This document shows positions 1 through 64,000 of a stretch of DNA of 64,000 nt, piece by piece. The number at the start of each line of letters is the position of its first letter. Position 1 is the stretch's first letter. Source of the stretch: Nocardioidaceae bacterium SCSIO 66511 (GTDB lineage: Bacteria > Actinomycetota > Actinomycetes > Propionibacteriales > Nocardioidaceae); contig CP095846.1 in NCBI GenBank assembly GCA_023100825.1, positions 3,782,001-3,846,000 of the forward strand. Reading direction: 5' to 3'. The notes beneath the pieces were generated by a model, which worked only from the letters and a program-made list of their open reading frames with translations, was not told the DNA's origin and did no database searches. The translations under genes were made by a program, and so were the position numbers.

Positions 1-2
1 GC

Positions 3-773
3 AACTGGCACAACCTGCAGTACGGCTACGCCGCCTCCCTGTGGGTCGCCGTCGCCGGAATCGTCGCGATCCTTGCGTTCTCCCTATTGGCGGTACGCCC
101 CGGATATCGCGAGCGACACCCCAGTGCCGTCGGAGTTGCGGCCCTCGGAGCCGCGACGGCCGTCGCGCTCGTCTGGACGCTGCGCGAGTACGACTCCTGG
201 CCGGACGCCATGCTGGTCCTACCGACGGCCGCATTCGGCATCGGTGTCCTCGCCGCGGAGGTCGAGGCCCGGGTGCAGGTTCGCTGGGCTCGACCTGCCG
301 CTCTCGCCTGGGTTCTGGTCGCTGCCGTGTTGGCGACGTCGTTCTCGGTCGGTGAACGCAACCACGGCCTGGTCGCGCAACGCTCAAACGTCAAAGCGAC
401 ACTACGTAAGCTGCCATCGGCAACCATCCTGGCCGTCAACTCCCCTCAGGCACTCGTACTCTCGGGCAAGACCAACCCGATCCGCTACCAGATGTTCTCG
501 TCGGGCATGAACGATTACCTCGACGACACGTTGCCGGGTGGGCTGGCGGGACTCGCCGAACGGATCGGCCGGGTCCGGCCGACGCTGATCACGTTCGGCA
601 ACGGCAATGTCCCGCCGTGGTTCGCCGAAACCCTCCACCGCTACTACGCCAAGGCGGGTAAGGCACCCGGTTGGGTCTGGTACGTCGACCGCGAGGTCGG
701 GCACCGAATGGTGATGAAGCTCAGGCATCCGAAGCGGCACCAGCACAACCGGGCAAAGCGTGGCAGCGCGTAG
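3..773 (+). CDS. Integral membrane protein, C-terminal part (possible GT-C-type glycosyltransferase)
   Basis: The reading frame is open from the window edge, so the true start lies upstream and only about 256 residues are visible. The first 110 residues contain several hydrophobic segments (for example around VAVAGIVAILAFSLLAV and AALAWVLVAAVLATSF), followed by a soluble C-terminal domain of about 140 residues with a basic tail. This layout, membrane segments followed by a soluble extracytoplasmic tail, resembles actinobacterial GT-C-type membrane transferases, but no catalytic motif is visible in the part shown. The next gene, a flippase, starts inside its 3' end with a 14-bp overlap, which suggests co-transcription and a polysaccharide role. 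Function is inferred from context only. Confidence 0.6.
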   Translation, partial: NWHNLQYGYAASLWVAVAGIVAILAFSLLAVRPGYRERHPSAVGVAALGAATAVALVWTLREYDSWPDAMLVLPTAAFGIGVLAAEVEARVQVRWARPAALAWVLVAAVLATSFSVGERNHGLVAQRSNVKATLRKLPSATILAVNSPQALVLSGKTNPIRYQMFSSGMNDYLDDTLPGGLAGLAERIGRVRPTLITFGNGNVPPWFAETLHRYYAKAGKAPGWVWYVDREVGHRMVMKLRHPKRHQHNRAKRGSA

Positions 774-1965
774 TCGGCACACCGTCGCCCTCGCACTCGG
801 GTCGGCGGCAAACGGTTTGCTTGCGTATGTCGTCTTCGCACTCACCACCCGGATACTCGGCCACGATGCTGCGCCCGTCTCGGTGCTGTGGAGCTACTGG
901 GGCTTCGCGGGCGCCGCGCTGACGTTCCCGCTACAGCACTGGATCGCGCGTACGCTCACCGCCGACGGCCCGGGCACGGTGCGCCATTCGCTTCCCCGGG
1001 TGACCGGCCTCATCGCCGGTGTCGCAGTGACCAGCGGAGTCCTCGCGTGGTTGGGTCGCGACGCGTTGTTCCACCGCGACGACGTCTGGTTTCCACTGCT
1101 GGTCACGCTGGTCACCGTCGGCTCCGCCCTGATGGGGGTTGTACGCGGGTCGCTTGGCGGCCGCGACCGGTTCGGCGCAGTCGCCGTCAGCCTCGCCACC
1201 GAGAACGCGGTTCGTTGCGTCGCAGTGGGCATCGTCGCCGGCGTCGGCGACGACGATCCGGTCGCGTACGGGTTCTGCATCGTGGCCGGCTACCTCGCCG
1301 CCGGTTGCTGGCCGAGCGCACTGCACTTCGGCCCGGAACGTACGACGGCACGCGCCCACTCGGCGATGGAGTTCCTGTCGGGCGCAGGGCTCGCGCAGCT
1401 TCTCGGACAGGTCGTACTGACCGGCGGCCCGGTCGCGCTCGCATTGGCCGGCGGATCGGCGGCACAGGTGACCGCGCTGTTCGCTGCGCTGGCGTTGTTC
1501 CGCGCCCCGTACACCCTCGCCCTCGGTATGGTCGCGCAGCTCACCACTGCCATCACCAGACTCGTCGTATCGGGTGCCGTCGGCGTTCTGCGTCGCATCC
1601 GCGCGGTCACGGTCGCGGCCACCGTGGTCCTGTGCGCGCTCGGCGGGCTCGGGGCGGCATGGCTCGGCCCGGATGTCATCAGGCTAATCTTCGGCGACAC
1701 GATCGACTTTCCCGCAGGCGAGTCGGCGATCGTGGCCATCGGTTGTGTTCTCGCCGTCGCGAACCTCATCCAGACGATCATCTCGCTGGCCCACGACCGC
1801 CCGGGCACAGTCGCCGTCTCGTGGGTTGTCGCCCTGCTGGGCGGGGTTGTCGCGTACGTTGTGCTCGCCGATCTCGCGGCGAGCGAGGCGATCGTCTGGT
1901 GCTTCCTCGTCGCGGAGTCCGTCGCATTCGCCTCGCTGCTCCTCGCCGACGCGCGACGCTTCTGA
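760..1965 (+). CDS. Polysaccharide flippase-like membrane protein (Wzx/MATE-type)
   Basis: This 401-residue protein is almost entirely hydrophobic, with roughly 12 predicted membrane segments beginning at residue 8 (ALALGSAANGLLAYVVFAL). That N-terminal pattern, a helix ending in a short TTRILG-type turn, is typical of Wzx/MOP-family lipid-linked oligosaccharide flippases. It starts with GTG, overlapping the preceding membrane-protein gene by 14 bp, so translation is probably coupled. Such proteins move undecaprenyl-linked glycan units across the cytoplasmic membrane. A second flippase-like gene lies at 26348-27898, so the locus may export two glycans or use a dedicated exporter per repeat unit. 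The substrate cannot be read from sequence. Confidence 0.75.
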   Translation: MAARSRHTVALALGSAANGLLAYVVFALTTRILGHDAAPVSVLWSYWGFAGAALTFPLQHWIARTLTADGPGTVRHSLPRVTGLIAGVAVTSGVLAWLGRDALFHRDDVWFPLLVTLVTVGSALMGVVRGSLGGRDRFGAVAVSLATENAVRCVAVGIVAGVGDDDPVAYGFCIVAGYLAAGCWPSALHFGPERTTARAHSAMEFLSGAGLAQLLGQVVLTGGPVALALAGGSAAQVTALFAALALFRAPYTLALGMVAQLTTAITRLVVSGAVGVLRRIRAVTVAATVVLCALGGLGAAWLGPDVIRLIFGDTIDFPAGESAIVAIGCVLAVANLIQTIISLAHDRPGTVAVSWVVALLGGVVAYVVLADLAASEAIVWCFLVAESVAFASLLLADARRF

Positions 1966-1984
1966 TATCATGGCGCTGATATCA
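1963..1984. promoter_or_regulatory. Probable toxin-antitoxin operator: two TGATATCA palindromes
   Basis: The perfect 8-bp palindrome TGATATCA occurs at 1963-1970 and again at 1977-1984 (centre to centre 14 bp). It lies directly ahead of the antitoxin start at 1997. Ribbon-helix-helix antitoxins of the FitA/VapB group autoregulate by binding repeated short palindromes at such positions. The first copy includes the TGA stop of the flippase gene. Binding by this antitoxin is inferred. Confidence 0.6.
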
Positions 1985-1996
1985 GAGGTGAGCACC

Positions 1997-2224
1997 GTGG
2001 AACAGATCCTGATCCGCAATCTCCCCCCGGGGACCAAGGCGGCGCTACGCGCGCGTGCGCAGCAACATCACCGCTCGACGGAGGCAGAGGCCCGCGAGAT
2101 CATCGCGGCCTACCTCGACCATGGGCCTGCGACACTCGTCGACCTGCTGAGCACCGACGAGGGCGCGGACGTCGAGTTCGAACCCGATCACCTGGGCCTC
2201 ACCGCCCGCACCCCAGAGTTGTGA
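1997..2224 (+). CDS. FitA/VapB-type ribbon-helix-helix antitoxin
   Basis: This 75-residue protein begins [21 protein letters not shown] and continues with [11 protein letters not shown], the N-terminal pattern of FitA-like antitoxins: a short beta strand (ILIRNL) for DNA binding and the two helices of a ribbon-helix-helix fold. The acidic C-terminal tail ([12 protein letters not shown]) would wrap the toxin. The start GTG at 1997 is chosen because AGAGG lies 8 bases upstream. The upstream in-frame ATG at 1970 has no ribosome-binding site and falls inside the operator palindromes. The stop overlaps the toxin start by 4 bp (GTGA). It is expected to neutralise the PIN toxin encoded next and to repress its own operon. 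Confidence 0.85.
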
Positions 2225-2643
2225 GATACGTGCTGGACACCAATGTGGTGTCGGCGCTTCGGGTGCGGGGCCGCAACAAGACCGTCGAAGCCTGGGCGTC
2301 ATCCATCCCAGTCGTCGACCAGTACGTGACCGCACTGACCATCGCTGAGATCGAGCGAGGAGTCACCGTCAAGGAACGATCCGACGCAGAGCAAGGAGCG
2401 GTCTTACGCCGGTGGTTCGAAGACCACGTCCTTCCGACGTTCGCCGACCGCGTGTTGTCGTTCGACCTACCGGCCGCCCGGACCCTTGCCAGCTACCGAG
2501 TTCCCGAGCATGCGCCATTCGACGACGCACTCATCGCGGCCATCGCGCAATCCAATGACATGATCGTCGCAACACGTAACACCAAACACTTCGAACCTCT
2601 CGGGATCCGATCCGTCAACCCGTGGGACTCGACACCGCACTGA
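2221..2643 (+). CDS. PIN-domain ribonuclease toxin (FitB/VapC family)
   Basis: The 140-residue protein has the PIN-domain acidic residues in order: Asp6 in [13 protein letters not shown], Glu43 in TIAEIERGV and Asp102 in [11 protein letters not shown]. These are followed by [14 protein letters not shown], the characteristic FitB-type C-terminal motif, with His at the place often taken by Asp. PIN toxins are Mg2+-dependent RNases that cut specific RNAs and halt growth. It starts with GTG overlapping the antitoxin stop by 4 bp, the usual antitoxin-first order. The pair sits between a flippase gene and rmlA, where it could stabilise the glycan locus or be a chance insertion. Confidence 0.88.
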
Positions 2644-2690
2644 GGCGCGTCGGGGTGCGATACCGCACTTCGTCGGGAATACTCGCGACC

Positions 2691-3554
2691 ATGCGAGGTT
2701 TGATCCTCGCCGGGGGCACGGGGTCCCGACTCGACCCCATCACCCGCGGCACCAGCAAACAGCTCGTCTCGGTGTACGACAAGCCGATGATCTACTACCC
2801 GCTGTCCACCCTGCTGCTCGCCGGCATCCGCGACATACTCATCATCACGACTCCGCATGAGTCCGATGCGTTTCGCCGGCTGCTCGGCGACGGCGCACAA
2901 TACGGCATCTCCATCTCGTACGCGGTGCAGTCGACTCCGAACGGGTTGGCGCAGGCGTTCGTCATCGGTGAGGACTTCATCGGGTCCGATCGCAGCGCCC
3001 TCGTGCTCGGCGACAACGTGTTCTACGGCCAGGGTCTCGGTCTACAACTGAAACGCTTCGCGACGCTCGATGGCGCTGCCATCTTCGCTTACCGTGTGAG
3101 CGACCCCGAGGCGTACGGAGTGGTGGAGTTCGATGAGAACCGGCGCGCCATGTCACTGCAGGAGAAGCCGGAGCATCCGCGGAGCAACTACGCCGTGCCC
3201 GGCCTGTACTTCTACGACAACCGAGTCGTCGACGTGGCGAAGTCGGTGCGGCCGTCGCCGCGCGGGGAGTACGAGATCACCGATATCAACCGCTGGTACC
3301 TCGAGCGGGAGGCCTTGCAGGTATCGGTTCTCGCGCGCGGCACGGCGTGGCTCGACACCGGCACCTTCGACTCGCTCAACGACGCCAGCAACTTCATCCG
3401 CGCCGTACAGACCAGACAGGGCATGAAGATCGGCGCACCGGAGGAAATCGCCTGGCGCCAGGGGTTCCTGTCCGACGACGAGCTCCGGGAGCGCGCCGAG
3501 GCGATGGTCAAGAGCGGCTACGGGACGTACCTGCTCGAGCTACTCGAGCCTTGA
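2691..3554 (+). CDS. rmlA: Glucose-1-phosphate thymidylyltransferase
   Basis: RmlA makes dTDP-glucose from dTTP and glucose-1-phosphate, the first step toward dTDP-6-deoxy and amino sugars. The 287-residue protein opens [18 protein letters not shown], the nucleotide-binding loop, followed by [20 protein letters not shown], and later has GDNVFYG, EKPEHP and [10 protein letters not shown], all RmlA signatures at the expected positions and length. The ATG at 2691 is chosen because it gives this canonical start; the frame extends upstream without homology. It is convergent with rmlB, whose 3' end overlaps it by 47 bp. No rmlC or rmlD is seen in the window, so the dTDP-4-keto-6-deoxyglucose is probably used by the nearby aminotransferase. 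Confidence 0.95.
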
Positions 3555-4515
3555 GCGGCTCCCACCATGCCCGGTTGTCGACGTACCAGGCGACGGTGTC
3601 GCGCAGGCCTTCGGCGAACTCGATGCGCGGCTCGAAGCCGAGCTCCCCGCGAATCTTGTCGCTGTTGAGCGAGTAGCGCAGGTCGTGACCGAGCCGGTCT
3701 TCGACGTTGACAACGCTGCTCCAGTCGGCGCCGCAGCTGTCGAGGAGCAGTCCGGTCAGCTCGCGGTTGCTCAGTTCTTGCCCGCCGCCGATGTTGTAGA
3801 CCTCGCCGGGACGACCTCCGTCGACAACCGCGTGCACGGCGCGGCAGTGATCGTCGACATGCAGCCATTCGCGTACGTTGGCGCCCTCGCCGTACAACGG
3901 CACGGTGCCACCGTCGATGAGGTTCGTGACGAACAGCGGGATGACCTTCTCGGGGAACTGATGCGGGCCGTAGTTGTTGGAGCATCGGGTGATGCAAACG
4001 GGCAGACCGTGTGTGCGGTGGTACGCGCGGGCGAGCAAGTCGCTCGACGCCTTCGAGGCGGCGTACGGTGAGTTCGGCTCGAGCGGACACGACTCGTCCC
4101 AGCTGCCTTCTGCGATCGTGCCGTACACCTCGTCGGTCGACACGTGTACGAACCGGTCGATGTCGCGCGCCAACGCTGCGTCCAGCATGGTCTGGGTGCC
4201 GACGATGTTCGTGAGTACGAAGTCCGTCGCACCCGCGATCGAGCGGTCGACGTGACTCTCGGCAGCGAAGTGCACCACGACGTCGACCGTCGTCAACAAC
4301 TCGTCGACGAGGTCGCGGTCGCCGATATCCCCGCGGACGAAGGAGAATCTCGGATCGCGGCGTACGTCTTCGAGGTTGGTCAAGGTGCCGGCGTACGTGA
4401 GCTTGTCGAGTACGACGAGCCGGTCGGGTGAGGTGCCGCCCCACGCGCCATCGAGGACGTTGCGTACGTAGTGACTGCCGATGAACCCGGCGCCGCCGGT
4501 GACGAGCATTCTCAC
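3508..4515 (-). CDS. rmlB: dTDP-glucose 4,6-dehydratase
   Basis: RmlB converts dTDP-glucose to dTDP-4-keto-6-deoxyglucose using bound NAD+. The 335-residue protein starts [19 protein letters not shown] (Rossmann GGxGxxG), then has [19 protein letters not shown] and [11 protein letters not shown] (the YxxxK catalytic pair), and [11 protein letters not shown], all family hallmarks. It is the last gene of a minus-strand operon running from 8170. Its ATG overlaps the methyltransferase stop by 4 bp. The 3' end overlaps rmlA convergently. Confidence 0.96.
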
Positions 4516-5240
4516 AGGTGTGCTCCCGGCTTGGTAGCGGCCAGGAAGACCGACGAACCGAACGGCACGTCACGCGAGGTGAGCACCGATCGTTCAGCGC
4601 GGCACAGACCCATCAGCACTCGGTCGAGCGTTGGCGAGACCGGCGTGAGTCGGGCCTCGCCTGCCCGGCCGAGCCGTCGGCGTACGTTGCGCACGGCGCG
4701 TTCGGCGACGAACATCGGGAACACCGCGCCGAACGCGTACGTCGCCCGGTCGACCCGGAGGCCGGCGCGCTCGACCGCATCGACCAGCCGGCTGCGGGTG
4801 TAGCGGCGATAGTGGCCGGCGCGTACATCGTGATCGGACCACGCCCATTGGTATGCGGGCACCGAAAGCAGCATCCGGCCGCCGCCGACGAGCACCCGCG
4901 CCAGCTCGGAGAGAGCCGTGGCCTCCGACTCACAGTGCTCGACGACGTCGAACGCGGTGACCCCGTCGAACGTGCCGTCTGCGAACGGCAGCGCGTCGAG
5001 CGATGCGCACACCCCTTCTCCCGCGGTCAAGCCGTCGGGGATGAGGTCGACACTCACGACGCGTCGATCGGGCCTTCGCATCCAGCCGACACTCGGACCG
5101 TCGGCACTGCCGACGTCGAGCAGGGTGGCGGCATCGGGAAGATAGTCGGCCAGTGTGGCTTCCAGCAGCTCACTGCGCGCGCGATACCACCAGTAGTCGG
5201 GCTGGTCGAGCGACGCCGAGCCGGATTGTTCGACCGTCAT
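4512..5240 (-). CDS. Class I SAM-dependent methyltransferase (sugar or glycan modification likely)
   Basis: The 242-residue protein has a class I methyltransferase core: the SAM-binding loop LLDVGSADGPS (about residues 40-50), VVSVDLIPDG, then ASLDALPFADGTFDGVTAFDVVEH (motifs II-III) and LARVLVGGGRMLLSVP. The end of the protein, about residues 165-242, is less conserved. It overlaps the aminotransferase upstream and rmlB downstream by 4 bp each. In this context it may methylate a dTDP-activated amino or deoxy sugar, or the finished glycan. The acceptor cannot be assigned from sequence. Confidence 0.75.
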   Translation of the reverse strand: MTVEQSGSASLDQPDYWWYRARSELLEATLADYLPDAATLLDVGSADGPSVGWMRRPDRRVVSVDLIPDGLTAGEGVCASLDALPFADGTFDGVTAFDVVEHCESEATALSELARVLVGGGRMLLSVPAYQWAWSDHDVRAGHYRRYTRSRLVDAVERAGLRVDRATYAFGAVFPMFVAERAVRNVRRRLGRAGEARLTPVSPTLDRVLMGLCRAERSVLTSRDVPFGSSVFLAATKPGAHL

Positions 5241-6406
5241 CGCTCTGCTCCCGCCAAGACCGCGGTACGGAAGACATCGACGACCCGATCGACGTCAGCC
5301 TCGCTCAGGTCGTTGTAGAACGGCAACCGCAGCAGCCGACCGCTGATGTCCACCGTCACCGGGCAGTCGGTCTCTCTGGCCGCGAACTTGCGACCGCCGT
5401 CGGAGTCGTGCAGCGGTACGTAGTGGAAGACGGCGTTGACTCCGGCGTCGTGCATCTCACCGAGCACGCGGTCACGGCTCGGTTTGTCGTCCAACAGCAC
5501 ATAGAACATGTGGTACGCGGACCCGCGATCGGGCGGCGGATCGGCGATCGTGATGCCGAGCTCATCGGCATCCGGGCCGAGGCGATCCTCGTACCACTGA
5601 TGGATTCTGCGCCGCGCCGTCTGGATCTCGGTCGCGTGCTCCAACTGCGCAAGGAGGTATGCGGCGAGGGTGTCGGACATACCAAACGACGACCCGGTGT
5701 CTTTCCAGGAGTACTTGTCGACCTGACCCAGCATGAACGCCCGGCGGTTCGTGCCCTTGTCGTACAGGATCCGCGCCCGGTCGATGTCGGCCGGGTCGTT
5801 GAGCAGCAGGGCACCGCCCTCACCGCACACGATGTTCTTCGTCTCGTGGAAGCTCTGCGTCGCGAACCTGCCGAGAGTGCCCAGCGCCTCGCCGCGCCAG
5901 GTGCCGAGATAGCCGTGTGCGTTGTCTTCGATCAGCGAGATCTCGGGCCATTGCGACAGCACCTTGCGTATGCCCTCGACATCGCAGGCGACACCTGCGT
6001 AATGCACGATCACCACGGCGCGTACGGACTCATCGACCAGGCTCGCGAGGTGCTCGGGATCCATACCGAGCGTGCGCTCCTCGATATCGCAGAAGATCAG
6101 CCGGGCGCCCTGACGGGCGAATGCGAGCCCCGTCGCCGTGAACGTGAACGACGGTACGACGACCGTGTCTCCGGGTTCGAGGTCGAGCATCAACGCGCTG
6201 AGCTCGAGGGCACTGGTGCACGACGTGGTCAGCAGCGCCTCCTCGGCGCCGATGTGCTCGCGGACCAGCGCGGCGGCCTTCGCGGAGTACGGACCTCCCG
6301 CCGAGGTGCGGCCACTCTCGATCGAGTCGCGTACGTAGGCGAGCTCATCGCCGACGATCGAAGGCCGGTTGAACCGGATCCGATCGGACGAGTTGGGTTC
6401 AGACAT
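5237..6406 (-). CDS. DegT/DnrJ/EryC1-type PLP sugar aminotransferase
   Basis: This 389-residue protein belongs to the sugar aminotransferase family that adds an amino group to nucleotide-linked keto sugars. It begins with IRFNRPSIVGDELAYVRDS and has the sugar-binding GGPYSAKAAALVREH region, LTTSCTSALELSALML, VVPSFTFTATGLAF, IEDNAHGYLG and SFHETKNIVCGEGGAL, whose lysine is the expected PLP Schiff-base residue. The pattern is closest to WecE/RffA-like enzymes, which aminate dTDP-4-keto-6-deoxyglucose at C4. RmlA and RmlB encoded next to it supply that substrate. It overlaps the upstream sulfotransferase by 8 bp and the downstream methyltransferase by 4 bp. The exact regio- and stereochemistry is unknown. 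Confidence 0.88.
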   Translation of the reverse strand: MSEPNSSDRIRFNRPSIVGDELAYVRDSIESGRTSAGGPYSAKAAALVREHIGAEEALLTTSCTSALELSALMLDLEPGDTVVVPSFTFTATGLAFARQGARLIFCDIEERTLGMDPEHLASLVDESVRAVVIVHYAGVACDVEGIRKVLSQWPEISLIEDNAHGYLGTWRGEALGTLGRFATQSFHETKNIVCGEGGALLLNDPADIDRARILYDKGTNRRAFMLGQVDKYSWKDTGSSFGMSDTLAAYLLAQLEHATEIQTARRRIHQWYEDRLGPDADELGITIADPPPDRGSAYHMFYVLLDDKPSRDRVLGEMHDAGVNAVFHYVPLHDSDGGRKFAARETDCPVTVDISGRLLRLPFYNDLSEADVDRVVDVFRTAVLAGAER

Positions 6407-7172
6407 TCGCCCCTCCTACATCGACTCGCCACGGTAGCTCGCGATTCAGCAGGCGACCCAGCGCTTCGTCGGTGTCGGCGTAGTACGCACGCAACGACTC
6501 GACCAGATCGGCCGGCAGCGACGGTAGCGGCTCGCTGCTCGCATTGACGGCCTCGCTCGCGTACGTACCGCCCCGTGGATCGACACCGAGGTCGGCGTAC
6601 ACCGAGCGCACGGCTTCGGGGTCGCCCGTCAGCTCGGCGAGGAACCACACATGCGACGTGCCCGGGAAGGTGTCCAGCCACGGCGGCAGGTAGTCGGCAT
6701 AGCGACCGCGCTCGACGTACGCGAACGGCGACACCGACGTCGCCGTGGGGTCCCACGCTGCCGGAGCATCGAGGTTCTCGCGCAACGCGCGCTCCACCGG
6801 GCGGCTCTCGAACCCGTTGTCGGTGCTGAACCGCCAGTTCGACACCGCACGGTCGACCGGGTCGCGGAGCATGACCGCTATCTGCGCACTCCCGAGTATC
6901 CGGCGCGCGCGCTCGGGTGCGAGCGGGTCCTCCAGATAACTGGTGCTCTTCTCCCCCAGCAGACTCTCACCACGCGCATGGGAGAAGTACGTCGCGCGAT
7001 ACCAGTCGCTCCCTCGGTCTGCGAGCTCATCGGAGCAGAACACCTTCGGCTCCGGCCGTGCCGGCCGCGCCATCGTGATCTGCGGATGCGCGTCGAGCAG
7101 CCCGTGCAGGTACGTCGTGCCGCACCGCTGCGCGCCGATCACCAGCAAGTGCTCCGGCTCGGCCGCGCTCAC
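6399..7172 (-). CDS. PAPS-dependent sulfotransferase
   Basis: Sulfotransferases move sulfate from PAPS to a hydroxyl or amine. The 257-residue protein opens MSAAEPEHLLVIGAQRCGTT, the 5'-phosphosulfate loop (PSB, GAQRCGTTYL), and has the 3'-phosphate-binding region VMLRDPVDRAVSNW near residue 100. GTG at 7172 is chosen because the PSB loop then lies about ten residues from the start and the codon overlaps the stop of the upstream GT2 gene by 4 bp; the frame extends further upstream only as read-through. It is one of five sulfotransferase domains in this locus. The acceptor, probably the secreted glycan, is inferred from neighbours. Confidence 0.88.
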   Translation of the reverse strand: MSAAEPEHLLVIGAQRCGTTYLHGLLDAHPQITMARPARPEPKVFCSDELADRGSDWYRATYFSHARGESLLGEKSTSYLEDPLAPERARRILGSAQIAVMLRDPVDRAVSNWRFSTDNGFESRPVERALRENLDAPAAWDPTATSVSPFAYVERGRYADYLPPWLDTFPGTSHVWFLAELTGDPEAVRSVYADLGVDPRGGTYASEAVNASSEPLPSLPADLVESLRAYYADTDEALGRLLNRELPWRVDVGGANV

Positions 7173-8170
7173 GGACCCACCCGGTCGACCACGTGGTAAT
7201 GCTGCATCGTGCTGACCGTGTTGAGCGTACGAACGACGTACTCCCCCAGCATCGACAACAACGCGATCGTGACGCCGTTGAAGAACGCCAGCAGCACGAC
7301 AAGGGTCGTCCATCCCGGTACGGCCTGAGTGCCGATCATCGCCCGAACGAGATACGTCGCCCCGAGCACGAAGCTGAGCACCGCGATCACGGCGCCGAAG
7401 CTCGCTGCGACCCGCAGCGGGAACGACGAGTACGCGAACAAGATGGTGAGCACCAGCCGCAGGATCCGCGAAAGTCCGTACGTACTCTTGCCGACGGCGC
7501 GCTGGTCGTGCCGCACCGTGACGTTGGCCCGGTTGAACGAGTACATCAACGACTGCCCGGTGATGTAGGGATACGCGACCCGCGAGGCACAGATGCGGTC
7601 GACGACGTCACGACGCAGCACCCGGAAGTTGGACACGACCAGGTCCGGCGGCTGCGCGAAGATCCGCCGGTTGATCATGCCGATCAGCTTGCTGCCGATC
7701 CGCCGGTAGCCCGCGGCCTGCTTACGGTCGAAGCGGCCGAAGACCGCGTCGTACCCCTTCATCGCTTCGTCGATCAGCAACAACGCCTGGTCGGGAGGGT
7801 TCTGCAGATCGTCGTCCATCGTGATGACGTAGTCGCCGGTCGCCTCACGCATGCCGGCGAGGTTGGCGAAGTGCTGACCGTAGTTGCGCAGCAGGTTCAG
7901 CGCGATCACATGCGGGTTGCTCTCGGCCCGCCCCGCGATGACGTCCCAGCTACCGTCGCGGCTGCCGTCGTTGACGAGGATCAACTCGTACGAGAGGCCG
8001 GCCGTCTCGAACACGTCGACGATCGTGTCGACCGTACGACCGACCAGCGCGACGCTGTTGTACACCGGCACCACGATCGAGTACGTGAACGCGGTGCGGT
8101 CCATCCCGTCTGCCGGGCCGTCATCGTCGCTGTGCCGCTGCACTCCGGAACCGTCGTTCGTGGCGCTCAC
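7169..8170 (-). CDS. GT2 family glycosyltransferase with C-terminal membrane segments
   Basis: The 333-residue protein has a GT2/GT-A fold: YSIVVPVYNSVALVGRT, LILVNDGSRDGSWD, the DxD-like TMDDDLQNPPDQA and NFRVLRRDVVD. The C-terminal third has two hydrophobic segments (about residues 240-305), the arrangement of ArnC/GtrB-type polyprenyl-phosphate glycosyltransferases, which load a sugar onto undecaprenyl phosphate. It is the first gene of the operon that continues through the sulfotransferase, aminotransferase, methyltransferase and rmlB. The start is GTG. Whether it makes a polyprenyl-phosphate sugar or extends the chain directly is not certain. Confidence 0.85.
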   Translation of the reverse strand: MSATNDGSGVQRHSDDDGPADGMDRTAFTYSIVVPVYNSVALVGRTVDTIVDVFETAGLSYELILVNDGSRDGSWDVIAGRAESNPHVIALNLLRNYGQHFANLAGMREATGDYVITMDDDLQNPPDQALLLIDEAMKGYDAVFGRFDRKQAAGYRRIGSKLIGMINRRIFAQPPDLVVSNFRVLRRDVVDRICASRVAYPYITGQSLMYSFNRANVTVRHDQRAVGKSTYGLSRILRLVLTILFAYSSFPLRVAASFGAVIAVLSFVLGATYLVRAMIGTQAVPGWTTLVVLLAFFNGVTIALLSMLGEYVVRTLNTVSTMQHYHVVDRVGP

Positions 8171-8283
8171 CCCGTATTTAGTCGCATGGCCACCGCCCGT
8201 AATGGTAGGTCACCAGCGGCGTCAATGGGCTCTAACACCCACATCGGCCGTGCCGTCACGGTCTGGCGACGGCGCGACGGACC

Positions 8284-8377
8284 CGTGAATTACCACGGGC
8301 CCATAGCAAACCCCGCCACTCACCAGCAAACTTGCTGGGTAGCGGCGCGGAATGCCATGGGCCCGTGGTAATTCACG
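8284..8377 (-). repeat. 94-bp palindromic repeat, copy 1 (downstream of the osmC-like gene)
   Basis: Two perfect 21-bp arms (8284-8304 and 8357-8377) enclose a nested smaller hairpin centred on CCAGCAA-AC-TTGCTGG. A related copy lies at 58107-58200. The element begins 8 bp after the stop of the osmC-like gene. It could be a transcription terminator or RNA-stability element, or a REP/MITE-like repeat. Strand is given relative to the upstream gene. Confidence 0.8.
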
Positions 8378-8384
8378 CGGCAGC

Positions 8385-8819
8385 TCAGCTGTCGAGCGCG
8401 GCGTCCAAGGTGATGGTGGTGCCCGCAAGCGCCTTGCTCACCGGGCAGGTCTGCTCGGCAGTACGCGCCAGCTCGGCGAACTTGTCGGCGTCGACCCCCG
8501 CCACCTGGGCGCGCAGTGTGATCGCGATCCCGGTGATCGCCAGACCGCCGTCGGCCGGCCCGAGGGTCACCTCGGCACTCACGTCGATCGAAGTCGGGTC
8601 GAGGCCCTCCTTCTCGAGCACGCCGGAGAGGTTCATCGCCAGGCACGACGAATGTGCTGCAGCGATGAGTTCCTCCGGGCTCGTCTGACCGTCGGGGTCG
8701 CCCGAACGGGTCGGGAACGACACGTCGAACTGTCCGGCGTTCGACGAATCGAGCGTGACGTGCCCCGATCCCTTCGAGATCCCGCCGGTCCAGTGGGTGG
8801 TTGCGTCGCGACTAGGCAT
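8385..8819 (-). CDS. OsmC/Ohr family peroxiredoxin
   Basis: OsmC-like proteins reduce organic hydroperoxides with two cysteines. In this 144-residue protein they are in AAHSSCLAMNLSG (about residue 56) and AEQTCPVSKAL (about residue 122), the usual spacing. The N-terminus (ATTHWTGGISKGSGHVTLD) and the PEELIAAAHSSC motif match the OsmC subgroup. The ATG at 8819 is preceded by GAGGAGA. It appears to be a single gene, with the 94-bp palindromic repeat directly after its stop. It has no obvious link to the glycan locus. Confidence 0.9.
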   Translation of the reverse strand: MPSRDATTHWTGGISKGSGHVTLDSSNAGQFDVSFPTRSGDPDGQTSPEELIAAAHSSCLAMNLSGVLEKEGLDPTSIDVSAEVTLGPADGGLAITGIAITLRAQVAGVDADKFAELARTAEQTCPVSKALAGTTITLDAALDS

Positions 8820-8896
8820 CTGCTGTCTCCTCGTCAGTTGTGACGTACACCAACGAACGTACGTCGCAGACCGCCCGCCCGCATCCGACCAGTGCG

Positions 8897-9655
8897 CTAG
8901 GAGCCGTGCTCCGCCCAATAGCGTTGTACGAAGCCCGCGATCTGGTCGGCGAGCTCGGGGCGGCACACGAGCAGATCGGGTAGCCAGGGGCTCTCGCGGT
9001 TGTACTCCAACGGCTTGCCGTCGGCCCGGCTGGTGTGCAGCCCGGCCGCGCGTGCGACGACGACCGGCGCCGCGGAGTCCCATTCGTACTGCCCGCCCGC
9101 GTGTACGTAGACATCGGTGAGGTCGCGTACGACCGACATCACCTTCACACCGGCCGAACCCATCGGCACCAGCTCGGCGTCGATCTCCTCCGCGAGCACC
9201 TGCACGAACTCCGGCGGCCGCGTACGGCTGACCGCGATCCGTACCCGATCCGAGGTACGCGGTGCGACAACCGCGGGCGTCTCGGTGTTGAACGTCTCGC
9301 CGAGCGCGGGCTGAGCCACCGCACCGGCGACCAGGTCTCCGCCCTCCCACAGGGCCACGTGTACGGCCCAGTCATCGCGCGGCGGCTCGGAGAACTCCCG
9401 GGTGCCGTCGAGCGGATCGACGATCCACACCCGGTCCGACGACAGCCGCGCCGAGTCGTCGGCGCCCTCCTCGCTGAGGATCGCGTCGCCCGGCCGGTGC
9501 TCGGGGATCAGGCGCATCAACAGGTTGTGGCTGGCGAGATCGCCCGCATCCTTGAGCTCTTTGCCCTCGAGTCCCTGTTCGCGCACCTTCAGCAGCTCGG
9601 CGCCGGCCTGGTCGGCCAGCCACACGGCGAGCTGGTGGTCATTCATCTCCGTCAT
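8897..9655 (-). CDS. cysQ: 3'(2'),5'-bisphosphate nucleotidase (PAP phosphatase)
   Basis: CysQ hydrolyses PAP (adenosine 3',5'-bisphosphate), the by-product of every PAPS-dependent sulfotransferase, to AMP, relieving product inhibition. The 252-residue protein has the inositol-monophosphatase-fold metal sites LSEEGAD, WIVDPLDGTREF and QYEWDSAAPVVVARAAG in order, and the family length. Start choices are ATG 9655 or 9646; GAGG lies upstream of the first and GGAG just upstream of the second. Its place among five sulfotransferase domains is functionally coherent, although cysQ genes are also found elsewhere in actinobacteria. Confidence 0.88.
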   Translation of the reverse strand: MTEMNDHQLAVWLADQAGAELLKVREQGLEGKELKDAGDLASHNLLMRLIPEHRPGDAILSEEGADDSARLSSDRVWIVDPLDGTREFSEPPRDDWAVHVALWEGGDLVAGAVAQPALGETFNTETPAVVAPRTSDRVRIAVSRTRPPEFVQVLAEEIDAELVPMGSAGVKVMSVVRDLTDVYVHAGGQYEWDSAAPVVVARAAGLHTSRADGKPLEYNRESPWLPDLLVCRPELADQIAGFVQRYWAEHGS

Positions 9656-9733
9656 GCGGGACATCCTCGCAGGTACGCCCGCGATGCCGAGGTACGGCTT
9701 CCCGCCCCGCGTCATGCGGCGAAGTACCGCGAC

Positions 9734-10336
9734 TCAGATCCCACTCTGGAACTGGATGCGATTGAGGTACGTACGGGTCAACGACAGGTTCTTGCCGAGT
9801 GCATTGAACCCGTCGCCGCTCATCCGCAGCACCAGCCGGGCAGGTTCGTTCCGCTCCTCGATCGCGAACGAGACCGACATGTCGCCCGGGAATCCCGCAA
9901 CCCCGCCCGTACCGCTATCGACCTGGAGCGACCGTTTGCCGAGCCACGTCCCGTCCGTACGCCAGATCCGGTACGTGATCGAACCGTTGTCGAACGCGGC
10001 GTAGTTGTCGATGTCCGGATAGAGGTACGTGATGAACGCGGACCCGCTGTACGTACCGCGATAGCCGCGATCTGTTGCGGTGAAACGCCCGGAGTACACG
10101 ATCTTGCACCGACGATCCGCGAGAGCCGCGGAGGTCTTCGGCTGGCAGGCGGCGCCGGGTGCTGCGACGAACCTCGTCATACCGGCCCGCACGCCCTCGT
10201 ACCACGTGGAGATCGTTGGTGCTGACGTCGAGGTCTTGGCGGGCGGCGGCGCGGTCGCTGCTGACGTCGCGGCGGCCCCGGACGCCGCTGCGAGAAGTGC
10301 CGTCGCCGCACCGATTACGAATGGACGCTTGGACAT
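9734..10336 (-). CDS. Secreted protein of unknown function
   Basis: The 200-residue protein has a classical signal peptide (MSKRPFVIGAATALLAAASG, likely cleaved after AAATSA). It is followed by a Pro/Ser/Thr-rich stretch and a domain with two cysteines close together (GAACQPKTSAALADRRCKI), then a beta-rich segment with YRGTYSGSAF and MSGDGFNALGKNLSLTRTY. No known family was recognised. ATG 10336 is preceded by GAGGGAG. It is flanked by cysQ and a secreted propeller protein, so it probably acts outside the cell. Confidence 0.75.
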   Translation of the reverse strand: MSKRPFVIGAATALLAAASGAAATSAATAPPPAKTSTSAPTISTWYEGVRAGMTRFVAAPGAACQPKTSAALADRRCKIVYSGRFTATDRGYRGTYSGSAFITYLYPDIDNYAAFDNGSITYRIWRTDGTWLGKRSLQVDSGTGGVAGFPGDMSVSFAIEERNEPARLVLRMSGDGFNALGKNLSLTRTYLNRIQFQSGI

Positions 10337-10482
10337 GGCTGCTCCCTCGGTGAGAAGTTCTCCTCGTCCAATGAGAGACACCCGAGGTAGCAAGCCGCAT
10401 CATCATGCAGAGACGATCTTCCGATCTACTCGGCCGAGCCAAGCACGGTCGGTGAGGCCGTCATCGGCGGAGCGCCATTTGC

Positions 10483-12498
10483 TCACTCGGGAGACTTGTT
10501 CCCGTACACGACGTTCGCCTGGTTGTTCCACCGCAACCCGTAGCGCTGGGCACCATCTACGACCCGCGCGCGGCCACGCACGGCACCGCGCGCGAACTTC
10601 ACCCGGAGCAACCGACCTCCGTCACGTCGAGCGAAGTAGAGACTCGAACCGGAGCGGAACGCTCCGACGACCTTGGACCAACGGATCGAGCTGCGCGCAG
10701 TTCGTCGCCGCGGATGAGACACCCCGGAGTCGAGCGAGAACGGCCTCCAGTACAGCTTCTTGTGTCCGCGCATCGAGTAGTACAACCGGCCCGAACGGAA
10801 GAACATGCTCGTCGCCGAGCGGAGGTCCTTGCGAAGTCCCGAGTCACGACCTCGGTACGTCTCGCCGACTCCCGTCGAGACCGACGACCAAGCGCGGTCT
10901 CGATACGGGTTCATCGGACGAGCACGCCCTACCTGACGCGGGCGGAACTTCCGGCTGTGCAGGCTTCCGTTGGGCATTGCGTATACGAGACGCCCGTCTG
11001 CCACGAACGCTGCACGAATCGAACCGGTTCGACTCAACCCGGCGAGGTCGACTCCAGCCGCTTCGGTCACCCGCCTACCGGTGAAGCGCGCCGCCGTCAC
11101 CTTCGAACCGTCACGCACTCTTGCTCCGAGTTGATAGACCGTGCCAGGCAGGACGGTCTGTCGTCCGCGCGCGATCTTCGTACCCGGTCGACGCGGCAAC
11201 AATGCGATGCGAGGGCGCCGGTATCGACGGTTCCCGAGCCATTTCGTGTCGCCCCCGATCCACAGCCCGTCACGATTGGCGACCAAGGCTCCGACACCGA
11301 CGCCGCGTGGATTTCGGCCCGGGTTCCATCTGAGGGGCATGCCGGTTGCCGGGTCGAGGGCAGCCAGGCTGGGTCGAGGCACGGCTCCCGGTCGCGCCCG
11401 GTCCTTTGCGTACGGGTTGTTCATCCACCGTTGGTGCCCGCCGACGTAAACCGCAGAACGGGTGACCGCGACCGAAAGCAGTGTGTCGCCGCCCGTCAGG
11501 TTCACCCACGCGGGCTGATGCCGCGCGCTGCGACCGCCGCTTCGGAACCGCGCAACTCCATCGCACAGCGTTCCCTTGTGAGGTCCACCCGTCGCGGCGA
11601 CCGCGAAGTACTTGCCGCTGGGCGCGTACGCCACACCTCGCATGTAGGTATCCCATTTGTGACCGCAGCGAGCGCGATAGCGTCGCGTTCCCCACCGCAT
11701 TACCCGGACCTTGCGGCCGAGGCGAAGTTGAGCGAGCTGGGCACGTTGGCGGCCGCCAACGCGGCTGAAGTTGCCCGCGATCACCATTCGGTTGCCACCG
11801 GGCGCCGCATCCATCGCTATGACGCCGGTACGTCCCTTCGGCCGTCCGTGGATCCCGCCGAGCGTTCCGGAGACTCCGAACGAGAGCTTGCGTGTCGCCC
11901 TGCCCGTTCGTCCGCTCAACGCGACGATTCCTCGATGTTTGGCTCGGCCGACGCGTTTGAACTGGCCGCCTACGTACAGGGTCCCTCGCACTGCGGCAAG
12001 TGCTCGGACGTTGCCGTCCATCCTGCGCGATCGGAAGTGAGCGGATCGCCGGCCATTGCCGACGCGCAACCGAGTCACATGCGATGCACGGTGCCCGTTG
12101 ACCTTCGTGAACTCACCACCGACGTACACCTGGCGTCGTCCCGGCACCCTCACCAGCGAGGTCACGGCGCCGTTGAGCTTCGGCCTGAAGCGGCGGATGA
12201 CCCGCCCGGTCCTGCGGTCGAACGCGGCGATGAACTTCGCCTTTCGAGCGACCTTCTTGCCCCGGCTCGCGATGCGGGTGAAGGTTCCGCCGATGACGAC
12301 CGTGTCTCCGACGACCGCGATCGCGTTGACCGCACCATTGCGCACGCTCGGTGTTGTCTTGGCGGGAACCTCGCCGACCGTGCGGCGGGCTCCGTCACCA
12401 GAGGCTGCAGGCGCCGACACAAGGCCGGTGATGACAGCCAACGCGACCGTGACAACAACTGGACGGAACAGGCGACGCACGCCGTAGATCGCTCCCAC
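10483..12498 (-). CDS. Secreted basic beta-propeller-like protein (paralog 3, no C-terminal modules)
   Basis: This 671-residue protein has a signal sequence (FRPVVVTVALAVITGLVSAPAASG) and repeated propeller-like units such as VVIGGTFTRI, VYVGGEFTKV, LYVGGQFKRV, MVIAGNFSRV and VYVGGHQRWMNN. It also carries the family motif WNPGRNPRG. It is a diverged paralog of the proteins at 15147-18035 and 19234-22092 but stops at the end of the propeller region, lacking their PKD and C-terminal domains. It is visibly rich in Arg and Lys throughout. GTG 12498 is preferred; the frame extends to 12594 without a signal-like start. A basic surface would suit binding a sulfated polyanion, but this is inference. 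Confidence 0.8.
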   Translation of the reverse strand: MGAIYGVRRLFRPVVVTVALAVITGLVSAPAASGDGARRTVGEVPAKTTPSVRNGAVNAIAVVGDTVVIGGTFTRIASRGKKVARKAKFIAAFDRRTGRVIRRFRPKLNGAVTSLVRVPGRRQVYVGGEFTKVNGHRASHVTRLRVGNGRRSAHFRSRRMDGNVRALAAVRGTLYVGGQFKRVGRAKHRGIVALSGRTGRATRKLSFGVSGTLGGIHGRPKGRTGVIAMDAAPGGNRMVIAGNFSRVGGRQRAQLAQLRLGRKVRVMRWGTRRYRARCGHKWDTYMRGVAYAPSGKYFAVAATGGPHKGTLCDGVARFRSGGRSARHQPAWVNLTGGDTLLSVAVTRSAVYVGGHQRWMNNPYAKDRARPGAVPRPSLAALDPATGMPLRWNPGRNPRGVGVGALVANRDGLWIGGDTKWLGNRRYRRPRIALLPRRPGTKIARGRQTVLPGTVYQLGARVRDGSKVTAARFTGRRVTEAAGVDLAGLSRTGSIRAAFVADGRLVYAMPNGSLHSRKFRPRQVGRARPMNPYRDRAWSSVSTGVGETYRGRDSGLRKDLRSATSMFFRSGRLYYSMRGHKKLYWRPFSLDSGVSHPRRRTARSSIRWSKVVGAFRSGSSLYFARRDGGRLLRVKFARGAVRGRARVVDGAQRYGLRWNNQANVVYGNKSPE

Positions 12499-12510
12499 GC
12501 TCCCATTGTG

Positions 12511-12530
12511 CCGGTAGAGGTCACTACCGG
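12511..12530. promoter_or_regulatory. Inverted repeat between divergent genes
   Basis: CCGGTAG and CTACCGG (7-bp perfect arms, 6-bp spacer) lie between the propeller gene start (12498, minus) and the sulfotransferase start (12625, plus). This could be an operator shared by both, or a hairpin. No promoter boxes were clear. Confidence 0.4.
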
Positions 12531-12624
12531 ACGGGGAAACCTCGCGGCACGGGATATTCGGGATCCGCTGCGATGGCCAAACCCTATGCGCCATAGTGGC
12601 GCAGTGCCCGAGGAGGCGATCTCA

Positions 12625-13563
12625 GTGACGGAGTCGACGACAGACCGCGTCTCAGTCCTGTACGTCGGCGGCATGCCTCGGAGTGGTTCCACGCTTACCG
12701 ACCTGCTGCTTGATCAGCTCCCCGGTCATATCGGCGTCGGAGAGATCTTCTACCTGTGGGACGACGCGCTGGTGCGCAATGCGCCGTGCGCCTGCGGCGA
12801 GACCTTCCACAGCTGTTCGTTCTGGCAAGCCGTCGGCGAGCGGGCGTATGGCGGATGGGAGTCGATCGACCCCGAGCACGTCAAACAGCTGCAACGCACG
12901 GTCGATGTCACGGCCGCCATTCCCAAACTTGTGCGCAAACCTCGCTCGGCCGCGTTCGCATCGTCACTCGACGAGTACCTCGATCTTCTGACCCGGCTCT
13001 ATCGCGCCGTGGTTGCAGTGAGCGGGTGCCGGATAGTCGTGGACTCATCGAAGCGTCCGTCGATGGCGTACGCGCTTCGCCGTGCCTCCGAGATCGATCT
13101 CAGAGTCGCCCATGTCGTCCGCGATCCACGCGGTGTCGCCTACTCGTTCTCCAAGACCGTGTCGGTCGATCGTGGTGTCGGCGTCCCGACGGAGATGCCA
13201 CGAACCGTCCCGCGCAAGGTCGCGCGACGATGGGTGACGGTGAACCTGTCGATCGCGGGACTGTCTCGCCTCGGTGTTCCGCTCGAACGCCTCAGGTACG
13301 AGGATCTCGTTGCCCAACCGCAGCGGGAGCTGTCCCGGGTACTCGACCTCGAGAAGCGAGCTCTGCCCGCCGACTGGAACTTCGTCGAGAACGGCGCCGT
13401 CAACATTCCTCGCACACATGCGGTCGCCGCCGGTCGCGTCAGCCGCGAGAGCGGCAGCATGCCGCTGCGGCGCGATGACGCTTGGCGAGGGGCAATGCCC
13501 GACAGAGACCGCAAGCTAGTCAGCGCACTGACAGCGCCATTGCGTCTGTGGTACGGCTACTGA
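12625..13563 (+). CDS. Sulfotransferase with conserved Cys motif
   Basis: The 312-residue protein has the PSB loop VGGMPRSGSTLTDLLLD (residues 15-30) and the 3'-phosphate region AHVVRDPRGVAYSFSKT near residue 170, both typical of PAPS-dependent sulfotransferases. It also has CACGETFHSCSFW followed by a GW pair, a motif repeated in the sulfotransferase half of the fusion at 22336-23787; the two are close paralogs. GTG 12625 is chosen because GAGGAGG lies 8 bases upstream; an earlier GTG at 12604 lacks this. Its 3' end overlaps the convergent membrane-protein gene by 7 bp. It probably sulfates the same glycan or protein class as its paralog. Confidence 0.88.
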   Translation: MTESTTDRVSVLYVGGMPRSGSTLTDLLLDQLPGHIGVGEIFYLWDDALVRNAPCACGETFHSCSFWQAVGERAYGGWESIDPEHVKQLQRTVDVTAAIPKLVRKPRSAAFASSLDEYLDLLTRLYRAVVAVSGCRIVVDSSKRPSMAYALRRASEIDLRVAHVVRDPRGVAYSFSKTVSVDRGVGVPTEMPRTVPRKVARRWVTVNLSIAGLSRLGVPLERLRYEDLVAQPQRELSRVLDLEKRALPADWNFVENGAVNIPRTHAVAAGRVSRESGSMPLRRDDAWRGAMPDRDRKLVSALTAPLRLWYGY

Positions 13564-14366
13564 CGCGCGGTCGGTCCGTCCATGGGCTTCGAGTGCCGTG
13601 CCGAAATCTCCTCGCGCGATGTCGGCCAGCCTTCCGGCACCCGTCGGTCGGCGTAGCGACGACCGAGCCAATAGGAGAAGTACAGATGAACTAGGAGCCA
13701 TCCCCAATACGCCTCCGCGGCACGGTGCGCGTAGTCGATGCCGAGCCGAAGGCCTCCGGCGAGGTCGTCGCGGGCCCATGGCGCCAAAGTCATCATGGTC
13801 AGCGCAAACACGATGAGGCCCGCGCACCACAGGTGACGGCGAATCGCGACGTCGTACCGGCGTCCCTCCAGCACCATCCGATCCATCACGTCGAGGCCGA
13901 CCGGCGCCAGCAGAATCAGCACGAGGCTCTCTGCCTGGTCCAGGACCAGGGCAGTGTCGAACAGGGCGACGATGAAGACGAGTACTGCGGCGGCGTAAGC
14001 CCACGGCCAGCGCAACGGTCGACGGAGCTGAAGGAACAGCGCCAGCACACCGCCAGCGATTATGGGCTCGTTCAACGTCGCAACGCTCGAGGGGAGATCG
14101 CTGAGCACGAGCAGCCAGCCGATGCCGATGCAGCCGATCGCGATTGCTGCCGAGACGCTCCAGCGCCGACTCGTCGATAGCGACGCCGGTCGTAGGAACT
14201 GGATCATTGCGCACACGAGCAGTGCGAAGCACAGGGACTCACTGTTGTGGCCGATCTGGGAGGCCACGCTGCCGGGCAGGACGGTAGACAGCTGCTTGCC
14301 GACAATCAACGCGAGCAACGCGAAGACCGCTACGTAGAAAACAACCGTCTTCGATCTGTAGCTCAT
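13557..14366 (-). CDS. Multi-spanning membrane protein of unknown function
   Basis: The 269-residue protein has about seven hydrophobic segments (for example VVFYVAVFALLALIVG, IAIGCIGIGWLLVL and AAAVLVFIVALFDTALVL) and a short polar C-terminal tail. Residues around IGHNSESLCF and IDYAHRAAEAYWGW look like possible functional loops, but no family was recognised. It lies 39 bp downstream of the lipoprotein gene and in the same direction, so it is probably the last gene of the operon that starts with the propeller gene at 18035. A role in assembling or anchoring the secreted protein or glycan is possible but unproven. Confidence 0.7.
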   Translation of the reverse strand: MSYRSKTVVFYVAVFALLALIVGKQLSTVLPGSVASQIGHNSESLCFALLVCAMIQFLRPASLSTSRRWSVSAAIAIGCIGIGWLLVLSDLPSSVATLNEPIIAGGVLALFLQLRRPLRWPWAYAAAVLVFIVALFDTALVLDQAESLVLILLAPVGLDVMDRMVLEGRRYDVAIRRHLWCAGLIVFALTMMTLAPWARDDLAGGLRLGIDYAHRAAEAYWGWLLVHLYFSYWLGRRYADRRVPEGWPTSREEISARHSKPMDGPTARQ

Positions 14367-14405
14367 CGATCCGTCCTTCGTCGTGCCCGCAGGCGAGTGT
14401 TCAGA

Positions 14406-15134
14406 TCAGCCGATCGTCACGTCGAAACAGCCTCGGTCCGGGCCCGAAGTCGCCTGGAGCCGCCACGTGCCCTTGCCCGCGATCGGCACGTTCGTGTCGT
14501 AGAAGGACCACTGCTCGGCATCGCCGACGGTCGCTTGGGTGAGAGTCGTCGATGAGCCGCCGCCGACCCTGGTGACACGGACGGTCAGATCACCTGGGTT
14601 GGCACCGTGGCGCGGGATCCAGTACAACCGGATCGAGCCCTTCGCTTTCCCAGGTGAGCGCTCACCGTACGAGGCGCGCGCCTCGTCGAACGGGCCCGCT
14701 GCCATTCCTCCCGAACGCACATCACGTTTGCCCGTCGTGTCGACGCATGCGTGATCGTCGTTACCCGGGATCTCATTAAGCACCGGCGACTGACTATCGC
14801 CCTTGTGCGTGACGTCTTCGTCGTTCGGCGGAGCCACCTGATCGGCCGCAACGGTGCCGTCGCCGTCCGACCCGTCGGACTCTTTGTCCGAACCGCTCTC
14901 CCCGTCCGACCCGGCGTCTTTACCCGAGCCGGAGTCGGCACCCCCAGCGGTTCCGTCCCCGTCGGCCCCGGACGTCGTCTGTGAGCCGGGTTCGACGTCG
15001 GTCTGAGTCTGCTCAGCGGTGCCGCCCGCACCCGTTGCATCATCATCGCCGTCGCCGCTGCAGGCGGCTGCAGCAGCGACGAGGACGATCGCCGCGGCCG
15101 TTGTAGCGAGCCGTGCCGGTTTCATCGCGAACAT
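14406..15134 (-). CDS. Lipoprotein with acidic low-complexity linker
   Basis: The 242-residue protein has a lipobox ending at Cys25 (IVLVAAAAACSGDG), so it should be lipid-anchored on the outer face of the membrane. Residues 26-105 form a Gly/Ser/Asp/Glu-rich spacer. The C-terminal domain (about 115-242) has two cysteines (HACVDT and RGCFDV) and beta-type patterns such as SIRLYWIPRHG and WRLQATSGPDRG. AAGGTG lies 7 bases before ATG 15134. The gene starts 12 bp after the stop of the propeller-PKD gene, so the two are almost certainly co-transcribed. It may anchor or present a partner on the cell surface. Confidence 0.8.
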   Translation of the reverse strand: MFAMKPARLATTAAAIVLVAAAAACSGDGDDDATGAGGTAEQTQTDVEPGSQTTSGADGDGTAGGADSGSGKDAGSDGESGSDKESDGSDGDGTVAADQVAPPNDEDVTHKGDSQSPVLNEIPGNDDHACVDTTGKRDVRSGGMAAGPFDEARASYGERSPGKAKGSIRLYWIPRHGANPGDLTVRVTRVGGGSSTTLTQATVGDAEQWSFYDTNVPIAGKGTWRLQATSGPDRGCFDVTIG

Positions 15135-15146
15135 CTCGAATCACCT

Positions 15147-18035
15147 TCAGTTCTCATTCAGCACGATTGTCCAGGCGACCGAACGGGCGCTTGCGGTATC
15201 GGTCGTCGCGGTGTGATTCCCGACCGCGCCGGCGTTGACCGCATCGCCGGAGTCGCCGAAGAGCGAGGTAACCCGGCCCCCAGCGCTTCCATATGCGGCT
15301 TCTCGCGTCGTCACCGCATTGGGAGCGCTCCACGATGTCGTCGAGCTCGACCGGTCGGCCCAGTACGAGACGACCCAGTCACCCGATGCGGCGGCGGCCG
15401 AAGGCGTCGTGTGGCTCGCCGTAGATCTTGCGGTCGCGACTTCGATATCGTCGATCGGATTCGTCGTGTCTACGCCGGCGTATGCCCCGATGGTGAGCGT
15501 CGCCTTTGGGCTTCCGTTGAGATCCCACTGAAGGGTCGAGGCGGCGTCGGCTGCGGATGCCGTCTTGGTCCATACATAACTCGTCAGATTTCCATCGAGA
15601 CTGCTGTCGACGAGGGTCCAACCGGCGGGCGCTACCGGGTTGGGCGCATCCGAAGCGAACGTCCCCAGCGCGATCAGAGTGTCCCCGCTTTCGATTGTCC
15701 CAGGTGCCTCGATCCGTGGGTGTGCAGCATCGCGTGCGACGCTCGACGATCCCCTGAACGACAGACCCGACGTCGGCGGCGGCTCAGGCTCGGTAACCGG
15801 AACCTGGCGGGTCGCGACATCGGTCGCACCGCCGTCATCGGTGACGGTGAGCTTGATCGTGTACGTATCGGCCGAACCGTACGTGTGTTGCGCCTGCTCG
15901 CCGGTCGAAGACGCGCCGTCGCCGAACTCCCACGCATATGAAGTCACCGAACCGTCCCCGTCGGACGAGCTCGACGCATCGACGTTGCAGGTCAGATCCG
16001 TGCAGTCGGCGGAGAACGCCGCGGTCGGTGGATCGTTCACCGCCTGCGCTGCACCGCCGATGAAGAGTGCGTTGGCGCGCCAGTCGTTGCCGGTGCCGAC
16101 TGTTGTCGATGAGCCTGAGGGTATGCCGTTTTGGATGTTGATGGCGGTCAGTCCGTTGCTGGATGTCGCGACGTAGACCTTGCCGGCGGCGGTGAACATG
16201 CCGTCGGTTGTCGACCAGTTACGTCCGGTCGATGCTTGGAACTGGTCGACACCGACGATGCCGCTGTCGACGCTGAAGAAGCGGTAGAACAACGCGGACT
16301 GGCCACGCAGGGTATAGAAGAGTCGGCCGTTGTCGTAGTACATCCCGGTCACGTTCGGGATCTGCGAATAGAACGCGCTGATCCGTCCGTCGTAGGTGTT
16401 ACCGCTTCCGGTGCCGACACCGGCCCAGTACGGATCGTTGTACGGGTCGAGCTTCGTCGCCGGGCCGAAGCTGCCGTCGTCGAACGACCGCCGATACAGT
16501 GCGCCGTCGCTCTGCCCGTAGATCAGCTCGTTGCCGACCCGGAACGCACCCCGCACTCGACCCCAGTCGATCCCGCCACTGTTGACGTTCGACGGCGAAC
16601 CAGCCGTCGTCCCGTCGAAGTCGACCGAACGCAACGGATTGCCGCCGGACCTGCCCAGATAGACCGAACCCGGCAGACTCGGCGTCGTGTCATCGGCAAC
16701 GGCCGCGCCGCCGGCGAGTGGAAAGAACGCGATCCGTGGACGCTTGTACTGACGGTTGCCGACCCACACAGTGTCGCTACCCATCCACAACCCACTCGAA
16801 GACGCATGCAACGCATACACCGCAGCACCACGTGGGTTACGGCCCGGATTCCACTTCAACGGCACACCCGTACGCGGGTCGAGCGCAGCGATACCCGGCC
16901 GCGGCACCGCACCGGACTCGGCACGATCACTGCCCATCGCATTGTTGAACCACCGCTGATGCCCACCGACATACACCGCCTGCTCGGTCGTCTCCACCGC
17001 CCACAACGTGTCGCCACCGGTATCGGCAACCCACGTCGGCTGAATATTGCTCCCCGTCGCATTCGCCTCGAACCTCGCCGCGGTATCGCAAAGCGTCCCA
17101 GTGTTGTGACCGCCCGTGGTCGCAATCACGAAGTAGCTCCCGTCAGGCGACATGTCCACACCACGCACATAGGTGTCGAACGCCCAGTTGAAGCAGTACG
17201 GCTCGTAACGCCGGGTCTGCCAGTTCGCAACCGACGCACTGGCAGAAGACAGATCGATCACGACAGCCTGGTCCCGAGACAACCCATCGACCCGCTTGAA
17301 GTTCCCGATCGCCACCATCCGGCTGCCATCGGGAGTCACATCAAGATCACGCACACCGACCGCTCCCTGCGCCCCACCGCCAGAGTCGTTGTGTCGCTGC
17401 GTCACCGGAAGGTTCAAGTACGGCAGCAACGCGCCACTGTCCGCATCGAGCGCAACAAGACCGCCATAAAAGCTGCCGCCGACATTCTTGAAGTTGCCCC
17501 CGACGAAGATCCGATCACCCGACCGCTGAATCGTGTTCGCACGACCGTTCATCGCCGGCGCACTGAACCCCGACACCCGCGAACCATCCGACAACCTGAG
17601 CAACACCACACGACTCGAGTTCGCACCATTCACCTGCGAGAACCCACCCACGACATAGACCGTCCCCGCCGTCGGACCCGCCAGCACCTCTTCCACCGAA
17701 CCGTTCAACGCCGGCACAAACGACGTACTGATCTTGCCCGTGTCAGCATCAAACGCCAGCAGATAATTACGCGTGACCTGACCGCCACCCGCCGACGTCG
17801 CCTTCGTGAAGTTGCCCCCCAACACCACCGTGTCACCGATCTGAGCAATCCCACGCACAGAACCGTTATCCACCGCCGGAGTAGTACCCGCCGGCACCGC
17901 ACCAACCACCTTGTTGTGCTCAGGCGCAACACCCCGCGACGGACCAGACCCCACCGCAGCCAACACACCCGCAACCAGACAACACAACGCGAAACCAACA
18001 ACAAGCCGCATCCCACGACGAGCAAAAACAATCAT
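15147..18035 (-). CDS. Large secreted beta-propeller/PKD surface protein (paralog 1, acidic C-terminus)
   Basis: The 962-residue protein has a signal peptide (RLVVGFALCCLVAGVLAAVG) and a propeller-like region to about residue 655 with units such as VVLGGNFTKA, VYVVGGFSQV, IFVGGNFKNV and MVAIGNFKRV. A PKD domain follows (about 668-750, YAWEFGDG and YTIKLTVTDDGG), then a C-terminal domain of about 200 residues ending in ARSVAWTIVLNEN. ATG 18035 is preferred over ATG 18044 because GGTGAGG sits 9-10 bases before it. The first 659 residues are identical, apparently also in DNA, to the protein at 19234-22092, while the rest differs. The C-terminal domain is rich in Asp with few basic residues. It likely acts as a surface or matrix protein; no enzymatic motif was seen. 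Confidence 0.85.
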   Translation of the reverse strand: MIVFARRGMRLVVGFALCCLVAGVLAAVGSGPSRGVAPEHNKVVGAVPAGTTPAVDNGSVRGIAQIGDTVVLGGNFTKATSAGGGQVTRNYLLAFDADTGKISTSFVPALNGSVEEVLAGPTAGTVYVVGGFSQVNGANSSRVVLLRLSDGSRVSGFSAPAMNGRANTIQRSGDRIFVGGNFKNVGGSFYGGLVALDADSGALLPYLNLPVTQRHNDSGGGAQGAVGVRDLDVTPDGSRMVAIGNFKRVDGLSRDQAVVIDLSSASASVANWQTRRYEPYCFNWAFDTYVRGVDMSPDGSYFVIATTGGHNTGTLCDTAARFEANATGSNIQPTWVADTGGDTLWAVETTEQAVYVGGHQRWFNNAMGSDRAESGAVPRPGIAALDPRTGVPLKWNPGRNPRGAAVYALHASSSGLWMGSDTVWVGNRQYKRPRIAFFPLAGGAAVADDTTPSLPGSVYLGRSGGNPLRSVDFDGTTAGSPSNVNSGGIDWGRVRGAFRVGNELIYGQSDGALYRRSFDDGSFGPATKLDPYNDPYWAGVGTGSGNTYDGRISAFYSQIPNVTGMYYDNGRLFYTLRGQSALFYRFFSVDSGIVGVDQFQASTGRNWSTTDGMFTAAGKVYVATSSNGLTAINIQNGIPSGSSTTVGTGNDWRANALFIGGAAQAVNDPPTAAFSADCTDLTCNVDASSSSDGDGSVTSYAWEFGDGASSTGEQAQHTYGSADTYTIKLTVTDDGGATDVATRQVPVTEPEPPPTSGLSFRGSSSVARDAAHPRIEAPGTIESGDTLIALGTFASDAPNPVAPAGWTLVDSSLDGNLTSYVWTKTASAADAASTLQWDLNGSPKATLTIGAYAGVDTTNPIDDIEVATARSTASHTTPSAAAASGDWVVSYWADRSSSTTSWSAPNAVTTREAAYGSAGGRVTSLFGDSGDAVNAGAVGNHTATTDTASARSVAWTIVLNEN

Positions 18036-18056
18036 CGGCCGCATCCCTCACCAACA
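16057..18056. repeat. 2000-bp duplicated tract, copy A
   Basis: This segment covers the ribosome-binding site, signal peptide and propeller region of paralog 1 and matches 20114-22113 at a constant offset of 4057 bp. The translations agree in several frames on both strands, so the DNA appears identical. Identity stops abruptly at both edges. Confidence 0.9.
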
Positions 18057-18110
18057 GTGCCTCTGGTAGATGTTCTCCACCATGAAACCGCCGCTGCACC
18101 AGGCAATACG

Positions 18111-18166
18111 CCGAAACGGAGAAACTGCGCAAAAGAAGTACTCAGGGTGCTCGTTGCCTGACACAT
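18111..18166 (-). promoter_or_regulatory. Shared upstream element of secreted-protein genes, copy 1
   Basis: Ahead of the propeller gene at 18035, the plus strand reads CCGAAA (18111), CGCAAAAG, TACTCA (18139-18144), then TGACACAT (18159-18166). The same order and near-identical spacing occurs at 22163-22219, and a shorter version at 26249-26285. It lies outside the duplicated tract, so it has been kept independently. Function unknown; an operator or 5' leader element is possible. Confidence 0.55.
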
Positions 18167-18261
18167 GGTGAGCGCGACTCCCTACTATTCGTGCGAAACG
18201 TGACCACTGCGGCACGGTCGGCGACTAGCCTTCAGACGTGACAACGACCCAGCTGACGTAG

Positions 18262-19182
18262 GTGTGCGAATTGCCCTCTCCCGGTGTATCCGTAGTGATC
18301 GCGACCCGCGATCGACTCGACCTCCTCCAGTGCGCGATCGGCGCCGTGGTCTCCCAGGACTACTCCGGACCGATCGAGGTCCTGGTCGTCTTCGACCGCT
18401 CCACTCCCGTACCGACGCTCGAGCGAGACGACCCACACCGACGGGTGCGTGTACTCGAGAACACCCGCTCCGCTGGGCTTCCGGGCGCACGCAACAGCGG
18501 CATTCTCGCAGCCGAGCACGACTTGGTCGCCTTCTGCGACGACGACGATCACTGGTTGGCGAACAAGTTGCGCCGCCAAGTGGACGCACTCGAGTTGCGC
18601 TCGGTAGCTGCGGCAGTGACGGGCATCCAGATCCGATTCGAAGAGTCGGTGACACCCCGGCCGATCGACCGCGCCTCGATCTCGTTCGACGACCTGATTC
18701 GCGATCGGCTGACCGAAGCACACCCGTCGACGTTCCTCATTCGACATGAGCTGTTCGAAGACGAGTCCGAACTTGTCGATGAGGAGATACCAGGCGGTTA
18801 CGGCGAGGACTACGACCTTCTGCTGAGGCTCGCGCGACGCGCACCGATCGCGGTCGTCCCCGAGCCGCTCGTGGAGGTTCTGTGGCATCAAGGGTCCTTT
18901 TTCACAAGGAGATTCGAGACCATCGTCACCGCGCTCGACTACCTCCTCGACAAGCATCCTGAGTTCGCGGACGACCGCCGCGGCCACGCTCGCATCACCG
19001 GCCAGCAGGCCTTTGCCCTTGCTGCGATCGGGCGGCGTTCTGACTCGGTCTCGACTGCGCTGGCGACCTTGCGCCGGCAACCGTCGGAGAAGCGCGCGCT
19101 CCTATCCCTACTCGTGAACATGCGGGTCGTCGGCCCGGAGACAGTGCTTCGCCTCGCACACCGAACCGGTCGCGGCATCTGA
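18262..19182 (+). CDS. GT2 family glycosyltransferase
   Basis: The 306-residue protein has a GT-A core: PGVSVVIATRDRLDLLQCAI, ARNSGILAAEHDLVAFCDDDDHW (the DxD-type metal site) and GGYGEDYDLLLRLARR (the ED acceptor motif), followed by a helical C-terminal region. There is no membrane segment, so it should act in the cytoplasm on nucleotide sugars and a lipid-linked acceptor. The start is GTG 18262, with TTG 18271 as an alternative; neither has a strong ribosome-binding site. It is a lone plus-strand gene between two divergent or convergent propeller genes. Sugar specificity is unknown. Confidence 0.85.
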   Translation: MCELPSPGVSVVIATRDRLDLLQCAIGAVVSQDYSGPIEVLVVFDRSTPVPTLERDDPHRRVRVLENTRSAGLPGARNSGILAAEHDLVAFCDDDDHWLANKLRRQVDALELRSVAAAVTGIQIRFEESVTPRPIDRASISFDDLIRDRLTEAHPSTFLIRHELFEDESELVDEEIPGGYGEDYDLLLRLARRAPIAVVPEPLVEVLWHQGSFFTRRFETIVTALDYLLDKHPEFADDRRGHARITGQQAFALAAIGRRSDSVSTALATLRRQPSEKRALLSLLVNMRVVGPETVLRLAHRTGRGI

Positions 19183-19233
19183 CCGTCGCGACCGGGCAGG
19201 CCAAGCTGGCGTCTCGCTCGGCGTGCGCGCTAC

Positions 19234-22092
19234 TCAACGGGTGTTCAGAACGATTGTCCAGGCGACCGAGCGAGGACTATTGCGGTTCGTTGTTGCAGTC
19301 CGGCGTCCAACACGTCCACCCTCGACCGGACCATTCGAGTCGGCGAGCAGTGACGTGACGCGTCCCTTGCCCACGCCGTACACAGAGCGTCGTACGGCCA
19401 CCGGTTTCGGCGCCTTCCATTTGGTCGTCGAGCTCGACCGGTCGGCCCAGTACGAGACGACCCAGTCACCGGCCTTTGCGCGAGCGGTCGGGGTGCGGTG
19501 CTTCTTCGTACGCCGCGACGTCGACTTCCGAGCGGCACCGACCGAGTCGGCCCTTGCATATGCTGCGACCGTGAACGTCGCCTTCGTGCCACCGGCAAGG
19601 CTCCACCGCCTCTTGGAACCTGCGTCCGATGCACGCGCCGACTTGGTCCAGGCAAAGCTCGCGAACTTGCCATCGGACTTGCGCCCGATCAGATTCCAAC
19701 CCTTCGGTGCGATGGGCCTCGGGTGCCGGGACGCGAAGGTCGCGATCGCCAACAAGGTGTCACCACGCTTGGTGTTGGCGGGTATCGGCACTCGTGGCCG
19801 GGCGTTGTGCCGCGCGACCCCCTTGGCGGCTCGATACCGCACACTCGACGGTGGCGGCGCGGACACCGTCACCTGACGCGTCGCCATGTCTGTACTGCCA
19901 GCGTCGTCGGTCACCGTCAAGGCGATCGTGTACGTCCCGTCGGCGCCGTACGAGTGCTGAGACTGCTTACCGCTCGCCGAATCGCCGTCGCCGAAGTCCC
20001 ATTCGTACGAGGCGATCGCTCCCCTGTCGTCCGTTGAGTCCGATCCGTCGAACTCACACTCGCGATCGCTGCAGGTGACAGCGAACCCGGCCTTGGGCGG
20101 AGCGTTCATCCGACCGATGAAGAGTGCGTTGGCGCGCCAGTCGTTGCCGGTGCCGACTGTTGTCGATGAGCCTGAGGGTATGCCGTTTTGGATGTTGATG
20201 GCGGTCAGTCCGTTGCTGGATGTCGCGACGTAGACCTTGCCGGCGGCGGTGAACATGCCGTCGGTTGTCGACCAGTTACGTCCGGTCGATGCTTGGAACT
20301 GGTCGACACCGACGATGCCGCTGTCGACGCTGAAGAAGCGGTAGAACAACGCGGACTGGCCACGCAGGGTATAGAAGAGTCGGCCGTTGTCGTAGTACAT
20401 CCCGGTCACGTTCGGGATCTGCGAATAGAACGCGCTGATCCGTCCGTCGTAGGTGTTACCGCTTCCGGTGCCGACACCGGCCCAGTACGGATCGTTGTAC
20501 GGGTCGAGCTTCGTCGCCGGGCCGAAGCTGCCGTCGTCGAACGACCGCCGATACAGTGCGCCGTCGCTCTGCCCGTAGATCAGCTCGTTGCCGACCCGGA
20601 ACGCACCCCGCACTCGACCCCAGTCGATCCCGCCACTGTTGACGTTCGACGGCGAACCAGCCGTCGTCCCGTCGAAGTCGACCGAACGCAACGGATTGCC
20701 GCCGGACCTGCCCAGATAGACCGAACCCGGCAGACTCGGCGTCGTGTCATCGGCAACGGCCGCGCCGCCGGCGAGTGGAAAGAACGCGATCCGTGGACGC
20801 TTGTACTGACGGTTGCCGACCCACACAGTGTCGCTACCCATCCACAACCCACTCGAAGACGCATGCAACGCATACACCGCAGCACCACGTGGGTTACGGC
20901 CCGGATTCCACTTCAACGGCACACCCGTACGCGGGTCGAGCGCAGCGATACCCGGCCGCGGCACCGCACCGGACTCGGCACGATCACTGCCCATCGCATT
21001 GTTGAACCACCGCTGATGCCCACCGACATACACCGCCTGCTCGGTCGTCTCCACCGCCCACAACGTGTCGCCACCGGTATCGGCAACCCACGTCGGCTGA
21101 ATATTGCTCCCCGTCGCATTCGCCTCGAACCTCGCCGCGGTATCGCAAAGCGTCCCAGTGTTGTGACCGCCCGTGGTCGCAATCACGAAGTAGCTCCCGT
21201 CAGGCGACATGTCCACACCACGCACATAGGTGTCGAACGCCCAGTTGAAGCAGTACGGCTCGTAACGCCGGGTCTGCCAGTTCGCAACCGACGCACTGGC
21301 AGAAGACAGATCGATCACGACAGCCTGGTCCCGAGACAACCCATCGACCCGCTTGAAGTTCCCGATCGCCACCATCCGGCTGCCATCGGGAGTCACATCA
21401 AGATCACGCACACCGACCGCTCCCTGCGCCCCACCGCCAGAGTCGTTGTGTCGCTGCGTCACCGGAAGGTTCAAGTACGGCAGCAACGCGCCACTGTCCG
21501 CATCGAGCGCAACAAGACCGCCATAAAAGCTGCCGCCGACATTCTTGAAGTTGCCCCCGACGAAGATCCGATCACCCGACCGCTGAATCGTGTTCGCACG
21601 ACCGTTCATCGCCGGCGCACTGAACCCCGACACCCGCGAACCATCCGACAACCTGAGCAACACCACACGACTCGAGTTCGCACCATTCACCTGCGAGAAC
21701 CCACCCACGACATAGACCGTCCCCGCCGTCGGACCCGCCAGCACCTCTTCCACCGAACCGTTCAACGCCGGCACAAACGACGTACTGATCTTGCCCGTGT
21801 CAGCATCAAACGCCAGCAGATAATTACGCGTGACCTGACCGCCACCCGCCGACGTCGCCTTCGTGAAGTTGCCCCCCAACACCACCGTGTCACCGATCTG
21901 AGCAATCCCACGCACAGAACCGTTATCCACCGCCGGAGTAGTACCCGCCGGCACCGCACCAACCACCTTGTTGTGCTCAGGCGCAACACCCCGCGACGGA
22001 CCAGACCCCACCGCAGCCAACACACCCGCAACCAGACAACACAACGCGAAACCAACAACAAGCCGCATCCCACGACGAGCAAAAACAATCAT
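19234..22092 (-). CDS. Large secreted beta-propeller/PKD surface protein (paralog 2, basic C-terminus)
   Basis: The 952-residue protein matches paralog 1 exactly for residues 1 to about 659 (signal peptide and propeller). Its PKD domain (YEWDFGDG and YTIALTVTDDAG) and C-terminal domain have the same layout but clearly different sequence. The C-terminal domain keeps the GDWVVSYWADRSSSTT and RSVAWTIVLN patterns but is loaded with Arg and Lys (for example RRTKKHR). ATG 22092 is preferred over ATG 22101 because of the spacing from GGTGAGG. No gene lies close behind it on the same strand. The pattern suggests gene conversion of the propeller while the distal modules evolve separately, possibly for different ligand charge. 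Confidence 0.85.
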   Translation of the reverse strand: MIVFARRGMRLVVGFALCCLVAGVLAAVGSGPSRGVAPEHNKVVGAVPAGTTPAVDNGSVRGIAQIGDTVVLGGNFTKATSAGGGQVTRNYLLAFDADTGKISTSFVPALNGSVEEVLAGPTAGTVYVVGGFSQVNGANSSRVVLLRLSDGSRVSGFSAPAMNGRANTIQRSGDRIFVGGNFKNVGGSFYGGLVALDADSGALLPYLNLPVTQRHNDSGGGAQGAVGVRDLDVTPDGSRMVAIGNFKRVDGLSRDQAVVIDLSSASASVANWQTRRYEPYCFNWAFDTYVRGVDMSPDGSYFVIATTGGHNTGTLCDTAARFEANATGSNIQPTWVADTGGDTLWAVETTEQAVYVGGHQRWFNNAMGSDRAESGAVPRPGIAALDPRTGVPLKWNPGRNPRGAAVYALHASSSGLWMGSDTVWVGNRQYKRPRIAFFPLAGGAAVADDTTPSLPGSVYLGRSGGNPLRSVDFDGTTAGSPSNVNSGGIDWGRVRGAFRVGNELIYGQSDGALYRRSFDDGSFGPATKLDPYNDPYWAGVGTGSGNTYDGRISAFYSQIPNVTGMYYDNGRLFYTLRGQSALFYRFFSVDSGIVGVDQFQASTGRNWSTTDGMFTAAGKVYVATSSNGLTAINIQNGIPSGSSTTVGTGNDWRANALFIGRMNAPPKAGFAVTCSDRECEFDGSDSTDDRGAIASYEWDFGDGDSASGKQSQHSYGADGTYTIALTVTDDAGSTDMATRQVTVSAPPPSSVRYRAAKGVARHNARPRVPIPANTKRGDTLLAIATFASRHPRPIAPKGWNLIGRKSDGKFASFAWTKSARASDAGSKRRWSLAGGTKATFTVAAYARADSVGAARKSTSRRTKKHRTPTARAKAGDWVVSYWADRSSSTTKWKAPKPVAVRRSVYGVGKGRVTSLLADSNGPVEGGRVGRRTATTNRNSPRSVAWTIVLNTR

Positions 22093-22113
22093 CGGCCGCA
22101 TCCCTCACCAACA
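20114..22113. repeat. 2000-bp duplicated tract, copy B
   Basis: Partner of 16057-18056 in direct orientation. The junctions are the CCGATGAAG sequence at the left and CCTCACCAACA at the right. A direct repeat of this length can mediate a 4057-bp deletion or duplication that would remove or add one hybrid gene and the GT2 gene between. Confidence 0.9.
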
Positions 22114-22162
22114 CAGATTGAAGCCTGCCCATCCATGTAACCGCCGACCTCGCGGATGTACA

Positions 22163-22219
22163 CCGAAATTCGGAAAGTTTCCGCAAACTAATACTCAATG
22201 TGTCTGACGTCTGACACAT
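22163..22219 (-). promoter_or_regulatory. Shared upstream element, copy 2, with a 22-bp palindrome
   Basis: CCGAAA (22163), CGCAAA, TACTCA (22192-22197) and TGACACAT (22212-22219) repeat the arrangement seen ahead of paralog 1. Here the end of the element forms a near-perfect palindrome, ATGTGTC-N8-GACACAT (22198-22219) centred on GACGTC, a plausible dimeric regulator site. Confidence 0.55.
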
Positions 22220-22335
22220 CGTTGATTAGGACCCCTATAAACGCTGCGGTTTCGGCTTCACAACGGCCCGTCGATATCGGTGTTCGAGAGGCAGACCCCT
22301 ACGCGTCGCCGCCGCGCGAACCGGGTGACGCGAGC

Positions 22336-23787
22336 CTAGTAGCCGAACGCGCGCCGAACGCCGGCGGTCAGCAGCCCTACAACGCGTCGGTCTCGCGCAG
22401 GCAGCTGCGAGCGCCACGCATCGTCTCGCACCAGGTCGACGGCTCCGGTCTTGAACCGCATAGGGTTCCCGGCAACCGTGTGTGCCTCCCGCAGCTGGAT
22501 CCGACGACCGTCCACATGCGCAAGCTCCGTGCCGGTGTCGTGACCGGCGAAATCGAGTAGCCGCTGCAGGGTTTCGGCCGGTGCGTCCAAGAAGTCCTCG
22601 TACCGCACGGTTGTCAACGGGACGCCTCGGGTGCGTAGTCCGGTGGCAAGACCAGCGAACGTCGTCCATGTCGCGGCCGACCGAGCGGCCCCGTACCGAG
22701 GCATCATGACCGCCTCGTCGACGACCTCCGGTCGCTTGACGGATTTCGCCCACGAGTGCGCGACCCCCCGTGGGTCACGCACCACGTGGACGCAGCGCAG
22801 GTCCACCTGCGCGCGGCGGGCGAGCGCGGCGTACGCAGGCAGCTTGCTCGAGTCGACCAACAGTCGCGCTCCCGACGTGTCGTACGCCGCGCCGTACAGC
22901 CGACCTAGTCGACTCACCATTCGGTCACGCTCGAGGCGGTGTTGCGCCGATGGACTTGTCGTCAACAGTTCGAGGTATCGCCGCGTGCGCACGACACGGT
23001 GCCGATCGGCGACGACCTCGCTCAGATCGAGCGTCTCCCAGCCGTCGAACGCCGCCTTGCCCACTGCCGACCAGAACTCACATTTGTCGAATGTGAGACC
23101 ACATCCACACAGCTCGTGATCGCGTACGCCGCGCTCCCACAGGTGGACGGTCTCGCCAAGGGACGCGACGCCTGGGACGTCACCCAGCGCGCGTTCCAAC
23201 AGCGTCGACCCGCTGCGTCCGGAACCGACCATCAACAGCACCTTGGGCCGAGACTGCACCCCTCCGAGCTCCGCGATGACGTTGCCCAACCGTTGGCTCG
23301 CCGTTGCAAGTCGCGCGTCAGCCTCTGGATCTGCATCCATGCGCGGCGTTGGGTCGTCGACGCCGGCGTCGAGCAGCGCACGGAACTCGGTGGCGCCGTT
23401 CGCGGCGTAGATCAGACCGTCATCGTTCAGTCGCCGGCAGAAGGCGAGCTGGTGGCCGTCGACGTGCTCGCCAAGCATCGGGTCGCGGGCGACGACCACC
23501 GGGATCCGGCCCGCATCGCGCGCTTCCACGATCGACATGGGGCCGCCCTGGGTGACGATCACGTCAGCTCGCCGCATCAATGCCGCCAACTCGTCATGCG
23601 ACACATACGGCGCCGCCGGGCTGTTCGGATGCTTCGACGTCCCGTACTGGATGAACACGTCGACATCGGGCCGAAGCGACGCCCAGTCATCGAGCCAGTC
23701 GACGAGGCGATCGAATCGATGATGGTCCGAGCCGACCGTTGCGAGCACGAACGGGACGCCTGGGCGCACATTGGCTGCGATGCTCAC
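22336..23787 (-). CDS. Fusion of Alg13-like (GT28 C-terminal) domain with a sulfotransferase
   Basis: Residues 10-150 are an Alg13/EpsF-type domain: FIQYGTSKHPNSPAAPYVSH, ADVIVTQGGPMSIVEA and MLGEHVDGHQ, the UDP-sugar binding half of a two-part glycosyltransferase. Residues 180-483 are a sulfotransferase with PSB VGSGRSGSTLLERAL (187-201), CGCGLTFDKCEFW and VVRDPRGVAHSWAKS (336-350). GTG 23787 overlaps the stop of the Alg14-like gene by 4 bp, so the two halves of the glycosyltransferase are translationally coupled. The fusion suggests that a sugar is added and then sulfated on the same membrane-bound assembly. I do not recall this domain pairing as a described family; that needs a search. Confidence 0.88.
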   Translation of the reverse strand: MSIAANVRPGVPFVLATVGSDHHRFDRLVDWLDDWASLRPDVDVFIQYGTSKHPNSPAAPYVSHDELAALMRRADVIVTQGGPMSIVEARDAGRIPVVVARDPMLGEHVDGHQLAFCRRLNDDGLIYAANGATEFRALLDAGVDDPTPRMDADPEADARLATASQRLGNVIAELGGVQSRPKVLLMVGSGRSGSTLLERALGDVPGVASLGETVHLWERGVRDHELCGCGLTFDKCEFWSAVGKAAFDGWETLDLSEVVADRHRVVRTRRYLELLTTSPSAQHRLERDRMVSRLGRLYGAAYDTSGARLLVDSSKLPAYAALARRAQVDLRCVHVVRDPRGVAHSWAKSVKRPEVVDEAVMMPRYGAARSAATWTTFAGLATGLRTRGVPLTTVRYEDFLDAPAETLQRLLDFAGHDTGTELAHVDGRRIQLREAHTVAGNPMRFKTGAVDLVRDDAWRSQLPARDRRVVGLLTAGVRRAFGY

Positions 23788-24239
23788 AGCACCTGCCCGA
23801 TGAGCTCGGAGCCGCGGTAGAGGTCGCGCTGCTCTTCCCACTGGACACAGAACCGCGATGTGACCGGCCGGCACATGCGACCGGTCAGCGTCTTCGAGTC
23901 GATCCGGTCGTAAACCTCGACGTACACGGTCGGGATCCCACGCCTCCGCGCCTCGACGAAGAACGGCACGGCAACGCCCGCGCCAGTGGACACAACGATG
24001 TCCGGACGTACCGCAGGAATCACCTTCCTGGCCAGGTTCCAGTTGCGGGCCAGGTTCACGACATTGCGCGTCGTCGGGTGGTACGCGTGAATGACGTCCT
24101 CGCCGGCAAGCGGCTCCTGTGCATCAGGTTTGTCGAATGTCACCCACGTTCGCGGGTGATCCGCCCAGACCGAGCGGAGACGTACGAGCTGGGCAAGATG
24201 ACCGCCAGTAGACGTGACAAGTAACAACCGAGGATTCAT
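23784..24239 (-). CDS. Alg14-like glycosyltransferase membrane-anchor subunit (PssD/CpsF-like)
   Basis: The 151-residue protein opens MNPRLLLVTSTGGHLAQLVRL, followed by TWVTFDKPDAQ, NLARNWNLARKVI and DIVVSTGAGVAVPFF, then VYVEVYDRIDSKTLTGRM. This is the Alg14/PssD/CpsF pattern, a membrane-associated acceptor-binding half that works only with an Alg13-like partner. The partner is encoded directly downstream as the N-terminal part of the sulfotransferase fusion. Together they should transfer a sugar from a UDP donor to a lipid-linked acceptor at the inner membrane face. Confidence 0.88.
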   Translation of the reverse strand: MNPRLLLVTSTGGHLAQLVRLRSVWADHPRTWVTFDKPDAQEPLAGEDVIHAYHPTTRNVVNLARNWNLARKVIPAVRPDIVVSTGAGVAVPFFVEARRRGIPTVYVEVYDRIDSKTLTGRMCRPVTSRFCVQWEEQRDLYRGSELIGQVL

Positions 24240-24329
24240 CTGCGGCCCTCCCGAAACCTGCTCGCGAGTCTAGGTGCGCGGTGGCCGCACCGTCCCCGGT
24301 TTGGAGAGATCCACCGTCGGCCGCGTAGC

Positions 24330-25217
24330 TCAGTGCCGAGCCATGATTTCTCGCCATGCGCGTTGGGACGGCGCATCCTCGAGCTCGAACTCGCCGCCGA
24401 CCGACGAGTTGAAGTAGGTGACGAAAGCGGCGTCGTTGCGCCTCGAGTACGACGCCACTTCACGCAGCCACTGGGCGCGTCCCGCTCCGTCGTCTCCGAC
24501 CGCCAGCTTGCTTCCGAGCTCCGCAATCGCCCACGCCGAACCTGCCCGTCCCGACAGTTGCTGGGACGCGTCGAGAATGGCGGCGGGCGACGCGTACTCG
24601 CCGTCTCTTGCGGCCGCGTTGTAGCAGTCCCAGGCAAGTACGTCGGGCGGATCTGCAGGGACGTACGCTGACCACCGACGTGTCGAATCCGCGCGTGCGG
24701 TCCAGCACATCAGGACGACAGTGCTGATCAGTCTGGGGCTATGCGCCTGATCGGCGATCCGATCGATGTGCTCCCACGCGCGTACGAACTCGTCGGCAGT
24801 GAAAGCACCTCGCTCGATATCATCCTCGGGCTCGTGGAAGTAGACCCAGTACACGTCGCGATCTGTCGGCGCTTGCGCAAACCAGTCGCGTAGGTACGCA
24901 TCCACATCACCGTCGAGTACCTCACGCGGTGCGACCTTGAAGGACACGACTACGTCGGCCGACCCGGCCAGGCCGGTGATCTTCGGCCAGGGTTCTGGTC
25001 GAGACGACGAGAACAGCCTCACGATCGGCGGCGTACCGATCTCGCGGCTGGCCCGCTCCGCGGCGGCCGTCGCGGACTCGCCCGGACGCGAGGCGACGGT
25101 GGCACCGAACACGGTTACGTCGCCGCGATCCGCTCGCCCGTCTGCCAATACGGCCGCGACCGCACCGACGATCGCTGCCGTGAGCAGGAGCGCCAGTGCG
25201 GCTCGCAGTCTCGTCAC
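24330..25217 (-). CDS. Secreted glycoside hydrolase-like protein (TIM-barrel type), acidic paralog
   Basis: The 295-residue protein has an N-terminal signal/anchor (MTRLRAALALLLTAAIVGAV). Its catalytic-type motifs are WVYFHEPED, with Glu129 as likely acid/base, and AIAELGSKLA, with Glu233 as likely nucleophile. These are spaced as in (beta/alpha)8 retaining glycosidases such as the GH26-like group. VLAWDCYN between them is a typical barrel strand. It is paralogous to the next upstream gene (25258-26196) but has few lysines and many Asp/Glu. It may trim or release the locus's own polysaccharide outside the cell. The family assignment is tentative. Confidence 0.7.
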   Translation of the reverse strand: MTRLRAALALLLTAAIVGAVAAVLADGRADRGDVTVFGATVASRPGESATAAAERASREIGTPPIVRLFSSSRPEPWPKITGLAGSADVVVSFKVAPREVLDGDVDAYLRDWFAQAPTDRDVYWVYFHEPEDDIERGAFTADEFVRAWEHIDRIADQAHSPRLISTVVLMCWTARADSTRRWSAYVPADPPDVLAWDCYNAAARDGEYASPAAILDASQQLSGRAGSAWAIAELGSKLAVGDDGAGRAQWLREVASYSRRNDAAFVTYFNSSVGGEFELEDAPSQRAWREIMARH

Positions 25218-25257
25218 CCGGCAAGGCTAGGCCTTGCCTGGTGACGCGTGTGCGGAG

Positions 25258-26196
25258 TCAGCCGATCCGGTTCACCACGAACCGCCAGCCACGCTTGGAC
25301 GGACGGTCACGCAGTCGGAAGTCACCGCCGACATCACTGTCGAAGTAGGTGACGAACCGTGCATCGTGCTTCTTCAGGTAACGACCCGCACGGCGAAGCC
25401 ACGCCTCCCGTCGGTCACCGTTGTCGCCGGAGGCGAGCAGGCTGCCGAACTCGGCGATACCGTACGGCCGGTTCTGCCGCGCCGAGATCCGGATGATCTT
25501 GCGGAACATCTTCTTCGGCGCGAGATAGCTGTTCTTCCGGATGAGGTAGTTGTACGCATCCCATCCGAGCACGTCGACCGCGGACCGTACGTAATAGTCC
25601 TTCCAGGAGCGCCCGGAGCTGGGGTTCAGGGACCACGCCATCAGGATCAGCGTCGACTTCAACTTGGGGTTGTGTGCCTTCGCCTCGAGCCGCTTCAGAT
25701 GCTTCCATGCCCGGCGGTACTGGGCAGCCGTGAACTGGCCGGCCTCGATGTTGTCTTCGGGCTCGTGGTAGTACGACCAGAAGGTGGGCTTCTTCTTCGG
25801 CGCATGCCGGAACCATCGGGTGAGGAATCGATCGTGGCGACCGGAAGCGATCGCAACCGGGTCGGCCTTGAACGAGACGACGAGCCGTCGACCCTTGTAG
25901 TTCGATCGCAGACTCGACCACGAGGCCGGCAGCCCGGTGTGGAATGCCCGGACGACGTCGACCCCGCCGAACTTGCGATCGGTGCGCTTCAAAGCCTGCG
26001 CCGCGGTCTCGCCGCCTCGGCGCTGAGCAGTGGACCCGAACAGCGTCTTCGGTGCCTTCTTGCTCGCGACGGTCGACGGCGCACTGGTGGATCCCGATTG
26101 GCTTGCACCCGTTGCTGCTAGCGGAGCGACAGTCATTGCGGCGCTTGTTGACAATACGAAAAGTGTGCGATGCACACGGTGTGACGTAGTACTCAT
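25258..26196 (-). CDS. Secreted glycoside hydrolase-like protein, basic paralog
   Basis: The 312-residue protein has a signal peptide (LFVLSTSAAMTVAPLAATG), a Ser/Thr/Lys-rich spacer and the same fold markers as its neighbour: WSYYHEPEDNIEAG (Glu145) and GIAEFGSLLASGD (Glu249), with VLGWDAYNY between. Numbering is from ATG 26196, favoured over the in-frame GTG at 26205 because GAGTGG lies 6 bases upstream. Unlike its paralog it is rich in Lys and Arg. A tandem acidic/basic pair of candidate hydrolases next to a sulfated-glycan locus suggests activity on a charged polymer. No cleavage specificity can be read from sequence. Confidence 0.7.
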   Translation of the reverse strand: MSTTSHRVHRTLFVLSTSAAMTVAPLAATGASQSGSTSAPSTVASKKAPKTLFGSTAQRRGGETAAQALKRTDRKFGGVDVVRAFHTGLPASWSSLRSNYKGRRLVVSFKADPVAIASGRHDRFLTRWFRHAPKKKPTFWSYYHEPEDNIEAGQFTAAQYRRAWKHLKRLEAKAHNPKLKSTLILMAWSLNPSSGRSWKDYYVRSAVDVLGWDAYNYLIRKNSYLAPKKMFRKIIRISARQNRPYGIAEFGSLLASGDNGDRREAWLRRAGRYLKKHDARFVTYFDSDVGGDFRLRDRPSKRGWRFVVNRIG

Positions 26197-26248
26197 AGTA
26201 ACCACTCAATTGCGGACGGTTAACAAGCACAAGACGATAAACCTTGCG

Positions 26249-26285
26249 CCGAAACCCCGCAAAAGAGGAGTTTTTACTCAGCGTG
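26249..26285 (-). promoter_or_regulatory. Shared upstream element, copy 3
   Basis: CCGAAA (26249), CGCAAAAGAG and TACTCAGCGTG (26275-26285) lie 53-90 bp ahead of the hydrolase-like gene start, matching the core of the elements at 18111-18166 and 22163-22219. The TGACACAT half is not present here. Confidence 0.5.
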
Positions 26286-26347
26286 AGAGGCGAAACAAAT
26301 ACCGGAGAAGTCCCGAATGAAACGATTACAGATTCGCGAAGGCGCGG

Positions 26348-27898
26348 TTAGGACCGTCGGATCGACAGCCCGTCAAGACGAAATGTGAGCCGGAACACGG
26401 CCACGCCAACCGCATACACAGCGGTTCCGACACAGATTGAAACTCCGAGTTTCATCACTTCGTTGTCGAGGAGCGCATTGGCGATCGCCGGAATAACCCC
26501 GAAACAAGTCAACGCACCTGCCGCTGCAATCAGCAACGATTGCCCGAATGGGTGCATGCGAAGACCCACGTTCACCTGCCAGAGTGCCATCAGGTTCTTC
26601 ACCAAGATGCCAACGGACCAGCCGATCGCTGCACCGGTGATGCCGAGTTCCGGTATCAGCACCAGATCGATGACCACCATCACGAGCAGAGCGAGCACGG
26701 CATTGCCGAGGCTCTGCATGCTGCGTCCGGCCATCAGTAGCACTGAGTCGACCGGACCGCATGAAGTCGCGACGAGCATCGTCAGACAAAGGATGACCAC
26801 GGTCGGCCACCCAGATGTGTATGAGGGCCCGAACACGCCTAGCAACAACGACGCGAAGGACGCCGACAGCAGGTAGATAGGCCAGGAGATCAGCGTCAAC
26901 CAGGTCGTCGTGGTCTGGTAGATCGCCCGGGCCCGATCGTTGTCGTCGAGGGCAACTGCCTCGCTGATCTTCGGCGCCATCACCTGCTGGATCGACTGTA
27001 CGAACATCGTCCCGATCACCAGGAACCGCGTCGCGGCCGCGTACAGGGCGGCGTCGGCCGCCCCGAGCAGCGCGCCGACAAGGAGCACATCGGCGCGCTG
27101 CATCGCGACGTTGCAAACGCGCGATACCGCCCGCGGTGCCGAGAACGCCCAGAACGAACGAACCAGCGCGCTGCGGTCTGCGCGCGACGTCGGTTGTCGC
27201 GCCGAGTCTCCGCGGCGACGCCGATAGCGCACGATCCAGTGTGCGACAACGAGGAGCCCGATCAGGTACGCAAGGGTCCAGCCCGCCACCGCTCCGGCCG
27301 CGGTGTCGATTACGACGACAGCTCCCAGAACTAGCAGGAGTTGCAAGAAGCCCTTGCCGATCTTGTCGACCAGCACCAGTACCCGAATCGAGCCCAGCCC
27401 TCGCGTTGCCGAAACCCCGACCGTGTATGCGACCGTCACCGGAAGCATTCCCGCGACGATATAGAGGCAGGTCGTCATCGCGTCGTCGGCCGATCCGGTG
27501 TCACCGACGAGCAAGGCCCCGATCTGCGGTGCGCTCAGCGCGAGCGCGAGTCCGACCACGACCGCACAGACGACCGGCCAACGGATCGCCGTGCGCAGGT
27601 ATACCCCGATGGTGTTCGACTCACCGAGCGCCTGAGCCTGCGGCAACGAGCGCAGCACTCCCGTGTCGGCGCCGAGCGTCCCCAGGTTGAGCAGCACCAT
27701 GAACAACGCCGTCGCCTCGAAGAACACCCCTGCGTCGTGTGTAGCCAGCTGCCGGGTCACGACAATAGGAAGCAGCAGGCTCAACGCACCGGCAGTGACG
27801 CTGCCGATCAAGCTCAGCAGGCTTTCGCGCGCCAGCGACCGGAGCGCCGCGTGATGTCTGCCGGCACCCGTTGCCGTGTCGCCCGTCACCTCCGCCAT
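26348..27898 (-). CDS. Polysaccharide flippase-like membrane protein (Wzx/MurJ-type)
   Basis: The 516-residue protein has about 14 hydrophobic segments and the MOP-superfamily start LLSLIGSVTAGALSLLLPIV followed by VTRQLATHDAGVFFEATALF. It should move the lipid-linked oligosaccharide made by this operon across the membrane. It is the last gene of the operon from 36244 and overlaps the upstream sulfotransferase by 13 bp if ATG 27898 is used; ATG 27919 is also possible. A second flippase-like gene at 760-1965 is not closely similar by eye. Confidence 0.88.
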   Translation of the reverse strand: MAEVTGDTATGAGRHHAALRSLARESLLSLIGSVTAGALSLLLPIVVTRQLATHDAGVFFEATALFMVLLNLGTLGADTGVLRSLPQAQALGESNTIGVYLRTAIRWPVVCAVVVGLALALSAPQIGALLVGDTGSADDAMTTCLYIVAGMLPVTVAYTVGVSATRGLGSIRVLVLVDKIGKGFLQLLLVLGAVVVIDTAAGAVAGWTLAYLIGLLVVAHWIVRYRRRRGDSARQPTSRADRSALVRSFWAFSAPRAVSRVCNVAMQRADVLLVGALLGAADAALYAAATRFLVIGTMFVQSIQQVMAPKISEAVALDDNDRARAIYQTTTTWLTLISWPIYLLSASFASLLLGVFGPSYTSGWPTVVILCLTMLVATSCGPVDSVLLMAGRSMQSLGNAVLALLVMVVIDLVLIPELGITGAAIGWSVGILVKNLMALWQVNVGLRMHPFGQSLLIAAAGALTCFGVIPAIANALLDNEVMKLGVSICVGTAVYAVGVAVFRLTFRLDGLSIRRS

Positions 27899-28755
27899 GA
27901 CGGGGTATGTCCCCACCATTCGGCGAGGCGTGTGTCCCAGGGCTCGAACTGTCGACGTAGGTCGGTGCGGAGCCGGTCGTCGAGCGCAGACCGTGGGCGC
28001 GCGTTGTGCCGTTCGAAGGAGATCGTGACCGCCGGTCGCAGCCCGAGGAACTTGCGTACCTGCTCGAACACCGGCTCGGGGCTGGTGAAGAAGTCACCCG
28101 AGTCGACGAGCAACAGCCGCTCCCGCCCGACCTCGGCGACGACGCGCTCGATCTGCTCGATGTAGCGACCGCGGGATAGGTACGCGTTGTGCTGGATCTG
28201 AGGGCTGTCGTACGTCGGATCGTCTTCTATCCGTTGCCATTCGCCCTCGAGCCGACCGGGCTCGGCCGCGATCGCTGCCTCGAAGTCGAGCGTCTCAAAG
28301 CCCCGGGCGTACTCGTGCGCATGTGCGGAGTACGCCCGTTCTACCGGGTCCCGGAGCAGCATGAGCAGACGTACGTCCGGCAGATCGCGGGCGATTCTGG
28401 TGACGGCGTGCGGATGGAACATGTAGTAGGGGCTCGACTCACCCGTGTGCTTCGTACCTCTGGCGCCGCGCAGCATCGCACCGGCTCGCAACGGAAAATG
28501 GCCGCGATACCAGCTCTGCCCTCGGTCATAGTTCTTGTCGAAATAGTGAATGCCCTTGCGCAGGAAGGGTCGTACGACATCGGGATGCTGGATGAGCGTC
28601 TTGAACATCGAGGTCGTGCCACACCTCTGCGCGCCCACGATCAGGAACGTCGGCTCCAGCCGGGCGAAGGCGGTCGGCACCGCCACGGCTTCGGATGCGC
28701 GCAGTAGTCCGCGACGGCCGGCCTCGACGCCGCCTTGCATTGTCATCGGCTTCAT
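27886..28755 (-). CDS. PAPS-dependent sulfotransferase
   Basis: The 289-residue protein has PSB FLIVGAQRCGTTSMFKTLIQ (about residues 37-56), then FDKNYDRGQSWYRGHFP, TGESSPYYMFHP and the 3'-phosphate region LLRDPVERAYSAHAHE, the order seen in heparan N-/O-sulfotransferase-like bacterial enzymes. It resembles the sulfotransferase at 6399-7172 more than the Cys-motif type. It overlaps its operon neighbours by 4 and 13 bp. Being inside the core assembly operon, it probably sulfates the repeat unit before export. Confidence 0.9.
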   Translation of the reverse strand: MKPMTMQGGVEAGRRGLLRASEAVAVPTAFARLEPTFLIVGAQRCGTTSMFKTLIQHPDVVRPFLRKGIHYFDKNYDRGQSWYRGHFPLRAGAMLRGARGTKHTGESSPYYMFHPHAVTRIARDLPDVRLLMLLRDPVERAYSAHAHEYARGFETLDFEAAIAAEPGRLEGEWQRIEDDPTYDSPQIQHNAYLSRGRYIEQIERVVAEVGRERLLLVDSGDFFTSPEPVFEQVRKFLGLRPAVTISFERHNARPRSALDDRLRTDLRRQFEPWDTRLAEWWGHTPSWRR

Positions 28756-29957
28756 GCGGTTGCCCCCGTCTCATGGTCGTGGGTCAGCGCCGGTAGCAGC
28801 CAATCGCACACGGCGCCCAACGCACCACCGGCCGTCTGCTGGTCGTCACGTAGGTATCGGTCCGCCAACGTGAGCAGGTATGCGCGCGCAAGTACGGTGC
28901 TTTGCTCTCGCGGCGCCACACCTGCCAGCACGGTCGGGGCCGTGGCAACCAACCGATCGGCCGCGGCACGCGGTGGCATACGGTCGACCGTGATCCACTG
29001 GTGCAGGTCATGGTGGAGCAAGTCGAACCCGACCGGCACGCCGACAGGTTCGTACCGTTCCCAATCCCATACCGGGCACGCCCCTGAGGTGAGGGCGAAG
29101 TTGCCGGAATTGAAGTCGCCGTGCCAAGCACCGGTGGCCAACAGCATCCCTCCGTCGAGTCTGGCAAGTGCCTTCGCATACTCGTCGCCCTCGGCACCCA
29201 TCGCGTCGAACGAGTCGGCCAGGCGGCGTCGAAGCGGGTGACCGACCCAGCCCTGCTTCGTCGGGCGACCCGCCGACGCGGAGATCTCGTGGACGATCTC
29301 GATGAGTCGCGCGCGTGCAGGAGCTCCCGTGAGCCGCGACTCCGGTAGGTCAAGCGGGCTGATGCCGAGCACCTGGCATCCGTGCCATCCGAACGTGAAC
29401 ATCCGCTCGGGTACGACGATCGATGGTCGACTCCACGAAGCCAGTCGCGTCAACACTGCGGACTCGGCTTCGACGAGCCTGCCGGTCAACGCGTTGTGGC
29501 CGACCTTCACGAACGCCAATGCGATGCCGTGGTCATCGCTCACCTGGATGATCGGCTTGCGATTGGCTCGACGAGGTCCGATCGGCAGCGTGAGGTGCAC
29601 GTCTCGGCGACCGAGGCGTTTCGCGAGCGCGTCGGTGAAGTCTGCGCCCTGCGTCGGCACAACAACGAGGGTTGCTCCCGGGAGCCACCGCAGGGCACCT
29701 ACTCGGGCAGCGGTCGAGACGACGCCGCGAGCCAGCCGCGTTCGCCGACGCTGCCCGGCGAGCTGCCGCTTGATCGCACTCGCCGACGCCCTCGCCGACC
29801 GAGCAGAAACCAGCAGGCGTGCGGATCTTACGGAAGGTATCGCGGTGAAGCGTTGGAGCCGCTGCCTCGATTCCGGCGGGGCAGACGAGACGCCGACCGG
29901 ATAGAGCGTGTCGAGCAGCTCCATTGCTGCCGGGCGATGCGATGCGCGCTCGCTCAT
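28752..29957 (-). CDS. Kinase-fold (phosphotransferase/APH-like) protein
   Basis: The 401-residue protein has an N-terminal region of about 130 residues of unknown nature and then an APH/choline-kinase-like core: IALAFVKVG (Lys151, ATP binding), TGAWHGDFNSGNF (HGDxxxxN catalytic loop, Asp281) and CPVWDWERYE (metal-binding Asp298). The active-site residues look intact, so it may phosphorylate a small molecule, a sugar or a lipid carrier. It overlaps the ligase-like gene and the sulfotransferase by 4 bp each, so it is an integral part of the glycan operon. Its substrate is unknown; an added phosphate decoration or sugar activation are possibilities. Confidence 0.75.
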   Translation of the reverse strand: MSERASHRPAAMELLDTLYPVGVSSAPPESRQRLQRFTAIPSVRSARLLVSARSARASASAIKRQLAGQRRRTRLARGVVSTAARVGALRWLPGATLVVVPTQGADFTDALAKRLGRRDVHLTLPIGPRRANRKPIIQVSDDHGIALAFVKVGHNALTGRLVEAESAVLTRLASWSRPSIVVPERMFTFGWHGCQVLGISPLDLPESRLTGAPARARLIEIVHEISASAGRPTKQGWVGHPLRRRLADSFDAMGAEGDEYAKALARLDGGMLLATGAWHGDFNSGNFALTSGACPVWDWERYEPVGVPVGFDLLHHDLHQWITVDRMPPRAAADRLVATAPTVLAGVAPREQSTVLARAYLLTLADRYLRDDQQTAGGALGAVCDWLLPALTHDHETGATA

Positions 29958-31396
29958 ACGCCTACCACCCCTCGGGTCTCGCCGGATGCACCGTTCAGCG
30001 CGCCGTCATCGGGCCGAGCCAACGCTTCCCGCCGGAGCTGATCGTTACGCCACAGCAGCCCTGCGGACACCATCGAGATCGTCAGCGGAACGGTCAAGCC
30101 CGTGTAGAAGAAGGCATAGAACACCTGGAGTAGCAGGACGAGCGTTGCCGCGATGCCGAGTGGTGAGGCGTCCTTGCGTCCAAACCAGGCCATACGGAGC
30201 AGGAACCCGAGGTACAGGGCTGCGCCGACGAACCCCTGTGCGATCAGCAGCAGCCAGAACTGTCCGGTGCTTCCGATCACCCGGTTGCCGCACTTCGGGC
30301 AATCGGCGCTAGCTCCGACCGCGATCGAGTTCCCGCTCCCGATCGTGAGCCGAGTGCTTCCCGCTCCGATGATCGGAGACGCCTCGGCCGCACGCCAGGA
30401 TGCGTCCGCCAACGAGGCCCGAATGTCGTTGCTGTGCGGGTTGTCGAGCCGCTCGGACACCAACGTGCTCAACGGCGACATCACGAACACCACCGCGGCA
30501 GCGGACGCCACAGCCAAGCTGATGAAACCGACCAGCAGCCTCCCGCGCACCGCGAGTCTGACTATGACGTACGCGAGCGCGAGGAGCATGCCGATCCACA
30601 CCGCTCGGTTCAGCGAGTGGATGATCGGAACTGCCGCGACAGCGATCAGCACAACGAGCATTACGCGTTTGCCGAGGCTCCCCATGACGCCCCAGGCGAG
30701 CACGGCCCAGATCAAGCACAGGGAGAGTACGTTGCCCCAGGCGTTGGTGTAGGCGAACGGAGCCGCAGGGCGTGCCTCGGGATCGCCGATGATGTCTTGC
30801 ACCTGGGCCAACCGGGCTGTACCTGACCCGCCGACGAGCGAATCGGGCATGAATCGCGTCAACAAGGTCTCGAACTCATAGCTCGGGAAGACCATGGCCG
30901 CCACTCCGAGTGCTACGCAGAAGACGCCGAGCCAGGCGATCCACCTGATCAGACGAGCTCGCGGCAGCTCCTTCTCCGTCGAGGTGCCGACGTACAGAAG
31001 GATCACCGTCACACTCACGTACTGAAGCAACCGAACGGTGTAGGCGATGTACCGCCCGATCCCCTCGGACCCGAGCGTGTCGGGCACCTGGAAGTTCAGC
31101 ATCAGGCTGCTCGCGGCAACCCAGACCAGGAACAACCCCCACAGCCAGAAGCCTCGCGGCACCCGCGGTCTGCGCCGACGCAGCTGCCAAGCGAGTGGCG
31201 CCGCGAGCACGGGCAGGATCAGGTCGGTGACGCCGAGTGCCCACCACAGCGGGATGCCGGCGGTGAGCAGGCCGATCTGCCATCCGGGTCGAAGGCCGCC
31301 GCGCCGGCGACGAGCGACCACACTCGGCGACCCAACGGCGACCCGGCCATCCACATCAGTCGAGAGCCGGTCCACGGTTGTGGGGCCGCTGATCAT
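29954..31396 (-). CDS. O-antigen ligase/polymerase-like membrane protein (Wzy/WaaL type)
   Basis: The 480-residue protein has about 11 membrane segments (for example LILPVLAAPLAWQL, FWLWGLFLVWVAASSLML and VGFISLAVASAAAVVFV) and one large extracytoplasmic loop near residues 320-400. This layout is that of O-antigen polymerases and ligases. The loop contains a CPKCG pair that could bind metal or form a disulfide. ATG 31396 overlaps the stop of the GT14-like gene by 4 bp. It probably polymerises flipped repeat units, controlled by the Wzz-like protein, or links the chain to an acceptor. Confidence 0.82.
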   Translation of the reverse strand: MISGPTTVDRLSTDVDGRVAVGSPSVVARRRRGGLRPGWQIGLLTAGIPLWWALGVTDLILPVLAAPLAWQLRRRRPRVPRGFWLWGLFLVWVAASSLMLNFQVPDTLGSEGIGRYIAYTVRLLQYVSVTVILLYVGTSTEKELPRARLIRWIAWLGVFCVALGVAAMVFPSYEFETLLTRFMPDSLVGGSGTARLAQVQDIIGDPEARPAAPFAYTNAWGNVLSLCLIWAVLAWGVMGSLGKRVMLVVLIAVAAVPIIHSLNRAVWIGMLLALAYVIVRLAVRGRLLVGFISLAVASAAAVVFVMSPLSTLVSERLDNPHSNDIRASLADASWRAAEASPIIGAGSTRLTIGSGNSIAVGASADCPKCGNRVIGSTGQFWLLLIAQGFVGAALYLGFLLRMAWFGRKDASPLGIAATLVLLLQVFYAFFYTGLTVPLTISMVSAGLLWRNDQLRREALARPDDGALNGASGETRGVVGV

Positions 31397-32238
31397 TGCG
31401 ACCTCGCACCGATCTCCGTCAGCAATTCGCTGCTTGCCGCGGTCTCGAACTTTCGCGCAAAATAGGCACCGCTCGCCGCCAATGACTCCAGGTGCCCGAT
31501 TGACAGAGTTTCCGGGTGGGGAGACTGGTCGGGCCACACGATGAATCGGCGGTGGTCATTGACGATGGCGAGTTCGGCACTGTCGTTCAACAGCAATGTC
31601 GGCAGCAACGCCTCGTCCGAGTTCGAACATCGGGCCAGATATCTGTCTACGCGGGTCATACGCGAGCGCTGCCTCACGATGTGATCGAGCGCTCGATCGT
31701 TCAGGTTGACCCAAGTCGCCCCTATGAACAGCTTCAGCGAACTAGAGAACGGCGACAGACGAGGAAATGGGACAGAACGCCTGCCGAACGGAACACGACG
31801 CCTGCGTAGGTAGCGGCCACGACACCTCGTCTGCCAGTGATGCTCTCCTTCAACTTGGCGTGGCGTCACCTCATAGTGCTGCAACATCGCATCCGCGTTG
31901 GCGGCATCAAGATCGGCCTCGATCTCTGCCATCGGCATGATGGGCATGTCCTGGCCAGATACGACTAGGACCCAGGAAAGATCGGGAACTACCCGCCGAC
32001 ATTGCTCGAGCGAATCCAGTACTGCCCATGCGAGCTCCGGGCGACCCCAACGGATCGTGCGCGAGTTCTGGATGATGTGAACACGTTCGGACGCCCGGAC
32101 ATCCAATCTTGGGCCCTTTTGGTCGTGGTGGATCACGACCTTCGTATTGCACCCCTCGAGCACGGCACGCGTAAGGCGACTGACCTGCGCCGGATCGGTG
32201 TGCGACATGATGAGAACGACGATCGGCCCGTTAGCCAT
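31393..32238 (-). CDS. GT14-like (core-2/I-branching type) glycosyltransferase
   Basis: The 281-residue protein begins IVVLIMSHTDPAQVSRLTRAV and has KVVIHHDQKG, WGRPELAWAVLDSLEQ and LSWVLVVSGQDMPI. These are followed by LFIGATWVNLNDRAL and CSNSDEALLPTLLLND, the signature order of the family named for core-2 beta-1,6-N-acetylglucosaminyltransferases. Bacterial members act on exopolysaccharides. It overlaps its neighbours by 4 and 8 bp. The donor sugar (GlcNAc or xylose in known relatives) is not certain here. Confidence 0.8.
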   Translation of the reverse strand: MANGPIVVLIMSHTDPAQVSRLTRAVLEGCNTKVVIHHDQKGPRLDVRASERVHIIQNSRTIRWGRPELAWAVLDSLEQCRRVVPDLSWVLVVSGQDMPIMPMAEIEADLDAANADAMLQHYEVTPRQVEGEHHWQTRCRGRYLRRRRVPFGRRSVPFPRLSPFSSSLKLFIGATWVNLNDRALDHIVRQRSRMTRVDRYLARCSNSDEALLPTLLLNDSAELAIVNDHRRFIVWPDQSPHPETLSIGHLESLAASGAYFARKFETAASSELLTEIGARSQ

Positions 32239-33052
32239 CGTGACTCCGTGCCCGGACCACGTCGCCGACCATCGAGAGGTCGCGGAGGTCGTACCCGAAT
32301 GCGGCGACGCGGTCGGCGTAGGTGCGGATCAGCCGCTCGGCAGCGGCCCCATGCCAGGGCCAGCGAGACCCTCGGATCTCGCGCCAGCGTTCGGCGTACA
32401 CGTCGCTACGGGAGGCCTCGATGGAGTCTGCCGGGACAGGTCCGTCGAGCCGGAGGAAGCCGCCGACCCGTGCCAGGACGGAAGCTGGGTCGGCCACGAG
32501 GTCTTCGTACCGGACCAGCAGCACCTGGTCGTTTCCGCTCGCGTCCGCCGCGAACAGCTCGTACGCCCTCAGCCAATGCTCGATCAGCCGCGCGCGCCGG
32601 GTTGTGCGGCGCCACCTGTTCGTCGACAGCGTCACGACAACGGGGTGGCGGATGATCATCACGAAGCGTGCCGACGGATAGAGCGCCTGCAGGAACCGCG
32701 TCATGATCAGGTTCGGCGGTGACTTCTCCACCCAGACGGGCGCCGAGCGGTCCCAGTGCCGCGACCACTGAGCGAGCAGGCGGTCGGCGTTCGCGCGCGA
32801 GACCAGCGGCGACGCCTCGGTGAGATGCGCCGCCGGGTCGAACGCGAACCGGCCGGCACCGCCGTATGCACGCGCAGACGGGTACACGTCCTGGAGGTGC
32901 TGCCCTTCGTCCTCCTTGACCCCGGTGTTTGCGAACGCGCTCACCGCATCGTGGCGTCCTAGCGCGCGCGCCAGCGCTGTCGTGCCGCTGCGGTGGAGAC
33001 CGCCGACGAACACGAGCTGGTGCTCCGAGACGTTCGAGGACCCTGTCATCAT
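32231..33052 (-). CDS. PAPS-dependent sulfotransferase
   Basis: The 273-residue protein has PSB VFVGGLHRSGTTALARALG (about residues 14-32) and the 3'-phosphate region VMIIRHPVVVTLSTNRW, with WVEKSPPNLIMTRF between, typical of the Sulfotransfer_3-type family. The ATG overlaps the Wzz-like stop by 4 bp, and the 3' end overlaps the GT14-like gene by 8 bp. It is the first sulfotransferase of the main operon. Acceptor specificity is unknown. Confidence 0.9.
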   Translation of the reverse strand: MMTGSSNVSEHQLVFVGGLHRSGTTALARALGRHDAVSAFANTGVKEDEGQHLQDVYPSARAYGGAGRFAFDPAAHLTEASPLVSRANADRLLAQWSRHWDRSAPVWVEKSPPNLIMTRFLQALYPSARFVMIIRHPVVVTLSTNRWRRTTRRARLIEHWLRAYELFAADASGNDQVLLVRYEDLVADPASVLARVGGFLRLDGPVPADSIEASRSDVYAERWREIRGSRWPWHGAAAERLIRTYADRVAAFGYDLRDLSMVGDVVRARSHDG

Positions 33053-34824
33053 GCGCCTCTGCGCAGGAGCTTCGACTTGGGCTTGGTTTGACCGACCGGC
33101 TCATGGTCGGTCACGGACTCACTGGTGGCGCTCGACTCGGAGCCCTCGTCGGGATCCGGGCGCGCCGCAGCGTTGGCGGCCGTTGCCGCCTCCGCCGCCC
33201 GCGCACGCTTACGATCACGTCGGCGCAGGCGTGCCTTCTTACGCTCACGATGAACCGCGACACCGGCGACGTCCGTCGCACCGACCTTCTTCACATCATC
33301 GACGACGGCTTCCATCTCGTCTCGCCCGGTGTTGCCCAGGTCGACGACGATCAACACGAGGTCGACGTGTCGCCCGAGCAGTGGCAGATCGAAGGATGGG
33401 TCGCCGGTCGGCAGATCGAGAATCGTCAGGTCGTACTTCGCCTCGAGGTCGTCGAGCACGGGTCGAATCCGCCGGTGCCGGAGCTCTCCGCGACTGGCGA
33501 TGCCCAACGTCGAGTGATCGGTGCGGCTCAACGCACCGCGCCGGTCGATATCACGCGCCTCACTGCGGACCCCGGCGCTATCCGAGGGCTCTCGTACGTG
33601 CACCGTGATCGTCCCGGTCTGCGCCGAGAGCGCCGCCAACGTCGAGCTGATCGCGCTCGCGGCGGACTGATCGCCGGGTCCGCAAACCAGGACGCTGCGA
33701 GTGGACCCGCCGTAAGCAGCGATGATCGAGTGATACAAGGAGCGCACCTCGGGCAACGGTGCCTCGACTACGCCGGTCACCGTGTCGAAAACCCGAACAT
33801 CGGCCATGACCGGCAAGCCGTAGTTGCGTTCGAGGTCGTGGCGGGTGTGTGGCCTCCGGTCAAGCTTCTCCCGCAACACGGCGGCCGCGAGCGAACCCAG
33901 CAGGCCCAACAGGACGGTACTCACCATCACCAGAAGCGGTCGTGGCGACGTCGGTGAGCTCGGCTGCTGCGGGTCGACGATGATCGTGCCTGGCCGCTGG
34001 ACGGTGCCCTCGAGCGGGCTGAGCTGAGTGTTGAGAGTGTCCAGCTGAGCGGTCAGCTGCATCCGCCTCGCGCGTAGGACGCTGAGCTGGGCGGTGTCGT
34101 CAGTAGCGCGAATCTCCTCGGAGGTCTGCGACAGTTGGTCAGTGAGGTCGTCGACCCGGTCTCGCAGACTCGCGATGTCTGCGTCGACGGCATCCTGCGC
34201 CGTAGTGGCCCGGTTGTCGAGGTACGACTGGGCGAATGCGGCGGCCCCAGCCTGCGCCTCGGCCGGGCTCGACGCTTCGAACGCGATCACGAGGACTGTC
34301 GTGTTGGCCGGAACGGTGACGGTCACCTTCGAGGCGAGCTCGACCGGATCGGACGGGTCGTCGAGTTCCTCGCCTGCGCCTTCGGCGACGGCGACGGATC
34401 GCACCAGCTGTGCCTCGGTATCGAGGTTGATCCCCTCGCTGCTGCTAACGCCGCCCGTTGGTTCGGTGTCTGTGGACGTCGCCGAGACGAGCACCTTGGC
34501 CGTCGAGGTGTAGGTCTTCGGCGCCAGTTGCAGGTACGCCGCACCGACGATCACCCCGAGCAGGAGGCCGCACAGAATCCAACGCCACCGCCGTTTGGCG
34601 AACGAGGCGTAATCGCCCAACTCCAAGGCGTTTCCATACTGGACGTCCTGCAACCCCCGACTCTCCTTCGCTCCCAAGGCGATCGGTCGACCGCCGTCAG
34701 TGTATGGACTTTCGTCTTCCGAATGCCGCGAAACGACTGAGATGCCCGGACTCTCGTTGGCCGGACGCGGCTGATCGGATGCGCGCCCGGGCTCCCCCGC
34801 GCGACCCCGCTCACGACGCGCCAT
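33049..34824 (-). CDS. Wzz/CpsC-type polysaccharide co-polymerase with degenerate kinase-like domain
   Basis: The 591-residue protein has a long cytoplasmic N-terminus (about 75 residues) and a membrane helix (WRWILCGLLLGVIVGAAYLQ). A periplasmic-side domain with a coiled-coil stretch (about 205-270) follows, ending in PRPLLVMVSTVLLGLLGSL, and then a cytoplasmic domain. That domain resembles a BY-kinase or MinD-type ATPase, but the P-loop position reads VCGPGDQSAASAISST without the catalytic GK(S/T), so it is probably inactive. The tail (from about 535) is very Arg/Lys/Ala-rich. Co-polymerases set chain length. The start is ATG 34824 or GTG 34827. Confidence 0.85.
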   Translation of the reverse strand: MARRERGRAGEPGRASDQPRPANESPGISVVSRHSEDESPYTDGGRPIALGAKESRGLQDVQYGNALELGDYASFAKRRWRWILCGLLLGVIVGAAYLQLAPKTYTSTAKVLVSATSTDTEPTGGVSSSEGINLDTEAQLVRSVAVAEGAGEELDDPSDPVELASKVTVTVPANTTVLVIAFEASSPAEAQAGAAAFAQSYLDNRATTAQDAVDADIASLRDRVDDLTDQLSQTSEEIRATDDTAQLSVLRARRMQLTAQLDTLNTQLSPLEGTVQRPGTIIVDPQQPSSPTSPRPLLVMVSTVLLGLLGSLAAAVLREKLDRRPHTRHDLERNYGLPVMADVRVFDTVTGVVEAPLPEVRSLYHSIIAAYGGSTRSVLVCGPGDQSAASAISSTLAALSAQTGTITVHVREPSDSAGVRSEARDIDRRGALSRTDHSTLGIASRGELRHRRIRPVLDDLEAKYDLTILDLPTGDPSFDLPLLGRHVDLVLIVVDLGNTGRDEMEAVVDDVKKVGATDVAGVAVHRERKKARLRRRDRKRARAAEAATAANAAARPDPDEGSESSATSESVTDHEPVGQTKPKSKLLRRGA

Positions 34825-36244
34825 CACGCTGGATCACGGCCTTGAACGTACGTGCGGCGATCGCGAGATCACCGCCGGGCGTCCAGTTGTCGACGTACCC
34901 GAGATCGAGGCCGACGGAGTCGTTCCAGCTAAGGCTCGATCGTCCGCTCACCTGCCACAGACCGGTCATACCCGGCTTCACCGCAAGACGGCGTGCGACC
35001 CACTCGTCGTAGCTCGCGACCTCGGTCGGCAGGCTCGGCCGCGGACCGACCAGAGACATCTCACCCTTGACCACGTTGATCAGCTGCGGCAGCTCGTCGA
35101 GCGAGGTCTTGCGCAGGAAACTGCCGATCCTGGTCACCCGTGGGTCCCGGGCCATCTTGAACAACGGGCCGGCGCCTTCGTTCTGGGCCATCAGGTCGGC
35201 GAGCAATGACTCTGCGTCGACGCACATGGTGCGCAGCTTGTACATCGTGAAGGGCTCGCCGCCGAGGCCTGCACGCTCCTGACGGAAGAACGCGGGTCCG
35301 CGAGAGTCGAGACGTACGGCCAATGCGAGCAACGCGATCAACGGCGAGAACGCGATCAGCAGCAACGAGCCGCCCACGCGGTCGATCATCGCCTTCACCA
35401 ACCGCTGCAACCGTGGCCGCATGCTCGGCGCCACTGCGAGTACGACACGTCGACCGAGCAGTCGCGGGCGGATTCGATGTGGTGCCGCGCCGTGAACCTC
35501 CGCCGTGACTCCCACGCGTACCCGCGTACCCTCCAAGGCCCAACTGAGCCGGCGTACGTCGTAGGCGGTCACGAGCGGGCCCGGCGCCACGATCACCTCG
35601 TCGATACGTGCGAGCTCGATGATCTTCGCTGCATCGTCGATCGTGCCGAGCACCGGTACGCCGAGCACGCGGGTGGGCCAGTCGCTTGCGTCATCGGGTG
35701 GCTCGACCAGGCACACGCCGCTCACGTCGACGTCGGCGTTGTCCGCCCAGTGCTCTATGCACTGCGAGACGGCGAGACGGTCGCCGACGAGCAACACCGA
35801 CTGCCGCCCGTGCATCGAACGTCGACCGGCAGCGAAGAGAGCGAGCACGACGGCGGCGCCAGCAACGGCCGCCGCGAAACCACGCAGCTGCCCGATCGGG
35901 TACGCGCCGATCAGTGCGGAGACGACGATCGCAATTCCTCCGGCGAGGAGTACGTCGTTTACGGGCTGCCACGAGTACTTTCGCTCTGAGACAGGGATCC
36001 GCGCATGTGACAAGACGATCGCCACGAGGACGAGAAGCCCCACAGTACTGGCGGATCGGACTTCGACGCCGGCCGCGAAGGCAGCGCCCGCGGCGACGAT
36101 GGCGGCACCGGCGCCTGCGATCGGAACGTTGAGTAGCGCACCGAACACTCTGCGTCGGATCGGGGAAGCTGTGCCATTTCGGATTGATGTCGAGGGCACT
36201 TCCGGCGCGACGTGGCGCGCGGAGTGCACATGAGTCTCGCTCAT
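34811..36244 (-). CDS. Polyprenyl-phosphate glycosylphosphotransferase (initiating enzyme of EPS synthesis)
   Basis: The enzyme links the first sugar-1-phosphate to undecaprenyl phosphate. The 477-residue protein has four N-terminal membrane segments (about 34-130), a Rossmann-like middle (SVLLVGDRLAVSQCI) and the bacterial sugar transferase domain (about 285-477). That domain has the hydrophobic hairpin GGSLLLIAFSPLIALLALAV, YKLRTM, RKTSLDELPQL, GEMSLVGPRPSLP and KPGMTGLWQVSGRSSL. It is the first gene of the operon, with a 150-bp gap to pth, where the promoter should lie. The nature of the first sugar (usually Glc, Gal or a diamino sugar) cannot be assigned. Confidence 0.93.
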   Translation of the reverse strand: MSETHVHSARHVAPEVPSTSIRNGTASPIRRRVFGALLNVPIAGAGAAIVAAGAAFAAGVEVRSASTVGLLVLVAIVLSHARIPVSERKYSWQPVNDVLLAGGIAIVVSALIGAYPIGQLRGFAAAVAGAAVVLALFAAGRRSMHGRQSVLLVGDRLAVSQCIEHWADNADVDVSGVCLVEPPDDASDWPTRVLGVPVLGTIDDAAKIIELARIDEVIVAPGPLVTAYDVRRLSWALEGTRVRVGVTAEVHGAAPHRIRPRLLGRRVVLAVAPSMRPRLQRLVKAMIDRVGGSLLLIAFSPLIALLALAVRLDSRGPAFFRQERAGLGGEPFTMYKLRTMCVDAESLLADLMAQNEGAGPLFKMARDPRVTRIGSFLRKTSLDELPQLINVVKGEMSLVGPRPSLPTEVASYDEWVARRLAVKPGMTGLWQVSGRSSLSWNDSVGLDLGYVDNWTPGGDLAIAARTFKAVIQRDGAS

Positions 36245-36394
36245 GAGCCTTCACTGCATCTGCCGATTGGGACGGTGGTGCGCTTCCCGAGGTCCGCTGT
36301 CGTTCGACCGGATCAGGAGCGACCGAACGATTCAAGCATGTCGCACGGGCATGCGTTCACCGATCCCACAGAAAAGTGCGCGGTGTGTCCAGAT

Positions 36395-36976
36395 TCAGCC
36401 GTTGAACTCACTCTGGGTATCCGCAAGACCACGCAGAATAAGGGATTCCGCTGCATCCGCGGCGCGGTCGACCTCGAGCGGGAGCGTCTTGCGCTCCTCT
36501 CCCGCGAACGGACGGAGCACGAAGTCGGCGGCCGGCTGTCGACCGGGCGGACGCCCGATGCCGAACCGCACCCGGAAGAAGTCGCCGGTGCCAAGGGACT
36601 GGCGCATCGAGCGCAGCCCGTTGTGCCCGTTGTCGCCTCCGGCGTACTTGACGCGTAGCCGACCGAAGTCGATATCGAGCTCGTCATGGATTGCGATGAC
36701 CCGCTCGGCCGGAATCTCGTAGAACTTCGCGATCGACGAGACGGGGCCACCGGACTCGTTCATGTACGCACGGGCACGCATCAACACCGCGCGTACGCCC
36801 GGGATGCCGCCGAGGCGAACCTCGGCGACCTCGGCGCGTCCGGACTTGTGCGAGCGCAGGGACCCGCCGACCCGATCGACCAACTCGTCGACGACGAGAT
36901 AGCCGACATTGTGTCGCGTCGGCGCGTACTTGGGCCCGGGATTGCCCAACCCGACGATCAGCCAGGCATCGGACAC
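36395..36976 (-). CDS. pth: Peptidyl-tRNA hydrolase
   Basis: Pth releases peptides from peptidyl-tRNA that dropped off ribosomes. The 193-residue protein has LIVGLGNPGPKYAPTRHNVGY with catalytic His22, RARAYMNESGGPV, AIHDELDIDFG and GGDNGHNGLRSM, all family motifs. GTG 36976 is chosen because it gives the canonical N-terminus; the frame upstream is read-through into the L25 gene. It lies 7 bp after the L25 stop, the usual pairing in actinobacteria. Confidence 0.96.
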   Translation of the reverse strand: MSDAWLIVGLGNPGPKYAPTRHNVGYLVVDELVDRVGGSLRSHKSGRAEVAEVRLGGIPGVRAVLMRARAYMNESGGPVSSIAKFYEIPAERVIAIHDELDIDFGRLRVKYAGGDNGHNGLRSMRQSLGTGDFFRVRFGIGRPPGRQPAADFVLRPFAGEERKTLPLEVDRAADAAESLILRGLADTQSEFNG

Positions 36977-36983
36977 TGTGCTG

Positions 36984-37628
36984 CTACTCGGCGTCCTCGT
37001 CGGCAGGCTTCTCGTCGACGACCTCGGGCTCGTCGTGCTCGATGCCGACCTCTTCCTCGGCCTCAGCGAGCTCAGCCTCGACCTGGGCCTCGGTGCGCTC
37101 GGCGATGACGTGGACGACGAGCTGCTCCGGGTCGACCTGCAGCTCGACACCGCTCGGCAGCGTGAGCTCGGAGGCGAAGATCTGAGCGCCCGCGTCGAGA
37201 CCCTCGACGGAGACCTCGATCGACTCGGGCAGGTGGGTCGCCTCGGCCTCGACGGAGACTTCGTTCATCTCGGTCACGACCAGCGAACCGCTGATGACCT
37301 CGCCGGTCACGTAGACCGGGACCTCGACGACGACCTTCTCGCCGCGGCGGACGATCAGCAGGTCGGCGTGCTCGATGAAGCCCTTGATCGGGTCGCGCTG
37401 GACCTGCTTGGGAATCGCGAGGTGGTTGTCGCCGCCGATGTCGATCGACAGCAGGGCGTTGGAGTTCTTCAGCGCCATCATCAGGTCGTGACCGGGCAGG
37501 CTGATGTGCACCGGATCAGTGCCGTGGCCGTACAGAACGGCGGGGACCCTGTCGGCGCGACGGATACGGCGCGCCGCACCCTTGCCGAACTCGGTGCGCG
37601 ACTCGGCGTGGATCTTGATCTCGGACAC
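36984..37628 (-). CDS. rplY: 50S ribosomal protein L25 / general stress protein Ctc
   Basis: This 214-residue protein binds 5S rRNA. It starts MSEIKIHAESRTEFGKGAARRIRR with GRVPAVLYGHG-like DRVPAVLYGHG following, then the TL5/CTC beta domain (VPVYVTGEV and LPESIEVSVEGLDAG), and ends in a long acidic tail typical of the two-domain actinobacterial form. GTG 37628 is preceded by GAGGAGAG about 9 bases upstream. It is the first gene of an L25-pth pair. Confidence 0.95.
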   Translation of the reverse strand: MSEIKIHAESRTEFGKGAARRIRRADRVPAVLYGHGTDPVHISLPGHDLMMALKNSNALLSIDIGGDNHLAIPKQVQRDPIKGFIEHADLLIVRRGEKVVVEVPVYVTGEVISGSLVVTEMNEVSVEAEATHLPESIEVSVEGLDAGAQIFASELTLPSGVELQVDPEQLVVHVIAERTEAQVEAELAEAEEEVGIEHDEPEVVDEKPADEDAE

Positions 37629-38374
37629 GGGGACGTCTCTCCTCGATGCAGGTACGCGGTGCGATTGTCGTAAGTCTGGCGCTGCCCGGCGGCGCGATGA
37701 GGCGCACGCGGATGCGAGCGCCACGTCGATCACGGTTGACGCGCGGGCACCAACCCTCGCCGAGGCAACCGAAGAAGTCTATCCCGTAGCGCTCACACAC
37801 GCTAATCGGGGCGGGACTGCGGTCTGCGTCGGCGCAGCGGCGCTGCCGGCTTCCCTCGCGTTCTACCGGGCGACTACCCACCTGCCCGGTTGGTCGCCGC
37901 TGTCGGCTTTCCGTTTCTACGGTGCGACTACCCGCCTGCCTGATTCCGGCTCGCTGTCGGCTCCCCCGCTTCCTCAGCTGATGCAAAGACGCGGCGACGC
38001 GGGAGCCGCAGCTACGACATCGGGTTGCTTGCCGGCTTTCCCGTTCCAGTCGGCTTTTGCGGGGTTAGTGGCGGTCGTTCACCAGGTAAACATGGTGAAA
38101 CTCCACTCTGCATGGCAGGGACACCGTGCAAAGTGACTGCTCACCGTGCTCGTTGGTACGCCCATGACCGCCGGTACGAGTGTGACACCGAAACCGAACG
38201 TTACCCCGATCGCATATCAAGGTGCTGGGAAAGCCGCCAAGCAACCGAACCGACAAGCCGCCTCCGCGCGTCGCCGCGTCTTTGCCACGCCGGAGTAGGC
38301 GGGAAAGCCGACCGCGGAGCCGAGTCGGGCAGGCGAGTAGTCGAAAGGGTAGAGCAGAAACCCGACCAGGTTCG
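37629..38374. repeat. Intergenic region with large imperfect inverted and direct repeats
   Basis: This 746-bp gap between L25 and prs has no convincing gene. A unit beginning TTCTACGGTGCGACTACCC occurs at about 37915-38048. A shortened direct copy lies at 37861-37912, and a roughly 75% similar inverted copy at about 38222-38355. Shared blocks include GCAAAGACGCGGCGACGCG and GGTTGCTTG. The spacer contains the operator-like palindrome TTCACCA-N8-TGGTGAA (38078-38099). It could be a decayed mobile element, a structured RNA locus or a repeat family. Confidence 0.6.
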
Positions 38375-39355
38375 TCAGGCGCGGCCGTTGAACAGGCTCG
38401 TCACCGAGCCGTCCTCGAACACCTCGCGTACGGCGCGCGAGAGCAACGGCGCGATCGACAGCTCGGTCAGCTTGTCGAAGCGGCACTCGTCCGCGATCGG
38501 CAGCGTGTTCGTCACGACGACCTCACGGACGCTGCTGTTCTTCAGCCGGTCCACTGCCGGACCGGAGAACACCGCATGCGTCGCCGCGATGACGACCTCG
38601 GCGGCGCCGTCGGCCTTGAGGGCCTCGGCCGCCTGCACGATCGTGCCGCCGGTGTCGATCAGGTCGTCGACGAGTACGCACACCCTGCCCTCGACCTCGC
38701 CGACGACGCGGTTGGCGCGAGTCTCGTTCGGCCGGTCGATATCGCGGGTCTTGTGGATGAACGCCAGCGGCGCACCGCCGAGCCGCTCGGACCACGCCTC
38801 GGCGACCTTGATCCGGCCGGCATCGGGCGAGACGACGGCGAGCGGCTCGTTGCCGTACTTCTCCTCGACGTGTCCGGCGAGGATCGGCATCGCCAGCAGA
38901 TGGTCGACCGGTCCGTCGAAGTAGCCCTGGATCTGCGCGGTGTGGAGGTCGACCGTCATCAGCCGGTCGGCGCCGGCGACCTTGAACATATCCGCCATCA
39001 GCCGTGCCGAAATCGGCTCGCGGCCGCGGTGCTTCTTGTCCTGGCGGGCGTACCCGTAGAACGGCTGGATCACGGTGATGCGCTTCGCCGACGCGCGCTT
39101 CAGGGCATCGACCATGATCAGCTGCTCCATGATCGCCTCGTTGATCGGCGCCGTATGGCTCTGGATCACGAAGGCATCGCAGCCGCGTACCGACTCCTCG
39201 TAGCGTACGTAGATCTCACCGTTCGCGAAGTCGTACAGGGAGGTCGGCACGAGCCCGATGCCGAGGAGTCTGGCGACCTCCTTGGCCAGTGTTGGGTGCG
39301 CCCGACCGGCGAACACCATCAGGTTCTTCTTGGTCGTCCGCTCGAGACTGCCCAC
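38375..39355 (-). CDS. prs: Ribose-phosphate pyrophosphokinase (PRPP synthase)
   Basis: Prs makes PRPP from ribose-5-phosphate and ATP for nucleotide, His and Trp synthesis. The 326-residue protein has FAGRAHPTLAKEVARLLG, FANGEIYVRYEESVRG, the ATP-binding YARQDKKHRGREPISARL, MTVDLHTAQIQGYFDGP and the PRPP loop VLVDDLIDTGGTI. It starts 5 bp downstream of glmU, the usual glmU-prs order. Confidence 0.97.
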   Translation of the reverse strand: MGSLERTTKKNLMVFAGRAHPTLAKEVARLLGIGLVPTSLYDFANGEIYVRYEESVRGCDAFVIQSHTAPINEAIMEQLIMVDALKRASAKRITVIQPFYGYARQDKKHRGREPISARLMADMFKVAGADRLMTVDLHTAQIQGYFDGPVDHLLAMPILAGHVEEKYGNEPLAVVSPDAGRIKVAEAWSERLGGAPLAFIHKTRDIDRPNETRANRVVGEVEGRVCVLVDDLIDTGGTIVQAAEALKADGAAEVVIAATHAVFSGPAVDRLKNSSVREVVVTNTLPIADECRFDKLTELSIAPLLSRAVREVFEDGSVTSLFNGRA

Positions 39356-39360
39356 GGGTG

Positions 39361-40839
39361 CTACTCCTCGTCGCTGGTCGCTGCTCTATCAGTGTGCACG
39401 ACGTCGGGCTCGTCCGCTGCGGCGGCTCCTGCGGCATCGGCCGCAGGCGTGCCCCCGCGGCGCTTGAACACCCATCCTTCGATGTTGCGCTGTTGCCCGG
39501 CGGAGACCGCGAGTGCACCGGGCGGCACATCCTCGCGCACGGTGGTGCCGCCGCCCGTGGCTGCCCCGTCGCCGATCGCCACGGGCGCGACGAACACGTT
39601 GTTGGAACCGGTCTTGCAGTGTCGGCCGACCTTCGTACGGTGCTTGTTCATACCGTCGTAGTTGGCGAAGATCGTGCCCGCGCCGATGTTCGCGTGGTCA
39701 CCGATCTCGGCATCACCGACGTAGCTCAGATGCGGCACCTTCGCGCCCTCGCCGATCGTTGCCTGCTTCGTCTCGACGTACGTACCGATCTTCGCGTGGT
39801 CACCGAGCGATGTACCCGGCCGCAGGTACGCGAACGGGCCGACCGAGGTGTCGGCGCCGATCTGCGCCTCGTACCCGTGCGTGCGTACGACGTGCGCACG
39901 CTCGCCGACCGTCACGTCGGTCAGCGTCGTATCGGGCCCGATCGTCGCGCCCGTAGCGACCCGCGAAGCTCCGTGGAGCTGTACGCCCGGCAGCAGCGTC
40001 ACATCGCGTTCGAGCTCGACCGTCACATCGACCCAGGTCGAGGTCGGGTCGACAACGGTCACGCCGTCGAGCATCCAGCGCCGGAGCGTACGACGGTTGA
40101 GCTCCGCACCGAGCGTCGCAAGCTGCAGACGGTCGTTGACGCCTTCGGTCTGCCAGTGATCGTCGAGCTCGTACGCGCCGACGTCGCGGCCGTCGCCGCG
40201 CGCAATGCCGACCACGTCGGTGAGGTAGACCTCGCCCTGTGCGTTGTCGGTGCCGACGCGGTCGAGCGCGTCGAGAAGGTACGCGGCGTCGAACGCGAAG
40301 ATCCCGCTGTTGATCTCGCGGATCCGGAGCTCGGTCTCGCTGGCGTCCTTCTGCTCGACGATCCGCGCGACCGCGCCGTGCGAGTCACGCACGATGCGGC
40401 CGTACCCGGTGGGATCGTCGACCGAGGCGGTCAACACGCTCACCTGGCGGCCGGAGTCGTGGTGGTCGTCGACGAGCGCGCGCAGCGTGTCGGCATCGAG
40501 CAGCGGCACGTCGCCGTACGTGACGACAACGGTGCCCGCGGTCGGGTCGGGCATGGCGGTCAGCCCGCATCGTACGGCGTGGCCGGTGCCGTTCTGTGAC
40601 TCCTGGACGGTGGTGACGACCTTCGGCGCGATCTGCGCGATGTGCGCCTCGACCTGCTCGCGGTCATGCCCCGTCACCGCGATCACGCGGTCGGGATCGA
40701 TACCGCCCGCCGCGGCGAGCGCGTGACCGATCATCGTACGGCCGCAGATCTCATGCAGAAGCTTGCTCTTGGCAGATTTCATCCGCGTACCCGCGCCGGC
40801 GGCGAGAACGATGACGGTGACCGGACGTGCATCACTCAA
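39361..40839 (-). CDS. glmU: Bifunctional GlcN-1-P acetyltransferase / GlcNAc-1-P uridyltransferase
   Basis: GlmU makes UDP-GlcNAc for peptidoglycan and glycans. The 492-residue protein has VIVLAAGAGTRMKSAKSKLLHEI, ESQNGTGHAV, VTYGDVPLL and REINSGIFAF in the uridyltransferase half. The left-handed beta-helix half follows, with VGPFAYLRPG, HLSYVGDAEIGDHANIGAGT, ANYDGMNKH and TGSNNVFVAPV. TTG 40839 is chosen because AGGGAG lies 7 bases upstream and the N-terminus is then canonical. The Ala-rich C-terminal tail is poorly conserved. Confidence 0.96.
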   Translation of the reverse strand: MSDARPVTVIVLAAGAGTRMKSAKSKLLHEICGRTMIGHALAAAGGIDPDRVIAVTGHDREQVEAHIAQIAPKVVTTVQESQNGTGHAVRCGLTAMPDPTAGTVVVTYGDVPLLDADTLRALVDDHHDSGRQVSVLTASVDDPTGYGRIVRDSHGAVARIVEQKDASETELRIREINSGIFAFDAAYLLDALDRVGTDNAQGEVYLTDVVGIARGDGRDVGAYELDDHWQTEGVNDRLQLATLGAELNRRTLRRWMLDGVTVVDPTSTWVDVTVELERDVTLLPGVQLHGASRVATGATIGPDTTLTDVTVGERAHVVRTHGYEAQIGADTSVGPFAYLRPGTSLGDHAKIGTYVETKQATIGEGAKVPHLSYVGDAEIGDHANIGAGTIFANYDGMNKHRTKVGRHCKTGSNNVFVAPVAIGDGAATGGGTTVREDVPPGALAVSAGQQRNIEGWVFKRRGGTPAADAAGAAAADEPDVVHTDRAATSDEE

Positions 40840-40882
40840 TGGGATCTCCCTGACTGCGGTGCGGACCGGTGTAGAACTTCCG

Positions 40883-40962
40883 CTCCCCGGGTAGGAGTCG
40901 AACCTACGTCGCTTTATCCGCATTCAAAGTGCGGCGGGCCCTGCCGACAGACCAACCGGGGA
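40883..40962 (-). tRNA. tRNA-Gln (anticodon TTG)
   Basis: Read on the minus strand, TCCCCGG pairs with CCGGGGA, leaving discriminator G. The anticodon stem CCGCA/TGCGG holds loop CTTTGAA (anticodon TTG), and the T arm is GTAGG-TTCGACT-CCTAC. U1-A72 and G73 fit glutamine identity. It lies 43 bp upstream of glmU. The span is 80 nt because the variable region is 10 nt; no CCA is encoded. Confidence 0.85.
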
Positions 40963-41065
40963 TCGTGCACGCCAGCGTACGAAATCGTACGTGCGCGCCG
41001 CACCCGGGTCGGTCTTCGTACCCGCCCGGCGCGGTTGCCCCGCGCCGGAGCAGCCCCCACACTGG

Positions 41066-41085
41066 AACCTACGCCCACGTAGGTT
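41066..41085. promoter_or_regulatory. Palindromic operator of the desaturase-tetR operon
   Basis: AACCTACG-N4-CGTAGGTT is a perfect 8-bp inverted repeat ending 57 bp before the desaturase ATG. It is a typical size for a TetR-family site, and a TetR gene follows the desaturase in the same operon. Autoregulation with lipid sensing is inferred. Confidence 0.6.
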
Positions 41086-41141
41086 GCAGGGGGTCGGGCG
41101 ACGCGTGGCAGCAGTGTCTCCAGAACCGAGGAAGGCCCCCA

Positions 41142-42107
41142 ATGACAGCACCGACCACCGGATCCGACGGCGAGTCGTCGAAGGAACGCGGCACCAAGGA
41201 GATCGGAGCACACGGCGTCAGCGGCGCACCTCCGAGCCGCCGGGAGCAACTCGCGCTCGGCATCTTCGTGGTCGTGCCGTTCGCCGCCACGCTCGCCGCA
41301 GTCCCGGTGGCCTGGGGCGGCTGGCTCGGCTGGACCGACGTGGTCATCGCGATGGTGCTGTACGTCGTGACGTGTCTCGGCGTCACGGTCGGCTTCCACC
41401 GCCTGTTCACGCATCGGTCCTTCAAACCGAACCGCGGCGTCAAGATCGCCCTGGCGATCGCCGGCAGCATGGCGATCGAGGGTCCGGTCACGCGCTGGGT
41501 CGCCGACCACCGCAAGCACCACAAGTTCTCCGACCGCGACGGCGATCCGCATTCGCCGTGGCGGTACGGCGAGTCGATCGGCGCGCTCTCGAAAGGCTTC
41601 GCGTACGCACATCTGGGTTGGATGTTCAACGCCGACCAGACGCCGCAGCGCCAATACGCGCCGGACCTGCTCAAAGACAAGGACATCGTGCGAATCGGAC
41701 GCGCATTCCCTGTGCTCGTGGTGGTTTCGCTGCTTGCGGCACCCGTCGCCGGCGGGCTCCTCACTTGGTCGTGGGAGGGCGCACTGACCGCCTTCTTCTG
41801 GGGCACCCTCGTACGCATCTTCCTGCTGCACCACGTCACGTGGTCGATCAACTCGATCTGCCACACGATCGGCGAGAGCCCCTTCCGTACGCGCGATCGC
41901 TCCGGCAACGTGTGGTGGCTCGCCATCCCGTCGATGGGCGAGTCCTGGCACAACCTGCACCACGCCGACCCCACCTGCGCGCGCCACGGCGTACTCCGCG
42001 CACAGCTCGACATCTCCGCGCGCACGATCTGGCTGTTCGAGAAGCTCGGCTGGGTGCACGACGTACGTTGGCCGGTCCCGTCGCGCCTCGATGCCAAGCG
42101 GGTTTGA
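41142..42107 (+). CDS. Membrane fatty-acid (acyl-CoA delta-9 type) desaturase
   Basis: Desaturases of this family put a cis double bond into acyl chains using a di-iron centre. The 321-residue protein has the histidine clusters GFHRLFTHRSF, VADHRKHHKFSDRDGDPHSP and SWHNLHHADP, plus LHHVTWSINS, in four-helix membrane context, typical of stearoyl-CoA-type enzymes. ATG 41142 is preceded by GAGGAAGG. The TetR gene 19 bp downstream and the palindrome 57 bp upstream suggest regulation by membrane-lipid state, as in DesT-like systems. No dedicated ferredoxin or reductase is adjacent. Confidence 0.93.
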   Translation: MTAPTTGSDGESSKERGTKEIGAHGVSGAPPSRREQLALGIFVVVPFAATLAAVPVAWGGWLGWTDVVIAMVLYVVTCLGVTVGFHRLFTHRSFKPNRGVKIALAIAGSMAIEGPVTRWVADHRKHHKFSDRDGDPHSPWRYGESIGALSKGFAYAHLGWMFNADQTPQRQYAPDLLKDKDIVRIGRAFPVLVVVSLLAAPVAGGLLTWSWEGALTAFFWGTLVRIFLLHHVTWSINSICHTIGESPFRTRDRSGNVWWLAIPSMGESWHNLHHADPTCARHGVLRAQLDISARTIWLFEKLGWVHDVRWPVPSRLDAKRV

Positions 42108-42126
42108 CGTTGGGAGAATGCCGGGC

Positions 42127-42801
42127 ATGACCACGCCAGCCGACTCCAGCCAACCGGAACCGGCCGCCGAGAGCCATCAGCCCGAACGCCGGGCAAGGCG
42201 CACCCGGATGACCTCCGCAGCGAGGCGCGAGCAGCTGATCGCGATCTCACGCGCTGTCTTCGCCGAGCGCGGCTTCGAGGGCACAACAGTCGAGGAAATC
42301 GCGGCACGTGCCGACGTCTCCAAGCCGATCGTGTACGAGCACTTCGGCGGTAAGGAGGGTGTGTACGCCGTCGTCGTCGACCGAGAGGTACGAACGCTGC
42401 TCACGATGATGCAGTCAGCGTTGAAGCCTGGGCACCCACGCGAGCTACTCCAGCAGGCGGCCTTGGCGCTGCTCGACTACATCGAGGCGTCACCTGACGG
42501 ATTCGTCATCATCGTCCGCGATTCGCCGGTCGGCTCGTCCGGTACGTACGTCACCATCATCGGCGACGTCGTCAGCAGGGTCGAAGACATCCTCATCGAG
42601 GAGTTCAAGGAGCACGGGTACGACACCCCACTCGCCCCGATGTATGCGCAGATGCTCGTCGGCATGGTCGGGGCGACCGGCCAGTGGTGGCTCGACGCTC
42701 GTCAACCGAGCAAGGAGATCGTCGCCGCGCATCTGGTCAATCTCGCCTGGAACGGTCTCACCGGGCTCGAGCACGACCCGAGCCTCAAGGAGTACGAATA
42801 G
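42127..42801 (+). CDS. TetR-family transcriptional regulator
   Basis: The 224-residue protein has an N-terminal helix-turn-helix: REQLIAISRAVFAERGFEGT, VEEIAARADVSKPIVYEHFGGKEGVY. A helical ligand domain with QMLVGMVGATGQWWL and HLVNLAWNGLTGL follows. It follows the desaturase by 19 bp, so it likely represses that operon through the palindrome at 41066-41085. The ligand is likely an acyl-CoA or fatty acid, inferred from context. The 3' end overlaps the convergent VOC gene by 17 bp. Confidence 0.92.
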   Translation: MTTPADSSQPEPAAESHQPERRARRTRMTSAARREQLIAISRAVFAERGFEGTTVEEIAARADVSKPIVYEHFGGKEGVYAVVVDREVRTLLTMMQSALKPGHPRELLQQAALALLDYIEASPDGFVIIVRDSPVGSSGTYVTIIGDVVSRVEDILIEEFKEHGYDTPLAPMYAQMLVGMVGATGQWWLDARQPSKEIVAAHLVNLAWNGLTGLEHDPSLKEYE

Positions 42802-43162
42802 GGCGGGTCTCCGTCGCCTGCTGGACCTCGACACGGTTGCCGTTGCCGTCGGCGGTGTGGAACCGGCGCAGGCCCGGAATCGCGTCGTCCCATGCGACCG
42901 GGAAGCCCGCAGCAGCGACCTTACGCGCGTACGCATCGACGTCGTCGACGGCGAACGCCGGATGCGCCTTGCGGGCCGGAGAGAAGTCGGCCTCGACGCC
43001 GACGTGCAACTCGAAGTCGTCGGCGGCGAACCACACGCCGCCGCGTGCGGCGAGCACCGGAGGCTTCGGGATCTCTTGCAGGCCGAGCGCATCGGCGTAG
43101 AAGCCTCGCGCGGCGTCCTCGCCGCCGGGCGGACAGGACACCTGTACGTGATGGAGTTTCAT
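42785..43162 (-). CDS. VOC-superfamily (glyoxalase/bleomycin-resistance-like) protein
   Basis: The 125-residue protein has two beta-alpha-beta-beta-beta units: MKLHHVQVSCPPGGEDAARGFYADALGL, then FAVDDVDAYARKVAAAGFPV, and ends FHTADGNGNRVEVQQ. His4/His5 and the Glu in RVEVQQ are the probable metal positions. It could be a lyase, dioxygenase or binding protein. It lies 7 bp downstream of the GNAT gene on the same strand, so the two form part of a small operon with tam. Confidence 0.85.
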   Translation of the reverse strand: MKLHHVQVSCPPGGEDAARGFYADALGLQEIPKPPVLAARGGVWFAADDFELHVGVEADFSPARKAHPAFAVDDVDAYARKVAAAGFPVAWDDAIPGLRRFHTADGNGNRVEVQQATETRPIRTP

Positions 43163-43169
43163 GGTCGCC

Positions 43170-43613
43170 TCACACCAGCTGCAACTTCATGCCGACGTGC
43201 GAAGACGTGAATCCGAGACGCTCATAGAAGGTATGTGCTCGAATGCGTTGAGCATTGGTCGTCAGCTGGACGCGTGCACAGCCACGGTCTCTGGCCTCGT
43301 CGATGACGTGCTCCATCAGAGCCTTGCCGATGCCTTGACCTCGCAGCGCCGATGCCGTGCGTACGGACTCGATCTGGCAGAGCAGACCGCCGTCGTAGAT
43401 GAGCACCCTCAGCCAGCTCACCTGCGCCGTCGCGACGAGCTCCCCATCGCGCTCGTCGACGAGGAGCTGCTGCGAAGGATCGGCGATCAACTCGGCGAGC
43501 GCCGCGCGCTGCCGCTCCGTCGGAGCCTCCGGCTCATCGAAGGCACGGATCGCGTCCTCGGCGAGCAGCGCCAGAATCCCTTGCAGATCTTGGATCTGAG
43601 CCTCGCGGATCAT
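43170..43613 (-). CDS. GNAT-family N-acetyltransferase
   Basis: The 147-residue protein has the GNAT acetyl-CoA site IESVRTASALRGQGIGKALM (R/Q-x-x-G-x-G/A at RGQGIG), followed by RVQLTTNAQRIRAHTFYERLGF, the characteristic C-terminal beta4-beta5 region. Substrate unknown. ATG 43613 overlaps the trans-aconitate methyltransferase stop by 4 bp. The frame upstream of this ATG belongs to another gene's antisense. Confidence 0.9.
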   Translation of the reverse strand: MIREAQIQDLQGILALLAEDAIRAFDEPEAPTERQRAALAELIADPSQQLLVDERDGELVATAQVSWLRVLIYDGGLLCQIESVRTASALRGQGIGKALMEHVIDEARDRGCARVQLTTNAQRIRAHTFYERLGFTSSHVGMKLQLV

Positions 43614-44380
43614 GCTTGCCTCCTGGCTACGACGAATACGCGCTGGAATGGCAGCACCGTGCCGTACGCCTGTTGCGGGTACGCGGTGCGCAGCGCAGCT
43701 CGGTAGTCGGCCTCGAACTGCGGTCGCAGGTCGTCGGGCAGCGCTTGCAGGAACGGCCGCGCCCCGGTGCCTGAAATCCAAGCAAATACGGGATCTTCGC
43801 CTTCGAGTAGGTGATAGTACGTCGTCTCCCAGACATCGAGCTTCCAGCCGTCGGCGGCGAGGAGGTCGAGGTACGTCGCGGGCTCGACTCCGCGAGCGCC
43901 GGCGATGTGCCCGAGGTGGGAAGCGAAGCGCGGATCGGCCGCGAGCTCACGCAGGAGCACGTGACTCGGCTCGCCGAAGTTGTTGGGCACCTGGAACGCG
44001 AGCGTGCCGCCAGGCGTCACGTACTCGCGCAGACGCGGGATCACCTCCAGCTGCTCAGGAACCCATTGGAACGCGGCGTTCGAGGCGATCAGGTCGACCG
44101 GTGCGTCGGGCTTCCAGGTGGCGATGTCGCCGAGCTCGTACGTCGTGCGCGGCGCGTCGTCGTCGCGGCGGGCGCGTTCGATCATCTCGGGCGAGGAATC
44201 GACGCCGAGGAGATCCGCATCCGGCCAACGGGTACGAAGGACCTCGCTGAGTTGGCCGGGCCCGCAGCCGAGGTCGACGATCGTGCGCGGCTCTGTGGTG
44301 ACGCGGGCGATCAGGTCGACGAACGGTCGGCCACGCTCATCTGCGTACTCGAGGTACGTCGTCGGGTTCCATTCGGGCAT
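43610..44380 (-). CDS. tam: Trans-aconitate 2-methyltransferase-like
   Basis: Tam methylates trans-aconitate, an inhibitor of the TCA cycle, using SAM. The 256-residue protein begins MPEWNPTTYLEYADERGRPF, has the SAM loop IVDLGCGPGQLSE, LLGVDSSPEMIERA, LIASNAAFQWVPE and GGTLAFQVPNNFGEPSH, which together are the Tam pattern. GAGAGGTGG precedes ATG 44380. It is divergent from a MarR gene, with palindromes between that likely control it. Confidence 0.88.
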   Translation of the reverse strand: MPEWNPTTYLEYADERGRPFVDLIARVTTEPRTIVDLGCGPGQLSEVLRTRWPDADLLGVDSSPEMIERARRDDDAPRTTYELGDIATWKPDAPVDLIASNAAFQWVPEQLEVIPRLREYVTPGGTLAFQVPNNFGEPSHVLLRELAADPRFASHLGHIAGARGVEPATYLDLLAADGWKLDVWETTYYHLLEGEDPVFAWISGTGARPFLQALPDDLRPQFEADYRAALRTAYPQQAYGTVLPFQRVFVVARRQA

Positions 44381-44398
44381 CGTTCCACCTCTCGTAGA

Positions 44399-44416
44399 TA
44401 TCTTGATGTCAAGATA
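44399..44416. promoter_or_regulatory. MarR-type operator, site 1
   Basis: TATCTTGATGTCAAGATA is a perfect 8-bp inverted repeat with a 2-bp centre, the usual form of a MarR site. It is 18 bp ahead of the tam start and shares its core with site 2 in front of the divergent marR gene. Confidence 0.7.
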
Positions 44417-44444
44417 CACGATGTCGAGAGATCTGTCGCCGGTT

Positions 44445-44587
44445 GCGATCGGTTACGCCCAGATCCCAAAACGTTGCGAACGGGGCCGCCCAGATCCGCT
44501 AGGAAGCGATCGGTTACGCCCAGACCTCGAACCGTTGCGAGCGGGGCCGCCCAGATCCACTAGGTAGCGACCGAGGCGTAACCGATC
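44445..44587. repeat. 61-bp tandem repeat with inverted end
   Basis: Two 61-bp units (44445-44505 and 44506-44566) begin GCGATCGGTTACGCCCAGA. They are followed at the same phase by a partial third unit carrying GGCGTAACCGATC (44575-44587), the reverse complement of the unit start, so the block can fold back. It occupies the tam-marR intergenic region between the two operators. Confidence 0.8.
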
Positions 44588-44619
44588 CCGAAACACGCAT
44601 CCGTGACCCGCACGGAGAA

Positions 44620-44640
44620 TCTCGATGTCAAGAATCTTGA
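44620..44640. promoter_or_regulatory. MarR-type operator, site 2
   Basis: TCTCGA-TG-TCAAGA (44620-44633) differs from site 1's core by one base and overlaps the palindrome TCAAGAATCTTGA (44628-44640). An in-frame ATG at 44625 falls inside it, which argues for the marR start at 44658. Confidence 0.65.
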
Positions 44641-44657
44641 CCCGGTACGCTGAGCGG

Positions 44658-45149
44658 GTGAGCGATGAGGTGGACCGGCTGATCGAGGCGTGGCAACGCG
44701 AGCGCCCCGATCTCGACGTGTCGCCGATGGGCGTACTCAGCCGCGTCTCTCGGCTGGCCCGGCACCTCGACCTGGCTCGGCGGGCAGCGTTCGCCGACTC
44801 GAAGCTGGAGTCGTGGGAGTTCGACGTACTGTCCTCGCTGCGCCGCTCCGGTGAGCCGTACCAGCTCTCCCCCGGCCGGCTGCTGCGCGAGACCCTGGTG
44901 ACCAGCGGCACCATGACCAACCGCATCGACCGGCTCGCGAAGCGCGGGCTCGTCGAGCGGCTCCCTGACCCGGCCGACCGCCGCGGTGTCCAGGTACGCC
45001 TCACCCCAGACGGGCGCAAACGCGTCGACGCCGCCCTCGAAGAGCTACTACGGCGTGAACGCGAACTGCTGTCGGCCCTGCCGGCCAAGGACTCCCGACA
45101 GCTCGCGGCGCTGCTTCGTACCCTCGTCACGCCGTTCGACGCCGCCTGA
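44658..45149 (+). CDS. MarR-family transcriptional regulator
   Basis: The 163-residue protein has the winged-helix pattern ESWEFDVLSSLRRSGEPYQLSP, RLLRETLVTSGTMTNRIDRL and GLVERLPDPADRRGVQVRLTPDG, where the DPADRRGVQV wing is diagnostic for MarR. GTG 44658 is preferred because the upstream ATG 44625 lies in an operator. It likely represses itself and the divergent tam-GNAT-VOC genes via the TCTTGA-TG-TCAAGA sites. The inducer is unknown. Confidence 0.92.
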   Translation: MSDEVDRLIEAWQRERPDLDVSPMGVLSRVSRLARHLDLARRAAFADSKLESWEFDVLSSLRRSGEPYQLSPGRLLRETLVTSGTMTNRIDRLAKRGLVERLPDPADRRGVQVRLTPDGRKRVDAALEELLRRERELLSALPAKDSRQLAALLRTLVTPFDAA

Positions 45150-45174
45150 CCGCTCGGCGGGGCGTACGCGCCGG

Positions 45175-46932
45175 TCAGTCGCCGGCGATCTCGGCGGCTT
45201 CCAGCCACTCCTCCTCGAGCGCCTCGCGCTCGGTTTGTACGCGCGCGAGGTCCTCTTGCAGCTGGGCCAGGCACTCGTACTGCGTCGCCTGTTCGATCAT
45301 CTGCTCATGCAGCTCTTCTGAACGCGTAGCGAGCTTGGTCAGCTGCCGGTCGATGCGCGACATCGCCTTGCGGGCCTCGCGTACCTCCGCCGCCGAAGGT
45401 CCACTCGTCGTCGGTTCGTCTTGCGACGGTGGTTCCTCGGTGCCGCCCGCGACGCCGCCGAGGAACCTCTGCTCCGCGTGGTATCCCGAGATTCCCTGGA
45501 CGAGCATCTCGATCCGCCCGCCCGCGCGTACCGCATAGACCACGTCGGTGACGCGATCGAGGAAGTAGCGGTCATGCGACACCACGACCAACGTGCCCGG
45601 CCAGCCGTCGAGGTAGTCCTCGAGCACGTTCAGCGTCTCGATGTCGAGGTCGTTGGTCGGCTCGTCGAGCAGGAGTACGTTCGGCTCTTCCAGCAGTAGC
45701 CGCAGCAGCTGTAGGCGCCGCCGCTCACCGCCCGACAGGTCGCCGATGCGGGCCGTGAGCAGGTCGCCGGTGAAGCCGAACGACTCGAGCAGTCTCGACG
45801 CCGTCAGCTCGTTACCACGCACTGAGTCGAGTACGCGTACGCCCGGCTCGAGCTCGCCGAGGGTCTGCGACAGCGAACGTACTTCGACCGTGCGGCCGCG
45901 TTTTACCCGGCCGGCATCGGGCTCGAGATCGCCGGAGACCAGGCGCAGCACGCTGCTCTTGCCGATGCCGTTCGGACCAACCAGCCCGACCCGTTCGCCG
46001 GGCCCGAGCCGCCACGTCACGTCGTCGAGGAGCGTACGCCCGCCGAGCGTCAGGTCGACGTGCTCGAGGTCGACGACGTCCTTGCCGAGGCGGTTCGTCG
46101 CGAAGCGCTCCAGCTCGAGTCGGTCTCGCGGCGGGGGCTCGTCGGCGATCAGCGCGTTGGCGGCGTCGATGCGGAACTGAGGTTTGGAGGTACGTGCGGG
46201 CGGTCCGCGCCGGAGCCAGGCGAGCTCCTTGCGCATCAGGTTGCGCCGGCGGGTGTCGCGCGCCTCGGCCTGGCGCTGACGCTCCGCTTTCGCGAGTACG
46301 AACGCCGCATACCCGCCTTCGTACTGGTCGACGGCACCGTCGTGGACCTCCCACGTGCCACTGCACACCTCGTCGAGGAACCACCGGTCGTGGGTGACGA
46401 CGACCAGCGCACCGCGACGCGATGCCAGATGCCCGGCGAGCCAGGCGATCGCATCGATGTCGAGATGGTTGGTCGGCTCGTCGAGCAACAGCAGGTCGGT
46501 CGGCTCGAGCAGCAGCCGGGCGAGCGAGGCGCGGCGGCGTTCGCCACCGGACAGTCCCTCGATCATGCGGTCGAGCGGGAGCCCGGCGAGGAGCACCTCG
46601 ACGACCTCTCGGGTCGTACGATCGGCCGCCCACTCATGGTCGGCGCGCCCGCCGAGCACCGCCTCGCGTACGGAATGGGTGTCGTCGAACTCGTCGTGCT
46701 GGGCGAGATAGCCGATCACCAGATCGTTCGCATGCGACACGCGTCCGGAGTCGGGGTGCTCGCGACCCGCGAGCACGCGCAGCAGCGTGGTCTTGCCGCT
46801 GCCATTGCGGCCTACGACGCCGATGCGCTGACCGGCCGCGACACCGAGGCTGACCCCGTGCAGCAGCGGCCTGACGCCGTACGCCTTCTCTACGCGCTCC
46901 AGGTTGATCAAGCTGGGCGGGACACTAGACAA
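45175..46932 (-). CDS. ABC-F family ATPase (Uup-like)
   Basis: This 585-residue protein has two ABC domains in one chain and no membrane part. Walker A motifs are GVVGRNGSGKTT and GLVGPNGIGKSS, each followed by LSGGERRR signatures and LLLDEPTN Walker B motifs, with a charged linker between them. A C-terminal coiled coil (about 520-585) follows the QDEPTTSGPS linker. ABC-F proteins act on ribosomes. TTG 46932 overlaps the ispE stop by 8 bp; TTG 46911 (578 residues) is an alternative, and neither has a clear ribosome-binding site. Confidence 0.92.
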   Translation of the reverse strand: MSSVPPSLINLERVEKAYGVRPLLHGVSLGVAAGQRIGVVGRNGSGKTTLLRVLAGREHPDSGRVSHANDLVIGYLAQHDEFDDTHSVREAVLGGRADHEWAADRTTREVVEVLLAGLPLDRMIEGLSGGERRRASLARLLLEPTDLLLLDEPTNHLDIDAIAWLAGHLASRRGALVVVTHDRWFLDEVCSGTWEVHDGAVDQYEGGYAAFVLAKAERQRQAEARDTRRRNLMRKELAWLRRGPPARTSKPQFRIDAANALIADEPPPRDRLELERFATNRLGKDVVDLEHVDLTLGGRTLLDDVTWRLGPGERVGLVGPNGIGKSSVLRLVSGDLEPDAGRVKRGRTVEVRSLSQTLGELEPGVRVLDSVRGNELTASRLLESFGFTGDLLTARIGDLSGGERRRLQLLRLLLEEPNVLLLDEPTNDLDIETLNVLEDYLDGWPGTLVVVSHDRYFLDRVTDVVYAVRAGGRIEMLVQGISGYHAEQRFLGGVAGGTEEPPSQDEPTTSGPSAAEVREARKAMSRIDRQLTKLATRSEELHEQMIEQATQYECLAQLQEDLARVQTEREALEEEWLEAAEIAGD

Positions 46933-47842
46933 GGCGTGCGCCCACCACCGGTCCGACTGCCTGCACAACGTCAGCGGCCACCTGCGCGCTCGCCAGCGCG
47001 ACGGCGATGTCCATCGCATGCTGCTCGTCACGGGCCAGGAACATCGCGGTGGGGCCCGAGCCCGACAGCTGGGCGCCGAGCGCACCGCACTCCTCGCCGA
47101 TCGCGAGCGTCTCGGCGAGCTCGGGGCGCAGGAAGATCGCGGCGTCCTGGAGGTCGTTCGACAGCGCGGCGCCGAGGCTCACTGCGTCGCCTGCGCGCAG
47201 AGCGGCCATCAGGGCATCGTCGACCTCGGGTTCGGGGACCTCGGACCCGTTGCTCAGCCGGTCGAACTCCGCGTACACCTTGGCCGTCGACATGCCCTCG
47301 TGGGCGAGCGCGAACACCCATTGGTACGAACCGCGGGCCAGAACCGGGCTGATGATCTCGCCGTGTCCGCTGCCCATCGCATTGCCGCCCGCGAGGCAGA
47401 ACGGCACGTCGCTGCCCAGCTCACGCGCGATGCGCTCGAGCTCGGACTTGGGCGTACGAAGGCCCCACAGGTCGTCGCACGCGATGAGCGCACCGGCCGC
47501 GTCGGCCGAACCACCGGCCATGCCGCCGGACACCGGGATCGACTTGCGGATCGACAGCGCCACCCCGTCGTCGATACCGGCCGACTCGCGGAGCAACAGT
47601 GCTGCGCGTACGGCGATGTTGTCGATGCCGACCGGTACGTCGGTGAGCTCCTCGGCATGGTCGGCATCTGCGTGTACGCGAACGGTCACGGAGTCGTCGG
47701 AGACCTCGGTGGCGCGTACCTCGTCGCACAGGCCGACGGCCTGGTAAACGGTTGCCAACGGGTGAAACCCGTCGGGGCGTACGCTTCCGACGCCCAACGA
47801 CAGGTTGATCTTGGCCGGCACCCGCGCCGTCGATGACCTCAC
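46925..47842 (-). CDS. ispE: 4-diphosphocytidyl-2-C-methyl-D-erythritol kinase
   Basis: IspE is the fourth enzyme of the non-mevalonate isoprenoid pathway. The 305-residue GHMP kinase has the substrate motif VPAKINLSLGVG, the ATP loop PVSGGMAGGSADAAGAL, ELGSDVPFCLAGG and the C-terminal GAQLSGSGPTAMFL. GTG 47842 is preferred; TTG 47851 is possible. It follows ksgA closely, as in most actinobacteria. Confidence 0.96.
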   Translation of the reverse strand: MRSSTARVPAKINLSLGVGSVRPDGFHPLATVYQAVGLCDEVRATEVSDDSVTVRVHADADHAEELTDVPVGIDNIAVRAALLLRESAGIDDGVALSIRKSIPVSGGMAGGSADAAGALIACDDLWGLRTPKSELERIARELGSDVPFCLAGGNAMGSGHGEIISPVLARGSYQWVFALAHEGMSTAKVYAEFDRLSNGSEVPEPEVDDALMAALRAGDAVSLGAALSNDLQDAAIFLRPELAETLAIGEECGALGAQLSGSGPTAMFLARDEQHAMDIAVALASAQVAADVVQAVGPVVGARLV

Positions 47843-47852
47843 GCAGACCAAC

Positions 47853-48776
47853 CTAGGCCATGTTCAAAGCGAGCGCCCGGGCGACGGCCGCGAACTGCGC
47901 CACGTCGAGCGACTCCGCCCGCGCCTGGGGCGAGATCTGCGCGGCACGCAAGGCGTTCTCGGCATCGGTCGGCGAGCCGGCAATGCCCGCGAGCGCAGCG
48001 CGTAACGTCTTGCGCCGCTGGGCGAACCCGGCGTCGACGACGGCGAACACCTGGTCGCGGCTCACGTCGCTCACCGGGGGTTCGCGTCGCTCGATCGAGA
48101 CGAGACCGGAGTCGACGTTCGGCACCGGCCAGAACACCGAGCGGGCCACATTGCCCGCAGGGCGTACGTCGGCGTACCAGGCGGCCTTGACGCTCGGCAC
48201 GCCGTACACCTTCGAGCCCGGACGCGCGCTGAGCCTCGCTGCGACCTCGGACTGCACCATGACGAGACCGTGCCGAAGCGTCGGGAACGCGCCGAGGAGG
48301 TGCAGCAGCACCGGAACGGACACGTTGTACGGAAGGTTCGCGACCAGAGCGCTGGGCTCTGCGGGTAGGTCGGTGACGCGCATGGCGTCGGCGTGCACTA
48401 CGTCGAGGCGCTGCCGGTCCTGCGGGGCGTACTCGGCCACAGTCGTCGGCAACGCGGCGGCGAGTACCTCGTCGATCTCGACGGCCACCACTCGCTCGAC
48501 CCGCTCGAGCAGCGCGAGGGTCAGCGAGCCGAGCCCGGGGCCGACCTCGACGACGGTGTCGTCGGCGCGCAGGTCTGCGGTACGTACGATCCGGCGCACC
48601 GTGTTGGCGTCGACGACGAAGTTCTGTCCGCGCTGCTTGGTCGGGCGTACGCCGAGGTCCTCGGCGAGGCGACGCACGTCGGCGGCGCCGAGCAGGCGTA
48701 CGTCGCGCTGTTCGGTCATGCCGGGCTGTTCGGGCACAGGCTCGTCGGGCACAGGCTCAGGATCGCGCTCGGACAC
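47853..48776 (-). CDS. ksgA: 16S rRNA (adenine1518/1519-N6)-dimethyltransferase
   Basis: KsgA dimethylates two adenines in the 3' hairpin of 16S rRNA. The 307-residue protein has [50 protein letters not shown] and the catalytic [20 protein letters not shown] 48719 would remove a Pro/Glu-rich extension of 19 residues and may be the true start. It sits between rpfB and ispE in the conserved actinobacterial order. Confidence 0.95.
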
Positions 48777-48810
48777 TCACCGCACCCTACGCTGAGTCCT
48801 CACCTTTGCA

Positions 48811-48877
48811 CCGCTGACTCGTCGATCCCGCAGATCGAGACCGACGAGTCAGGCGTGCAGGTGTGACGAGTCAGCGG
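48811..48877. terminator. Overlapping hairpins between rpfB and ksgA
   Basis: CTGACTCGTCG (48814-48824) can pair with CGACGAGTCAG (48842-48852), or in extended form CCGCTGACTCGTC (48811-48823) with GACGAGTCAGCGG (48865-48877). The two pairings exclude each other. It lies directly after the rpfB stop and before ksgA, so it may terminate or attenuate read-through. Confidence 0.5.
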
Positions 48878-48881
48878 GTGC

Positions 48882-50069
<1,188 letters not shown>

Positions 50070-50193
50070 TCAACCGACCCTGCTCCCAGCCAACAAGTCC
50101 CCGACGATAACGAAGTGGTCACGCGAGCGCCAATTCGGGGCGCGTGTCGTATGCCACTCGTCGGGCGTACGCGCCACCTGCGTCACAGGCGTC

Positions 50194-51045
50194 TCATCCG
50201 CCCCAGGTGCCGCCGTATGCGGCCTCGGTGTTGGCGTCGACCGCACGACACAGCTCCTCGAGATCGCAGTCGAGAGCGCCGGCCATCATGCGCACGGTGT
50301 GTGGCAAGAGGTACGAGGCGTTCGGCTTGCCCCGGTGTGGTGCCGGGGTGAGGAACGGAGCATCGGTCTCGACCAGGATGCGATCCATCGGGGTGACGGC
50401 GAGCGCATCGCGTACGTTCGGGGCGTTCTTGAACGTCACGACTCCCGAGAACGACAGCCAGCAACCGCGGTCGAGGTACGCGCGAGCGAACTCCGCATCA
50501 CCGGAGAAGCAGTGCATGACCGTACGGTCCGGTGCCCCTACCTCGTCGAGCACCTCGAGCACGTCGCCATGCGCGTCGCGATCGTGGATGACAAGCGTCT
50601 TGTCGAGGCGCTTGGCCAGCTCGATGTGCGCGCGGAACGACTCGTGCTGCGCGGCACGCCCCTGCTCGCCGGTGCGGTAGTAGTCGAGACCGGTCTCGCC
50701 GATCGCGCGAATGCGGCTGTGCGAGGTGGCGATCGACTCGATCTCGTCGAGCGCCTCGTCGAGCTTGCCGCTCGTCATCAGATGCGGTGTCTCGTTCGGA
50801 TGCAGCGCGACTCCGCCGATGAGACCTTCGTACTCGTCGAGGATGTCGCGGGTCCACCGTGCGCTGTGCAGGTCACAGCCGATCTGCACGATGCGGGGTA
50901 CGCCGACCGCTGCGGCCGCCTCCAGCGCGGCCCCTGCAGGCAGGCTCTCGCTCTCGCCGCCGTCGATGTCGAGATGGCAGTGGTTGTCGACGACAGGGTG
51001 GGGCAGCGGGTCCGGCGCGGCCGGGCGCTTGTGCGCGTCCGTCAT
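50194..51045 (-). CDS. tatD: TatD family metal-dependent DNase/hydrolase
   Basis: The 283-residue TIM-barrel metalloenzyme has VVDNHCHLDIDG (HxH metal site), GVALHPNET, AIGETGLDYYR (metal Glu), LVIHDRDAH, VMHCFSGDAEFA and ILVETDAPFLTP. All are TatD signatures. The ATG overlaps the metG stop by 1 bp (TGATG), so translation is coupled. TatD proteins act as 3'-5' exonucleases or in oxidative DNA repair. Confidence 0.95.
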   Translation of the reverse strand: MTDAHKRPAAPDPLPHPVVDNHCHLDIDGGESESLPAGAALEAAAAVGVPRIVQIGCDLHSARWTRDILDEYEGLIGGVALHPNETPHLMTSGKLDEALDEIESIATSHSRIRAIGETGLDYYRTGEQGRAAQHESFRAHIELAKRLDKTLVIHDRDAHGDVLEVLDEVGAPDRTVMHCFSGDAEFARAYLDRGCWLSFSGVVTFKNAPNVRDALAVTPMDRILVETDAPFLTPAPHRGKPNASYLLPHTVRMMAGALDCDLEELCRAVDANTEAAYGGTWGG

Positions 51046-52643
51046 CAGGCATCCGCCTCCTCGATGCGCGGGAACAGCGGTGCACCCTTCGTCACCGTCG
51101 CACCCGCCGCGAGCTGGCCCCAACGCCCCGCCTCGCGTACATCTTGGGAGGCGAGGTCGCCCAGCTCCTCGGCCGCACCGAGGGAGTCCCACAGCGCTGC
51201 GGAGGTCTTCGGCATCACCGGCGCATACAACACCGCGACCGCGCGCAGCGACTCTGCCGCGGTGTAGAGAATCGTCGCGAGCCGCTCGCGGGCCTCGGGG
51301 TCCTTGGCGACCTTCCACGGCTCCTGCTCGGTGACGTACACGTTGACCGCGGAGACGAAACCCTCGACCGCGCGCAGGGCCTCATGGATCGCGAGGCGGT
51401 CCATCGCCTCGTCGGCCGTCGCAGCCGCCTCGGACAGGGTGTCGGCGAGGGTACGCTCTGCCGACGTCTGCTCCCCCGGCGTCGGCAGCGTGCCGTCGAA
51501 GTAGCGACCGACCATCGAGCTGACCCGCGACGCGAGGTTGCCGAGCCCGTTGGCGAGCTCCGCGCCGTACACCGCACTCATGTGCTCCCACGAGAACGAG
51601 CCGTCGGACCCGAACGCGATGGTCTTCATGAAGTAGTAGCGGTAGGCGTCCGAGCCGAACGTGTCGGTGATCTCGGTCGGGTGGATGGCCGTCGCCTTCG
51701 ACTTGCTCATCTTCTGCCCACCGACGAGCAGCCAGCCGTGCGCGAACACCTGCTTGGGAACGGGCAGACCAGCGGCCATCAGCATCGCCGGCCAGATCAC
51801 CGCATGGAAGCGGAGGATGTCGCGGCCCACGAGCTGTACGTCGGCCGGCCACGTGCGGTCGAACTTGTCATCGTCGTCACCGAACCCGATCGCGGTGACG
51901 TAGTTGAGCAGCGCGTCGATCCAGACGTACAGCACCTGCTTGTCGTCCCACGGCACCTTGATGCCCCAGTCGAACGTCGACCGAGAGATCGACAGGTCGG
52001 TGAGGTTCTGTTTGACGAACGAGATGACCTCGTTGCGCGCGCTCTCCGGCTGTACGAACGTCGGATTGCTTTCGTACAGCTCGAGCAGCCGGTCGGCGTA
52101 CTTGGACAGCGCGAAGAAGTAGTTCGACTCCGAGACGATGTCGACGGGGCGCTCGTGGATCGGGCACAGCTTCACGCCGTCGTCGCCGTCGAGCAGTTCG
52201 CTGTCGAGCTTGAACTCCTCGCATGCCACGCAGTACGGGCCTTCGTACTCGCCGTGGTAGACCTCGCCGGCGTCGTACAGCCGCTGCCAGAACTTCTGCA
52301 CGCGCTCGACGTGGCGCTGGTCGGTGGTGCGGATGAAGTCGTCGTTGCTGGCGTCGATGACGTCGAGGACGGGCTTCCACTCGTTCTCGACGAGACGGGT
52401 CGTCCACTCGCGCGGGTCGGAGTCGTGCTCCTGCGCCGCCTGCATGACCTTCTGCCCGTGCTCGTCGGTGCCGGTCAGGAACCACGCTGCCTCGCCGCGC
52501 TGACGATGCCATCGGGCGATGACGTCGGCGGCGACTGTGGTGTACGCGCTGCCGATCGACGGCGCTGCCGTGACGTAGTAGATCGGCGTCGTGACGTAGA
52601 ACGCCTTCTCGGCGGAGTCGGGCTCGGTGGTCTGCTCGGGCAT
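51045..52643 (-). CDS. metG: Methionyl-tRNA synthetase
   Basis: The 532-residue class I synthetase has FYVTTPIYYVTAAPSIGSAYT (HIGH-type region), FLTGTDEHGQKV, YCVACEEF and CPIHERPV (the zinc knuckle here is reduced to CVAC plus a single C), VGRDILRFHAVIWPA and the KMSKS loop VGGQKMSKSKAT. ATG 52643 gives the usual N-terminus; ATG 52652 is possible and abuts the MITE-like element. It heads the metG-tatD pair. Confidence 0.95.
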   Translation of the reverse strand: MPEQTTEPDSAEKAFYVTTPIYYVTAAPSIGSAYTTVAADVIARWHRQRGEAAWFLTGTDEHGQKVMQAAQEHDSDPREWTTRLVENEWKPVLDVIDASNDDFIRTTDQRHVERVQKFWQRLYDAGEVYHGEYEGPYCVACEEFKLDSELLDGDDGVKLCPIHERPVDIVSESNYFFALSKYADRLLELYESNPTFVQPESARNEVISFVKQNLTDLSISRSTFDWGIKVPWDDKQVLYVWIDALLNYVTAIGFGDDDDKFDRTWPADVQLVGRDILRFHAVIWPAMLMAAGLPVPKQVFAHGWLLVGGQKMSKSKATAIHPTEITDTFGSDAYRYYFMKTIAFGSDGSFSWEHMSAVYGAELANGLGNLASRVSSMVGRYFDGTLPTPGEQTSAERTLADTLSEAAATADEAMDRLAIHEALRAVEGFVSAVNVYVTEQEPWKVAKDPEARERLATILYTAAESLRAVAVLYAPVMPKTSAALWDSLGAAEELGDLASQDVREAGRWGQLAAGATVTKGAPLFPRIEEADA

Positions 52644-52652
52644 GAGGACCAT

Positions 52653-52822
52653 CCTAGTGTCCTGCGTTTGAAGTGGATTTACGGAAGGCGTCGTCCAGGT
52701 GGATGCATCCGCAAGGACGAGGAGGACGGGCATAGTCGGCCCTATTTCCGACGACGAGGACGCCGCGGGGCGCCGCCTGGGCGGCGAAAGACGTCAAGGT
52801 ACTTCAAACGCAGGGCACTAGG
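52653..52822. mobile_element. MITE-like element with 22-bp terminal inverted repeats
   Basis: The ends 52653-52674 (CCTAGTGTCC...TTTGAAGT) and 52801-52822 are inverted copies with one mismatch. The 126-bp interior holds no gene but contains the palindrome GGATGCATCC. It fills the gap between the rsmI stop and the metG start, so it may supply or disturb the metG promoter. No transposase or target-site duplication was confirmed. Confidence 0.65.
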
Positions 52823-52831
52823 TGCCGGGCG

Positions 52832-53680
52832 TCAGCGGCTCGTACCAGGTTTTGGGTTCTCGCCGGCCACGTGAACGGCGTCGAACAGCACCCGCTTACG
52901 TACGCCCGTCTCGGCCACCACCTCGGCGATCGCGTCTCGGCGCGACCTCCCGGCCGACTCCCGGTCGGCGACCATCGCGACCAGGTCCTCGATCGCGGGC
53001 ACACCTCGCGTCGCGGCGCCCTCGACCACGATCGTCACCTCTCCGCGTACACCTTCCTCGGCCCATTCGGCCAGCTCGGCGAGGCCCGCGCGGCGCACCT
53101 CCTCGTACGTCTTGGTCAACTCGCGACACACCGCCGCCCGGCGCTCGGCGCCGAACGCATCGGCCATCGCCCGCAGCGTCGCAGACGTGCGGTGCGGTGA
53201 CTCGAAGAAGACCATCGTGCGGCGCTCGGCGGCGAGCTCGGCGAACGCGCGCGTACGCTCGCCCGCCTTGCGCGGCGCGAACCCCTCGAACGAGAACCGG
53301 TCGACGGGCAGGCCGGACAGCGCGAGCGCGGTCAGAACCGCCGACGGACCGGGCACTGCCGTGACCCGGATGTCTCGTTCGATCGCGGCCGCCACCAGGC
53401 GGTAACCGGGATCGGAAACGCTCGGCATCCCGGCATCGGTCACGACCACGACCGTGTCGCCGGCGCCCAACAGCTCGACCAGTTCCTCGGTGCGCGTCGA
53501 CTCGTTGCCCTCGAAGTACGAAACGACGCGGCCCCCGATCTCGACTCCGAGATCCGCCGCGAGCCGCCGGAGCCTGCGGGTGTCTTCGGCAGCGACCACG
53601 TCGGCCGTACGAAGTGCTTCGACCAACCGTGGAGAGGCATCGTCGGGTCGACCGATCGGGGTGGCGGCGAGCACAAGCAC
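52832..53680 (-). CDS. rsmI: 16S rRNA (cytidine1402-2'-O)-methyltransferase
   Basis: RsmI methylates C1402 in the ribosomal P site. The 282-residue protein has LVLAATPIGRPDDASPR, VAAEDTRRLRRLA, VVTDAGMPSVSDPGYRLV, VTAVPGPSAVLTALALSGLP and FFESPHRTSATL, the tetrapyrrole-methylase-type fold motifs in order. The start is GTG. It is divergent from the protein mannosyltransferase gene, the standard actinobacterial neighbourhood. Confidence 0.96.
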   Translation of the reverse strand: MLVLAATPIGRPDDASPRLVEALRTADVVAAEDTRRLRRLAADLGVEIGGRVVSYFEGNESTRTEELVELLGAGDTVVVVTDAGMPSVSDPGYRLVAAAIERDIRVTAVPGPSAVLTALALSGLPVDRFSFEGFAPRKAGERTRAFAELAAERRTMVFFESPHRTSATLRAMADAFGAERRAAVCRELTKTYEEVRRAGLAELAEWAEEGVRGEVTIVVEGAATRGVPAIEDLVAMVADRESAGRSRRDAIAEVVAETGVRKRVLFDAVHVAGENPKPGTSR

Positions 53681-53809
53681 GAAACCATCGTCGCAGCCCC
53701 GCGTACGAACCCGCCGTGAGCCTGGCGTTCGAGTGCAACCTGCCGGCGTGACGCCGCGCGTACGTCATGCTCAGCGTGGCGATGGGTCACGGCCGCTAGC
53801 ATCGAGCGG

Positions 53810-55480
53810 GTGACGGCGGACTCGGAGGCAATGCGCACTGACGCGTCGCCTCGCGTCACCCGACTCGGCCGCGACCGCAGCGGCGCACTGCTGCCGGCGA
53901 TCGCGCAACGACTGACGCCGGTACGCCGGCGCGTACGACTCGACGGCGCGTGGCTGTGGCCGTCACTGATCGCACTGCTCGCACTGGGCATCCGGGTGTG
54001 GCGGATCAGCGAGCCGAAGCACATCACGTTCGACGAGACCTATTACGCCAAGGATGCGTACTCACTGCTGAAGTACGGGTACGTACGCGATTTCACCGAC
54101 CAAGCCGACGGCAGGATCAACGACGGCCGGTTCGACGGGATCTTCAAGGACGTCCCCAGCGAGATCGTGCACCCCGACGGCGGCAAGTGGCTCCTCGCGG
54201 CCGGAGAGCACTTCTTCGGCATGACGCCGTTCGGCTGGCGGATCGCCGCCGCCGTGATCGGCGCCCTCACCGTGCTGGTGCTTGCTCGCCTGGTCATCCG
54301 GCTCACCGGATCCGTACCGCTGGGTTGCGTCGCCGGGCTGCTGCTGTGCTTCGACGGACTGCATTTCGTGATGTCGCGGATCGCCCTCCTCGACGTGCTG
54401 CTCACGTTCTGGATCGTCTGCGGCGTCGCCTGCCTGGTGGCAGATCGCGACTGGGGCCGCGCCCGGCTGGCGCGGACACACGGGGTCACGGCCGTGATCG
54501 ACGGGTTCGGGCCCGTACGCGCGTTGCTCTTCAGACCGTGGCGAATCGGCGCCGGCGTCTGCCTCGGCATGGCATGCGGCACCAAGTGGAGCGCGATCTA
54601 CGTCATCGCGGTGTTCGGAATCCTCACCTATCTATGGGATGTCGGAGCCCGACGCGCCATCGGCGTACGCATGGCCTGGCTCAGATCGGCGCTCGTCGAC
54701 GGCATACCCGCGTTCGTCTCCATCGTCGTCGTCGCGCTCGTTGTCTACCTGGCCACCTGGACCGGCTGGCTCATCCACCACGACGCGTACGAGGCGCAGT
54801 TCGGGCACGGATTCAACGACAACCCGTCTTGGGGTTCGTACGTCGACGAGAAGCCGTCCGGCTTCCTCGGCGAGGCGTGGCAGGCGCTGCGCTCGTTGTG
54901 GCACTACCACCAGCTCGTCTACAGCTTCCACACCGGCGACTACCTCGCGGGCAAAACCCATCCGTACCAGTCGGACCCGCAAGGATGGTTGCTGCTCAAC
55001 CGGCCGGTGAGCATGGCCACACAAACAGACCTGCCCGCCGGCGCCGCGGGCTGCGACTCGAGCGGCTGCGTACGACAGGTGCTCGGGCTCGGCAACCCCG
55101 CGATCTGGTGGGTCGGCGTGGTCGCGCTGATCGCTGCGGCCTGGCAGTGGATCGTGCGCCGCGACTGGCGGTTCGCGGTGCCGGTGCTTGGAGTCGCGGC
55201 GACCTGGCTGCCGTGGTTCCAATACAACGACCGGCCGATCTTCTCCTTCTACACCGTGGCGATCCTGCCGTTCACGATCATCGCGATCACGTTGGTCATG
55301 GGAGTGATGTTCGGTTCGCCCAACGCGTCGCCGGCACGACGGCGTTGGGGCGCTGTCGCGATCGGCACGTACGTCGCGATCACAGTTGCGGCGTTCGCGT
55401 ACTTCTACCCGATCCTCGCGTACCAGATCATCGGGCTCGACCATTGGAATCAGCTGATCTGGTTCAAGCGCTGGATCTAG
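53810..55480 (+). CDS. pmt: Dolichyl/polyprenyl-phosphate-mannose protein O-mannosyltransferase
   Basis: Pmt transfers mannose from polyprenyl-phospho-mannose to Ser/Thr of secreted proteins outside the membrane. The 556-residue protein has about 11 membrane segments, the catalytic loop KHITFDETYYAKDAYSLLKYG (Asp-Glu), HPDGGKWLLAAGEHFFG, HFVMSRIALLDVLLTF and YHQLVYSFHTGDYLAGKTHPY. The start is GTG 53810 or ATG 53831. The large Ser/Thr-bearing secreted proteins in this window are possible targets, but that is inference. Confidence 0.94.
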   Translation: MTADSEAMRTDASPRVTRLGRDRSGALLPAIAQRLTPVRRRVRLDGAWLWPSLIALLALGIRVWRISEPKHITFDETYYAKDAYSLLKYGYVRDFTDQADGRINDGRFDGIFKDVPSEIVHPDGGKWLLAAGEHFFGMTPFGWRIAAAVIGALTVLVLARLVIRLTGSVPLGCVAGLLLCFDGLHFVMSRIALLDVLLTFWIVCGVACLVADRDWGRARLARTHGVTAVIDGFGPVRALLFRPWRIGAGVCLGMACGTKWSAIYVIAVFGILTYLWDVGARRAIGVRMAWLRSALVDGIPAFVSIVVVALVVYLATWTGWLIHHDAYEAQFGHGFNDNPSWGSYVDEKPSGFLGEAWQALRSLWHYHQLVYSFHTGDYLAGKTHPYQSDPQGWLLLNRPVSMATQTDLPAGAAGCDSSGCVRQVLGLGNPAIWWVGVVALIAAAWQWIVRRDWRFAVPVLGVAATWLPWFQYNDRPIFSFYTVAILPFTIIAITLVMGVMFGSPNASPARRRWGAVAIGTYVAITVAAFAYFYPILAYQIIGLDHWNQLIWFKRWI

Positions 55481-55504
55481 GTACCGAGCTCTGAGTAGCA
55501 CCGG

Positions 55505-55585
55505 GTGTTCTGCCTCGCGGCGGGGATGTTCTCGTAACCTCAAGCGAACGCAGTGAGAGAACGTCTCCGCCGCGAGGCAGAACAC
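55505..55585. terminator. Long hairpin between convergent genes
   Basis: Two 29-nt arms (55505-55533 and 55557-55585, two mismatches), starting GTGTTCTGCCTCGCGGCGG, enclose a 23-nt loop. The structure lies exactly between the stops of pmt (55480, plus) and the isochorismatase-like gene (55589, minus). A bidirectional terminator is the simplest reading; there is no clear U-tract. Confidence 0.65.
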
Positions 55586-55588
55586 CAC

Positions 55589-56131
55589 TTACCCGAACTG
55601 CGAACGCACCTCGATCAGCGGCCCGTACGTCTCCATGACGGCGAGCGTGGCATCGCGCAGCTCCGGCGTCGGGCCGGCGACGGCATCGCGGACGACCGTC
55701 ACGTGCACGCCGTCGTCGGCGGCGGCCAGCACCGTGGTGAGCACGCAGCACTCCGTCGAGACGCCGGTGACGACGAGGTTGCGACTCCCGCCGGTCGCGC
55801 GCTGGAGCTCCGCTCCCCATTTGCCGAACGTCGTGCGCGAGACGACCGGACGCCCGCGTACGTCGAGCGCATCGACGATTTGGTACGCCGGCGCATCGGC
55901 GGGCTGCATCGCGAACGGCCACTGCTCGTAGTAGTCGACCCAAGCGCCCTCGGGTTGCTCCGGAGCGATGAACCGAGTGAAGACGACCCGCTCGCCGAAC
56001 TGCTCGGTGAGCGTACGAATGCCGGGCACGATCTCGTCAAAACCGGGCGTCGCCCACTGGCTGTCGGGATCGCCGAAGATGCGCTGCATGTCGACCACGA
56101 CGAGCCAGGAATCGTCGGAGCCGACCATCAT
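55589..56131 (-). CDS. Isochorismatase-like cysteine hydrolase
   Basis: The 180-residue protein has the catalytic triad positions of the family: Asp in WLVVVDMQRIF, Lys in SRTTFGKWGAELQ, and Cys in VVTGVSTECCVLTTVLAA. Relatives include nicotinamidases, biuret and ureidoacrylate hydrolases. ATG 56131 overlaps the NCS1 permease stop by 4 bp, so a substrate taken up by that permease, such as a nucleobase or its breakdown product, is a reasonable guess. The exact reaction is not determined. Confidence 0.88.
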   Translation of the reverse strand: MMVGSDDSWLVVVDMQRIFGDPDSQWATPGFDEIVPGIRTLTEQFGERVVFTRFIAPEQPEGAWVDYYEQWPFAMQPADAPAYQIVDALDVRGRPVVSRTTFGKWGAELQRATGGSRNLVVTGVSTECCVLTTVLAAADDGVHVTVVRDAVAGPTPELRDATLAVMETYGPLIEVRSQFG

Positions 56132-57585
56132 CGCGACTCCTCGCGGCGTACAGCCGCCCGGTTGAGCAGCAGGGAGCCGACGAAACCGATGACCAACGCG
56201 ACAAGCACACCGATGTTTGCGTACGCCCAGGTGCCGGTCTTGCCGCCGGAGAAGGAGAGCGGCTCGAGCAGGTAACCCTGCCAGTCGAGCCAGTCGGCGG
56301 AGGTGTTGGTGACGAGGCCCCAGCCGATCGCGGTGCCGACGACCACGAGCCCGACCGAGACCCAGTTGACGGCGCGGTAGCGACCTGCCGGGTCGAACAG
56401 TTCGGCCTCGGCGTAGTCGCGGCGGCGCATCGCGATGTCGGCGACCAACACGCCACACCACGCGGCGATGGGTACGCCGAGGGTGATCAGGAAGCCCTGG
56501 AACGGCCCGAAGAAGTCGTCGGCGACGAACACGATCAGGATGGTGCCGACGAACATGATCACGCCGTCGATTCCGGCGGCGACCCAGCGCGGGGCGGGCA
56601 GGCCGAGGCTCAACAGCGCGAGCCCGGACGAGTAGATGTCGAGCGCGGCCCCGCCGACCAGCCCGAGCACGGCGACGATGACGAACGGCACCAGGAACCA
56701 CGTCGGCAACAGGGCGGCCAGCGCTCCGATCGGGTCGACGCCGATGGCGCCCTGCAGGTCGGGCGACGAGCCCGCGAGCAGCAGACCGAAGATCACCAGC
56801 ACGACGGGGGCGAGCGCGGCGCCGAACGTCGTCCAGCCGACGACGCCCGCACTGGAGGAGTCGCGTGGCAGGTAGCGCGAGTAGTCGGCGGCCATGTTCA
56901 CCCAGCCGAGCCCGAGACCGGTCATCATCAGGGTCAGCCCGCCGATGAACGACTCGGTCGAGCCGGAGGGCAGGTCGCTCACCGTCGACCAGGAGATGTG
57001 ATCGGCGACCAGCACCATGTAGACGACGGTGAGCAACGCGCCGATGACGGTGATGTACGCCGACAACCGCATGATCGTGTCGAAGCCGAGGATGCCGGCG
57101 CCGACGATCAGCACGGTGACGACAACAAGTGCTGCGACTTTGATGCCGTCGCCGCTCCCCCAACCCAGCTCGTCGAAGACGGTGGCGGTGGCGAGTGTCG
57201 CCAACGCGGTGAGCACGGTCTCCCAGCCGACAGTGAGGATCCACGACAACAGCGACGGCAGCGCATTGCCGCGTACGCCGAACGTCGCCCGGCTCGCGAC
57301 CATCGTCGGCACCGAGCCGCGTTTGCCGGCCAGCGCGACCAGACCGCAGAGCAGGAAGGAGAACACGATGCCGATCAGGCTCGCGGCGACCGCCTGCCAG
57401 AATGAGATGCCGAAGCCGAGCACGAACGAGCCGTAGCTGATGCCGAAGACCGATACGTTGGCCGAGAACCACGGCCAGAACAGGCTCCTCGGCGTGCCCT
57501 TGCGCTCGGTCTCGTCGATGAGGTTGATGCCGTTCAGCTCGATGCTGCCGACACCCTTCGCGACCGGACCGCCTTGCGTCGTCAT
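56128..57585 (-). CDS. NCS1-family nucleobase/cation permease (CodB-like)
   Basis: The 485-residue protein has 12 hydrophobic segments and NCS1 features: FWPWFSANVSVFGISYGSFVLGFG at segment 1, SRATFGVRGNALPSLLSW, and GLGWVNMAADYSRYLPRDSS between segments 5 and 6. NCS1 carriers import cytosine, purines, hydantoins or allantoin with Na+ or H+. It is co-transcribed with the cysteine hydrolase and divergent from a PaaI-type thioesterase gene 61 bp away. Substrate not assigned. Confidence 0.9.
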   Translation of the reverse strand: MTTQGGPVAKGVGSIELNGINLIDETERKGTPRSLFWPWFSANVSVFGISYGSFVLGFGISFWQAVAASLIGIVFSFLLCGLVALAGKRGSVPTMVASRATFGVRGNALPSLLSWILTVGWETVLTALATLATATVFDELGWGSGDGIKVAALVVVTVLIVGAGILGFDTIMRLSAYITVIGALLTVVYMVLVADHISWSTVSDLPSGSTESFIGGLTLMMTGLGLGWVNMAADYSRYLPRDSSSAGVVGWTTFGAALAPVVLVIFGLLLAGSSPDLQGAIGVDPIGALAALLPTWFLVPFVIVAVLGLVGGAALDIYSSGLALLSLGLPAPRWVAAGIDGVIMFVGTILIVFVADDFFGPFQGFLITLGVPIAAWCGVLVADIAMRRRDYAEAELFDPAGRYRAVNWVSVGLVVVGTAIGWGLVTNTSADWLDWQGYLLEPLSFSGGKTGTWAYANIGVLVALVIGFVGSLLLNRAAVRREESR

Positions 57586-57646
57586 GGCAATGTTCTACCC
57601 GATCGCACAGACATCTGTCGCGTACTGAATCGGACACGGAGGTCCA

Positions 57647-58078
57647 ATGTCGACATCACTCTCGATCGAGGATGCACAAGGCGTACTCGATGCGCAGCCG
57701 TTCAGCCGACTGCTCGGCGCCCGGATGGTCAAGTTCGGAGACGGGCGCGCCGAGTTGGCGCTCGACATCCGCGACGATCTGCGCCAGCAGTTCGGCTTCG
57801 TACACGGCGGCGTGATGGCGTACCTCGTCGACAACACGGTCACCTTCGCCGCCGGTACGGTACTCGGCCCGGCCGTTCTGACCGGGGGCTTCACGATCAA
57901 CTACCTGGCGCCTGCCAAGGGGCGTGAGCTGCGCGCACACGCCACAGTCGTGCACGCGACCCGACGGCAGGTCGTCTGCCGCTGCGACGTGGTCGCGGTC
58001 GACGACGACGGCGAGACGCTGTGCGCGACCGGCCAGGGCACCGTCGTCGCACGCGGGAGCGACGTACCCGCGAGCTGA
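57647..58078 (+). CDS. PaaI-type hotdog-fold thioesterase
   Basis: The 143-residue protein has the hotdog-fold signature QQFGFVHGGVMAYLVDNTVTFAA, with the HGG motif and the conserved Asp, followed by GFTINYLAPAKG. Such enzymes hydrolyse acyl-CoA thioesters. GGAGGTCC lies just before ATG 57647. It is followed by the second copy of the 94-bp palindromic repeat. Specific substrate unknown. Confidence 0.9.
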   Translation: MSTSLSIEDAQGVLDAQPFSRLLGARMVKFGDGRAELALDIRDDLRQQFGFVHGGVMAYLVDNTVTFAAGTVLGPAVLTGGFTINYLAPAKGRELRAHATVVHATRRQVVCRCDVVAVDDDGETLCATGQGTVVARGSDVPAS

Positions 58079-58106
58079 TTCGCCGCGCCGCCGGCCCGTG
58101 CGGCGG

Positions 58107-58200
58107 CGTGAAATACCAGGGGCCCATGGCAATCCCCGCCGCTACCCAGCAAATTTGCTAGTGAGTGGCGGGGTTTCCTATGGGCCCGTGGTATTCCGCG
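58107..58200 (+). repeat. 94-bp palindromic repeat, copy 2 (downstream of the PaaI-type gene)
   Basis: Imperfect arms (58107-58127 and 58180-58200, sharing GGGCCCAT/ATGGGCCC) enclose a central AGCAAATTTGCT palindrome. Relative to the upstream gene it has the same orientation as the copy after the osmC-like gene at 8284-8377. It begins 28 bp after the stop codon. Confidence 0.8.
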
Positions 58201-58222
58201 CCACTACCGGACATTTTCACGC

Positions 58223-58253
58223 TTGACCTGAACTCCACTTGAGGTTCTACGGT
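58223..58253 (+). promoter_or_regulatory. MerR/SoxR-type promoter of the SDR-QueA-like operon
   Basis: TTGACC (58223-58228) and TACGGT (58248-58253) are 19 bp apart, the long spacer typical of MerR-family promoters. The spacer carries the imperfect dyad ACCTGAACT-CC-ACTTGAGGT. The ATG at 58260 is only 7 bases after the -10 box, so the mRNA is probably leaderless. No merR gene is in the window. Confidence 0.55.
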
Positions 58254-58259
58254 CGCCGC

Positions 58260-58967
58260 ATGACCAACCCACAGCACACCGCACTCGTGACCGGAGCGTC
58301 TCAGGGACTCGGGTACGAGCTCGCGTCCGCACTCGTTGCCCGCGGCTGGCACGTGATCGTCGACGCGCGTACGCCCGCGCGGCTCAACGAAGCCGCTGCA
58401 CAGCTGGGTTCGCGTACGACCGCCATCGCGGGCGACGTCAACGAACCCGCCCATCGGCGCAGGCTCGTCGATGCGGTACGCGACGCGGGTCGCCTTGATC
58501 TGCTCGTCAACAACGCGAGCACGATCGGCGCAAGCCCCATGCCCGCATTGGCGGACATCGACGTGGCGACACTGCGCCAGGTCTACGACACGAACGTCAT
58601 CGCGCCGCTCTCCCTGATCAGAGCGACTCTCCCCTACCTCACCGAGACACAGGGCATCGTCGTCAACATCAGCTCCGACGCCGCCGTCGAGCCGTACGAA
58701 GGGTGGGGCGGCTACGGACCGTCGAAGGCAGCTCTCGACCACGCGACGGCGATCCTCGCTCGAGAGCGTCCCGAGATCCGCGCGTACGCCTTCGACCCGG
58801 GCGATATGCGCACCGCGCTGCACCAGGCAGCGTTCCCCGACGACGACATCTCCGATCGCCCCGAGCCCGCAACCGTCGTACCCGCCGTGCTCCACCTCGT
58901 CGACGATCGCCCGCCATCGGGTCGGGTCACCGCCGCAGATCTCGCCGACCGGGTCGGAGCCGCATGA
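58260..58967 (+). CDS. Short-chain dehydrogenase/reductase
   Basis: The 235-residue protein has the classical SDR cofactor loop ALVTGASQGLGYELASAL (TGxxxGxG), LVNNASTIG (NNAG-type), NISSDAAVE and YGPSKAALDHATAIL, which contains the catalytic Tyr and Lys (YxxSK). It oxidises or reduces a carbonyl/alcohol with NAD(P). The stop overlaps the QueA-like ATG by 4 bp. The MerR-type promoter suggests induction by a stress or ligand. Confidence 0.92.
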   Translation: MTNPQHTALVTGASQGLGYELASALVARGWHVIVDARTPARLNEAAAQLGSRTTAIAGDVNEPAHRRRLVDAVRDAGRLDLLVNNASTIGASPMPALADIDVATLRQVYDTNVIAPLSLIRATLPYLTETQGIVVNISSDAAVEPYEGWGGYGPSKAALDHATAILARERPEIRAYAFDPGDMRTALHQAAFPDDDISDRPEPATVVPAVLHLVDDRPPSGRVTAADLADRVGAA

Positions 58968-60004
58968 TCCCGCAGGCCGCGACGATCTTCGAGCTGCCCG
59001 AGTCGTTGAGCGCGGCCGGACCGCCGGAGTCGCGTGGCCTCGCCCGCGACGAGGTGCGCCTCATGGTCGCGACCGGATCGAGCATCGCACATCGGCAGTT
59101 CCGCGATCTCACCGAACAGCTCCTGCCCGACGACGTACTCGTCGTCAACAACTCGGCAACGCTCCCGGCAGCGCTCCGCGGCGTACGCCCCGACGGCAGG
59201 CATGTCGCCGTACACCTATCTAGCCCGCTCACGGACTCGTCGTACCTGGTCGAGCTGCGGTGCGAGGACGGCTCCTGCCGCATCCACGACAGCCGACCGG
59301 GCGAGCAGATCACGCTCGACCACGGGTCGCTCAGACTGCAGTCGGCGTACCCCGATCCGTCGATACGCAAGGGCTCTCGCATCTGGCGCGCGACCATCGA
59401 CGTACCCGATGTGCCCGCTTACCTGCAGGAGCACGGTAGGCCCATCACGTACGGATACGTCGGCAACCCCTGGCCGCTTCACGACTACCAGACGGTGTTC
59501 GCACGCGAACCAGGAAGTGCCGAGATGCCCAGCGCGGCAAGGCCGTTCAGCGATCGGCTTGTCGCCGAGCTCGTCGCTGCGGGTGTAGACATCGTGCCGA
59601 TCACGTTGCACACAGGAGTTTCGTCGCTCGAAGCAGGTGAGTCTCCGCTGCCCGAACGCTTCGAGGTGACGGATCGCGCGGCCCGTCGGATCAACCACGC
59701 ACGCGGCGCCGGGGGGCGTGTGGTCGCGGTTGGTACGACGGCCACGCGCGCGATCGAGTCTGCCGCGCACACCGACGGCAGCGTACGAGCTGCGAGCGGC
59801 TGGACCGATCTCGTCATCGGTCCCGATCGCGGCGTACGCACCGTCGACGGCATCATCACGGGCTGGCACGAGCCGCAGGCGAGCCATCTGCTGTTGCTGG
59901 AGGCCGTCGCGGGTAGCAGCCTGGTCGGGCGTGCGTACGAAGCAGCGCTAGCAGAACGCTACCTCTGGCACGAGTTCGGCGACTCCGCTCTGCTGCTTCC
60001 CTGA
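58964..60004 (+). CDS. QueA-like protein (divergent S-adenosylmethionine:tRNA ribosyltransferase-isomerase family)
   Basis: The 346-residue protein aligns with QueA in order: IFELPESLSAAGPPE, FRDLTEQLLPDDVLVVNNSATLPA, YQTVFAREPGSAEMPSAARPF, VPITLHTGVSSLE and VVAVGTTATRAIESA. The segment that reads APTAGLHF in QueA is replaced by MPSAARPFS, and no other queuosine gene (tgt, queC-E, queF, queG) is in the window. It may have a different substrate. It is translationally coupled to the SDR. Confidence 0.8.
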   Translation: MIPQAATIFELPESLSAAGPPESRGLARDEVRLMVATGSSIAHRQFRDLTEQLLPDDVLVVNNSATLPAALRGVRPDGRHVAVHLSSPLTDSSYLVELRCEDGSCRIHDSRPGEQITLDHGSLRLQSAYPDPSIRKGSRIWRATIDVPDVPAYLQEHGRPITYGYVGNPWPLHDYQTVFAREPGSAEMPSAARPFSDRLVAELVAAGVDIVPITLHTGVSSLEAGESPLPERFEVTDRAARRINHARGAGGRVVAVGTTATRAIESAAHTDGSVRAASGWTDLVIGPDRGVRTVDGIITGWHEPQASHLLLLEAVAGSSLVGRAYEAALAERYLWHEFGDSALLLP

Positions 60005-60046
60005 TGCAGCGAACGCATGCACACGGCGGCATGGCATAGTCCTCTC

Positions 60047-60850
60047 ATGCTCACCGAGGACGTGGAGCGGCTGCGCGCCGAGCTCGAGCATTCGCGCCAA
60101 CGCCGTCGCAAACTGCGCAAGCAGGTCGACCGCCTCAACCGCTCATTGGAGCGTGCCGAACAAGAGCTGGTGGCAGCATCGGCGCAGAAACGCCACGATG
60201 AAGCCGAGCTGGACTACGTGTTCATCCTGACGTACGGACGATCCGGTTCGACGCTGCTGCAAGGCATCCTGTCCTCGACTCCCGGCTGGCTGGTACGCGG
60301 CGAGAACGGCGACGCCATGCGACCGCTGTTCGACTTCCACCGCGAGTCCGTGCTGATGCGCGAAGCACGGCTCGAGGCCGAGATGCGCGATACAGCAGAT
60401 CCTTGGTTCGGGATGGACGAGTTTCCGACTGCGCCGTCACTGCGCCAGATCCGAGAGCTCGCGCTCGCGACCATCCTCCGGCCGGAGCCCGGCTGTCGAG
60501 TCGTGGGGTTCAAGGAGATCCGGTGGTGGCAGCACGACGACCTGCCGCAGTACCTCGACTTCTTCCGGGACGTGTTTCCGGGCGCGCGTTTCGTCGTCAA
60601 CACCAGGCGTCTCGAGGATGTCGCGAAGTCCAAGTGGTGGGCACGACTCCCCGACCCGATCGCCGAGCTCAGCAAGCACGAGGAGCGCATCCTCGCCGCC
60701 CACGAGCATCTGGGCGACAGCTCCCATCACGTCAGGTACGACGACTACGTCAGCGACCCACGTACGCTCGAGCCGTTGTTCGAGTGGCTCGGCGAGTCGT
60801 ACGACGACCGCACCGTACGCTCCGTTCTGCAGCGCCGACACTCGTACTGA
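60047..60850 (+). CDS. Sulfotransferase with N-terminal coiled coil
   Basis: The 267-residue protein has a charged N-terminal coiled coil (about residues 1-50, LRAELEHSRQRRRKLRKQVD), then PSB FILTYGRSGSTLLQGILS and VVNTRRLEDVAKSKWW, the 3'-phosphate region. The family is the sulfotransferase superfamily, Stf0/Sulfotransfer_3-like. ATG 60047 is the likely start. It lies well outside the glycan locus, next to a QueA-like gene and an amidohydrolase, and may act on a different acceptor. The coiled coil suggests oligomerisation. Confidence 0.85.
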   Translation: MLTEDVERLRAELEHSRQRRRKLRKQVDRLNRSLERAEQELVAASAQKRHDEAELDYVFILTYGRSGSTLLQGILSSTPGWLVRGENGDAMRPLFDFHRESVLMREARLEAEMRDTADPWFGMDEFPTAPSLRQIRELALATILRPEPGCRVVGFKEIRWWQHDDLPQYLDFFRDVFPGARFVVNTRRLEDVAKSKWWARLPDPIAELSKHEERILAAHEHLGDSSHHVRYDDYVSDPRTLEPLFEWLGESYDDRTVRSVLQRRHSY

Positions 60851-60897
60851 CCGATCGCGCCGACCGCGCACCTGCCAACTGAGCCGAAGGAGTTCCG

Positions 60898-62481
60898 ATG
60901 GCCGCCGTGCTGTTCCGTCACCCAGTCATCCACACCTTCGACGGGTCGGGTGGTCCGGTCGACGCGATCCTCACGGTCGACGGCACCATCACTGCGATCG
61001 GCGAGTACGCACGACTGCGCGAGCAGGCGCCAACGGGTACGCGTACCGAGGACCTGCCGGGTGCAGCGGTGGTCGCCGGATTCCACGACGCACACATCCA
61101 CTCGGCAACCTTCGCCCGTGAGCTCGACGCACTCGACCTGCGCGGCGTCGCCGACCTCGACGAGGCGCTGGACCGTCTGCGCGCTTACCTGGATGCGCAC
61201 CCCGGCGATGACTGGATGTTCGGCGGACGCTGGGACTCCAACACCTGGGCTGTTCCCGTCCAGCCGAACCGCCGTGACCTCGACCGAGTCTCCCCCGTAC
61301 GTCCGGTCGCGTTGTCGAGCATCGACGGACACACCGTCTGGGTCAACTCGGCCGCGTTGCGCTCAGCAGGCATCAACTCGACGACACCGGACCCCGCGGG
61401 CGGCGAGATCGTTCGCGATTCCGACGGCATTCCGACCGGCATCCTGCGCGAGGCGGCCCTAGACCTGCTCGACCACGTACCGGGCGCGGCCGATCGGCGA
61501 GACGTCGAAGCGCTACTCACCAATGCACAGCACCGCCTGCTCTCGTACGGAATCACCCACATCACCGATCTCGACGGCGAGGAGGTACGCGATGCGTACC
61601 TCACGATGCGCGACCGCGGGACGCTCGCACTACGGGTTCACAAGGGCATCCCGGTCTCCGCACTCGACAAGGCAGTCGTCGACGGGCGGCGCACCGGCGA
61701 CGGCGATGCGTGGTTCACGACCGGGCCGGTCAAGATCTTCGCCGACGGCGCGCTCGGATCGCACACCGCCCACATGGGCGCTGGGTTCACCGGCGACTCG
61801 GACAACCACGGCATAGCCGTGCTTTCGTACGACGAGCTGCAGGAACTCGTGGAGAAGGCGACCGCAAACCGAATCGCAGTCGCCACCCATGCGATCGGTG
61901 ACGAGGCCAACCGTCTCGTACTCGACGCGTACGAGGCAGTCCGCGGGCTCACTCAGCGGCACGGTCTCCGCCACCGCATCGAACATGCGCAACATCTGCG
62001 CCCTGAGGATGTCGCCCGTCTCGCCGCGCTCGGGGTGATCCCGTCGTCGCAGCCGACCCACTGCACGACCGATTTCCGGCTCGCCGGCAGGCTCCTCGCC
62101 GGGCGCGATCTCGCTAACTATCCGTGGCGGGCGTTCGCCGACGCGGGTGCTCACCTCGCATTCGGATCCGACTCCCCCGTCGAGCCGGCCGAACCGATGT
62201 ACGGCATCCATGCCGCCGTCACCAGGCAGAACCGCGCCGGTGAACCCGCCGGCGGGTGGGAGCCGCATCAGCGCTTGACTGTCGGCGAGGCGCTGCTCGC
62301 GTACAGCTTCGGTGGTGCGTACGCCGCCGGTATCGATGACCGCGTCGGCCGCATCGCGCCCGGGCAGTACGCCGACTTCGTCGCGCTCGAGCGGGATCCT
62401 GTCACCGAACCGGCAACCGACCTGCACCGCATCGAGGTGCTCAGCACGGTTGTCGGCGGCGAGGTGCGCTACGCGCGCTGA
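60898..62481 (+). CDS. YtcJ-like amidohydrolase
   Basis: The 527-residue protein has an amidohydrolase-superfamily barrel: the metal motif AGFHDAHIHSATFA (HxH), VKIFADGALGSHTA, VATHAIGDEANRLVLDAYE, RHRIEHAQHLRPEDV and AFGSDSPVEPAEPM, which are YtcJ-group motifs. Substrate unknown. ATG 60898 is preceded by AAGGAG. It is transcribed alone, 47 bp after the sulfotransferase gene. Confidence 0.92.
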   Translation: MAAVLFRHPVIHTFDGSGGPVDAILTVDGTITAIGEYARLREQAPTGTRTEDLPGAAVVAGFHDAHIHSATFARELDALDLRGVADLDEALDRLRAYLDAHPGDDWMFGGRWDSNTWAVPVQPNRRDLDRVSPVRPVALSSIDGHTVWVNSAALRSAGINSTTPDPAGGEIVRDSDGIPTGILREAALDLLDHVPGAADRRDVEALLTNAQHRLLSYGITHITDLDGEEVRDAYLTMRDRGTLALRVHKGIPVSALDKAVVDGRRTGDGDAWFTTGPVKIFADGALGSHTAHMGAGFTGDSDNHGIAVLSYDELQELVEKATANRIAVATHAIGDEANRLVLDAYEAVRGLTQRHGLRHRIEHAQHLRPEDVARLAALGVIPSSQPTHCTTDFRLAGRLLAGRDLANYPWRAFADAGAHLAFGSDSPVEPAEPMYGIHAAVTRQNRAGEPAGGWEPHQRLTVGEALLAYSFGGAYAAGIDDRVGRIAPGQYADFVALERDPVTEPATDLHRIEVLSTVVGGEVRYAR

Positions 62482-62490
62482 CGCCGGCGC

Positions 62491-63390
62491 TCAGTCGTCG
62501 CGATCGCCGAGGATGCGTTCGAGCGTACGTCTGCCCCACCGGCTCATCGACGGGTTCGACTCACGGTAGTACCAGACGAGTCCCATCGCCTGCTGGAACG
62601 CCCACGCCATGCCGCGCGCCCACTGCACGTCATCGCAGCCGAGCAAGTCACGCAGTATCCGCCGACGTGGCTTGTCCAGCAGATGCCATGCTGCGACAAG
62701 GTCGAGTGCCGGATCGGCCGGTGCGAAGTCTCCGCAGTCGAGTACGCCTGCGAGACGACCTTCGCTGACGAGGAGGTTGGGCGGGATCAGATCCTTGTGA
62801 CACATGGCGTCTGGGTCGTTCTCGGGGAGCGTGCGCAGGTCGGCCCACAACGTACGCAGGCGCGCGACATCGAGCAGGCCCTCGCTTTCGGCGAAGCAGG
62901 TGTCCAGCCACTCGTCGTGGTCGGGCAGGTGGCCGCCGCGACCGCTGCCGTCATACGTACGACCGCGTACGTCGGCGGCGCGCAGGTCTTCGATGAGCGC
63001 GGCCAGGTCTTCTGCGAAAGCAACGGACGCCGCAGGGTCGTCGACCGTGGCAACCGTGCCCGGGAGCCAGGTCTGCGCGCTCCAGGGCAGCGGATACTCT
63101 TCCGAGGGCTCACCGATTGCCACCGGCTCCGGCGTCGGCACCCGTACCAGAGTCGCGAACTCCGCAGCGGCCTCCGCGTCGCTCTCCAAGTCGCGTCGTA
63201 TCGCCTCGGGATCCGTACCCTGCAAGGGGAAACGCGCAGCCAGCCGCTCACCGATGCGGAAGATCGCGTTGACGGTGCCGCCACCGTCGACCGCACGTAC
63301 GTCGTGGCTGCGCCAATGCGGGAACTGCTCGTCGACGATCCGGCGCCCCATCGCCTCGTCGATGTAGAGCTGATCGGCGTGCATCTGCAT
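62491..63390 (-). CDS. Aminoglycoside phosphotransferase-like kinase
   Basis: The 299-residue protein has the APH fold: TVNAIFRIGERLAARFPLQG (nucleotide loop), DAMCHKDLIPPNLLVSEGRL (catalytic loop with HKD instead of HGD) and GVLDCGDFAPADPALDLVAAWH (DFG-like metal site). It resembles chromosomal APH(3'')/macrolide-phosphotransferase-like proteins, many of which have no known resistance phenotype. ATG 63390 overlaps the stop of the CAT-like gene by 1 bp (TGATG), so the two are co-expressed. Confidence 0.88.
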   Translation of the reverse strand: MQMHADQLYIDEAMGRRIVDEQFPHWRSHDVRAVDGGGTVNAIFRIGERLAARFPLQGTDPEAIRRDLESDAEAAAEFATLVRVPTPEPVAIGEPSEEYPLPWSAQTWLPGTVATVDDPAASVAFAEDLAALIEDLRAADVRGRTYDGSGRGGHLPDHDEWLDTCFAESEGLLDVARLRTLWADLRTLPENDPDAMCHKDLIPPNLLVSEGRLAGVLDCGDFAPADPALDLVAAWHLLDKPRRRILRDLLGCDDVQWARGMAWAFQQAMGLVWYYRESNPSMSRWGRRTLERILGDRDD

Positions 63391-64000
63391 CAGCGGATCC
63401 AATGTGGGTCGGCGGCCAGGGCGCGGAAACCTTCGATCAGCCGGGCGGTGTGGAAGCCGTCTGCCGCGGCGTGATGGATCTGAACGGCGAGCGGTAGCAG
63501 GGTGCGTCCGTCGCGCTCGACGTACTTGCCGAGCGTGAAGATCGGAAGCAGGTGCTCGGTGCCGCCGTCGATCTGCAGGCTGAACGACGAGAACGGCGTC
63601 CAGCTGAGACTGGAGACGTCGAAGCAGTTGGCGGGCAGGTCACCTTGCGGGAACATCGTCGTGGCCGTCCGGTGCTCTCGCAGGAGTTCCGCAGCGCGCT
63701 CGTGGAACGACGCGAAATCGGGGTCGTACGGCGCCCACACGGCCGCGAACGTCTCGCGCTGCGGGTTGAACACCGTGAACGCGGGATGGACGACATCCCA
63801 TACTGCCGGGGCACCGTCGGCAGCCAGCGCGAGCCGGAACTCCGCGTACTGGTTCACCAGCGACGCGAGCGCCCAGATCTGCGCGACGTACGTCTTGCGT
63901 CGCTTGGCCCGCAGCGCTGCGGCTATCTCGGTGACATCGACCTCGACGGTGATCGCGTACGTACACCGCACCTGCCGGCGGTAATGCTCGAAGTGTTCGT
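63390..64000 (-). CDS. Chloramphenicol acetyltransferase-like protein (5' end outside window)
   Basis: The frame stays open to the window edge, and upstream of the GTG at 63971 it still reads EHFEHYRRQ, the N-terminal pattern of type A CATs, so the true start lies beyond 64000. The catalytic motif QIHHAAADGFHTARLIEGF (HHxxxDG) is intact near the C-terminus, and NCFDVSSLSWTPFSSFSLQ matches the substrate pocket region. Type A CATs acetylate chloramphenicol, though environmental homologs may have other substrates. It is coupled to an APH-like gene. Confidence 0.9.
   Translation of the reverse strand, partial: EHFEHYRRQVRCTYAITVEVDVTEIAAALRAKRRKTYVAQIWALASLVNQYAEFRLALAADGAPAVWDVVHPAFTVFNPQRETFAAVWAPYDPDFASFHERAAELLREHRTATTMFPQGDLPANCFDVSSLSWTPFSSFSLQIDGGTEHLLPIFTLGKYVERDGRTLLPLAVQIHHAAADGFHTARLIEGFRALAADPHWIR

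Follow-up and report, generated by a model that had tools for sequence, protein, structure and literature searches.

An actinobacterial fusion of an Alg13/PssE-like domain and a sulfotransferase in a putative Wzx/Wzy-type polysaccharide locus

Why should the donor-binding half of a split glycosyltransferase be joined to a sulfotransferase (ST) in one protein? The question is raised by a gene within a 64,000-nucleotide stretch of actinobacterial DNA (hereafter the window), which encodes an Alg13/PssE-like domain, a linker and an ST as a single product (22336..23787, minus strand), as judged from Pfam and NCBIfam searches, an orthologue, structural models and fold matches. We address whether the two domains are truly encoded as one protein, what each may do, how widely the arrangement recurs and what it may accomplish in its locus.

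One frame for two domains

The fusion gene is an uninterrupted frame of 483 codons that starts with GTG at 23787-23785. It is laid out as a donor-binding domain of the Alg13/PssE type (residues ~1-140), a linker (~141-180) and an ST domain (~180-483). Pfam Glyco_tran_28_C matches residues 14-118 (25.5 bits, cut-off 22) and Sulfotransfer_3 matches residues 185-416 (47.2 bits, cut-off 27). The longest mechanical open reading frame begins upstream at 23874, and its extra part falls within the Alg14/PssD-like gene (23784..24239, minus strand; 151 aa), the predicted acceptor half, which carries a Pfam Alg14 domain (35.2 bits, cut-off 27). The TGA stop of this gene overlaps the GTG start of the fusion (23785..23787) by 4 bp (GTGA), and a 4-bp RTGA overlap of start codon and Alg14 stop is found exactly in 11 of the 12 other fused loci described below. 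The overlap suggests translational coupling of the two genes. A preliminary description of this DNA had claimed both the in-frame joining of an Alg13-like domain to a complete ST and the Alg14-like partner directly ahead with a 4-bp overlap, and the frame, the domain matches and the coordinates bear it out on both counts.

The same fusion is present in a genome of the same genus (G001) with 71 % identity over residues 6-483 and no stop, a match well beyond chance expectation, and every indel between the two genes is a multiple of whole codons. Between them the Alg13 part has a dN/dS ratio of 0.14, the ST one of 0.16 and the linker one of about 0.37-0.45, values consistent with purifying selection on both domains. 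The linker is poorly conserved between the congeners (38-41 % identity). Codons 135-195 of the G001 gene, which span its linker, contain no ATG, GTG or TTG ahead of codon 191, and the fusion gene appears to lack a conserved internal restart. Taken together, the orthologue, the whole-codon indels, the dN/dS values and the start-free G001 linker argue for selection for one polypeptide and exclude the sequencing error by which the preliminary description had allowed that two separate genes might look like one; the presence of the fusion in 13 genomes excludes it as well.

Predicted functions of the fused domains and their partner

PssD/PssE-type glycosyltransferases are split MurG-like enzymes, and the eukaryotic Alg13/Alg14 enzyme is split alike (PMC4973528); pssD and pssE form an overlapping gene pair (PMC9961541). 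The window pair resembles PssD/PssE of Rhizobium, Cps14F/Cps14G of Streptococcus and EpsE/EpsF of firmicutes in its predicted split enzyme, its overlapping genes and its place in an exopolysaccharide locus. The best NCBIfam model for the Alg13 half is PssE/Cps14G (54.7 bits, under the curated cut-off of 120), and that for the Alg14-like partner is PssD/Cps14F, a near miss at 100.1 bits against a cut-off of 110. The Alg13 half is predicted to function like PssE, yet it is not classed as an NCBIfam PssE/Cps14G equivalog. The domain matches support the prediction that the Alg14-like protein and the Alg13 domain are the two halves of a PssD/PssE-type glycosyltransferase.

PssD/PssE and Cps14F/Cps14G, by contrast, have no ST attached. 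The window pair also differs in its sub-cut-off NCBIfam scores and, together with its clade, in the HGG motif found in Alg13 domains. This motif reads QGG at residues 80-82 of the window fusion and likewise in G001, L052, L091 and L092; the replacement is found in the window's fusion clade and in one further locus (L106). The position may contact the nucleotide sugar. The EHVDxHQ motif is retained as EHVDGHQ.

Modelled alone with AlphaFold, the Alg13 half reached a mean pLDDT of 83.5 from a thin alignment, since the input was confined to sequences of the window and related loci. A structural search with this model returned GT-B nucleotide-sugar domains at Z scores of about 12-14, among them the galactolipid synthase MGD1 (Z 13.5, 138 residues aligned, 2.7 Å) and MurG (Z 11.8, 134 aligned, 3.2 Å). 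A GT-B fold is accordingly predicted for the Alg13 half, a fold being no proof of activity.

The preliminary description presumed a UDP-sugar as donor and envisaged glycosylation followed at once by sulfation by a single membrane complex. No transmembrane-like segment was found in the fusion or in the Alg14-like protein (no 19-residue span with a mean hydropathy above 1.6), so that membrane attachment would be peripheral. The pair differs in this respect from the Alg13/Alg14 enzyme of eukaryotic N-glycosylation, which has the same GT-B split and whose Alg14 is described as a membrane anchor. A long human ALG13 isoform has extra C-terminal domains, none of which is known to be a sulfotransferase. 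The other element of the envisaged complex, functional coupling of the glycosyltransferase and the ST, fares better: it is supported by the recurrent adjacency and fusion of the genes and by a PAP phosphatase in the locus, both described below.

In the ST domain of the window, the PAPS 5'-loop GRSGSTL and the 3'-phosphate motif VRDPRGVAHS are both present, and GRSGSTL and VRDxRGVA-S are retained in almost all ST domains of the fused and unfused relatives. The AlphaFold model of the whole fusion is confident over the ST domain (blocks mostly >90) and of low confidence over linker residues 124-177. The best structural matches of the ST model are tyrosylprotein sulfotransferases, including human TPST1 (Z 17.5, 3.6 Å, 242 aligned), and the cyanobacterial olefin-synthase sulfotransferase (Z 17.4); a PDB sequence search gave only a weak match, to the CurM sulfotransferase. 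These observations support a full-length ST of the PAPS type, with activity predicted. It shares fold and PAPS-binding motifs with the tyrosylprotein sulfotransferases, the ST domains of polyketide synthases and the Sulfotransfer_3 family of Pfam, but differs in its attachment to a glycosyltransferase domain. A parallel in architecture is heparan sulfate N-deacetylase/N-sulfotransferase (NDST), where an ST is likewise joined to another glycan-modifying enzyme for successive steps; there, however, the partner is a deacetylase and the enzyme acts on a polymer in the Golgi, whereas the window partner is a glycosyltransferase domain.

Recurrence and origins of the fusion

Fused loci are known from at least 13 genomes (L052, L091-L098, L120-L122 and the window itself), after surveys that covered, in overlapping sets, 392 genomes from the order, 395 from the class and 396 from the phylum. 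They fall in eight family groups (f1, f10, f11, f12, f23, f28, f57 and f73), of which f57 and f73 lie outside the window's class. Three of the 13 loci have defects: a contig end divides L098/L099, L097 has an interruption close to its C-terminus, and L122 shows only a partial ST match. The Alg13-ST fusion appears from these comparisons to belong to a phylum-wide actinobacterial family, recurrent and conserved. The preliminary description knew of no report of such a fusion and allowed that the architecture might be common and already characterised. It is indeed recurrent, but we found no published description of an Alg13-ST fusion in the open-access literature, a scope outside which most subscription papers lie.

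Unfused relatives show the same neighbours in separate genes. Four consecutive genes for Alg14, Alg13, ST and a GT2 glycosyltransferase occur in eight f1 loci (L053-L060) and in L105, and beyond the class one or two ST genes come after Alg13 (L124-L127). The ST genes form a tandem pair immediately after Alg13 in L124, L125 and L126. In the f20 loci (L100-L104 and L108) the Alg13 domain is instead fused in frame to GT2 (for example L100:4160-5710), with an Alg14 gene ahead and, where seen, a separate ST a few kb off; in the Alg13 tree these Alg13-GT2 fusions group into a single clade (84 SH-aLRT). The partner joined to Alg13, whether ST or GT2, is thus time and again one of its neighbours in a conserved gene order. 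In some relatives the ST lies several kb from Alg14/Alg13, indicating that the coupling is not obligatory.

Did the fusion arise once? The ST tree rejects one clade uniting every fusion (p-AU 7.6e-5), and the Alg13 tree does so only at the borderline (p-AU 0.049); both values come from short-search trees. A single origin is therefore rejected for the ST and the fusion probably arose in more than one event; domain exchange after fusion would be an alternative to repeated fusion. Two Micrococcaceae STs (L021 and L022) nest in the window's fused clade (99 SH-aLRT) without an Alg13 domain. Their N-terminal extensions bear no resemblance to an Alg13 remnant, and loss of the domain in these loci is possible. 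The ST domain of L065, from a genome of the same family (G018), is identical to that of L026.

The polysaccharide locus and a proposed pathway

The fusion lies in a locus spanning about 2.7 to 36 kb of the window, with genes for an initiating hexose-1-phosphate transferase, Wzz-, Wzy- and Wzx-like proteins, GT2, branching glycosyltransferases and dTDP-sugar synthesis; judged by this content, it is a Wzx/Wzy-type polysaccharide cluster. On the minus strand upstream of the Alg14-like gene lie genes for two GH26-like proteins, the first secreted and recognised weakly, by eye (24330..25217), the second assigned by reading the sequence (25258..26205). Neither has a Pfam match, whereas the GH26 gene of a comparable locus (L023) does score with Pfam GH26. 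They are followed on the same strand by a Wzx-type flippase (26348..27919, Pfam Polysacc_synt), an ST (27886..28755) with a relative in 40 of the 54 stretches compared, a kinase-like protein of the APH fold (28752..29957), below the Pfam cut-off and conserved in the compared stretches, and a Wzy-type polymerase (29954..31537; Wzy_C 31.5 bits, marginally under the cut-off of 31.7). Further along are a core-2/I-branching-type glycosyltransferase (31393..32238) and a Wzz-like chain-length regulator (33049..34653), both from the domain search, with another ST between them (32231..33052, Sulfotransfer_3 99 bits), and the initiating polyprenyl-phosphate hexose-1-phosphate transferase (34811..36148; TIGR03025 348 bits, cut-off 295.6). 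On the other side of the fusion are the GT2 glycosyltransferase (18262..19182, plus strand; Pfam), whose relatives elsewhere stand directly after the ST or are fused to Alg13 in f20, a paralogous ST sharing 39 % identity with the ST domain of the fusion (12604..13563, plus strand), and an ST on the minus strand (6399..7172). The locus thus holds five ST-like genes, the fusion included.

A CysQ-like PAP phosphatase is encoded at 8897..9715 on the minus strand (similarity to PDB 5djf, E 3.5e-68) and is predicted to clear the by-product of PAPS-dependent sulfation. Relatives of it were seen in 15 of the 54 stretches compared, a set in which many are not long enough to show the gene. Family searches of the whole genome, a single contig that is 98 % complete, found an APS kinase and 11 Sulfotransfer_3 matches. 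One of these matches lies in the window outside the polysaccharide locus (60218-60808, plus strand, 49 bits).

This type of locus was reported in 2026 as wps-1 of Actinoplanes missouriensis, which comprises GT2, sulfotransferase, GT26, DUF4262, GH26, methyltransferase, Wzx, sulfotransferase, kinase-like, Wzy and Wzz genes (PMC13390465). Its authors predict a sulfated exopolysaccharide made by the Wzx/Wzy route, with verification pending; wps-1 deletions disturb sporangia, and deletion of wpsB, the first ST gene, leaves sporangia normal by SEM and lowers spore release about tenfold (PMC13390465). The two loci have in common GT2, ST, a GH26-like protein (tentatively assigned in the window), Wzx, a second ST (at 27886..28755 in the window, the WpsH position), the kinase-like protein (the WpsI position), Wzy and Wzz. 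They differ in that the ST of wps-1 (WpsB) is a protein of its own and a GT26 enzyme (WpsC) is present there, whereas the window has Alg14, the Alg13-ST fusion and more ST genes. No GT26 protein (WecG/TagA) was found among the scanned locus proteins, with Alg14/Alg13 there instead. The match is one of domain content and order through two Dactylosporangium loci (L023 and L024) rather than a direct alignment with the AMIS sequences; in these loci GH26 (the gene tested being that of L023) and GT26 accompany genes related to those of the window for the ST, GT2, Wzx, the WpsH-like ST and the kinase-like protein. On this comparison the window locus appears to be the wps-1 gene set with Alg14/Alg13 replacing GT26.

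What, then, might the fusion do? Starting from what was observed directly, namely one conserved frame, the domains and their folds, purifying selection, recurrent adjacency and fusion and the content of the locus, we infer a catalytic activity, a donor, an acceptor, an order of steps and a sulfated product. We consider it fairly probable that the fusion is a two-domain enzyme that both glycosylates and sulfates one undecaprenyl-PP-linked repeat unit in the cytoplasm before export. The pathway would be that of a Wzx/Wzy-dependent exopolysaccharide, probably sulfated. The N-terminal Alg13/PssE-type domain would form a complete GT-B glycosyltransferase with the separate Alg14/PssD-type protein, the GTGA overlap keeping the two in matched amounts through translational coupling. 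This enzyme would add a sugar to the undecaprenyl-PP-linked intermediate begun by the polyprenyl-phosphate hexose-1-phosphate transferase. Next, the tethered ST would pass sulfate from PAPS on to the same short lipid-linked oligosaccharide, still in the cytoplasm, ahead of extension by GT2 and export by Wzx, while the co-localised CysQ-like phosphatase would clear PAP. PssD/PssE and Cps14F/G add the second sugar. The early position of the Alg14/Alg13 step is suggested by analogy, because these characterised relatives act early. Several observations weigh against this model: QGG in place of HGG in the window's clade, NCBIfam scores under the curated PssE and PssD cut-offs, the absence of a transmembrane-like segment from both proteins, the distance of several kb between ST and Alg14/Alg13 in some relatives, and the dispensability for sporangium shape of wpsB, the wps-1 ST gene that occupies the comparable position. 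More tentatively, we hypothesize that a recurrently evolved bifunctional enzyme builds and sulfates the undecaprenyl-linked unit in one cytoplasmic step, which would set the sulfation pattern ahead of export and polymerisation, and that the Alg13 half serves as a docking module fused to the next-acting enzyme, ST in some lineages and GT2 in others; this wider reading is plausible, and we stop short of favouring it.

One alternative explanation is that the fusion serves dosage or scaffolding only, the ST acting on a different, later residue laid down by GT2 or a branching transferase with no direct hand-over. The long linker, with its poor conservation and low model confidence, would fit such a loose arrangement, as would the loci that hold the ST kilobases away from Alg13 and the joining of Alg13 to GT2 in f20. 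However, the fusion recurs, with trees that reject a single fused clade, strongly so for the ST, and many genomes, including some beyond the class, have an unfused ST immediately behind Alg13; we regard the alternative as unlikely, though it carries real weight. It is less probable still that the locus makes no sulfated polysaccharide, its ST-fold proteins being inactive or sulfating a lipid or other small molecule. A sulfated product is a prediction in these organisms, as it is for wps-1 (PMC13390465), but the conserved PAPS-binding motifs, the co-localised PAP phosphatase and the presence of five ST-like genes within one Wzx/Wzy locus make such an outcome improbable.

The Alg14/Alg13 pair could also be a WelK-like glucuronosyltransferase, with the ST sulfating a uronic-acid-containing repeat, given that WelK is the next best NCBIfam model for both proteins. 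Both scores are far under the WelK cut-off (400), and the genome has no match above cut-off to UDP-hexose dehydrogenase families, which leaves UDP-GlcA without an evident source; we disfavour this reading as very improbable. Finally, the window gene has weak SD-like sequences ahead of codons 177 and 186, but a sequencing error joining two genes or an internal start yielding two proteins is scarcely credible and is rejected, given 13 fused genomes, a linker frame conserved between the window and G001, no G001 start codon before codon 191 in the range scanned, and the kept overlap.

The reading of the fusion as a two-domain enzyme would have several consequences. According to the wps-1 authors, cyanobacteria had been the only bacterial source reported for sulfated polysaccharides (PMC13390465), and sulfated capsules of marine Proteobacteria have also been described (PMC11766843, PMC11641403). 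If our proposal is true, related sulfation loci are spread across the actinobacterial phylum, and the fusion tells which glycosyltransferase and which ST work together, making the acceptor of one ST directly testable and providing a natural two-step enzyme for sulfated glycans. With the type of locus already known from wps-1, the new element, as far as the open-access literature shows, is the Alg13-ST architecture, which points to an unstudied route to sulfated surface polysaccharides in a soil-type actinobacterium.

We also observed two paralogous secreted PKD-type proteins encoded on the minus strand at 15147-18044 and 19234-22101. Their DNA is 99.95 % identical over about 2.0 kb, with differing 3' ends, whereas the corresponding pair in G001 is only about 81 % identical to each other. 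This difference makes a recent gene conversion or duplication likely in the window, an assembly effect being possible.
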